Part shown: one piece after another, positions 1 through 24,483 of the stretch
Numbering within the stretch: the stretch's first letter is position 1
How the letters are laid out: every line of letters begins with the position of its first letter
From: a virus
Virus record (IMG/VR): IMGVR_UViG_3300029309_000333
Coordinates: 1-24,483 of that record
Length of the DNA stretch: 24,483 nucleotides
Reading direction: 5' to 3' (one strand)
Program-made: the position numbers and the translations under genes
Notes under the pieces: model-generated
Databases searched by the model: none
What the model saw: the letters and a program-made list of their open reading frames with translations, nothing else
Told to the model about the DNA's origin: nothing

Positions 1-53
1 ATCGCAAAGTCGGAACCTTGATCGATAACTAGGTCGTAACGGGCTGCGCTCAT
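1..53 (-). CDS. Probable virion structural protein, N-terminal fragment
   Basis: Only the first 17 codons are in the window; the gene runs off the left edge. The start is well supported: ATG at 51-53 has GGAGG seven bases upstream (plus-strand cctcc at 61-65). The readable N-terminus is MSAARYDLVIDQGSDFA. From memory, openings of the type Y-[DN]-[LV]-x-I-[DE]-Q-G are common on small virion-associated proteins encoded next to tail genes of marine phages, so a structural role is plausible, but this rests on about ten residues. It has its own promoter just upstream and begins a new transcription unit after the tail hub gene. Confidence 0.6.
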   Translation of the reverse strand, partial: MSAARYDLVIDQGSDFA

Positions 54-73
54 TTATATTCCTCCATTAGAGA

Positions 74-121
74 ATTATAACTAACTTGGGATGTCATGTC
101 AAGATATATTTTTTTCATGGT
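74..121 (-). promoter_or_regulatory. Sigma70-type phage promoter P4
   Basis: On the minus strand, TTGACA (97-102) and TATAAT (74-79) are separated by exactly 17 bases. An A-rich upstream block (103-121) is a looser, one-base-longer version of the block found at three other promoters in this window. The predicted start point is near 67-68, giving a leader of about 15 nt in which the GGAGG ribosome binding site lies almost at the 5' end. It fills the gap between the tail hub stop codon and the next gene. Confidence 0.85.
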
Positions 122-123
122 TG

Positions 124-3100
124 TTATCCTTCGAGAACTGTTATTCTTGCTTCTAATTCTTGTATTGTTTTTACTAATATCGGTATTAGTTTTGATTGGT
201 CAATTGATTGCATATCTGCTCCATCTTTTTCACCAACAACTGCTTCTGGAACTATTGTTGAGACTTCATGTGCTAAAAAACCATTTTGAGTGAGACTTGA
301 ATTTTTCCACTGAAAGTTTACAGGATTCAAAGAAAGAACTTGAGATGTAGCTCCTGAAATTGCTTGCACATTTTCTTTAAGTCTATAGTCCGATGAAGTC
401 GAATATGTTGTATTAAATCCATTTGTTGTAATACTACCATGAGTAGAGTTGCTTGAGTTTTTGAATATTATATGGTGCTGAGTTATTCCACTTGAACTTG
501 TATGAGCTGTTGATTCAATATTTGGAGTACTAGTACTTGTTGTGTCTGCACCATCTAAGTGAATTGTTCTTGTTACTTCGACTTGAGAACCTAAAGTGAG
601 GATTCCTGTTGATAAACCTAAATCAAATCTTAAGTTTCTTTCTCCGCCAGAGTCATTTGCCATTGAATTAATAATATTCTGTGAAGATCCACTTGAAAGT
701 TTAATTTGATTTGTATTTGTTCCTGTTGTTGCTTTTAAAGTAGTTGCAATTAGATTTGGAACAGTTAAATCGCCTGTTAAGGTTCCTCCAGATAAATTAA
801 GTTTATCATTTGTAAGGCTTGTTAAACTTGTATCAATACTTGTTCCATTATTAAGTAAAAATGCAGCTTCAACAGTTACACTTATTGTTCCATCTCCAAC
901 ATTTGTTGTTTCTTGTCCATGAAATCTTGCTGCCCAAATTTGTTTTCCTGTTGTATTTGCGGGCAGTTCATTTAACCAAACATCAAATCCATCAGGATCA
1001 AGAGCTCCTAGTTTATCTGTTCCTCCAGAAGTTTCTACCATAGCTTGAATTGAAAAATTATAAAATTTAGTGCTTGGAAGAGCTGGAGCAGTTGTGCTTG
1101 TACTACTTCTTACATAAAAAATTTGTCCATTTATATCTCGAGGAAAGAAAACAGCAGGAGAAGTTTGTTGATATCCTCCCGAGCTTGCTGACGCGTGAAA
1201 ACTCGAAAATACTTTTACAGGAATACTTGAACTTGACCAATCTCTTCTTATCTCTCGAACATGACGTAGCCAATATTGACGAGAAATAGAAGAATCAGGA
1301 TCAACAGCCTCCACAAAAGTAGTTGCACCATTTTCAACAGTAGCTATTAAACTAATTCCTGTTAAATCTGTTAAAAAATTATCAGGAACTGCACCTGAGC
1401 CTGTTCTTGCCCAAATTTGAGTTTTATCTGTAGCAGCATTAAAACCGGTTCCATTTGACCAATCTATTGTTATTGAACTATCAGTTACTGATCCAGATCC
1501 TATTGTTGGTGGATTTACTGTTGCTTTATTTTGTAAAGATCCTATTTCTATCTCTCTTCCGAAACGAGGTTTTGCAAGATTTTTTACAGTAAATGCACTG
1601 TCATTATGTTCATCTGCGGTAACATTTATAAGACAATCTGTATTCGTGGTTACATTTGTAATACGAAACTCTTTGTTCTCATAACCGAATCGAGGATAGT
1701 TCACTCGAATTAAATTTCCAGGCAGTAGTAGTGCACCCTTCGGCATCATCTTAAATGAAATTGTTAAGCCAAATCTTGATTCATCAAGTCTTTGATTTAT
1801 GTTATATCTTGCATTATAATAATTTGTTACTCCAGGTAATCCATATTGTCCTTGTTTTGGAATATTTCTATCTTCTTTTAAATAATCAGAGTTAAAAAAT
1901 GAAACTGAACGAGCTTCAAATTTAGTTTGAGGATCAACAATACTAGTATTTACACTATTATAAGATTTTTTTAGTCCTCCGTCTTTTAATGATATAGAAC
2001 CTATAATATCTGATTCATTAATTATTTCTGGATCAACAAATGTTCCGCTACTTTTTGTTCTTATTGCTAACTCATACTTTCCATTTGAATATCGAAGTAT
2101 ACCATTGAACTGATTTAGCATTAAGTTAATGTTATCAAAAATTGGATTTGACGTTGCAATAAGTTGATTCATTTGATGACGTGTTACATTTCTTTGATCA
2201 TTTGAATCCCATCCAATATACTTCCAATACTTTACATCATCAGCATCATACAAACTATATCCAGATCCTGAAAAATCATCTGTACCAACAAATGACTTAA
2301 CGAGAGGATTACCATTTGCAGAAGCAAAACTAATATTAATATCTACTGTGGATGCTCCAGAGCCAGAAACTTTTGTAAGAGGAACAGTGCTTTGATGTGC
2401 TAAATTATTAGCAGTTCCTGATGTATGTGTTGGAGCACTTTGATTTAAAGTTTGAGTTCCTGTAGCTTTATAAACATTTCCATTATTCCAAACAAGCTCT
2501 CCAAGTTCTCTACTTTTCCAAGTTACAAATTTTCTTCCTAGTTTTCCAATCACATTTGTAAAAGTAACTTCATCATAAGGAGTACTTGATATGGTTCTTG
2601 AAGTTATAGAAGATACTGTGCCTTCGAAAAAAGCATTATCAACAGCATATTTATAAACGTCACCGACTGCTACACCTGTTGAGTCTGGAAAAACTACAGT
2701 TACATCTGATTGAGTATCACACTGTCTTGCAGCTTCTTTAAAAGTATCAAGGTTTATATCATTATCAATGTCTAAACCTCTTCCATACCTATCGCTTGTT
2801 AAATAATCAAGTAGTTGTAGGGCTGGATTTATAGATACTCGAATATCTTCTCTTCCTTTACTTAAAATATAAGTATCTCCTGTTGTTGGTGCAAATCCAC
2901 TTTCCCAAGGAAAATCTACGAGAGCAAGTCGCTGTGCTCCAATATAGTCAATAATTCTTCTCTGTTGAATATGTGGAACACCATTTGAGTCAAATCTTTT
3001 TAAAATAATTCCATAACCATTATAAAAATCATCATCAGTGCTTTCTGCAGCTTCTAAACGAATAACATCTCTAATTACAATTCCTGTTGCCCCACTATCA

Positions 3101-5442
3101 AGAGTGGACATTGTGCCTGCTCCAATATTTGATAAAACATTAGTTCCATCATAAGACCAACCTCGAATACTTCTTTTTAAAAGATCTGCTCTGCCTGAAA
3201 AAGTTATTGTTTTAGAAAAGTTAGTAAGTGCTGCATCAACAACAGCATCTGCCTCTGAAGTTGCTAATGTTATTGATAAACCAGCATTGTTGCTGCTTAC
3301 TTGATTTTGAGCAATAGTTGCACCTGATAGACTAGGAGCTGGTTGTCTGCCACTTGTAATTGTATTTGTTACGTCATTTTCTCCCGAAGAAATCGAAAAG
3401 AAGAACTTTTGAGAGGATGAGTTTTCCATGTAAAAAGGCACTGTTATTTCAGCTGTATGACTTAATCTAAATCTTGCCTCAGTATCTCCATCTAAATCAA
3501 TAAAAGTCCATTTATCAATAACTTTTATACTTGATGCAATTGTACTATTATCACTCGTTTTCTTCAATGTGACAACATCTCCTAGGTCAAAGTTATTAGC
3601 TTGACTTAAAGTGCTTCTAAAAGTATCTCTTGCATAGCTAGAATCATAATTAAAACATTTTATGCCTTTTCCTCGAACAATAAAATCTAACTCAGGAATA
3701 CTTGTTTCTCCATCTGCAATTGTATACTCTGCAACAACATATGCTGTGTCTAATAATCTATGACTTGGACCCCAATATTCTTTTGTTCCAGTAAAGTAGT
3801 CATTTTGTATTTTGAACGATGTTGATGCAGCTTTTGAAACAAGTAAAGGATCTGCATCTTGATCAGGTTTACCTGCATGAAAAATATATGTTGCTGTTAT
3901 AGGAGAAGTAAGTTTATGATATTGTTCATGTAAAACACCTGGATCTCCTACATCTGTGCTACTGCCAAAAGAAGGTGTAGGAGTATTAGATTCTACCACT
4001 CCAAAATCATTTGAATTACTGCCATCGTCCCCATTGGTTGTTAGATCAGAAATATCTTCTCCCAAATTTGGATCTGTTGTTCCTGTTGACTCTGTTATAT
4101 CTCTTCCTTGAAGTGCATCACCTTTATCCATTCTGCCTTTGCAAGTTAAATCAGCATCAGTATTTCCACTTCTTAAATCAAAATCAGCTTTATCAACACA
4201 AACACTACCAGTTCCATCAACATATAAATCTAAAAGACCTGCGACTTGACCTTCACAAATAGCATAGGCAACATATACTTTTGATGGATCAGTATTATCT
4301 GTATCAACAAAAACGGGTATTGAATCTACTTTACGAATACCGTAAACCACAGGAAGATATTTTGGTGTTAAATTAAAACCTAAATCAACTCTTCTTTGAA
4401 CAGTTGACTCAACCTCTCTTAATCTTTTTCCTCCAAACCAAAAACCATTTATATCTACTTGTTTATAACTTGTCTCTGTTGCATTATACAAAGCCATAAC
4501 ATTTATTGCTTGATTTGCGTGCATAAAACCAAAATCGCCTGCATAGTCTTCTCTGACTAAAGCGTCTGGATCTGGTATTCCTGCTGAATCTAAAGCGCGA
4601 TGTTGCTCATCAACAGTTAGTCTTCCTGATACTCTTGAAAAGTCTCCCCAGTGACTAGTTAGTGTCCATGTTATTTTTGATGTTTTAGTTGGATCTTCAG
4701 AAATAGATCCACCAGAAATTATACCTTTAAATAATAAATAAGGTTCTCCAATAATAGCATTTGTAATTGGATCAAAATGTGCTTTATAAACAAAAACTTC
4801 TCGATTAAGATATGTTTGATATGTTGTTGCAAGTTTATCTGAAATAACACCTGTGAGTTCTTCTGATACTAAATCTATTTTATATGTAACTGCACTGTCA
4901 TTGTTTGCAGTTATAGTATCAACTGCAGTATATGTAAATACATTTGCTGCAGTAAAATTTTTTATAATTACTGTTTTTGCATTGTTATTTCCACTTCCAT
5001 TTAAAACAGTAAATTTTATTTTGTCTCCCTCTTTGAACCCCTCACTTACTAAATCAATAGTGCTGCTTACAGTTATTGATTCACTTGTAAAATTTACTCC
5101 CAGAGATGTGGAAGAGGCTCCCAAACTTGCAGTATCTAAAGTAATAGACATACTACTGGCTTTAGCTTCTATAGTTTCTGTAACGGATCCAACACTTTGT
5201 AGTTTATTTGCTAAATAAGTTTGAGCACCATTTGCATTGCCCTGTTCATCTAGACTGCCATCATCAAATACAATATCAAAAGCACCGTCTGTAATATATG
5301 TGTAAGTGTTTGCTTTTTTTGATGTTTCTCCACGATCTTCATTAATCGTAGGTTTTTCAAATTTTACAAGATGTGCATAGTTAAACTCATCATTATTTAT
5401 AAGAGAGTTTTTAAGTGTGGTATTAAAACTACGAAGTGCCAT
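124..5442 (-). CDS. Giant tail hub/tip and fibre protein with C-terminal S74 chaperone domain
   Basis: This 1772-residue protein sits where central tail hub (lambda J-like) proteins lie. The N-terminal part has a FxYAHLVKFEKP-like stretch (residues 20-31) and a TDGAFDIVFDDGS segment (51-63), interrupted by a beta-rich insert at about 120-190. The middle has a SINPALQLLDYLTSDRYGRG stretch typical of hub proteins, followed by a second hub-like part and a probable fibronectin-III-like segment. The distal third is Ser/Thr/Asn/Gly-rich, as in fibres. The last ~90 residues fit the Peptidase_S74 intramolecular chaperone: SSDYRLKENV places Ser1684 and Lys1689 five apart, as in the known Ser/Lys dyad. 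The domain should help trimer folding and then cut itself off. One chain therefore seems to combine hub and receptor-binding fibre. It starts at a TAATG overlap with the upstream gene. Confidence 0.9.
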   Translation of the reverse strand: MALRSFNTTLKNSLINNDEFNYAHLVKFEKPTINEDRGETSKKANTYTYITDGAFDIVFDDGSLDEQGNANGAQTYLANKLQSVGSVTETIEAKASSMSITLDTASLGASSTSLGVNFTSESITVSSTIDLVSEGFKEGDKIKFTVLNGSGNNNAKTVIIKNFTAANVFTYTAVDTITANNDSAVTYKIDLVSEELTGVISDKLATTYQTYLNREVFVYKAHFDPITNAIIGEPYLLFKGIISGGSISEDPTKTSKITWTLTSHWGDFSRVSGRLTVDEQHRALDSAGIPDPDALVREDYAGDFGFMHANQAINVMALYNATETSYKQVDINGFWFGGKRLREVESTVQRRVDLGFNLTPKYLPVVYGIRKVDSIPVFVDTDNTDPSKVYVAYAICEGQVAGLLDLYVDGTGSVCVDKADFDLRSGNTDADLTCKGRMDKGDALQGRDITESTGTTDPNLGEDISDLTTNGDDGSNSNDFGVVESNTPTPSFGSSTDVGDPGVLHEQYHKLTSPITATYIFHAGKPDQDADPLLVSKAASTSFKIQNDYFTGTKEYWGPSHRLLDTAYVVAEYTIADGETSIPELDFIVRGKGIKCFNYDSSYARDTFRSTLSQANNFDLGDVVTLKKTSDNSTIASSIKVIDKWTFIDLDGDTEARFRLSHTAEITVPFYMENSSSQKFFFSISSGENDVTNTITSGRQPAPSLSGATIAQNQVSSNNAGLSITLATSEADAVVDAALTNFSKTITFSGRADLLKRSIRGWSYDGTNVLSNIGAGTMSTLDSGATGIVIRDVIRLEAAESTDDDFYNGYGIILKRFDSNGVPHIQQRRIIDYIGAQRLALVDFPWESGFAPTTGDTYILSKGREDIRVSINPALQLLDYLTSDRYGRGLDIDNDINLDTFKEAARQCDTQSDVTVVFPDSTGVAVGDVYKYAVDNAFFEGTVSSITSRTISSTPYDEVTFTNVIGKLGRKFVTWKSRELGELVWNNGNVYKATGTQTLNQSAPTHTSGTANNLAHQSTVPLTKVSGSGASTVDINISFASANGNPLVKSFVGTDDFSGSGYSLYDADDVKYWKYIGWDSNDQRNVTRHQMNQLIATSNPIFDNINLMLNQFNGILRYSNGKYELAIRTKSSGTFVDPEIINESDIIGSISLKDGGLKKSYNSVNTSIVDPQTKFEARSVSFFNSDYLKEDRNIPKQGQYGLPGVTNYYNARYNINQRLDESRFGLTISFKMMPKGALLLPGNLIRVNYPRFGYENKEFRITNVTTNTDCLINVTADEHNDSAFTVKNLAKPRFGREIEIGSLQNKATVNPPTIGSGSVTDSSITIDWSNGTGFNAATDKTQIWARTGSGAVPDNFLTDLTGISLIATVENGATTFVEAVDPDSSISRQYWLRHVREIRRDWSSSSIPVKVFSSFHASASSGGYQQTSPAVFFPRDINGQIFYVRSSTSTTAPALPSTKFYNFSIQAMVETSGGTDKLGALDPDGFDVWLNELPANTTGKQIWAARFHGQETTNVGDGTISVTVEAAFLLNNGTSIDTSLTSLTNDKLNLSGGTLTGDLTVPNLIATTLKATTGTNTNQIKLSSGSSQNIINSMANDSGGERNLRFDLGLSTGILTLGSQVEVTRTIHLDGADTTSTSTPNIESTAHTSSSGITQHHIIFKNSSNSTHGSITTNGFNTTYSTSSDYRLKENVQAISGATSQVLSLNPVNFQWKNSSLTQNGFLAHEVSTIVPEAVVGEKDGADMQSIDQSKLIPILVKTIQELEARITVLEG

Positions 5443-6308
5443 TAGGGTTGTGCCTCCTCTAAGTTGAGGCTAAAGGAATATAAGTTATCTACATTTAGTG
5501 AGTATTCTTGAACATCAGATGTCATCAAAACACGTATTTTTGGATTGTGAAAATTAATTACAGAGTTATCTGAAACTGCACGTTGTAGTCCTGGAGTAAA
5601 ATGAAGAACTCTCTCAGTAGATGCTGGTTGAGGGGATGTAGCAGTATTATAAGTTGAATTTGTTTCTATTCGAGTAACCATATATGCTTTTGTATGATTT
5701 GAATCAGCAGAATCTGTAATTGTAAATAAATCTCCTACTTTTGGATCGCTTGATGACATTCCATCTATAAGAAAAGATGTGCTTCCTGCAGATGCATTTA
5801 CTATTCCTGAGCCTGAGCGTCCTGTAGCAGTAAATACTGTTCCAACAGTTTCTGCAGCTGCTCCAATGCTAGCAAAAGTTGTTCCACTTGTATTAGCAAT
5901 ACTATAACTATTTCCAATAAGTAATGCATCTGCTTCTAAATTTACTCTGATAACATTACTTGCTACATACGTTGCAAATGTACTATCTTGTGGTACTCGA
6001 TACTGTGGTAAAGATAAAAAGAAAGGAATAAGTCCTCCTCTTCGTGACATTAAAAAACCATTTATAGGTTCAAACTCTGCACGCGTAAGTGGATTATAAG
6101 TTAGTGCTATTTTCCATTGATGTCCAACAATTGCACGAGAAACGACACGTCCTGAATTTGTCATTGTTCTCATAATTGGTGCTTCAGAGGTGAATTGTAC
6201 ACTTGCAAAACCAGGGCCTGCTGTTCCTGAAGCATTACTTTCTCCACCAGTTCCTATTTTATTATTTGGATCTGGTAAAATATCTAAAAAACTAGTAAAA
6301 GTTGACAT
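5442..6308 (-). CDS. Probable distal tail / minor tail protein
   Basis: A 288-residue protein between the tape measure and the tail hub, the usual place for a distal tail or minor tail protein. The N-terminal ~110 residues (for example PIMRTMTNSGRVVSR at 44-58 and a LMSRRGGLIPFFLSLPQ stretch near 86-102) and the C-terminal ~60 residues look like two halves of one tail domain. They are separated by a Gly/Ser/Thr-rich insert that includes SGTTFASIGA and ETVGTVFTATG (about 130-170), a module I recognise from other marine phage virion proteins. No catalytic motif is seen. Its start overlaps the tape-measure stop as TAATG, and its own stop overlaps the tail hub start the same way, so the three are probably coupled. 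The role is inferred mainly from position. Confidence 0.75.
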   Translation of the reverse strand: MSTFTSFLDILPDPNNKIGTGGESNASGTAGPGFASVQFTSEAPIMRTMTNSGRVVSRAIVGHQWKIALTYNPLTRAEFEPINGFLMSRRGGLIPFFLSLPQYRVPQDSTFATYVASNVIRVNLEADALLIGNSYSIANTSGTTFASIGAAAETVGTVFTATGRSGSGIVNASAGSTSFLIDGMSSSDPKVGDLFTITDSADSNHTKAYMVTRIETNSTYNTATSPQPASTERVLHFTPGLQRAVSDNSVINFHNPKIRVLMTSDVQEYSLNVDNLYSFSLNLEEAQP

Positions 6309-9300
6309 TAGTTATATGCTCCTGTATCAATTGTTTCTAAAAACAATTCACCATGTTCATTTGCTGCTTCTCTTATCATTCCTATAATATTTCCTTTTTG
6401 TCGTACAAGTAAATCTTCAACTCCTGTTGCATCGACTGCATTAATTGAGAAGTTTACATTTGTTGTTCCTCCCGCTGATTGTCCTGAAGGAATTATTTCT
6501 CCTGGAACTTTTGGCATAAATAATTCTGGTCCTTGTTCTCCAACTACAAAACCTCCTACTGCTCTATTCATTTTATATCCACTAAATGCAGGTCTAAAGT
6601 TACTCATTCTTCCTGTTCCTCTTTCTCCTCTCATAAATGCTAATTCACCTGCTGCATTGTTACCTCTTGCTAGATCAACAGTGTTTGTTCTCTGACCTAT
6701 ATTAAGAGAGGGCGGACTCATTGGTCCAGAACCTTTACCTCCTCCTTGGAATGTTGAAGAAGATATAAGACTAAGTTGTTTTGCTCCCATAGCTCCAATT
6801 AATCCAGCTAATATAAAGTTTAAAGGAAACTTTTCGTCCATAACATCCATAATTGCTGTTGCAGTGCTAATTACTGTTTGAGCCATTTTCATTTTTTTGT
6901 CTTGCTCAAAAGCTTTTCTTTTTACATTTTCTTTTTTCTTTTCTAAAGCTTGTAATTTTTGTTGGCTTTGTTTAGATTGTCCATCTCTTTTCTTTTCTGC
7001 TTCAATTTGTCTGTCTATTTCTGAAATTTGTGCTTTTGAATTTGCAGACATCATGGCAGAGATGGCAGTAATTGCAGTTGCAGCAGCTGCTAAGCCTTCT
7101 GTCATTCCAAAACCATCTTTTCCTATGTTTTCAAAAACATTTGCAAAGGTTTCACCTAATGTCATAGCTCCCATAATGGCGGTTGACATTGCTTCGCCTT
7201 CAGGCCCTAGTTTTTTAAGTTCTTCTGCCATTGGACTTATAGCATCTGCTACTGCTCCTATTTTGCCAGATAAAGGACCTCCCATTGCTGTTTTAAAATC
7301 TTCGCTTTCTGTAATTTGTCCAACTTGCCCTGCAGCTGCCATACCTGAACCTTGAGTTTGTCGAATAAGTTCGATAGCGGCAAGTTTTTCTTGTATTTCT
7401 AATATTTTTATAGACTGTTGAAGTCTCATTTTTTCTTGTTCTGTTGTTGCTTTTTCAAGAAGTAGTCTTTGTGTTCCTAACTGTAAACTTACACCTGTTA
7501 ACTCATTTTGAGCTTTTGCTACTTTTGCTCTTTCTCCACTTAAAAAATTTGCTGTTTGAACAGATAAATTATGAGAATCTTGTTGTTCTCTAAGAGACGT
7601 TAATGCTACTAAAAACTCGTCTGCATTTTTTATATTTTTTCCGCTAAAAGATTTATTAAAATCTTCTAGAGCTTTTTTTGCTGCTGCCGCATCTTTTCCG
7701 AATAATTCTTTAAATGCATTACCTGTTGTAGTAGCAGTTCCTTTTAAAGATTTTAAACCTAGTTCTGCTTTTAATAAATCATTTCCTTCTAAAGCACTAT
7801 TTACATCGCGAATACCATCTTTTAGAGATGCAAGACCTCCTGTTGCGGCTTGAGCAGTTGTTTCCGTTTTTATCAATCCTTTTACATTTAAATTTTGTAC
7901 ATTTTTCAAAACACCAGGAGCAATATCTTCTATACCTTCTAAATTTTCTAAAAGTTTTCTTAGTTCTGCATCACGAACATCAGTATCTTCAATTGCTTTT
8001 ATCCCTGCAACAAGTCCAGACAAATTTAAAGAAGATAGTGCTGTAGCCGCCATTTGTTGTTTTTTAAACTTTTCTGTAGTTTTATCTATACCTTCTTGAA
8101 TTGTTACAAACTCTTCTCCTGTTGTTTTTATACGATCTTGTAATTTTTTAAATGCCTCTTCTGATTTCATTGCTTCTCTGGCATTTACTTGCATGTCCAT
8201 TGCCATTTTTCCAAAGTTACTTTCTTTAAATGTAGTAACAAAATCAACACCTTCTGTTGTTAAACTTTTCATTTTATCTTCAAAAGTAGTAAGCTCTGTT
8301 GGCAAAAGTTTCATATCTTTTGTAGCTTCATCAAGTCCTAAAGCTTTTCCTATTTTTGTACCTGCTAAAAATTTTAGCCCTTTTGTAATAGAGTTTCGTA
8401 AAGTATTAAAAGAATTTCGTATTGCATCTATAAATTTACCGATTGCAGTTAAAGGAGTGCTCATAAAACTTAAAACACTATTTACTACAAATTGAAAACC
8501 TTTTACAACACTTTGAAGAATATCAAAAGCATTTGCTTTTAATTGTTTCATCATTTGAAACAACATAACAAAAATACCTATAAAACCTGCCGCAGAAAGG
8601 ATTCTATTTAGTGCGCGTCCAAAACCCATAGCTGCTTTTGCCATGCCTGTAAAAGCAAGTTTTGCACCCATTTGAATAGTTGTAAAAAATACTTTAAAAG
8701 AAAGTTTTGCACCTTTTAATCTCGCTTTTTGTCGCTGAAAGAAAGTCATTTCTTGCACATTCATTGTATCTAAAGCTGCTTTGAAAGAAATCATCTTTTC
8801 CATATCTGCACCTTTAAATATACCACGAACTACTTTTCCATATCTTTTATGTTGTTGTATTGCTTTTTGAAGATGAGCTTTGAGTTGTCCTATTTCTTTA
8901 GGATCTGTGAGAGTGCCCATCTGAGCTCTTTGTACTAATTTGGACTTTGTTGGCCCCATTGCAATAGCTGCACCTTTTACATTTTTTGTTGGAGCTCGTA
9001 ATGCTGCGGCTGTTGCTGCTAGTTCTGCTCTAAAGTTTCTTTGATCACGGATAGCAGAAATCATGGATTTTTTACTATTACGTTCAAAATCTCTCATATT
9101 TTCTTTTATACTGTCAAGAGGAATCATTGATTTAAAAATAGAAACACCTAACATACCGAAGACAGCTATTGCTGCCATTGCGCTTCTATTAATAATCGCG
9201 GCTAAACCTTCAAAGATTGGTAGTAAAAACTGTGTTCCTGCTTTTACAATATCATCAAAAGTTTTTTGTAGCTGTACAAATGGATTAGAAACAGCATCAA

Positions 9301-10021
9301 CATCACTATACATATCATTTAACTGTCTTTGTGTTTCTATTAAAACAGCTTGTGATCTTTCAAAAGCTGTAAGATCTTTTGCATTTTTACCAATTGCTCT
9401 ACCATAATTTTCGGTGGCAGTGGCAAGACGCAATGTAATACCAAGTTCGTCCAAAAGTTCTGGTTCTGCTTTTGAAGCACCGCGCAATAGTCTATCAAAA
9501 GAATCTTCAAAGTTTCTACCAAGTGCCGCAGATGCTTTTCTTGCACCCTCTGCTAAGTCATTTAACTGTTTTGGAGAAAATCCTTTTGCAACACCAATTG
9601 CAGCGGCTTCTGCCGCCTCTCTAAAACCTAACATACCTCCACTTGCTTCTCGCAAGCCAGCAGTTACAGTTTGAAGAGCCATACCAGTACTGGCTCCAAA
9701 AGATTTTTGACCTTCTTCTAGAATTTTTACATCTGCGGCTCGTTTAAAAAAGTTAAATGCGGCTGAAATTGCAAAAACATTTGCAGCAAGAGTAGCATAG
9801 GCAGGAACAAGACCTCCTGTAATACCTTGAGCCATTTTACTAAATTGCTTTGAGGTATTGGAAGTCATATTTGCCGCACCTTTTAGATTGCGGTCAGCTG
9901 TCCGTGCACTTCTACCTGTCTTTTTTAACCCATCAGCAGCTTTATCAGCATCAACACCTATTTGTTGAAGACTACCATCTTCTAATATTTTAAACTTTAC
10001 GCTGATTGTGTCTTGTGCCAC
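6308..10021 (-). CDS. Tail tape measure protein
   Basis: At 1237 residues this is the longest protein upstream of the tail tip genes. It directly follows two chaperone-like genes, the classic tape-measure position. The N-terminus is charged and helical, followed by hydrophobic stretches near residues 70-92, about 265-300 and 470-500, and another near 1060; these fit a protein that lines the tail lumen and is released on DNA ejection. Much of the rest is Ala/Lys/Glu/Gln-rich predicted helix. The C-terminal ~130 residues, with a GGFVVGEQGPELFMP stretch, match a pattern common at tape-measure ends. The start is GTG (10019-10021); no better in-frame ATG occurs before residue 52. By the usual ~0.15 nm per residue, a tail of roughly 180-190 nm is expected. 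It overlaps the upstream gene by 32 nt. Confidence 0.92.
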   Translation of the reverse strand: MAQDTISVKFKILEDGSLQQIGVDADKAADGLKKTGRSARTADRNLKGAANMTSNTSKQFSKMAQGITGGLVPAYATLAANVFAISAAFNFFKRAADVKILEEGQKSFGASTGMALQTVTAGLREASGGMLGFREAAEAAAIGVAKGFSPKQLNDLAEGARKASAALGRNFEDSFDRLLRGASKAEPELLDELGITLRLATATENYGRAIGKNAKDLTAFERSQAVLIETQRQLNDMYSDVDAVSNPFVQLQKTFDDIVKAGTQFLLPIFEGLAAIINRSAMAAIAVFGMLGVSIFKSMIPLDSIKENMRDFERNSKKSMISAIRDQRNFRAELAATAAALRAPTKNVKGAAIAMGPTKSKLVQRAQMGTLTDPKEIGQLKAHLQKAIQQHKRYGKVVRGIFKGADMEKMISFKAALDTMNVQEMTFFQRQKARLKGAKLSFKVFFTTIQMGAKLAFTGMAKAAMGFGRALNRILSAAGFIGIFVMLFQMMKQLKANAFDILQSVVKGFQFVVNSVLSFMSTPLTAIGKFIDAIRNSFNTLRNSITKGLKFLAGTKIGKALGLDEATKDMKLLPTELTTFEDKMKSLTTEGVDFVTTFKESNFGKMAMDMQVNAREAMKSEEAFKKLQDRIKTTGEEFVTIQEGIDKTTEKFKKQQMAATALSSLNLSGLVAGIKAIEDTDVRDAELRKLLENLEGIEDIAPGVLKNVQNLNVKGLIKTETTAQAATGGLASLKDGIRDVNSALEGNDLLKAELGLKSLKGTATTTGNAFKELFGKDAAAAKKALEDFNKSFSGKNIKNADEFLVALTSLREQQDSHNLSVQTANFLSGERAKVAKAQNELTGVSLQLGTQRLLLEKATTEQEKMRLQQSIKILEIQEKLAAIELIRQTQGSGMAAAGQVGQITESEDFKTAMGGPLSGKIGAVADAISPMAEELKKLGPEGEAMSTAIMGAMTLGETFANVFENIGKDGFGMTEGLAAAATAITAISAMMSANSKAQISEIDRQIEAEKKRDGQSKQSQQKLQALEKKKENVKRKAFEQDKKMKMAQTVISTATAIMDVMDEKFPLNFILAGLIGAMGAKQLSLISSSTFQGGGKGSGPMSPPSLNIGQRTNTVDLARGNNAAGELAFMRGERGTGRMSNFRPAFSGYKMNRAVGGFVVGEQGPELFMPKVPGEIIPSGQSAGGTTNVNFSINAVDATGVEDLLVRQKGNIIGMIREAANEHGELFLETIDTGAYN

Positions 10022-10349
10022 TACTATTTCTCTTTAGCTTTTCTCGTTCTCTTTTTAATTGTTGTTGAGAACTATCAACAGCTCTTGATTCTAAAAATAC
10101 CAGAATCTCTAAAAATAACTCTTTATCTTCAATAGTATCTATTCCATACATATCAAAATAAAAAGGTAAATTTGTAAAGTCTTTTCCTACATATCCTACA
10201 TCTGGATAAACTCTATCACCTAAACTTGAAAATGTATTTATTGCATTTACTGCTATCTCTGGGAAGTCATATTCATCTGGAGGTATTTCCTCTGGATCTG
10301 GTTCTTTTCCCATTTGTTCACACATTTTAAAATAACGCTCTCGCGTCAT
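9990..10349 (-). CDS. Tail assembly chaperone, second component (GT-like)
   Basis: A 119-residue acidic protein opening MTRERYFKMCEQMGKEPDPE, an N-terminus I recognise from small proteins encoded just before tape-measure genes in marine phages. The central part carries a VGKDFTNLPFYFDMYGID stretch; the C-terminal tail is Lys/Arg-rich. By position it is the counterpart of lambda T in the G/GT pair that holds the tape measure during tail assembly. Its frame is +1 relative to the upstream gene and stays open for about 65 nt into that gene's end, so a fused product by frameshifting is possible. It also has its own ATG, preceded by an A-rich run but no clear Shine-Dalgarno sequence. Family assignment is from memory; the chaperone role is inference from context. 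Confidence 0.75.
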   Translation of the reverse strand: MTRERYFKMCEQMGKEPDPEEIPPDEYDFPEIAVNAINTFSSLGDRVYPDVGYVGKDFTNLPFYFDMYGIDTIEDKELFLEILVFLESRAVDSSQQQLKREREKLKRNSSGTRHNQRKV

Positions 10350-10359
10350 TTTTGCATCG

Positions 10360-10812
10360 CTATTCTTGAAGAACTTTTCCAGACGACTTAATAGCTGGCT
10401 TCTTTCCTTTCGTACGAAAGTTATCTAAATCAAAGACTACCTCATTGAGCCATGTATCAAATTCAGTCGATGAGTTTACTAGTGTTTCTGCATTATCCAT
10501 ACTGTAAGGTAATTCTTCTTTTGGATCTTTTCCTTCAATATCCACAAGAATTAACGTTTCTAAATGCTCTAATGTTAAGCCTCTCCAGTTTTTTACTACT
10601 GCTTTTGCAAACTCAACTACAAATTTTTCTTCATCTAAATCTTCCATCGCTTGACGTGTTTTTCTATCAAACTTTGTAGTAGTGCATTTCTTTCTTAGTC
10701 CTTGTATTTCTTTTCTGGAAAGATTTGCTACTTCTACGCTAAAGCCGTCTAATCCTGGAAAGTCAATCCAGGCAGCTTTACTATCTACCATTAACTTTTT
10801 TAGTTCCATCAT
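10360..10812 (-). CDS. Tail assembly chaperone, first component (G-like)
   Basis: A 150-residue soluble protein between the tail tube genes and the tape measure. It opens with a short beta-like region (WIDFPGLDGFSVEVANLSRKE, about residues 15-35) and continues as charged helix; this length and pattern match the first tail assembly chaperone of siphoviruses. Two adjacent ATG codons exist (10812 and 10809). AAGGAA lies upstream, and the second ATG has the better spacing, so the protein may start at MELKK. The C-terminus is Lys-rich (FRTKGKKPAIKSSGKVLQE). The function is inferred from position and size; no catalytic motif is visible. Confidence 0.75.
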   Translation of the reverse strand: MMELKKLMVDSKAAWIDFPGLDGFSVEVANLSRKEIQGLRKKCTTTKFDRKTRQAMEDLDEEKFVVEFAKAVVKNWRGLTLEHLETLILVDIEGKDPKEELPYSMDNAETLVNSSTEFDTWLNEVVFDLDNFRTKGKKPAIKSSGKVLQE

Positions 10813-10818
10813 TGTTCC

Positions 10819-11724
10819 TTATATGTTATTAAATTTAATTATTGTGCCTAAGTCTGTTGGGTTTTGGTTCATTTTCCAGTCATAGGTTTGTTTAAATGCT
10901 TCATCTACAGTTAGTCTATTTGTAAAGGTGCAGTCTTCTATATCAAATTGAAAACCTTTTGTAGATGAAGTTCCTGCCTGTATATCTACAGTTACTCCAG
11001 TCTCCCATTGTTGAAGATCAGAGTTAAAATCGCTAGTTATATATTGCTCTATCGATCCTGACAGTATTCTTTTTTCAAGAGTAAATTGAGAAGGGTACAT
11101 TGAATTAGTTGCATTTGTTACACTCAATGCATCATTGACAGTTTGATATGGAATCCACTTTATATTATTTTGTAGTTCCACTTTTACGCTAAAAACGGAT
11201 GCACTTAAAGTAATACTTGCTATTTTCACTAATAAGTGCAATACGTGTAAAGGAGTTCTTGTACTCCTAGTAGGAGTACTTGGTACACTTACACTTGATG
11301 TAATAAGTTTTGCCGCCTGCCCTGTAATTGTCAACTTGAGATTCTCTAATTTCTCAATTATGAACGCCCCATTTGTGATAACACAGGTTTCTAATTTGTA
11401 AGTAGTACCATTATCAAATCTTATAAATAAATCAAATGTATTTAATGTATTTGTACCTGATGCAAAATCAACTAATAAATTAAATATAGTATCAAGATCA
11501 TTTTCATTTAGAGCAGGTATTGTAAATGAAAAATTTGCAGGATTTGCTCTCTTTATGTTTGATGCATCATGTAATTTATGTTGCTCATGCAACGTTTTTT
11601 GCGGATAAGTTGTATCCGTAAAAGTTTGAGTAAATGTTATATCAGGTTCAACATCAAGTATTATTGTACTTCCTGAAAATACTAGGTATACTTCTACTTC
11701 TCTTTTTAAATTATAATTAGCCAT
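10819..11724 (-). CDS. Second tail-tube-like / minor tail protein
   Basis: A 301-residue beta-rich protein between the major tail protein and the tail chaperones. The C-terminal half (RILSGSIEQYITSDF, later FQFDIEDCTFTNRLTVDE) follows the same outline as the end of the upstream major tail protein: an R-x-I-S-G strand, a short helix, then a cysteine-containing strand. Both may therefore have the tail-tube fold, with this one acting as a second tube protein, initiator or tip component. A Ser/Thr/Pro-rich linker (near residues 148-160) splits the two halves. It does not share a coupled junction with the major tail gene; it has its own promoter and a leader with a strong hairpin. The start ATG has only a weak GGGA upstream. 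Confidence 0.7.
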   Translation of the reverse strand: MANYNLKREVEVYLVFSGSTIILDVEPDITFTQTFTDTTYPQKTLHEQHKLHDASNIKRANPANFSFTIPALNENDLDTIFNLLVDFASGTNTLNTFDLFIRFDNGTTYKLETCVITNGAFIIEKLENLKLTITGQAAKLITSSVSVPSTPTRSTRTPLHVLHLLVKIASITLSASVFSVKVELQNNIKWIPYQTVNDALSVTNATNSMYPSQFTLEKRILSGSIEQYITSDFNSDLQQWETGVTVDIQAGTSSTKGFQFDIEDCTFTNRLTVDEAFKQTYDWKMNQNPTDLGTIIKFNNI

Positions 11725-11739
11725 GTTGTCCCGATAGTA

Positions 11740-11764
11740 AAAGGGACTCGAAAAGAGTCCCTTT
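11740..11764 (-). terminator. Strong hairpin after the major tail gene, in the P3 leader
   Basis: A perfect 10-bp inverted repeat, AAAGGGACTC / GAGTCCCTTT, with a 5-nt loop, followed on the minus strand by a short T run. It lies downstream of the major tail gene, so it can act as an intrinsic terminator for that transcript. It also lies about 10 nt after the predicted start point of promoter P3, so every P3 transcript carries it near its 5' end. It could then attenuate P3 or protect the 5' end. The T run is short, so termination may be partial. Confidence 0.7.
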
Positions 11765-11780
11765 AGCTTTTCTATTTCAT

Positions 11781-11827
11781 AGTATAGTTGAAATAACCAA
11801 AAATGTCAAGAACTATTTTTTACAGGT
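11781..11827 (-). promoter_or_regulatory. Sigma70-type phage promoter P3
   Basis: On the minus strand, TTGACA (11804-11809) and TATACT (11781-11786) are separated by 17 bases. An 18-bp block ACCTGTAAAAAATAGTTC (11810-11827) sits immediately upstream, in the same register as at P1 and P2. It lies between the major tail stop codon and the second tail-tube-like gene. The predicted leader is about 50 nt and contains the hairpin at 11740-11764. Confidence 0.88.
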
Positions 11828-11832
11828 ATAGT

Positions 11833-12972
11833 TTAATATGCAGCACCTGTATAAGTAATTGTTGCATCATCTGCACCATCAACAGTTGAGGGCAATGCAT
11901 GGAAATTAGTTTCAAGTGATATAATATCGTCAATAGAATGTGTAGGTATTTCTAAGTGACAAGTAGGTAAGTTAATTGCTACTTTTGGTGCACTTGCTCC
12001 ACCTATTGAAAATGTTAAATCAAAATCATTTGTAATTGTACCATCTGATTCAATTAAGTCTTCAAATAAATCAGCACTTCCAGCACTATGATTTCCTAAA
12101 TAACAAGTGAAAGCTCCGCTTATACTTCTTGTTCCTGTTACGTGAGCAATTGGCTTATTGATTACTCCAAGAGTTTCAGGAGTTAAATAAGTAATGTTAT
12201 TATTAAACTCAATGCTACCGCCAGTCAGTGTTAAAGTATAAGCACTTACAATACTTCCTGTAGCTGTAGCAGAGACAGCTAGAGTAGTAAGTCTATTTCT
12301 AATAAAGTTATTTGTCGAATCAATTGCTTCCGCGATAGTTACAGTTGGTAATGATGCATGATCAGTTATAAGTTTACCAAATCCTGACCAGTTAATTGTT
12401 GCAATTCCATCAATATCAAAGTCAATTGCTGCACTGTTTACTGCACATGCTTCAATTTTGTAAACTTGATGAGTGCTAGCATTATAAGCGCCTTGACCCA
12501 TTACAAAATAAATATTGATTTCTTTTAATGCTGCTACATTTGAGTCACTGAAGTCAAATGCAAGTGCTGAGTTACTTTGAGCAATTCCTGAAGTTGCGTT
12601 CCATGAGCTATTGGAACTGTCTCCTCCCGCAGTAAATGTTCCTGCACTTATTAAAGAAGCCCACATTATTTCTTCAACTGCGTGCATTTGTACTGATGTT
12701 CCATCCCAACCTAATGATGAATCTACTACTGAAATAAAAGGTCTCATGTAAGTTGAAAAACTCCACTCAGCAGGAGCATAAGAATCATTGAACATTCTTC
12801 GACCCCTTCGGCTAGCATTGCCTGATGCTGCTGCCATTTCATTCAAAGTAATCTCAGAGGTATTTGTACCTTGCGAAAAAGAAAACCCATCTAGTACTGG
12901 AATTTCCCAAACAGCTGAGTCTGCTTCCACAAGCACTCTGGTATCTCTGCTAAAAAATAAATTATTCGCCAT
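11833..12972 (-). CDS. Major tail (tube) protein
   Basis: A 379-residue beta-rich protein lying just after the tail terminator gene, the expected place for the tube subunit. The opening (residues 1-45) with WEIPVLDGFSFSQGTNTSEI is typical of phage tail-tube proteins. The C-terminal part has RSISGAFTCYLG and later CHLEIPTHSIDDIISLE, strand patterns I associate with this family. It has a good ribosome binding site (AGGAG seven bases before the ATG), a 61-nt gap upstream and a hairpin downstream, which fits a product needed in hundreds of copies. It is longer than many tube subunits (150-250 residues); the central ~150 residues may form a surface domain. Confidence 0.85.
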   Translation of the reverse strand: MANNLFFSRDTRVLVEADSAVWEIPVLDGFSFSQGTNTSEITLNEMAAASGNASRRGRRMFNDSYAPAEWSFSTYMRPFISVVDSSLGWDGTSVQMHAVEEIMWASLISAGTFTAGGDSSNSSWNATSGIAQSNSALAFDFSDSNVAALKEINIYFVMGQGAYNASTHQVYKIEACAVNSAAIDFDIDGIATINWSGFGKLITDHASLPTVTIAEAIDSTNNFIRNRLTTLAVSATATGSIVSAYTLTLTGGSIEFNNNITYLTPETLGVINKPIAHVTGTRSISGAFTCYLGNHSAGSADLFEDLIESDGTITNDFDLTFSIGGASAPKVAINLPTCHLEIPTHSIDDIISLETNFHALPSTVDGADDATITYTGAAY

Positions 12973-13033
12973 AGTTTTCTCCTATGTATCTTGAAAAGGC
13001 TAGGACGTGAACGTTTGTTCTTGCCTGCATTTT

Positions 13034-13492
13034 CTAGTATCGAACCTCAATGAGCATTTCTCCCACTCCCAAAGGTTCAAGTACACCCTCATCAGTGCTT
13101 ATACTGGTGATTGTGATTTGTTGTGTATTTTGATCTGTATTATTACGATCTTTATACGTTAGTCTTGAATTTTCTTCAATTACTGTTTCGACATCTTCAA
13201 GTAACTCATCAAGTGCTTGAACAGTATCTTCATCTTGAACATAACATCTTACTGTAATTGAAAAGAATCTATCTTTGTATCCTCCTCCTTGGTACTCTCT
13301 AGTTTCAGCTCCTGCATTTAAATGTATTGCAGGAAACTCTTCTACTTCGTCCCAAAATTTTAAACGTGGGGATACGTTTTCATTTACGTTTGTTAAAAAA
13401 TGTCCAGTGCCATCTATGTCTTTTAGTTTATTTACTAGCGCTTCTACAATTCCTAAACGTCTTGTTGTATAAGTTCTTGCGCTTGTAGACAT
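13034..13492 (-). CDS. Tail terminator-like protein
   Basis: A 152-residue alpha/beta protein with an N-terminal helix (RRLGIVEALVNKLKDI), a strand-rich middle (FPAIHLNAGAETREYQGGGY, then FFSITVRCYV), a helix (ALDELLEDVETVIEE) and C-terminal strands ending GEMLIEVRY. This order matches tail terminator proteins of the lambda gpU type, which cap the tail tube and join it to the head. It lies between the neck protein and the major tail protein, as expected. Its start overlaps the upstream stop as TAATG. Assignment is by pattern and position. Confidence 0.75.
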   Translation of the reverse strand: MSTSARTYTTRRLGIVEALVNKLKDIDGTGHFLTNVNENVSPRLKFWDEVEEFPAIHLNAGAETREYQGGGYKDRFFSITVRCYVQDEDTVQALDELLEDVETVIEENSRLTYKDRNNTDQNTQQITITSISTDEGVLEPLGVGEMLIEVRY

Positions 13493-14865
13493 TAAATTCT
13501 CCTAGTAAATAATCTTCCCAGTGCCATTTCGGCCGCTATTTCTCGAATAGATCTATCGATCAATTTTCGAGGATCTCTTTCTGGAGTTGCCCACCGTTCA
13601 TCTCCTCGTCCCATCTCATATACTTGATAAGGATTTTTTCTATAAGTATATCCAACACTTGGATACCCTTTTGGTGTTTGTACTACTTCTGTTACTTTTA
13701 CACTATCTGCAAATCGTCCTGTTCTATTTTGTAGAGCAGGTTGTTGCATATTATCTCTTATTACTCTTGGCAGCTTTTTGTTAATCATAGCTATCATTCT
13801 CAAAAGAGTAGATGCTGGAGAATCTGCTATTTGTTTTTGTTTTGCAGCTTTTCTAACTTTAACTTTAGTATTAAGTTTAGTATTTTTTCCTCGCACTTTT
13901 GCGGCAACTGATAATACTGAACTTGATTTTACATTTTTAATTTTAGCTTTTTTAGAAACTATTGCACCAGGAACTTTTCTAAAAGGATCCATTATTTCAT
14001 TTCTTGCTTTTTTAATCTTTCTAGTTTTTAAAGAATCAGATCCTTGTAAATTTTCTAAGTTTCCTTTAGATTCTAAATAAGCATTTATTTTCTTTCTTAA
14101 ATCTTTACTTCTTAATCCTGATTTTTGTCCCTCGCTTCTATTTTTAGAGGCTGATTCTATTCTTATGATAATCATATCTTGATTATCAACTTTTTTTACC
14201 TCTAAATCTATGTCACACTCTGTTTTTAAAAATAAAATTAAGTCTGTATTATTTATTGTAGATTCAGCTTCAATCTTTGAATCTATTGCTGCCATTATTT
14301 GTTGAGTTTTTTGATCTAAAAATCTTTCAAAAACTCCTGCATCTTTTTGGTGTCCAGCATCAAAAAAGTGCATAATTGATTTTTTCTCTGAACCATCTTT
14401 ATTTGAAATTTTTTCTCTTCCTGTACTTCCAATAAAGTTTTGTAATTCAGTAAACATTTCATTCATTGAGTTTCTATATGCAAAAGTTACTCTTCTAAAT
14501 GCTGTAAAAGGAAGAAACTCTAATTTTTTCTCTCTTAGATAAGCTGGAATTGGTACATCTGTATTATTATCAAAAATTAAAGTAGATTTTCCTCCAGGAC
14601 TTTTTAGTCCTGGCTGTATCTGTTTTAGTTGTTTTATTAATTTATTACCTGCAGCATTTACTATTTTTCTTATTTCTGCTTTTTCACTCTCATCAAAATT
14701 CATTCCATGTCCTTTTGATAATTGTTTTATTGTTTCTGTAAATAAAGTTCTCTTACTAAATACAAAAGTTTGTGGTTGTCTATCTAACTCTTTTCTAAAT
14801 TCATCATAAGTTTCTAGCTCACGTTTAAATTTAGTTAAAAATGTAGCTAAATGTTTTTCTGCCAT
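13492..14865 (-). CDS. Long neck / tail-completion protein with HK97 gp10-like C-terminus
   Basis: A 457-residue basic protein. The last ~100 residues (LPRVIRDNMQQPALQNRTGR, then VGYTYRKNPYQVYEMGRGDE) resemble the small tail-completion/neck proteins of the HK97 gp10 type, normally about 110-150 residues, with the usual N-R-T-G-R-x-x-x-S core. The first ~350 residues are an extension I cannot assign: charged helices, a Lys-rich central segment (about 270-345) and a strand pair near 215-235. It lies between the head-tail connector and the tail terminator, which supports a neck role. Both ends use TAATG overlaps. The extension could be a head-tail adaptor, a decoration domain or an ejected part; I cannot say which. 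Confidence 0.7.
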   Translation of the reverse strand: MAEKHLATFLTKFKRELETYDEFRKELDRQPQTFVFSKRTLFTETIKQLSKGHGMNFDESEKAEIRKIVNAAGNKLIKQLKQIQPGLKSPGGKSTLIFDNNTDVPIPAYLREKKLEFLPFTAFRRVTFAYRNSMNEMFTELQNFIGSTGREKISNKDGSEKKSIMHFFDAGHQKDAGVFERFLDQKTQQIMAAIDSKIEAESTINNTDLILFLKTECDIDLEVKKVDNQDMIIIRIESASKNRSEGQKSGLRSKDLRKKINAYLESKGNLENLQGSDSLKTRKIKKARNEIMDPFRKVPGAIVSKKAKIKNVKSSSVLSVAAKVRGKNTKLNTKVKVRKAAKQKQIADSPASTLLRMIAMINKKLPRVIRDNMQQPALQNRTGRFADSVKVTEVVQTPKGYPSVGYTYRKNPYQVYEMGRGDERWATPERDPRKLIDRSIREIAAEMALGRLFTRRI

Positions 14866-15455
14866 TAGTAAGTTTTATATAAATCCAGAACACGTTTTAT
14901 GTGATCTGGAAAGCCTACATTATCTCTTTGACTAGTAGTAGCACTATTTTGAATACTTGCTCCTGCAATTGTTTGTCTCACTTTGTATTCGTCTTTGTGA
15001 TAGTATCGAATCAAATCAATAACTGCTAACTCTAAATCTGCAGGAGTTGATGCATATCCTGCTTTGTATACAACTTGTACTGCTCCAACTCCGATTGGAA
15101 AATTTTTATGCTTTCCAGTGTCATTAGTTCTTATGATAGTATCAGTATTACTATCTAAAAAGAACTCAAATGCACCCGTAGTAAGTGTAATATAAGATTC
15201 TGAATAACTTGTTCTTTCTTGCACACTTACAATTGAAACAATTGGACTTTCTGTAAGCTGTACAAAAGGTGTTTCAAAATCAATATTAAATGTTTCTGTT
15301 TTATTACTAGAATAAAAATCAATTATAGAATTTCCACAATAAGTTTTTACTAATTGACTTACAGAACTTACAAGAGAAGTAAGTCTTACATCTTCTTTTG
15401 TAGAAGTTATATTTTCTGCATCTTTGTAAGTTTCTAAAGTTATTAAATCAGCCAT
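14865..15455 (-). CDS. Head-tail connector (gp6-like)
   Basis: A 196-residue protein directly after the capsid gene. It begins ADLITLETYKDAENITSTKED followed by a helix with VSSVSQLVKTYCG, the pattern of HK97 gp6 / SPP1 gp15-type connector proteins that bind below the portal. A beta-rich middle is followed by a helix containing LELAVIDLIRYYHKDEYKV, also usual in this family. The family is usually 90-200 residues, so the length is in range. It follows the strong terminator at 15473-15504, so its expression should depend on read-through. The stop overlaps the next start as TAATG. No good Shine-Dalgarno sequence is seen before its ATG. Confidence 0.78.
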   Translation of the reverse strand: MADLITLETYKDAENITSTKEDVRLTSLVSSVSQLVKTYCGNSIIDFYSSNKTETFNIDFETPFVQLTESPIVSIVSVQERTSYSESYITLTTGAFEFFLDSNTDTIIRTNDTGKHKNFPIGVGAVQVVYKAGYASTPADLELAVIDLIRYYHKDEYKVRQTIAGASIQNSATTSQRDNVGFPDHIKRVLDLYKTY

Positions 15456-15472
15456 ATTATAAGTCCATTAGT

Positions 15473-15504
15473 AAAAACTTGTGGGGAGGTTTCCCTCCCC
15501 CAAG
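15473..15504 (-). terminator. Intrinsic terminator after the capsid gene
   Basis: On the minus strand, CTTG GGGGAGG GAAA CCTCCCC A CAAG forms a GC-rich stem with one bulged A and a GAAA loop, followed at once by TTTTT. It is the clearest rho-independent terminator in the window and sits in the 66-nt gap between the capsid and head-tail connector genes. No promoter is visible in that gap, so connector, neck, tail terminator and major tail genes should be made from read-through transcripts. Confidence 0.9.
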
Positions 15505-15521
15505 TAGTATATAAGTACAGA

Positions 15522-16967
15522 TTATGCGTACTCGATTCGTACTGCAGTTGCTTTACCTGAAGCGTTAGCTGCAAGTTGCTCAAATCCTAAGGACTGAGAA
15601 GCTACTATAGCAGTTCTCTGGTTTGCAATCTCTAAATCACTCTGTATACTTACACCACGTAGACGTGGAATTACAAAGTTAGAGGTATTTACAAGTAGTG
15701 CTGCAGTTGTAGTCTCTGCTCCTGATGCTCCCAACTTATTAGCTAAGAACTCACTCGCAAGAACTGGGACTCCATAAACATATCCGAGAGTACCTGTTAC
15801 ACGTGGGTTTACACCTCGTGTAGCAGCTGCGTCGTTTCCGACCTCTGCGATGTCTGCGAATCCTGCATCATCCATCAATCTGTAATACTGATCATATGGT
15901 AAGATCAATGCAAGTTGTGCTGGATCCATTCCATATTTACCCATTTCTTGTCTCAAGCTCAAGATATTTGCTGCAGATACTACATCTGACTCATCAGTTG
16001 CAGATGCATCTTTATCAGCTACTGTTGTTGAATCGGCTGCAAGGAATGAACCTGCACCGTCTGTTCCAGCGCCACCAATTAGACCTGCAATTGAAGAGTT
16101 ACCAACTAAAATAGCAGAGTCAATTGCTCTTGCATGAGCAGTTGCTAATTGTTGAGTAAGCATTGGTAATAAAGATACTATTACTTGCTCATCAGTATCA
16201 GCACCAATAAATGTTCCTGCGATTACTCGCTTTGCATTTAATACTCTCTCTTGAACTGTGTAGTTATTATCTGAGTTGTCTGTCATCATATTTTGTGAGG
16301 CAGTAATACCAGTTGAAGCAAATGTTGCTAAACCTGGCTCTGGTGCAAATGGTAGTACAGTTGCTCCAGATTGTACAGGAATCTCACGGAAAAGTTGAGC
16401 TACTTTATACTGAGCTGATACTTCTGTTTCAAACGCAGTGGTCATAGTAACATCGAGACCTACAGTTGAACCTGCCAATGAAGCAAAATCAACAGTCTTT
16501 TGTTGAAGTTGCTTAGCATAGTCTGTCTCCCATCCTTTTCCAGTTACAGTACCAAGAATCTTCGCTTGAAGAAGTTCTTTACCATGATCTTCAATTCGAC
16601 CGCTTCTGTTGTCAAAAGACTTCTTGCTATTTCTCATAGCTTCGATTTCAGAAGCTTTCTCTTTCAAGTCTTTTTCGTACTTGTCAGTGATTGCTTTGAT
16701 ATCTAGTTCTTTTTGAGCTTCAAAATCTTTTTGAACATCTGCTAGTAACTTTTCAGTACCAGACTCAATTCCAGACTTAACTTTAGACTGGATTTTTTCG
16801 GCTTCAATTGCCTTAGCAGTTTGAGCTTCTTCAGCTGCTTTTGCTTCAGCTTCTTCTGCCGCTTTTTGCTCGGCCGCTTTCATTGCAATTTTAGCAGCAG
16901 TTTCCTCTGCTACTTTTTTAGCAAAAGCTTCCAAGTCGACTTCGGGAGTTTTTGTTTCTTCCGACAT
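15522..16967 (-). CDS. Predicted nested scaffold-capsid product from an internal start
   Basis: In the same frame as the protease-capsid fusion, ATG at 16965-16967 (MSEETKTPEVDL) has AAAGGAGA six bases upstream, better than the site of the full-length gene. It would give a 481-residue protein with no protease domain: scaffold-like coiled coil plus capsid. This resembles nested in-frame scaffold genes such as lambda C/Nu3, but here the nested product includes the capsid itself. It would supply the many capsid copies while keeping protease copies low. The start is seen in sequence; its use is inference. Confidence 0.65.
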   Translation of the reverse strand: MSEETKTPEVDLEAFAKKVAEETAAKIAMKAAEQKAAEEAEAKAAEEAQTAKAIEAEKIQSKVKSGIESGTEKLLADVQKDFEAQKELDIKAITDKYEKDLKEKASEIEAMRNSKKSFDNRSGRIEDHGKELLQAKILGTVTGKGWETDYAKQLQQKTVDFASLAGSTVGLDVTMTTAFETEVSAQYKVAQLFREIPVQSGATVLPFAPEPGLATFASTGITASQNMMTDNSDNNYTVQERVLNAKRVIAGTFIGADTDEQVIVSLLPMLTQQLATAHARAIDSAILVGNSSIAGLIGGAGTDGAGSFLAADSTTVADKDASATDESDVVSAANILSLRQEMGKYGMDPAQLALILPYDQYYRLMDDAGFADIAEVGNDAAATRGVNPRVTGTLGYVYGVPVLASEFLANKLGASGAETTTAALLVNTSNFVIPRLRGVSIQSDLEIANQRTAIVASQSLGFEQLAANASGKATAVRIEYA

Positions 16968-17498
16968 ATCTATCTCCTTTGAAGAGGATTGCTCCTCGCT
17001 TTTAAAAGTTTTCTTGAAGTTTTCGTATTCCGTTTCAGAATCGAATGACTTCGCTAGAGAAAAAGTAGCTGCTTGATTGCAAGGTACCGATACAACTGAT
17101 ACTTCAAACAACTCAGCGTCCTTTATCATTAATCCGTCGGTTTCTTTCATGTAGTCAGCGTCCTTGACCTTGAAACCGACAGAAAACGCTCCAAGGACAC
17201 CGTCTTTGATTAATTCTGCACATTCAGCATGTTTACTAATTTTTGCTTCCATGTGCAAGCCATCATTCGTAGGAGTAACTTTTGTTGCTCGACCGATCGG
17301 CTTATTATAATCGTGGTTAAATAAAATAATAGGATTCTTTTCAAAATTACCTAAACCACCTTTTGTCCAAGCATCAGCAGTTATACTATCACCTGCTCTA
17401 TCAAAAGCATTTGTGCTAGCCATTCCTCGAACCATTACTGATCCATCTTCTTGTGCTTCTGACTTAAACGTAGATGTTAAATTGAATAATTTATTCAT
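15522..17498 (-). CDS. Prohead protease-scaffold-major capsid fusion
   Basis: One 658-residue frame joins three parts. Residues 1-150 match the HK97 prohead protease (peptidase U35): NHD with His62, GAFSVGF with Ser106, and a VSVVSVP strand (133-139). Residues ~150-300 are Ala/Glu/Lys-rich predicted coiled coil, like the HK97 delta/scaffold region. Residues ~310-658 are an HK97-fold major capsid protein, ending with an RGVSIQSDLEIANQRTAIVA stretch. Separate genes are the rule, so the fusion is notable. I start it at the third of three consecutive ATGs (17498), which has AGAAGG eight bases upstream; starts at 17504 or 17501 are possible. It overlaps the portal end by 8 nt. A strong internal ribosome binding site before Met178 suggests a second, shorter product. 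Confidence 0.9.
   Translation of the reverse strand: MNKLFNLTSTFKSEAQEDGSVMVRGMASTNAFDRAGDSITADAWTKGGLGNFEKNPIILFNHDYNKPIGRATKVTPTNDGLHMEAKISKHAECAELIKDGVLGAFSVGFKVKDADYMKETDGLMIKDAELFEVSVVSVPCNQAATFSLAKSFDSETEYENFKKTFKSEEQSSSKEIDMSEETKTPEVDLEAFAKKVAEETAAKIAMKAAEQKAAEEAEAKAAEEAQTAKAIEAEKIQSKVKSGIESGTEKLLADVQKDFEAQKELDIKAITDKYEKDLKEKASEIEAMRNSKKSFDNRSGRIEDHGKELLQAKILGTVTGKGWETDYAKQLQQKTVDFASLAGSTVGLDVTMTTAFETEVSAQYKVAQLFREIPVQSGATVLPFAPEPGLATFASTGITASQNMMTDNSDNNYTVQERVLNAKRVIAGTFIGADTDEQVIVSLLPMLTQQLATAHARAIDSAILVGNSSIAGLIGGAGTDGAGSFLAADSTTVADKDASATDESDVVSAANILSLRQEMGKYGMDPAQLALILPYDQYYRLMDDAGFADIAEVGNDAAATRGVNPRVTGTLGYVYGVPVLASEFLANKLGASGAETTTAALLVNTSNFVIPRLRGVSIQSDLEIANQRTAIVASQSLGFEQLAANASGKATAVRIEYA
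16965..16980 (-). promoter_or_regulatory. Internal ribosome binding site of the capsid precursor
   Basis: AAAGGAGATAGAT followed by ATG on the minus strand: near-consensus Shine-Dalgarno with 6-nt spacing, inside the protease-capsid frame. A small hairpin with a GCAA loop (16984-16997) lies just upstream. Confidence 0.7.
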
Positions 17499-18675
17499 CA
17501 TCATTACCTTCTTCTGGGGGTCGCCCACCTTGACTAGGATCTACGGCACTGCCTGCTATATTTTGTGGAATTCGTATATCATCTTGCCCTTCCATCAAAT
17601 CATACCCTAATCTATCTCTTGCTTCATTTATTGTAATAATGCCTCCGTTTACTAATGCAGTATAATAACCTGCTGCATCTCGTAGTTCGGGTTGTAGTGC
17701 TGCAATATCTGATACATCCTCTTTTATTAAAAATCCAAAGTACTTACATAAAGCATGATTAACTTTTCGTACTATTGGTATAATTGTCTCTAAATAATAA
17801 AGACGCATATTTGGACGTATATTTGCATTATTACCAGAGTCCATCAATATTGGCGGAACTCCTAGAGCTTTCAAGATAATTTTTTCATTTCGATCTATAG
17901 CATCTTGAAAATCTAATTCTTTAAAGTTTGTATTTGTGTAAGAATCTATTTCGATTCCTCCATCTAGTATAAGAGGTCTTCGACCTCCAGAGTCTGGTCT
18001 ATAACGAAGTGACCATGACTGTATCATTCTTTCTTTTATTTTTTCTGACAAAGTATTCGGGCTTTTTAACACTAGTCCTGGAACTGCTCCATTTTTAAAA
18101 AAGTTGTCTTGAAACTGTCTCATATTTGTCATAAGTTGCATTGTTCTCAATGCTGGTTTTAGTCGAGACACTCCTCTATAAATTGAATAGAAAGAGTTTT
18201 CTTTTATATGTATCATTTCATTTGGAGAATAATCTATATCATTATATCTATACTTTTCTATAAAAGTTTCAGAGTCTCCATGTATTGTTACTTTATCTGC
18301 TGGAACATGATATAAGTGTGCTCCGTCAAAGTAAATAAATATATTTCCATCAAGTAAATAATCTGTAATTAAGTTTCTTTTAAATGCACTAATATCTTGA
18401 TAAGGGTTTGGCTCATCATTAAGTAACAGTTCAACTCTAGCTCTTTTAACCCCTTTAACAACTCCAGGAGTTCGCATACTACGTAAAACTGTTGCTGGTA
18501 TTTCTGCAACATCGTCAACAATCATATTAACGCCTCTGTTGACTATTTCTAAATTTTCATAGTAAAACTCATAACTGCGAGTACTTTCTCTAGAAGATTC
18601 TTGAGATGTTCCAATATATTGCTGTATTGGATTTAGTTTTTCTCGTCGTCCAAATATTCTATCATACCAAGCCAT
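17491..18675 (-). CDS. Portal protein, HK97 family
   Basis: A 394-residue portal protein, forming the dodecameric DNA channel at one capsid vertex. The order of recognisable parts is typical of the HK97-type family: an N-terminal helical region with NRGVNMIVDDVAEIPATV, a strand pair near NEPNPYQDISAFKR and YLLDGNIFIYFDG, a KNGAVPGLVLKSP stretch, then GIEIDSYTNTNFKELDFQDA with the ALGVPPILMD clip/stem signature. The C-terminus (from about residue 370) is a disordered Pro/Gly/acidic tail, as usual. It overlaps the HNH gene by 14 nt upstream and the protease-capsid gene by 8 nt downstream. Confidence 0.95.
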   Translation of the reverse strand: MAWYDRIFGRREKLNPIQQYIGTSQESSRESTRSYEFYYENLEIVNRGVNMIVDDVAEIPATVLRSMRTPGVVKGVKRARVELLLNDEPNPYQDISAFKRNLITDYLLDGNIFIYFDGAHLYHVPADKVTIHGDSETFIEKYRYNDIDYSPNEMIHIKENSFYSIYRGVSRLKPALRTMQLMTNMRQFQDNFFKNGAVPGLVLKSPNTLSEKIKERMIQSWSLRYRPDSGGRRPLILDGGIEIDSYTNTNFKELDFQDAIDRNEKIILKALGVPPILMDSGNNANIRPNMRLYYLETIIPIVRKVNHALCKYFGFLIKEDVSDIAALQPELRDAAGYYTALVNGGIITINEARDRLGYDLMEGQDDIRIPQNIAGSAVDPSQGGRPPEEGNDDE

Positions 18676-19027
18676 GTTTTTCTCTCTGGATTTGCACCCA
18701 TCTCATTTGTTTCTTTACGGTTCCAAGCCCTGGCTCTTTACCATAGATGGAGTGAAGCTGTTTGTGATGCATGTTACATAAAGTTACTGCATGTACATAT
18801 AACTCATCTTCATGCTCTTCAATAAAATCTTCTCTAAGTGCTTGTATATACTGTGGGTTCAGTTTGTTATCTTTCAACCATTTATTCAATAGTCCTGTTA
18901 AACTATAGAAGTGATGATAATCTAACTGTGTTTCTGATCCACAGATATAACATTTAGAGTCCTTTTTATATCGTGATTTTGCCTTGTCTCGTACATACTT
19001 TACTATGTCCCTTTTTAGCTTTGGCAT
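18662..19027 (-). CDS. HNH endonuclease of the packaging module
   Basis: A 121-residue protein with a CYICG knuckle (Cys26, Cys29), an LDYHHFYS stretch (His38-His39) and CNMHHKQLH (Cys84, His87-88, His92). This is a zinc-ribbon HNH core of the beta-beta-alpha metal type. HNH enzymes beside terminase and portal genes are known to work with terminase in cutting DNA during packaging (HK97 gp74 type), which is the likely role here. The N-terminus is very basic (PKLKRDIVKYVRDKAKSRYK), suited to DNA contact. It is the first gene after promoter P2, with AGGA before the ATG, and overlaps the portal start by 14 nt. A free-standing homing nuclease is the alternative, but the position argues for packaging. 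Confidence 0.88.
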   Translation of the reverse strand: MPKLKRDIVKYVRDKAKSRYKKDSKCYICGSETQLDYHHFYSLTGLLNKWLKDNKLNPQYIQALREDFIEEHEDELYVHAVTLCNMHHKQLHSIYGKEPGLGTVKKQMRWVQIQREKHGLV

Positions 19028-19054
19028 TTTTATTTCCTACATTTTCATTAAAGA

Positions 19055-19101
19055 AGTATATCTGTTTTGAGATAACTTGTCAATAACTATTTTTCTCAGG
19101 T
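19055..19101 (-). promoter_or_regulatory. Sigma70-type phage promoter P2
   Basis: On the minus strand, TTGACA (19078-19083) and TATACT (19055-19060) are 17 bases apart, with the block ACCTGAGAAAAATAGTTA (19084-19101) immediately upstream, in the same register as P1 and P3. It fills the gap between the terminase stop codon and the HNH gene. Predicted leader about 21 nt. It should drive HNH, portal and protease-capsid, up to the terminator at 15473-15504. Confidence 0.9.
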
Positions 19102-19105
19102 ATCA

Positions 19106-20410
19106 TCAGAAGGAGATTTGTGAAGTTTCAAACGAGTACAATGCATATCGAAGTGCATCTGCCATGTGAGATGCCATGTTGTGCTTTGGTCGTTCCTTCA
19201 TGAGATTGGGATTAGGGTCCCATTGATACGCGTCCAAACAGCTGAGGGACTCTGTGGCTTGTTGGTCAACGTAAAGTTTGTCGTTGTCAACCAAACTTGA
19301 GACATGTCCAATTCCGTCAAGTACAGACTTCTTTGCGTTAATGGTTGTAATATCGTAATTTTGCGCGAGATCGAACCGTGTTTGTTGAGCAGCTGAATCA
19401 ATATAAATGAAATCAATATCCCAGCGAGTAATGAGCTTCTGGATTTCGGTAGCATGCTGTTCCGTCGTCCGCTCCGCATTAAAATATTCGTCAAGTAGAT
19501 AGTATTTGTCCTCATCCCAGTCGTATGCGATTACGCACATCGCGGTCGGGTCTTTGTAACCGACATCTAGACCTGCAAAGACATCCATTTTTGTTGTGTC
19601 AAACTGAGACAGATCTTTGACATTTTCCTCGAAGTTAAACCTCCATATCTGACCTTCATAGGTATTGAAGTCTGCTTCGTACTCTTGTTTAAATTCTGCT
19701 TCTGACATAGACTTACGGGCTTCTGCTATATCAGTTTCTGACATACGAGGATTATCTACATAAGATGCTTTGATACTTGCCCACTCTGGAAACTCATCTG
19801 AGAATCCTCTGTAGAAAAACTCCGCAAACCAATTGTTGCGACCTCGTGGTGTAGATATAAATATTGCTTTTGAGTTATCTTTATCAAGCGTGGGACGTAG
19901 TGCTACATTAAAAGCATCTTTGCCGTCTGCAAGTGCCGCTTCGTCAAAGATGATAAGATCGTATGAACGACCCACACATGAATCTACTTGATTGATAGAG
20001 CCCATTCTAACTGTAGATCCATTTGACATTTCGATAACTTTATCTTTTGCGTTATCTTTTGTTACTTCTAGTTCAAACTGTTTTATAAGATTTCTTTGTA
20101 AATCAAAAGAAATCTGAGACAAAGCATAATTGGGTGACATTATTAAGATATTTGAGCCAGGTACTAAAGACACGAGCTGTCCAATAATATTGGCTATATA
20201 TGTTTTGCCTTGTCGTCTGGAGACTGCGGCAGAGACAAAACGGTATTTTGGATTATTTATCGCGTTGATAATTGCTATCTGCGAAGGTAACGGTGTGACT
20301 TTCAGTAAATTCAAATAAGAATTTACTGGTAGTTTTAAGAACTTTGTCTCAGATTGTAAATCGATTATTTCGTCGCAGAGAATATCTCTGCGACTTACTT
20401 CTACTGCCAT
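19106..20410 (-). CDS. terL: Terminase large subunit
   Basis: A 434-residue packaging motor ATPase/nuclease with all expected motifs. N-terminal ATPase: Walker A SRRQGKTY (64-71), Walker B LIIFDEA (152-158, Asp156-Glu157), coupling motif STPRG (186-190). C-terminal RuvC-like nuclease: acidic residues Asp282 (GLDVGYKDPTA), Asp338 (YIDSAAQQ) and Asp418 (HMADALRY). It is full length and looks active. It starts one base after the stop of the preceding 53-aa gene and ends just before promoter P2. The small subunit lies about 3.3 kb upstream rather than next door. Confidence 0.97.
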   Translation of the reverse strand: MAVEVSRRDILCDEIIDLQSETKFLKLPVNSYLNLLKVTPLPSQIAIINAINNPKYRFVSAAVSRRQGKTYIANIIGQLVSLVPGSNILIMSPNYALSQISFDLQRNLIKQFELEVTKDNAKDKVIEMSNGSTVRMGSINQVDSCVGRSYDLIIFDEAALADGKDAFNVALRPTLDKDNSKAIFISTPRGRNNWFAEFFYRGFSDEFPEWASIKASYVDNPRMSETDIAEARKSMSEAEFKQEYEADFNTYEGQIWRFNFEENVKDLSQFDTTKMDVFAGLDVGYKDPTAMCVIAYDWDEDKYYLLDEYFNAERTTEQHATEIQKLITRWDIDFIYIDSAAQQTRFDLAQNYDITTINAKKSVLDGIGHVSSLVDNDKLYVDQQATESLSCLDAYQWDPNPNLMKERPKHNMASHMADALRYALYSFETSQISF

Positions 20411-20411
20411 T

Positions 20412-20573
20412 TTATTTCTCTGTTTTTAAAAGTGTCCAGATTCCATAGCCTAGTCCTACCCAAGCTAATATTTTTGCTAATCCGCCAAAAAGTATAAATG
20501 CTCCACATACTCCGATTAACATTGCACCATCCCAAGAGGTGCGCTCTTTCATTAAGTTTTTTAAGTAGTTCAT
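20412..20573 (-). CDS. Small membrane protein, holin-like
   Basis: A 53-residue protein starting MNYLKNLMKERTSWDGAM. The N-terminal ~15 residues are charged, followed by a hydrophobic region of about 32 residues (17-49) that could be one long or two short membrane segments, ending in Lys/Glu. Its start overlaps the upstream stop as ATGA, and its stop is one base before the terminase start, so it is a real, coupled gene. The ERTSWDG opening followed by a Gly/Ala-rich membrane segment is familiar from small marine phage proteins. A holin or lysis-accessory role is possible but unproven. Confidence 0.85.
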   Translation of the reverse strand: MNYLKNLMKERTSWDGAMLIGVCGAFILFGGLAKILAWVGLGYGIWTLLKTEK

Positions 20574-21139
20574 GGTATTGCTTTCCTATTTTTGCCCCAT
20601 GCTACAAAGCCAAAGACGTACAATGCTGCCCATGCTAAGTAGTTAAGAACCTTGAAGCCATTGACTTCGATACAAATATCTCTGAATACTACATCTAACT
20701 CTTTTTGTGTCATTCTATCAGTGTGTTCGCCTGTTACCTTTTTAAGACAACCATATCGATAGCCATAATCATGTACAAGTCCTCCCATCAGTAGTACGCC
20801 TACTGGCGAAAGAAAAGTTGCAAGAAACTTTGGTACAGAAGCGCCATCAAATTGAAAGCCTGCTGGAATTACATATCCTTCACCCTTTAATGTATAGTGA
20901 AAATCTTCACACACTTTCCAATGACGAACACCGGTAATCCACATTAATATTGCTTTCCAAAAACCTTTTCCTTTTGTAGCAATAGGTATGGGTTGCATTT
21001 TTGGCATATCCATATAAGTAAAACCAACTCTCTTCTCTTCTTTTTTATCAAAAGAGTTTATAATAAATCCTACTAAAATAAGACAAATAAGTATTGTCCA
21101 CTGCCAAAAAGTCATTGCTAAATCAAGTAACATTTCCAT
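20570..21139 (-). CDS. DUF1353-like membrane protein
   Basis: A 189-residue protein with an N-terminal membrane anchor (about residues 11-30) and a likely C-terminal membrane segment (about 164-182). Between them are the two signatures I associate with DUF1353 phage proteins: FDGASVP (97-103) and LVHDYGY (121-127). The His-Asp pair suggests metal or substrate binding, but the biochemical role of the family is not known to me. It sits among the EF-hand and 53-aa membrane proteins, so a role at the cell envelope, such as lysis, is a reasonable guess. MEMLLD begins at 21139, right after the stop of the EF-hand gene. Confidence 0.82.
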   Translation of the reverse strand: MEMLLDLAMTFWQWTILICLILVGFIINSFDKKEEKRVGFTYMDMPKMQPIPIATKGKGFWKAILMWITGVRHWKVCEDFHYTLKGEGYVIPAGFQFDGASVPKFLATFLSPVGVLLMGGLVHDYGYRYGCLKKVTGEHTDRMTQKELDVVFRDICIEVNGFKVLNYLAWAALYVFGFVAWGKNRKAIP

Positions 21140-21457
21140 TTATTTTTTCCCCGCATATGCATTGGCTCCAAAGAAGGCGGAAACCAAAGCCGCGATAGCT
21201 ACAAAGTATGTGGGAGCAATATCACCAATTATTTTTGCGGCGCTATCTAAACCGAATAATGATGTGCAAAAAATACCGAAAGGATAAAACAACATTCCCC
21301 ATAAGGAGAACCATGTCATCTTTCTCATTGCATCCCGTTGTGCGTCTTGATCTTCTAGTTCTTTTCTTCGGAACTCAAGATACATTTCTTGTTCGGTGTC
21401 AGAAACTTTTCCGTCACCATTAGTATCAGCTGGATGAAATTTCTTTTCTTCTACCAT
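21140..21457 (-). CDS. EF-hand membrane protein
   Basis: A 105-residue protein. Residues 11-22, DTNGDGKVSDTE, form a complete EF-hand loop (Asp1, Asn3, Asp5, Ser9, Glu12), so it should bind calcium. A charged helix (23-46) leads to two membrane segments (about 48-70 and 80-100) and a short Lys tail. I recognise this layout from small marine phage proteins. An upstream in-frame TTG at 21475 would add six residues, but ATG at 21457 is the better start, overlapping the previous gene by 7 nt. The role is unknown; a calcium-sensing holin-like or envelope protein is one possibility. Confidence 0.82.
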   Translation of the reverse strand: MVEEKKFHPADTNGDGKVSDTEQEMYLEFRRKELEDQDAQRDAMRKMTWFSLWGMLFYPFGIFCTSLFGLDSAAKIIGDIAPTYFVAIAALVSAFFGANAYAGKK

Positions 21458-21747
21458 TTTACTAAGTTTGCCCAATATGCCGCAGACATTTTGCCTTTAG
21501 CTATATTCTTGCGATGTCTTGCTTTGAAAGATGCTCGCTTTCTTTTCATTGCTTGACTTTCACCAGGTTTAGGTTTACCAGCAGTTTTTGCACCTTGCTG
21601 ACCGAATCGTATTGTTTTTACTTTGTGTCCGACTTTAGCCACAACTATGTGTGACTTAGTTTTATGACCAGGAGTACGCTTTGGCTTGTTGTAGCCTTTT
21701 ACTCCTGCTCTTTTTAGTAAACTTTTACCTCTTCTTGCGTGTGGCAC
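21451..21747 (-). CDS. Very basic small protein with C-terminal SFKARH...YWANLVKW motif
   Basis: A 98-residue, Lys/Arg-rich protein with a single acidic residue. The conserved-looking part is the C-terminal ~55 residues: RFGQQG, KPGESQAMKRKRASFKARHR and SAAYWANLVKW. The pattern SF-[KR]-ARH ... YW ... W is one I have met in small proteins of phages and large DNA viruses, without a known function. The start is GTG at 21747 (MPHARRGKS). It overlaps the upstream gene by 23 nt and the EF-hand gene by 7 nt. Likely nucleic-acid contact or a virion-internal role is inferred only from charge. Confidence 0.8.
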   Translation of the reverse strand: MPHARRGKSLLKRAGVKGYNKPKRTPGHKTKSHIVVAKVGHKVKTIRFGQQGAKTAGKPKPGESQAMKRKRASFKARHRKNIAKGKMSAAYWANLVKW

Positions 21748-21946
21748 GTTTTCGTTTCCCTAGTCTTATTCTTTCTTGAATTAGACTCCGTGGGACTGTT
21801 TTTCCCTCTTTGTATAGTTTTGAAATCTTTTTCAAAACTGCTGCAAGTCTTGTACGTTTAGAACCTGATGTACCTCCTAAGTATTTTTTAGGTAACTTAC
21901 TTTTTCGATCTTTTGGAACGCTTTTTCGTTTTCTTCTTTTTACCAT
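21725..21946 (-). CDS. Very basic small protein with KYLGG motif
   Basis: A 73-residue protein starting MVKRRKRKSVPKDRKSK. It carries KYLGGTSGSKR followed by helical, Lys-rich sequence (KKISKLYKEGKTVPRSLIQ) and a basic tail. The frame is open further upstream, but those 29 residues would lie wholly over the preceding gene and do not resemble the rest, so I take ATG at 21946. It overlaps the upstream gene by 50 nt. The K-Y-L-x-G-x-x-G-x-x-R pattern recurs in phage and large-virus small proteins of unknown role. Confidence 0.75.
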   Translation of the reverse strand: MVKRRKRKSVPKDRKSKLPKKYLGGTSGSKRTRLAAVLKKISKLYKEGKTVPRSLIQERIRLGKRKRATRKKR

Positions 21947-22055
21947 AACCAGATGCATATATAGCACGGCCTTGCAGTTCTGCTTCAGCCTTGCTCTTGT
22001 AAATCTTTCCAGATTTACCCCATCGATATCCACCCTTTACTTTTCTAACGGGCAC
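21897..22055 (-). CDS. Very basic small protein with GGYRWGKSGK motif
   Basis: A 52-residue protein, (M)PVRKVKGGYRWGKSGKIY, then KSKAEAELQGRAIYASGY and a Lys/Arg tail. The GGY-R-WG-x-x-GK core followed by AxxQGRAIYASGY is a well-recurring pattern of small phage proteins whose function I do not know. I choose the GTG at 22055 because the recurrent form of this family starts MPVRKV; an ATG at 22094 would add 13 residues and lengthen the overlap with the upstream gene from 11 to 50 nt. No strong ribosome binding site is seen, so translation is probably coupled. Confidence 0.75.
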   Translation of the reverse strand: MPVRKVKGGYRWGKSGKIYKSKAEAELQGRAIYASGYGKKKKTKKRSKRSKK

Positions 22056-22338
22056 GTTTCTTTCTTTTAATATCGTTATCTTGTGAGTGTCCACCTCTCA
22101 TAAATGAATTTACTCTTCCAAAAGCCCACTGCGACATTGATACTCCAGGACGAGAACCAGAACTTAAATATGCTCCCTGTCCTCGTCTATAAACTCTTGC
22201 AAGTTGTCCATAAGTATATCTTTTACTCTTCTTTGCTTTTGCTCGCAAAGTTTTCTTTACTGACTCACTTAAAGGTCTTGCTCTTCTTTTTGGTGCTGCT
22301 TTCCTTTTTGTTGCTCTTTTCTTTCTACGAACTGCCAC
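22045..22338 (-). CDS. Basic small protein, DUF5824-like motif
   Basis: A 97-residue protein. The first 35 residues are a Lys/Arg/Ala-rich tail. The core at about 36-80 reads SKRYTYGQLARVYRRGQGAY and SRPGVSMSQWAFGRVNSFMR: a helix-turn pattern (YGQLARVYRRG, then G-x-RPG, then QWAxxRVNSF) that I associate, from memory, with DUF5824, a family shared by phages and large DNA viruses with no known function. The start is GTG at 22338 with AGAGG eight bases upstream and a TAGTG overlap with the previous stop. Confidence 0.8.
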   Translation of the reverse strand: MAVRRKKRATKRKAAPKRRARPLSESVKKTLRAKAKKSKRYTYGQLARVYRRGQGAYLSSGSRPGVSMSQWAFGRVNSFMRGGHSQDNDIKRKKRAR

Positions 22339-22637
22339 TATTTTTTCCTCTTTCGAGCATTTCTCAAGCTCGCTTTGCCTTGACGAAAAATACCTGCAAC
22401 TGTTTTCTTTCCCATCACTTTGGCTCTTTGCTCACCTACAGTAAGTATTTGAATTTTTCTTGCATAAGATCTGCGTACTCGTTTTACTTTTGCAACTGTA
22501 GCTCTCGCATCTTTTGCTGTAGCAAACTTTATACGAATAGTGTCTTTTGGATTTTCATCCGTATATAGTCGTCGTCCAGAACCTTTTGGTTTTTTGCCAG
22601 TACCAACTCTAGGATCTTTTCTTTTTCTTTTGCGCAT
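22338..22637 (-). CDS. Very basic small protein with GSGRRLYTDENP motif
   Basis: A 99-residue protein starting MRKRKRKDPRVGTGKKPKGS. The central motif SGRRLYTDENPKDTIRIKF is followed by helices rich in Lys/Arg/Ala (DARATVAKVKRVRRSYARK) and a C-terminal basic tail. I have seen the RRLYTDENPxDT motif in similar marine phage gene clusters, without known function. The frame is open for 21 residues further upstream, but that part overlaps the previous gene completely; ATG at 22637 fits better (29-nt overlap). No clear Shine-Dalgarno is present. Confidence 0.78.
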   Translation of the reverse strand: MRKRKRKDPRVGTGKKPKGSGRRLYTDENPKDTIRIKFATAKDARATVAKVKRVRRSYARKIQILTVGEQRAKVMGKKTVAGIFRQGKASLRNARKRKK

Positions 22638-22809
22638 TTTTATAAGCTGTATGGGAGCTGCCAGGCATAAATCTTTTTGCAGTACCTCTACCATGGGCAT
22701 GAATGCCTTTTAAACCTAATTTTCGTGCTGCTTTTCTTGCTGGTCCCGGACTTTTATATACATGTTTATTTCTTAAAAATGCTGCATGTTTTCTTTTATT
22801 TAATGACAT
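22609..22809 (-). CDS. Very basic small protein without acidic residues
   Basis: A 66-residue protein with 20 Lys/Arg, 5 His and no Asp or Glu. The sequence contains AFLRNKHVYKSPGPARKAAR, then LGLKGIHAHGRG and RFMPGSSHTAY. The motif LGL-x-GxHxHG ... [FY]MPG-x-[ST]H is a recurring one in phage small proteins of unknown function. Its start forms a TAATG overlap with the previous stop. Such an extreme charge suggests binding to nucleic acid or to an acidic partner; this is inference. Confidence 0.8.
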   Translation of the reverse strand: MSLNKRKHAAFLRNKHVYKSPGPARKAARKLGLKGIHAHGRGTAKRFMPGSSHTAYKNAQKKKKRS

Positions 22810-23036
22810 TATTCATAAGATCCTTGTAGGTCGTCCAAAGTTACAGTAGCCTCTGCTTTTTTCATTTTTTCTGCTATGGACTTTTCCTCTTCGATTGTAT
22901 CGTTTTCATCGTATTCTATGGTGGGCATATTTAATTTTTTCATATATGCCAAAGCATCTGTTTTTTTAACAAACTTATATAAACGTTCATTTTTATCTCG
23001 AAAACACCAGCGACCTCTTTTTTTATAAAGTTTCAT
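22809..23036 (-). CDS. Hypothetical protein, basic N-half and acidic C-half
   Basis: A 75-residue protein I do not recognise. Residues 1-35 are basic and aromatic (KLYKKRGRWCFRDKNERLYK), with a strand-turn-strand look and a W-x-F pair. Residues 40-75 are acidic (TIEYDENDTIEEEKS, then VTLDDLQGSYE). It is the only strongly two-sided charge distribution in this cluster of otherwise basic proteins. The start is clear: TAGGAG six bases before the ATG; the TAG of that ribosome binding site is also the stop of the Cys-rich peptide upstream, so translation of the two is probably coupled. Confidence 0.82.
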   Translation of the reverse strand: MKLYKKRGRWCFRDKNERLYKFVKKTDALAYMKKLNMPTIEYDENDTIEEEKSIAEKMKKAEATVTLDDLQGSYE

Positions 23037-23045
23037 ATATGTCTC

Positions 23046-23087
23046 CTAACAACAAGTGCAACTACAACATTTACAACATCTACACAT
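23046..23087 (-). CDS. 13-residue cysteine-rich micro-ORF
   Basis: ATG at 23085-23087 opens a 13-codon frame, MCRCCKCCSCTCC, followed by TAG. Eight of 13 residues are Cys. AGAGG lies eight bases upstream of the ATG. The ATG overlaps the end of the preceding gene (its TAG is inside ATGTGTAG), and the peptide's stop forms the TAGGAG ribosome binding site of the next gene. This placement makes real translation plausible. It is too short for homology; it could be a metal-binding peptide or only a coupling leader. Confidence 0.5.
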   Translation of the reverse strand: MCRCCKCCSCTCC

Positions 23088-23457
23088 TCTTTTTTCCTCT
23101 AAGTTTCATAAGTTTGGCTCGATCCTGTTGAATAATTATAGGATATGGAGCTTGATTATTTTTGCCTTTAGTATATGTAGGATAAGACCACAAATATTCA
23201 CATTTTTCTTGGCAGTCATTTCGATCTGCTACAATGTCGTCCATCTCGTCTAGAGTTAGTCCTTCTACTACGTAAACTAATGCATCTAACGGTTGTTCAT
23301 TCCAGTTTGCTTCTGTGAGCTTCAAAAAGTCTTCATTATAGGGTAGTATTTTTATTTTACCATTAATGTAACTTTCATAACTCCAAGGACAAACATCTTT
23401 AATACTTTTGAAGTATTGAAGCCAAGTACTATCCTCGACTTCTCTTCTTCTTGCCAT
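23080..23457 (-). CDS. Hypothetical protein (DSTWLQYFKSIKDVCPWS family)
   Basis: A 125-residue protein starting MARRREVEDSTWLQYFKSIK. The W-[LI]-x-YFxSIKxVCPWS opening, followed by a proline/aromatic loop (NGKIKILPYN) and a helix with LVYVVEGLTLDEMDDIV, recurs in my memory of marine phage packaging regions, with no known role. A C-terminal stretch with CQEKCEYLWSYP has two cysteines four apart. A TTG at 23499 would add 14 basic residues; ATG at 23457 is preferred because the family normally opens near here. It overlaps the upstream gene by 29 nt. It is less basic than its neighbours and looks like a folded domain. Confidence 0.78.
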   Translation of the reverse strand: MARRREVEDSTWLQYFKSIKDVCPWSYESYINGKIKILPYNEDFLKLTEANWNEQPLDALVYVVEGLTLDEMDDIVADRNDCQEKCEYLWSYPTYTKGKNNQAPYPIIIQQDRAKLMKLRGKKNV

Positions 23458-23554
23458 TCTTTTTCTTTTTCTTCTTGCCCATGCCTTTTTGCTTTGCAAG
23501 AATAGCTCTTTGTAACGCTGGGGGTAGTTTCTTTTGCTTTGCTGTTAATGCCAT
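23429..23554 (-). CDS. 41-residue poly-lysine protein
   Basis: A 41-residue protein, MALTAKQKKLPPALQRAILA followed by KQKGMG, six consecutive Lys, NG and a basic end. A short amphipathic helix (PPALQRAILAKQKG) precedes the Lys tail. TAGGAG lies six bases before the ATG, so it is very likely translated although short. The P-x-x-LQ-[RK]-AILxKKxG opening is familiar from tiny marine phage proteins. The A/G-only stretch coding for the Lys run could cause polymerase or ribosome slippage. Confidence 0.8.
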   Translation of the reverse strand: MALTAKQKKLPPALQRAILAKQKGMGKKKKKKNGKKKRSRG

Positions 23555-23563
23555 TTAATTCTC

Positions 23564-23770
23564 CTACATCTTGGTTAATAGTGTCACTATTACACCAGCT
23601 AGGAACAGAGTCATTGTTCCACCGATTGCTAACATCCTACTTTCTATTCGACGAAGAGCTTCTTCTACATCTGATAGACGTTGAAAACAAGTCTTCCATC
23701 TCTCTTCACACATAACTTCATGTGCTGCAAAATCTTTTTCCAGATCGTGTACTTTTTCAGTCTGTTCCAT
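23564..23770 (-). CDS. XhlA-like coiled-coil membrane protein
   Basis: A 68-residue protein. Residues 3-45 are a charged helix with heptad spacing (LEKDFAAHEVMCEERW, then QRLSDVEEALRRIESR), and residues 47-66 are a membrane segment (IGGTMTLFLAGVIVTLLT), ending in Lys-Met. This layout matches haemolysin XhlA-type proteins, phage membrane proteins that act with holins in lysis. Its ATG overlaps the terminase small subunit end by 14 nt. Lysis involvement is inference from family and topology. Confidence 0.82.
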   Translation of the reverse strand: MEQTEKVHDLEKDFAAHEVMCEERWKTCFQRLSDVEEALRRIESRMLAIGGTMTLFLAGVIVTLLTKM

Positions 23771-24218
23771 TTAGTAGTTTCTCCATAAGCTTTCCATAAT
23801 TACCTTGACCAAATGGAACACCTTCATTAATCTGTACATTGGTTTGGTTTTTAATGTTGCTGCTTTCTGCTTTTGCTAAATCGGCTTGTGCCTTGATTTC
23901 ATCCATGCGCATCTTATGCGCCATCTGTAGTAGGTCTGCTAAGTCTTTTGACGAATACACACCTGTTTCCTGCGCTTCTTCTAGTTTAGAAGCAATCATT
24001 TCATCTAAAACGGTTCCAATGTTATTCTTGTTGCGATAACCCATATCTAAGTAAACTGTGTCAATATATTTCTTTACTTCACGTTTATTTAGTATATCCA
24101 CTACTTTGTTTTCTGCAACCTGAAGATGATCACATACTCCGCGAATATTTCCGAACTGTAGATAACTATTCGCTACTTCTAGTCCCTCAGGTGAAATTGT
24201 AGTTAGTTCTTTTGCCAT
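23757..24218 (-). CDS. terS: Terminase small subunit
   Basis: A 153-residue protein. Residues 9-45 (SPEGLEVANSYLQFGNIRGV, then HLQVAENKVVDILNKREVKK) look like a winged/helix-turn-helix DNA-recognition domain, followed by long helices (about 70-125) for ring assembly and a short C-terminal part (FGQGNYGKLMEKLL) that could bind the large subunit. It would bind the packaging start site (cos or pac) and load the large subunit. Its ATG has no Shine-Dalgarno: promoter P1 ends only 7 nt upstream, so the mRNA should be leaderless or almost so. The large subunit lies about 3.3 kb downstream. Confidence 0.8.
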   Translation of the reverse strand: MAKELTTISPEGLEVANSYLQFGNIRGVCDHLQVAENKVVDILNKREVKKYIDTVYLDMGYRNKNNIGTVLDEMIASKLEEAQETGVYSSKDLADLLQMAHKMRMDEIKAQADLAKAESSNIKNQTNVQINEGVPFGQGNYGKLMEKLLNGTD

Positions 24219-24225
24219 GATTCAA

Positions 24226-24272
24226 ATTATACTCATTTAGGGCTAAATTGTCAAGAACAATTTTTCTGAGGT
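24226..24272 (-). promoter_or_regulatory. Sigma70-type phage promoter P1 (consensus)
   Basis: On the minus strand, perfect TTGACA (24249-24254) and TATAAT (24226-24231) are 17 bases apart. The block ACCTCAGAAAAATTGTTC (24255-24272) lies immediately upstream, in the same register as P2 and P3. The +1 position falls on or next to the ATG of the terminase small subunit. It should drive the small-gene cluster down to terL. Confidence 0.92.
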
Positions 24273-24279
24273 TAAATCA

Positions 24280-24483
24280 TCAATAAGAAATCTCTCCTAT
24301 CTCATCAAGTACGTCTAAGTTATTCATAACTGTGATTAATAGTATTTTATTGAGTATTTTTAAATCTGACTCTGGAACATATTTGTAAGTATACCAAGTA
24401 CCAAAAGTTTTGATTGCAGCAAGTTTACCTGGACTTGGATTATTACCAAATATTGGATTTATCTCTGTTACATTTGGATGCTG
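24280..24483 (-). CDS. Probable membrane protein, C-terminal fragment
   Basis: The last 67 residues of a gene that enters from the right edge. The visible part begins QHPNVTEINPIFGNNPSPGK, followed by a mixed helix with Lys and aromatic residues, then a hydrophobic helix (ILNKILLITVMNNLDVL), and ends EIGEISY. The pattern x-[ET]-x-NP-[IL]-x-G-x-x-P-S occurs in small membrane proteins of phages and bacteria of unknown role; I recognise the pattern but cannot name a function. The stop (TGA, 24280-24282) is 7 nt before the upstream block of promoter P1. Confidence 0.65.
   Translation of the reverse strand, partial: QHPNVTEINPIFGNNPSPGKLAAIKTFGTWYTYKYVPESDLKILNKILLITVMNNLDVLDEIGEISY

Follow-up and report, generated by a model that had tools for sequence, protein, structure and literature searches.

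A single gene of a marine virus of bacteria appears to encode two nested products: we think it very probable that the phage makes a free capsid precursor in bulk, by initiation at an internal ATG, together with a minor fusion protein that carries the maturation protease. The gene lies on the minus strand of the window, the whole stretch of 24,483 nucleotides that was analysed (a 24.5-kb virus record). Internal initiation at the joint between the protease and capsid parts is strongly supported by comparison with related phages, through a conserved open frame, a conserved start codon with its Shine-Dalgarno (SD) site and a matching gene boundary in T5-like phages. From this arrangement we infer the ratio of the two products and the incorporation of the fusion into the shell. 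The features concerned are the following.

15522 to 17498, minus strand: protease-delta-capsid fusion ORF (Pfam Peptidase_S78; PHROG 80/617; PDB 8ho3/5tjt)
17052 to 17396, minus strand: Peptidase_S78 prohead protease domain (profile match, residues 45-159 counted from the GTG)
16968 to 17042, minus strand: variable linker from protease to delta domain (23-57 aa in relatives; lowest model pLDDT)
16974 to 16980, minus strand: putative internal SD site AAAGGAG, with GGAG at -10 to -7
16965 to 16967, minus strand: internal ATG (Met178), putative start of the free capsid precursor (Met in 97/97 distinct relatives)
16497 to 16967, minus strand: coiled-coil delta (scaffold-like) domain, 157 aa (alignment to the T5-type precursor 8ho3; model helices)
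16497 to 16499, minus strand: Lys codon, with predicted maturation cleavage after it (aligned with the T5 delta/mature border)
15522 to 16496, minus strand: mature capsid protein, 324 aa and 33.6 kDa predicted, plus stop (alignment to T5; fold match)
17491 to 18675, minus strand: portal protein gene, overlapping the fusion start (Phage_portal, E 1.7e-55)
14865 to 15455, minus strand: head completion protein gene, in T5-like synteny (HCP, E 1.1e-16)

The full frame of the fusion ORF runs over 15522..17528 and is opened by a GTG at 17528; candidate ATG starts are found at 17504, 17501 and 17498, and 658 aa are encoded when counting from the ATG at 17498. The N-terminal part matches the S78 profile (PF04586) with E 4.4e-14 and 53.4 bits, against a gathering score of 21. 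Within it, H72 and S116 (GTG numbering), which we take to be the catalytic His and Ser of an S78 protease, are invariant in 10/10 aligned relatives. The C-terminal part matches the T5-type capsid protein of PDB 8ho3 (E 2.2e-33). An AlphaFold model of the fusion, of moderate confidence (mean pLDDT 65.5), shows in order a beta-rich protease domain, a coil at residues 165-188, two long helices at 189-291 and an HK97 fold; confidence is low in the coil, with the lowest ten-residue block at 171-180 (pLDDT 27). When this model was searched with Foldseek, the top 8 matches were T5/DT57C chains. The profile, the 8ho3 match and the model thus confirm what an earlier note on this DNA had read from the letters, namely that one frame holds a protease, a scaffold-like part and a capsid protein: the ORF is an S78 prohead protease followed by a coiled-coil delta domain and a T5-type HK97-fold capsid protein.

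The fusion is part of a T5-like morphogenesis block made up of large terminase, portal, fusion, head completion, tail completion, tail terminator, tail tube and further tail genes, and the small terminase is found at 23757-24218. A 1772-aa tail fibre-like protein with a C-terminal Peptidase_S74 chaperone domain is encoded at 124-5442, and its gene has the strongest SD (-12.0) among the window genes checked. A DUF1353 protein (PHROG tail assembly chaperone) at 20570-21139 adjoins the large terminase, and several small ORFs of no known function lie between its gene and the small terminase.

The codon for Met178 occupies 16967..16965, and 481 aa are encoded from it to the stop. It is immediately preceded by TTCAAAGGAGATAGAT, in which GGAG starts at -10; six bases separate AGGAG from the ATG, and five follow AAAGGAGA. 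The anti-SD duplex energy at this position is -8.7 kcal/mol, as compared to -6.1 for the best SD of the upstream fusion start. ATGs this strong number 8 among the 576 on the minus strand of the window, Met178 itself counted. The near-consensus site that the earlier note had placed ahead of Met178, with 481 residues after it, is therefore there as described, in the form of AAAGGAG.

Relatives were collected as 104 loci, the window included, with one contributing search taken as its best 80 of 596 matches. The search patterns behind the 104 loci exclude the joint; one further pattern search included the joint peptide KPQEGNDM and so could favour loci with that Met. Both domains are covered in 101 of the 104 loci, and 97 distinct sequences were aligned. 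A locus without the protease part (L088) and six duplicate loci were left out of the T5-type counts, and L229 was also left out. In this set, which includes the best 80 of 596, the frame is open through the joint in 101/101 loci covering both domains (three of these were initially classed as split, owing to a stop upstream of the true start), and therefore the fusion is kept as well as the start. The linkers range from 23 to 57 aa and are always in frame and free of stops. The joint Met is present in 97/97 distinct relatives and GGAG is found exactly at -10 in 95/97, again with the best 80 of 596 included; the two exceptions, L017 and L018, have AAGGA-type sites in place of GGAG, with SDs of -5.7 and -8.2, respectively. 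Six relatives of L017 (L223-L228) are likewise fused and have the joint Met, with an SD of -5.6. L206, which is 37% identical, is fused and keeps the joint Met without an SD (-0.9); it may use another mode of starting or have lost internal initiation. Seven contigs of this phage type came from GTDB: two (L098 and L102) were binned, perhaps wrongly, into Parcubacteria and Bacteroidetes MAGs, and the other five are in MAGs named Gammaproteobacteria or Halieaceae.

The peptide at the joint is variable, with 22 different five-residue strings such as KEIDM, QEIKM, QERHM, METDM and LETNM. In the 95 relatives with GGAG the Glu codon at the joint is always GAG, a codon used for 35% of Glu overall, and the residue preceding this Glu may be K, Q, M, E, T or L, its codon ending in G in all 95. 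Since GGAG and its spacing are constant while the residues and the linker length vary, selection appears to act on a ribosome site and not on the peptide. In a 28-row alignment (A2), Met178 is the sole invariant residue between F152 and T200. Conservation in relatives was the check that the earlier note had proposed, with loss of the site from a conserved protein as a refuting outcome; what we see is the opposite, the internal site being under tighter conservation than its protein surroundings.

An SD of -7.4 or stronger is found at 91% of the 97 joints but at only 0.8% of the 1189 further in-frame ATGs that these genes contain. The combined probability of GGAG arising by synonymous choice, conditioned on the residues present and on the codon use of each gene, is about 10^-17.7 for 19 clusters at 70% identity. 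No synonymous recoding out of 1000 attained the observed mean SD of 21 clusters (z -7.8). When the 21 cluster representatives were examined for 63 conserved two-codon columns, the joint Glu was among the three columns with a single codon (median 0.68). Tests of individual sequences were mostly not significant (median p 0.14; 9/97 below 0.05) because Lys-Glu can encode AAGGAG by chance. The synonymous codon evidence is decisive only for the set as a whole, and for the whole set it rules out amino-acid constraint as the cause of the SD. The stretch that holds the SD and the start shows less pairing than the rest of the ORF (0.56 vs 0.42, p 4e-6); a weaker 70-nt folding energy at the joint than elsewhere was also sought, and no difference was seen (p 0.52). 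The internal SD beats the best SD of the fusion start in 69/94 relatives, but the latter is stronger in 25/94, so that the dominant product is not readable from sequence.

These results bear on a reading in which the fusion is the sole product. Each shell subunit would then bring its own protease, to be removed at maturation, and the resemblance to an SD would simply follow from conservation of the peptide, which could be, for instance, a self-cleavage site like KEIxM. Such a reading would agree with the strict retention of the fusion frame, with the capacity of Lys-Glu to encode AAGGAG and with an invariant Lys at the delta site. We consider it improbable, since the residues before the Met vary while GGAG and the -10 spacing stay, and the same peptides, when recoded, give far weaker SDs (0/1000). 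Moreover, the invariant Lys coincides with the T5-type site, 157 residues past the joint, and the capsid ORF of split relatives of the PAJU2 type (below) starts at the matching place.

The position of the internal start coincides with a gene boundary in T5-like phages. In BF23, KIT04, Kamaji and D382 the protease and capsid are encoded by separate neighbouring genes, 13-17 nt apart. Residue 11 of the T5-type precursor aligns at profile position 206 and the internal Met at position 188, 18 residues before, which puts the Met no more than about 8 residues from where the T5 gene starts. The window resembles phages T5 and BF23, with their prohead protease and major capsid protein D20 (pb8), in that its genes follow the order portal, protease, capsid, head completion, tail completion, tail terminator; the capsid proteins are of one family, their N-terminal delta domains measure about 160 residues, and the joint corresponds to the gene boundary. 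BF23 differs in having two genes parted by a stop and 17 nt, with no fusion protein, and a decoration-protein gene sits between portal and protease in that phage. Encoding by a gene of its own, a class feature of T5-type capsid proteins, is not what is found here, where the capsid is in one frame with the protease at 101/101 loci. Most simply, the internal start would come from a capsid gene that was once separate, its start codon having been preserved by selection since the joining. In the simplest history the stop between the two genes was lost and the capsid start kept, a direction of change that we infer. Together with the conservation of the site, this boundary supports the proposal of the earlier note that the internal start lets a capsid precursor be made.

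A true gene start at this place in T5-like relatives would also be expected if the site were a relic of the ancestral capsid start, or an element for ribosome pausing or coupling, at which little initiation occurs today; L206, fused though it has no SD, fits such a reading. We nevertheless give it little credence. Decay of a relic would be expected over 21 clusters (70% identity), yet GGAG and its spacing hardly vary, and two further families also have a joint start; a pause site has no need for a Met at initiation spacing. That the fusion is an artefact (a missed stop or sequencing error) of the two separate genes seen in T5-like phages has next to no probability and is ruled out by a single frame at 101/101 loci and by linker lengths that differ by whole codons. 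A frameshift signal at the joint was also considered but not retained, as the reading frame is unbroken and an in-frame Met stands at initiation spacing.

Putative internal starts were found in other protease-capsid fusions as well. In Pseudomonas phage PAJU2, annotated as 'prohead protease fused capsid protein', the joint has Met197 with an SD of -10.8; the corresponding values are -8.2 for Rhizobium phage RHph_X2_26 and -6.2 for Escherichia phage JLK-2012. Among 83 loci of the PAJU2 type, 72 are fused, 10 are split and one (L145) is without the protease part; leaving out the latter and duplicates, the 72 fused loci reduce to 58 distinct ones. An ATG is found at most two columns from the joint in 58/58 of these, with an SD of -6 or stronger in 48 and of -4.4 or stronger in 56, and 0/1000 recodings attained the observed mean SD. 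In the ten split loci the capsid ORF has a possible start 9-192 nt past the protease stop, and the SD of this start is -6 or stronger in seven and -5.4 to -5.7 in three. L142, L167, L178 and L179 have both parts in one reading frame, interrupted by a stop at the joint; in L142 and L167 only a stop beside or overlapping the capsid SD parts the two frames. A quick tree of the PAJU2-type capsid core (58 fused and 11 split rows, Mcat7 included) has seven changes between the fused and split states, at least five of them forced by well-supported branches, although some of the splits could be assembly errors.

Fusions from soil phages are in one frame in 21/21 cases (for L334, just to the contig end). 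The joint Met is present in 20/20, with an SD of -6 or stronger in 10 and of -4.4 or stronger in 19, and 1/1000 recodings attained the observed mean SD. Loci without the protease part (L330-L333) and L334, whose contig ends in the scaffold, were left out of these counts. The soil-phage protease-capsid frames (L310-L334, for example L321) measure 650-1676 codons from stop to stop, and the longest may also take in upstream head genes. The S78 protease is common to the T5-type, PAJU2-type and soil families, and Phage_capsid (PF05065) is matched by PAJU2, the soil type and BF23; the capsid parts are therefore related at the family level. Independent fusion in the three families is likely but not proven.

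In seven actinophage isolates, for which the joint was placed by judgement, a joint start was found in five (SDs: Circum -8.5 at Met165, Schiebs -8.9, Jeanie -6.6, RRH1 -5.7, Toulouse -5.8) and a weak one in Whytu (-3.9); in Idaho no clear joint start was found. Fusions with a ClpP-type protease (F10, Gifsy-2) have a candidate Met after 'EEFxx' in 66/66, with a mean SD of -6.8; the Glu codons are not constant, however, and a different conserved Met in this family has the stronger mean score, -10.1. ES18, considered as a possible fusion, was rejected on its annotation, as were SfII and Mcat7, each annotated with two genes.

To return to the nested start, the favored reading, initiation at 17498 (or 17501/17504) would yield a 70-kDa protease-delta-capsid fusion, and initiation at the internal ATG at 16967 a 51-kDa delta-capsid precursor. 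Since there is no stop at the joint, each upstream initiation would give the fusion, and the protease could enter the shell solely within a capsid subunit or after cleavage. Most of the shell would consist of the free precursor. The fusion, as a minor shell subunit, would co-assemble by means of the delta and capsid parts that it also has, which would keep the number of proteases entering the prohead smaller and under control. Inside the prohead the protease would cut after a conserved Lys, converting all subunits to the 34-kDa capsid protein and freeing delta and protease-delta fragments. This Lys (K334 in the numbering from ATG 17498) is 157 residues downstream of the internal start, at the T5-type site; it is present in 95/95 relatives reaching the delta/mature border, and the other 2 of the 97 have a gap there. 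Cleavage after K334 should give a mature protein of 324 aa and 33.6 kDa, along with pieces of 17.4 kDa (delta) and 36.8 kDa (protease-delta). In the T5-like phage DT57C the capsid is without its first 160 residues, according to the accessible part of PMC10713586. Of the forms of about 70, 50 and 38 kDa that the earlier note had listed, the first two agree with the computed fusion and precursor, but the mature protein would be about 34 and not 38 kDa. The same note had suggested release of free protease by self-cleavage; cleavage at the known delta site, if that is the one used, would leave the delta domain on the freed protease (about 37 kDa), with no cut at the Met junction.

Many annotations of protease-capsid fusions imply a protease on each of hundreds of shell subunits, and a conserved nested start would solve this problem of many shell parts and few enzymes. 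The single-product annotation of such genes is probably incomplete. We lean towards the view that a nested start for free capsid protein is a general rule in phages with fused S78 protease and capsid genes: several families would keep or acquire it, and the fused and split states would interchange (five to seven changes in the PAJU2-type tree) while the start stays. Setting the ratio through two ribosome sites on one message would be a previously unrecognised way of dosing a maturation protease into a virus shell, and one that is easily tested. The nested start would also fix the N-terminus of the capsid precursor, as is needed for structural and mass-spectrometry work on fusion phages.

That protease-capsid fusions were already known, as the earlier note had said, is borne out by PAJU2, MD8/F10 and actinophage cases. 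Single protease-scaffold-capsid genes have been reported for MD8-like phages (PMC8508860) and for phages of Arthrobacter, Gordonia, Rhodococcus and Microbacterium (PMC5513430, PMC7302621). In the accessible parts of these three papers there is no mention of an internal start, and the word 'internal' is absent from those of PMC8508860 and PMC7302621. No report of a nested capsid-protein start in protease-capsid fusions was found in the open-licence literature, which is not proof of absence. Passage searches of PMC4936722, PMC5037462, PMC11131426, PMC8758107 and PMC12760985 gave nothing relevant to such a start. The gene described here resembles those of PAJU2, MD8/F10, Arthrobacter phage Circum and other actinophages in combining protease, scaffold and capsid, but the protease of MD8/F10 is of the ClpP type and that of the window is S78.

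Herpesvirus UL26/UL26.5 also pairs a long form, protease and scaffold, with a nested short form, the scaffold; however, these come from separate transcripts, and the capsid protein is not part of the product. The closest precedent is lambda C/Nu3, in which a protease-bearing long form contains an in-frame, 3' nested short scaffold form without the protease. With a conserved putative ribosome site and start inside a longer gene, the joint would be a nested in-frame start of this type, and in both systems the protease can ride in on the shared domains. Lambda's nested product is only the scaffold, and its capsid protein E has a separate gene, whereas here the nested product would be the shell protein itself. 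The proteases also differ, that of the window being S78 and lambda C being given as S49 type in the accessible part of PMC10695390, which lists both the C and Nu3 genes.

Follow-up and report, generated by a model that had tools for sequence, protein, structure and literature searches.

Nine overlapping minus-strand genes lie between the terminase genes terS and terL in a marine phage DNA stretch of 24,483 nucleotides (hereafter the window), and our analysis suggests that seven of them probably encode head-core, that is internal virion, proteins in stand-alone form. Six of the seven have relatives in many phages, which may also form part of larger proteins there, most of these being head-related. 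For these six, the conserved core would be one that other phages build into a head-maturation protease, capsid-locus proteins or T4-type internal-head polypeptides. In the window, each core would instead have a mini-gene of its own, in most cases extended by a Lys/Arg-rich tail. The genes and their surroundings are as follows.

23757..24218, minus strand: terminase small subunit (phrog_3802, E 2.3e-38), upstream border of the cluster
23564..23770, minus strand: 68-aa coiled-coil/TM protein, conserved beside terS
23429..23554, minus strand: b41, 41 aa, K/R 41%, without acidic residues
23080..23457, minus strand: g121, non-basic, ATG at 23457 the probable start
22809..23036, minus strand: g75, 75 aa, mixed charge, only 3 close orthologues seen
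22609..22809, minus strand: b66, 66 aa, core IHxHGxG...MxGxxH with three invariant His
22338..22637, minus strand: b99, 99 aa, core RRLYTDENPKDT...GEQRAKVMGK
22045..22338, minus strand: b97, 97 aa, phrog_28338, C-terminal half of Pfam DUF5824 (profile 65-113 of 127)
21897..22055, minus strand: b65, phrog_31267, core MPVRKVKGGYRWGKSGK, probably 52 aa from GTG 22055
21725..21946, minus strand: b73, 73 aa from ATG 21946, core PKDxKxxxPKKYLGG
21451..21747, minus strand: b98, 98 aa, phrog_7595, core IRFGxxG...SFKARH...SAAYWxxxVKW
21140..21457, minus strand: EF-hand-like (DTNGDGKVSDTE) and TM protein, downstream neighbour, TTG 21475 a possible ORF start
19106..20410, minus strand: terminase large subunit (phrog_2, E 2e-45), downstream border of the cluster
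15522..17528, minus strand: the phage's own head-maturation protease, fused to its major capsid protein (phrog_80, 2e-37 over 5-286; phrog_617, 2e-26 over 17-633)

The strongly basic products (b41, b66, b99, b97, b65, b73 and b98) have 41-99 aa, a K+R content of 30-42% and a pI of at least 10.7. The initial annotation was accurate in coordinates, overlaps and composition but counted six basic proteins instead of seven; the 66-aa protein indeed has no acidic residue, and b41 likewise lacks both Asp and Glu. Judging from its relatives, b65 most likely starts at GTG 22055 and has 52 rather than 65 aa, because they share that start.

The basic genes are under purifying selection comparable to that on TerL. 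Where an estimate is possible, pairwise dN/dS is 0.02-0.13; pooled pN/pS ranges from 0.20-0.33 across all seven (0.20 for b41) versus 0.20 for TerL. The cores occur again in hundreds of IMG/VR contigs. Selection and the in-frame reuse of the cores within long proteins rule out chance or spurious frames, and, in agreement with the initial annotation, the match of different profiles to different cores rules out copies of one repeated gene. In a TerL-anchored sample of 35 deduplicated relatives, chosen without regard to the small basic genes, the terS-terL interval holds at least one small basic ORF in 32 and at least three in 22. The constant member of this cassette is b98, usually the 3'-most basic gene and present in 31/35 loci; the content otherwise varies, with b66 in 6 loci, b73/b97 in 6 and b65 in 1. 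Relatives of b41 were found in 59 locus groups, with b98 nearby in 42, although these counts need care given the low-complexity sequence. Small basic proteins are thus encoded alongside head or packaging genes, as is the case for T4-type internal head proteins.

The distinct cores not only recur but also co-occur, as the initial annotation had anticipated: b73 is accompanied by b97 in 45 of 46 groups, and b66 by b98 in 26 of 28. Moreover, they are joined in single ORFs, b73-b97-b98 in 14 deduplicated groups and b73-b97 in 25. At two loci (L366 and L374) one ORF contains all four of b73, b97, b99 and b98, and the C-terminus of the L374 ORF was found independently by phrog_7595 (4e-12). The same cores, b73+b97(+b99)+b98, occur together within T4-like 'cytidylyltransferase' polypeptides. 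These can reach 1,383 aa, open with an NMNAT/cytidylyltransferase-like domain and in some cases have PAP2 or HNH-like segments. Since separate core families co-occur and become fused into single polypeptides elsewhere, there is strong evidence for the earlier proposal that these different proteins have a shared job. The accompanying notion of an undescribed system stands in one respect, as no paper connecting the families was found in the open-access literature, but not in another: phrog_7595, phrog_28338, phrog_31267 and Pfam DUF5824 are already known, as families of unknown function. The same literature yielded nothing on DUF5824 or DUF3721, and one unrelated genome paper on DUF5872.

Family matches further define individual members. 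By sequence, b97 is the C-terminal half of DUF5824 (PF19141): it passes the curated cut-off (29.9 versus 25 bits), with this half only. Its AlphaFold model has four helices (pLDDT 79), and a search with the b97 model matched bacteriophage DUF5824 proteins; matches to giant viruses were non-significant, so that the recurrence of cores in large DNA viruses, suggested initially, is tentative. No DUF5824 match is given by b73 itself; its fused homologue in HTVC008M matches profile positions 1-53 at 20.1 bits, which is below the cut-off. We regard b73 as probably the N-terminal half, so that one domain would be divided over two genes, whose products would together rebuild it; fused copies read PKDKKTGLPKKYVSGL. 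Pfam has a single domain of unknown function, whereas in the window its halves would be encoded separately, in reversed order and on either side of b65. A clear member of phrog_7595 (E 1.3e-39, profile 7-96 of 96), to which PHROGs assigns no function, is b98; the connection of this family with the C-terminal domain of the S78 protease and with T4-like polypeptides comes from the present analysis. The match of b66 to DUF3721 (PF12518) scores 23.6 bits, under the curated cut-off of 27, and a fold search with b98 against the PDB gave no match (best E 0.72). Nothing was found in favour of the RNA- or ribosome-directed activity suggested initially, and kinship with ribosomal proteins was rejected, the matches being insignificant (b98 versus chloroplast L24, E 0.35).

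The link of the small proteins to the phage head is strong. The N-terminal residues 1-38 of the GF-2 head-maturation protease correspond to b65; they precede a DUF2213 domain at 48-216 (7.5e-36), and the gene sits between head-morphogenesis and head genes. Similarly, ICP1 ORF125, which has an XkdF/S78 protease domain at 36-160 (6.6e-10), ends in b98 as its C-terminal domain (191-261, E 6e-18). ICP1 gp125 is a predicted procapsid protease that adjoins the coat and scaffold genes and is expressed late (PMC7567579). Procapsid-like particles of ICP1 have been obtained from its coat and scaffold in E. coli BL21 (PMC10945586). What is common to the DUF2213 and Peptidase_S78_2 (XkdF) proteases and the small proteins is the accessory terminal domains only; unlike those proteases, none of the small proteins matches a protease domain, and the protease of the window phage is fused to its capsid protein. 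At locus L198, b99 corresponds to the C-terminal domain of a 646-aa ORF that is flanked by a portal gene (5e-124) and a major capsid gene (6e-87); an ORF of pI 4.2 adjoins this carrier. A domain inside gp15 of the Haloarcula virus HATV-3 is related to b66, although we could not confirm that gp15 is a protease. The position of b98 beside lysis genes in CRP-9 and ICBM2 counts against the head reading. Nonetheless, most fusion partners either are capsid proteins or are encoded next to capsid genes, and therefore, among the options raised initially, internal virion proteins packaged with the DNA or injected are favoured.

A close precedent is provided by the internal proteins of T4. IPI, IPII and IPIII (and Alt) are likewise several small, different, non-homologous and partly basic proteins rather than one gene repeated. 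The prohead core takes up roughly 300 copies of each of the small basic ones, and many are ejected with the DNA (PMC9026906), the same role as the one proposed here. However, no sequence relation between the two sets was found, and the T4 genes are not located between terS and terL. Another difference concerns capsid targeting. In the T4 sequence, positions 4 and 7 target, whereas 8 and 10 permit processing (PMC9026906); none of the seven basic proteins has a pattern of the MKTYQEFIAE type in its first 15 residues. The motif is limited to the large fused carriers of T4-like marine phages. A stricter first pattern was found in 9/64 carriers versus 8/245, and it was loosened after missing several visibly similar N-termini. 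The looser pattern, resembling the T4 MKTYQEFIAEA N-terminus, occurs on 28 of 64 T4-like polypeptides; at other phage loci 22 of 978 ORFs have it (p 6e-24, a statistic weakened by the post hoc change), and none of 40 control CDS of HTVC008M does. Against its weight, the pattern is also on 48/242 neighbouring ORFs and is absent from the HTVC008M polypeptide.

Published virion proteomes also bear on this issue. Cytidylyltransferase orthologues were detected in virions of S-SM1 (T4-GC190; PMC3037559) and S-CREM2 (ORF154; PMC10665884), and an NMNAT-like protein in those of S-SCSM1 (PMC9602691). These detections are real but indirect evidence: the virion-detected cytidylyltransferases are shorter and without the small domains, and the alignment is confined to regions outside them. 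S-ShM2 GC190 likewise has no clear match to the small domains. In the 100 kb of P-SS2 searched there is no member of these families, and its structural proteome is thus uninformative.

Lys/Arg tails occur in the stand-alone versions only. The net charge of the flanks per 100 aa, stand-alone versus fused, is +34 versus +1 for b97, +38 versus +6.5 for b73 and +23.5 versus -12 for b98 (p < 1e-11). Within larger proteins the surroundings are neutral or acidic, and the HATV-3 copy is itself acidic, which argues against DNA condensation, another of the initial suggestions, as the core function. We infer that the tiny basic proteins would be encapsidated, bind DNA and be ejected. Inside the procapsid, the core would dock on scaffold, capsid protein or protease, the Lys/Arg tail would bind the incoming genome, and the proteins would remain with the DNA until ejected along with it.

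Other explanations have to be weighed against internal virion proteins. The small proteins might be procapsid assembly factors, which would assist the head-maturation protease or the scaffold as substrate adaptors or scaffold-neutralising peptides and would be released or degraded by the time the virion is complete. The occurrence of b65 and b98 at the ends of protease proteins fits this idea, as does the affinity expected of basic peptides for an acidic scaffold, of which the pI 4.2 ORF at L198 is an example. Yet the cassette persists although the window phage has its protease fused to the capsid protein, the T4-like polypeptides have internal-head-type N-termini and orthologues stay in virions, so we consider this explanation unlikely. 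Somewhat less likely still are injected or late effectors of host takeover, with cores acting on host nucleic acid, transcription or NAD metabolism and head association serving only for delivery. The NMNAT/cytidylyltransferase-like, PAP2 and HNH-like parts of the T4-like carriers are in line with such effectors, and T4 Alt and IPI provide precedents (PMC9026906). On the other hand, we found no catalytic family or solved-structure relative for the small proteins, and head proteases, of which two of the cores form part, are not directed at the host.

If charge alone mattered, the proteins could be protamine-like DNA-condensing peptides. Their composition and their position adjoining packaging genes agree with this, but core conservation goes far beyond charge (27 columns are invariant in the b98 alignment) and fused copies lose the basic flanks, making this explanation quite improbable. 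The varying content of the 35 loci might also indicate that the terS-terL region tolerates insertions and has collected unrelated accessory genes. Given the constancy of b98, the near-obligate b73-b97 pairing and, most strongly, the repeated fusion of the same cores, there is very little probability left for this.

Returning to internal virion proteins, a broader, more tentative possibility, which we put at somewhat below even, is that a common toolkit of small head-core domains is used by tailed phages in three formats: appendages of proteases, T4-type polypeptide strings and a mini-gene cassette in which Lys/Arg tails replace the targeting sequence. The cassette would then be a previously unrecognised multi-component internal-virion system, with DUF5824 assembled from two genes. 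Families of unknown function in hundreds of aquatic phage contigs would gain one testable role, that of internal head proteins, and the rows of tiny basic ORFs in phage genomes, ignored by annotation, would find an explanation. If the tails do replace the targeting sequence, they would represent a second route for loading proteins into the phage head. ICP1 and T4-like phages with the same domains would offer laboratory-accessible entry points. Among isolates, stand-alone forms are found in P-HS2 (gp44-gp47), HTVC202P (gp55-gp56), CRP-1 and S-CBS2 as well as in HTVC033P. A comparable row is present in Pelagibacter phage HTVC033P, where gp36-gp42 are likewise seven consecutive small basic ORFs, including the b99 relative gp40. 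That cluster differs in having mostly other cores (NYTKPGMRK...GQWSARKAQ, SLKAWGKQKWRT) and in adjoining lysis genes instead of lying between the terminase genes.

In the cluster between terS and terL, seven tiny proteins (b41, b66, b99, b97, b65, b73 and b98, numbered by listed ORF length in residues) contain 30-42% Lys+Arg and have a pI of at least 10.7; two further genes, g121 and g75, are non-basic or of mixed charge. Each cluster gene overlaps or almost abuts its neighbour. The window is a complete IMG/VR virus record, a linear fragment of 24,483 bases, and its minus-strand order is:

terS
68-aa coiled-coil/TM gene
b41
g121
g75
b66 (22609-22809), with three invariant histidines in IHxHGxG...MxGxxH, kept even in a haloarchaeal virus protein (A1); a possible metal site
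b99
b97
b65, most likely starting at GTG 22055, because its relatives begin MPV(R/H/M)KVKGG
b73
b98
EF-hand-like TM gene (21140-21457), a 111-aa ORF with the motif DTNGDGKVSDTE, then a predicted hydrophobic region; Pfam match far under cut-off
189-aa gene (phrog_1158)
53-aa TM gene
terL
HNH-like gene
portal
head-maturation protease (phrog_80) apparently fused to major capsid protein (phrog_617) in a single 668-aa ORF (15522-17528)

The cluster genes are real. Against close orthologues, the basic genes show pairwise dN/dS of 0.02-0.13 where estimable and pooled pN/pS (the only measure for b73) of 0.20-0.33, TerL having 0.20; g75 has a higher ratio, 0.56, from just three close orthologues.

One profile per family was searched against 574 sequences, the window and 573 loci, forming 364 groups deduplicated via shared 120-mers, which does not make the loci phylogenetically independent. 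Co-occurrence of the cores, the check suggested in the initial annotation, holds for b97, found within 2.5 kb of b73 in 45 of 46 groups, and for b66, which has b98 nearby in 26 of 28 groups and b99 in 16 of 28; b98 is also near b65 in 26/41. b99 mostly occurs without the other five families but adjoins further small basic families; the HTVC033P gp36-type family lies near b99 in 32 of 34 groups. Since each of these samples had been picked by one family, the test was redone starting from TerL. Among 35 deduplicated relatives having both terminase genes, at least one small basic ORF separates terS from terL in 32 and three or more do so in 22; b98 is present in 31, and b73 and b97 are always paired (6/6). 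By these counts, the cluster is a cassette of varying content in which b98 is almost always present. A second row of seven small basic ORFs, in HTVC033P (gp36-gp42; L090 4710-6055), has further recurrent cores (GQWSARKAQ, SLKAWGKQKWRT), and the KWRT core is joined upstream of b98 in two loci (L014, L068).

The b98 family is phrog_7595 (1e-39), with relatives in 46 phage records, including Roseobacter, Synechococcus and Prochlorococcus phages and Puniceispirillum phage HMO-2011, and it also takes in members from CRP-901, Kolga and HTVC008M of the type RFGDPNM...FRARH...YWSC. b65 belongs to phrog_31267, and b66 resembles DUF3721 with a score under that family's cut-off. b97 is phrog_28338 and also spans the second, C-terminal half of Pfam DUF5824. 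The HTVC008M segment homologous to b73 matches DUF5824 profile positions 1-53 (20.1 bits, under the cut-off of 25), and fused copies, as in L349, read PKDKKTGLPKKYVSGL, almost identical to stand-alone P-HS2 gp44. The window phage thus probably makes a single domain from two genes, its halves lying in reversed gene order with b65 in between.

What argues most strongly for a common role is the recurrence of these cores inside larger proteins. In T4-like phages, a cytidylyltransferase-like start (phrog_3041 in L374, 9e-80) is followed by b73, then b97 and often b98 at the C-terminus; in a sample obtained with a query close to such T4-like carriers, the order b73-b97 occurs in 25 groups and b73-b97-b98 in 14. 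Single polypeptides of 1,142 aa (L366) and 1,230 aa (L374) hold b73, b97, b99 and b98, and independently made models concur on the polypeptide domains (Pfam DUF5824, 1e-14; PHROGs phrog_7595, 4e-12). Isolates with such fusions include Melnitz (gp18) and HTVC008M (gp130/gp131). T4-like carriers also have PAP2-phosphatase-like (L359, L369) or HNH_3-like (L366, L374) segments.

Other fusions involve head genes. The DUF2213 head-maturation protease of GF-2 has b65 as its N-terminal domain, and the XkdF-type serine protease ICP1 ORF125, reached from the b98 model via matches to ORF125 and XkdF, has b98 as its C-terminal domain. ICP1 gp125, encoded in the late capsid cluster, is predicted to be the protease for procapsid maturation (PMC7567579). 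b99 ends a 646-aa ORF between portal and major capsid genes and is contained in a P-TIM68 protein encoded directly after the major head genes, while b66 lies internally in HATV-3 gp15, between the portal/MuF and capsid genes. Some carriers are encoded away from capsid genes; b98 adjoins lysis genes in some podophages. P-TIM68 AIR93449 (L091 3746-4867; 373 aa) combines its b99 domain with an internal-head-like N-terminus and a glycine/asparagine-rich tail. Proteins of 35-41 aa labelled 'DUF2213 domain-containing' (L086 4001-4126, L087 3995-4102) carry the b65 core only, the label probably deriving from the fused head proteases.

Stand-alone cores have strongly basic flanks, whereas fused ones have neutral or acidic surroundings. 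Flank charge per 100 residues is +34 stand-alone versus +1 fused for b97, +38 versus +6.5 for b73 and +23.5 versus -12 for b98, and the cores of b99, b73 and b98 are themselves less basic when fused. Extreme basicity is thus mainly a property of the stand-alone format.

In the favoured model the cores are docking modules on the capsid interior and, in the mini-gene versions, basic tails would bind the genome, the tailed proteins being packed and probably ejected along with it. The data show the genes, the selection on them, their co-occurrence, the fusions and the tails directly; docking, encapsidation, DNA binding and ejection are inferred. Encapsidation of the stand-alone proteins is somewhat more likely than not, and some head-related role is clearly more probable than that. 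T4 internal proteins enter the prohead via a 10-residue N-terminal sequence, MKTYQEFIAE; targeting relies on its positions 4 and 7, processing on 8 and 10 (PMC9026906). The same spaced pattern, relaxed after a stricter version had been scored (9/64 vs 8/245), is found within the first 15 residues of 28/64 fused carriers, 48/242 other ORFs from the carriers' own loci, 22/978 ORFs from other phage loci and 0/40 control CDS of HTVC008M, so the enrichment is read as suggestive. A cytidylyltransferase orthologue was detected in S-SM1 virions (PMC3037559); by sequence comparison, the small domains are absent from the virion-detected orthologues. The S-ShM2 member of this orthologue group begins MKKFSTFISEA.

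Follow-up and report, generated by a model that had tools for sequence, protein, structure and literature searches.

The closest described systems to the promoters considered here are those of coliphage T5 (PJ5, PG25, P11, P13a/b and P15a-c), together with those of BF23, My1 and PR1. In T5, the host sigma70 polymerase serves all promoter classes, PJ5 and PG25 are late in vivo, and ATATT marks the discriminator of the early promoters (PMC7472727). The same source describes as unexplained the way in which T5-like phages pass from early to late expression although they depend on the host sigma70 polymerase at every stage (PMC7472727). The annotated T5 promoters carry A-tracts at -45..-41, 17-bp spacing and spacers such as agatgcccaaacttttg, taagccttaaaattctg and agtgccttaaaacttgg; PJ5, whose late activity is proven, has the sequence AAAAACCGTTATTGACA-N17-TATACT.

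Here we analyze a window of 24,483 nt (the whole stretch of viral DNA studied), which covers the late structural genes of a marine siphovirus of the T5 type. Four gaps between its genes hold a promoter cassette with a conserved upstream block. Very probably, the host RNA polymerase reads each of these cassettes as a strong sigma70-type promoter of a T5-like phage that needs no activator.

Results

A T5-like late region with four cassettes

The window keeps the late gene order of T5 and BF23: terS, terL, nicking endonuclease, portal, protease-capsid, completion proteins, tail tube, baseplate tube, tape measure, distal tail and hub (Table 1). Its terL is ~50% identical to that of Demerecviridae such as My1 and of Vibrio phages. 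The nicking endonuclease gene occupies the equivalent place in BF23, where an annotated promoter also lies between terL and this gene, as the 19055 site does in the window. Several details of the region stand apart from the promoters. In T5, terS and terL are adjacent, unlike in the window, where several small, overlapping and very lysine- and arginine-rich ORFs lie between them (21451-22809). The prohead protease and major capsid protein, two separate genes in T5, are fused in one 668-aa ORF (15522-17528), directly followed by a GGGGAGG...CCTCCCC hairpin and T-run (15483-15500); T5 and BF23 likewise have annotated terminators after the capsid gene. The 1772-aa hub/fibre protein (124-5442) has a C-terminal DYRLKENV-type motif, which is typical of phage fibres that end in an intramolecular chaperone (peptidase S74).

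Table 1. Features of the window, with coordinates on its numbering
Feature	Position	Strand	Basis or detail
T5-like late region	124..24218	-	Gene order and homology
terS, small terminase subunit	23757..24218	-	PHROG 3802, E 2e-38
Nicking (HNH) endonuclease homologue of T5/BF23	18662..19027	-	42% to T5.153; first gene after 19055 promoter
Baseplate tube protein	10819..11724	-	PHROG 3889; downstream of 11781 promoter and hairpin
terS promoter cassette	24226..24272	-	Block 24255-24272, -35 24249-24254, -10 24226-24231
Cassette after terL	19055..19101	-	Block 19084-19101, -35 19078-19083, -10 19055-19060
Cassette between tail tube and baseplate tube genes	11781..11827	-	Block 11810-11827, -35 11804-11809, -10 11781-11786
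GC-rich terminator-like hairpin and U-run	11740..11764	-	Just downstream of 11781 promoter; stem changes on both arms
Fourth cassette, looser block one base longer	74..121	-	After hub/fibre gene (124-5442)

With zero mismatches, TTGACA-N17-TATA(A/C)T occurs four times in the window, always on the minus strand (24226, 19055, 11781 and 74), and a reversed-pattern control gave no match there. These are the same four sites that an earlier note on this DNA had described, with exactly 17 bp before TATAAT or TATACT, and they are its only zero-mismatch matches. Their hexamers are those of a sigma70-type promoter (TTGACA and TATAAT-like, 16-18 bp apart). The 18-bp block ACCTSWRAAAAATWGTTM followed by TTGACA matches exactly three sites and no others, even at three mismatches, and 100 shuffles of the window gave no match. 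The looser fourth copy, at 74-121, reads ACCATGAAAAAAATATATC and is one base longer, in agreement with the earlier note. Shuffles yield loose promoter matches as often as the window does, so what marks out the sites is the combination of perfect hexamers and block. The cassettes start ~2-7 bp after a stop codon, in keeping with the 2-8 bp reported before. The further statement that each cassette fills its gap holds best at 24226, where the ATG lies 7 nt downstream, and less well at 11781, where ~57 nt more, including a hairpin, remain before the next gene. The leader of the cassette at 74..121 contains a Shine-Dalgarno sequence.

Conservation among relatives

We compared the window with 80 terL relatives from IMG/VR (terL 81-100% identical). 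After terL, essentially all 80 have (T/A)ACC(T/A)...AAAAATA(G/A)T..TTGACA-N17-TATA(A/C)T, and at this site the spacer and downstream leader vary while the promoter elements are kept. The other three window sites recur at equivalent places in relatives; one of these (G002) has all four at homologous positions, the counterpart of the fourth lying at 2452. When six T5-like sequences were scanned for block plus hexamers, 58 sites emerged, against zero in dinucleotide shuffles. The recurring cassette of the earlier note is thereby supported. Non-coding DNA, only 6-15% of each sequence, holds 43 of the 58 sites, and 53 of the 58 are co-directional with the next ORF.

For a non-circular view of the block, we gathered every TTGACA-N17-TATA(A/C)T from terL-selected loci and fetched contigs, leaving the upstream sequence unconstrained. 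Among the resulting 63 nonredundant sites, 49 differ from AAAAAT at -46..-41 by no more than one of the six bases, A is nearly invariant at -44 to -42 and at -40, and C stands at -36 in 75%. The conserved bases around these hexamer-selected sites read AAAAA(T/A)A(G/A)TTC at -46 to -36.

The upstream block as a probable proximal UP subsite

The proximal subsite of an UP element lies at about -45 to -37 (PMC2613000). In the cassettes, the A-rich tract lies at about -46 to -38 (A-tract, -46..-42), matching this position. Because it sits there and adjoins a perfect -35 box, a proximal UP subsite is the most fitting interpretation of the A-tract, and its conservation around sites chosen by their hexamers alone bears out the suggestion in the earlier note that the block could be an UP element. 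An A/T-rich distal subsite (about -57 to -47) is absent, C or G being favoured at -53/-52, and we therefore rejected a full UP element with a distal subsite. The block also has features of its own: T at -41 and -38 deviates from the UP proximal consensus AAAAAARNR, its TAGTTC goes beyond the specificity that an UP element calls for, and CC at -53/-52 is unaccounted for by UP or sigma70 contacts. A literature search for UP elements together with phage T5 found no paper.

Early and late promoters

The block also precedes ligase, primase, helicase, D11 and regulator genes in relatives' contigs that carry replication genes. Since it is present at early genes too, the block is no staging signal; this rules out a late-specific role and leaves the staged expression that had been proposed for it unsupported. 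The classes differ elsewhere. ATA follows the -10 box at 68/112 early vs 3/55 late sites (p about 1e-12), or 26/57 vs 2/36 under stricter removal of similar sites, although the contigs behind the two sets are in part different ones and some of the sites had been gathered by pattern, so that such contrasts may include clade effects. Within two sequences that have both modules (G008 and G010), the discriminator is AT at 14/15 early vs 1/7 late sites (p 0.0006).

A second difference lies upstream. ACC or CCT occurs at -56..-50 in 36/55 late vs 22/112 early sites and is sharply positioned at -53/-52, T being nearly absent at -53; because a control stretch at -66..-60 also differs by class (19/55 late vs 13/112 early), part of this effect is composition. 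Within G008 and G010 the contrast in CC, 6/7 late vs 5/15 early sites, is weak and non-significant (p 0.06).

The terS start and the tube-junction hairpin

Among 35 distinct relatives, the distance from the end of the -10 box of the terS promoter to the ATG is 7 nt in 28 and 6 nt in six; in the window it is 7 nt (24218-24231). A transcript with an ordinary start, some 7 nt beyond the -10 box, would have the AUG at its first base or close beside it, so the terS mRNA is predicted to be leaderless, and terS is probably translated from such an mRNA. Conservation of the N-terminus (MAKELTTISPEGL) argues against a later terS start.

At the tail tube / baseplate tube junction, a GC-rich hairpin with a U-run follows the -10 box of the 11781 promoter at a distance of about 18 nt. 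Its RNA fold (-16.9 kcal/mol, z -3.6) is far better than those of shuffles. The arms covary, since four stem variants among relatives each stay paired (GGGACTC/GAGTCCC, GGGGCTC/GAGCCCC, GGGGTGA/TCACCCC and GGGGTCT/AGACCCC). Of 550 sites scanned, just 24 are followed by a hairpin of this sort, nearly all of them at this junction. The hairpin may end tube transcripts and attenuate the 11781 promoter, or it may shield the 5' end.

Cassettes in bacterial contigs

The core and A-tract also occur in at least 117 bacterial contigs, mostly of Clostridia, and 8 of the 117 carry T5-type genes. T5-type genes accompany the cassette in L247, L248, L265, L281, L286, L235 and L227, from MAGs titled Parcubacteria, Euryarchaeota, Aureispira and others. 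The eight are probably mis-binned phage contigs; as their MAGs belong to unrelated phyla, assigning a host from the bacterial cassette contigs is impossible. Separately, Bacillus phage vB_BcoS-136 (W08) has an unrelated promoter cassette of its own across the genome: 58 near-perfect sigma-type promoters that share another conserved style (ATCTGTTGACAAAAGAT... with the spacer AAAAAATAATGATATAAT).

Discussion

A switch for the host polymerase would be the simplest reading of the cassettes, with sequence and the analogy to T5 pointing to this function. The alpha C-terminal domain would bind the A-tract as a proximal UP subsite, TTC before TTGACA would extend the -35 contact, and the AT-rich spacer with its A/T step would favour melting. 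The 24226 promoter would head the packaging genes, the 19055 promoter the nicking endonuclease, portal and capsid genes, the 11781 promoter the baseplate tube, tape measure and hub genes, and the promoter at 74 the post-tail genes. As no two of them head the same part of the late region, the dosed expression that the earlier note had envisaged is plausible. Local dose control may be added at two sites, through the probable leaderless mRNA of terS and at the tube junction, where the promoter would fire into the hairpin and many transcripts should end, or the 5' end be protected. Temporal class would be set by the discriminator that directly follows the -10 box, which is also the proposal for T5; the CC element at -53/-52, commoner in late promoters, may contribute.

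Alternatively, a late activator or repressor encoded by the phage could bind to the block or to its CC-containing distal part, and the A-tract would be just a part of that site. TAGTTC is more specific than an A-tract needs, and the depletion of T at -53 and the late-biased CC at -53/-52 also count in favour of such a site. A CC or GG upstream also tends to match a CC or GG in the spacer (odds ratio 9, p 0.001), although this link has no fixed distance and the statistic ignores relatedness. A paired ACCT/AGGT operator at -53 and -25 was rejected: orientation tends to agree, but distances scatter, and relatedness is uncontrolled. Activator-dependent promoters usually have a poor -35 box, whereas here the -35 is perfect at all four sites, unlike in promoters of the Mu Pm type, where an activator site replaces a poor -35. 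The AAAAATAGTTC core is equally present at early genes, and part of the CC effect is composition. We therefore consider this explanation improbable. Given the perfect -35 and the same architecture in T5, which uses it with the host sigma70 polymerase, an activator for the whole block is unneeded; of the phage-specific activator site raised in the earlier note, only the CC at -53/-52 is left as a candidate.

The cassettes might instead be ordinary strong host-type promoters whose block reflects a generic sigma70/UP preference, with nothing specific to T5-like phages. The many bacterial contigs with core and A-tract would fit this, as would one Ruminococcus genome with 92 perfect-hexamer sites, some A-tracts and many C at -36. 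Yet perfect TTGACA-N17-TATAAT amounts to 7 sites in 36 gammaproteobacterial genomes (which may not be the host's group), two of the seven within one contig of G021, while the phages carry many perfect sites with one specific 11-bp block and discriminators that differ between early and late genes; we hold this account to be very improbable. Chance matches without promoter function might be expected in DNA of 35% GC, in which loose promoter matches turn up at the rate seen in shuffles, but the conservation of the sites refutes this reading and leaves it a negligible probability: the site after terL is nearly completely conserved, the block finds no match in shuffles, and the cassettes lie in gaps in the fitting orientation.

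The host-read sigma70-type promoter remains our preferred reading. A bolder version, speculative and rather unlikely in our judgement, would have marine late promoters marked by the CC-containing element (-54..-51), which a phage-encoded regulator of the early-to-late switch would read together with the discriminator, and the dose of terS fixed by a clade-conserved leaderless mRNA. By tblastn, the fetched marine contigs gave no homologue of gpT5.026, the T5 polymerase-binding protein. With this large uncultured marine T5-like clade, hundreds of promoters can be aligned; they independently repeat the discriminator difference of T5, point to a second, late-biased element, and provide a matrix for annotating T5-like marine phages.

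Beyond T5, the cassettes resemble two other kinds of promoter. UP elements such as those of E. coli rrnB P1 and phage Mu Pm have the same A-tract directly upstream of the -35 box, in the proximal position; the window sites differ in having CC in place of the distal subsite and T at -41/-38. Lambda cI is transcribed from a promoter that gives a leaderless mRNA. In Deinococcus-Thermus, -10 boxes adjoin ORFs and mRNAs are leaderless (PMC12340547). The terS site is like these in placing the -10 box 6-7 nt before the start codon, but differs in serving a late packaging gene from a full -35/UP promoter and in being leaderless by prediction.

The nearest likeness is with T5, BF23, My1 and PR1. Common to these and the marine phages are a T5-like genome, the late gene order, sigma70-type hexamers, a 17-bp spacer, an A-tract around -45..-41, GCYTTAAANTTTTG-type spacers and an AT-rich discriminator at early genes. 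The T5 spacers are alike in style to the marine GATGCCCAAACTTTTTG (G008) and ATTCCTTAAAAATTTAG, and the ATATT-like discriminator found at early but not late T5 promoters has its counterpart in the difference between the marine classes. Unlike the nearest T5 promoters, which mostly have TTGCTT, the marine sites have a perfect TTGACA; their A-tract lies one base further out and is followed by a fixed TA(G/A)TTC before the -35 box, and late sites carry CC at -53/-52. Promoter places also differ, the marine ones lying after terL and after the tail tube; in BF23 a promoter is annotated behind terL. The exact marine block plus hexamer has no site in the T5 late region or in the part of PR1 searched; the T5 blocks are related but non-identical. 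Because T5 mostly has TTGCTT and lacks the exact block, the marine family is of the same kind as that of T5 but its own variant. The sequences thus give good support to the view that the cassettes are a marine variant of T5-type sigma70 promoters, ordinary in kind and carefully conserved.
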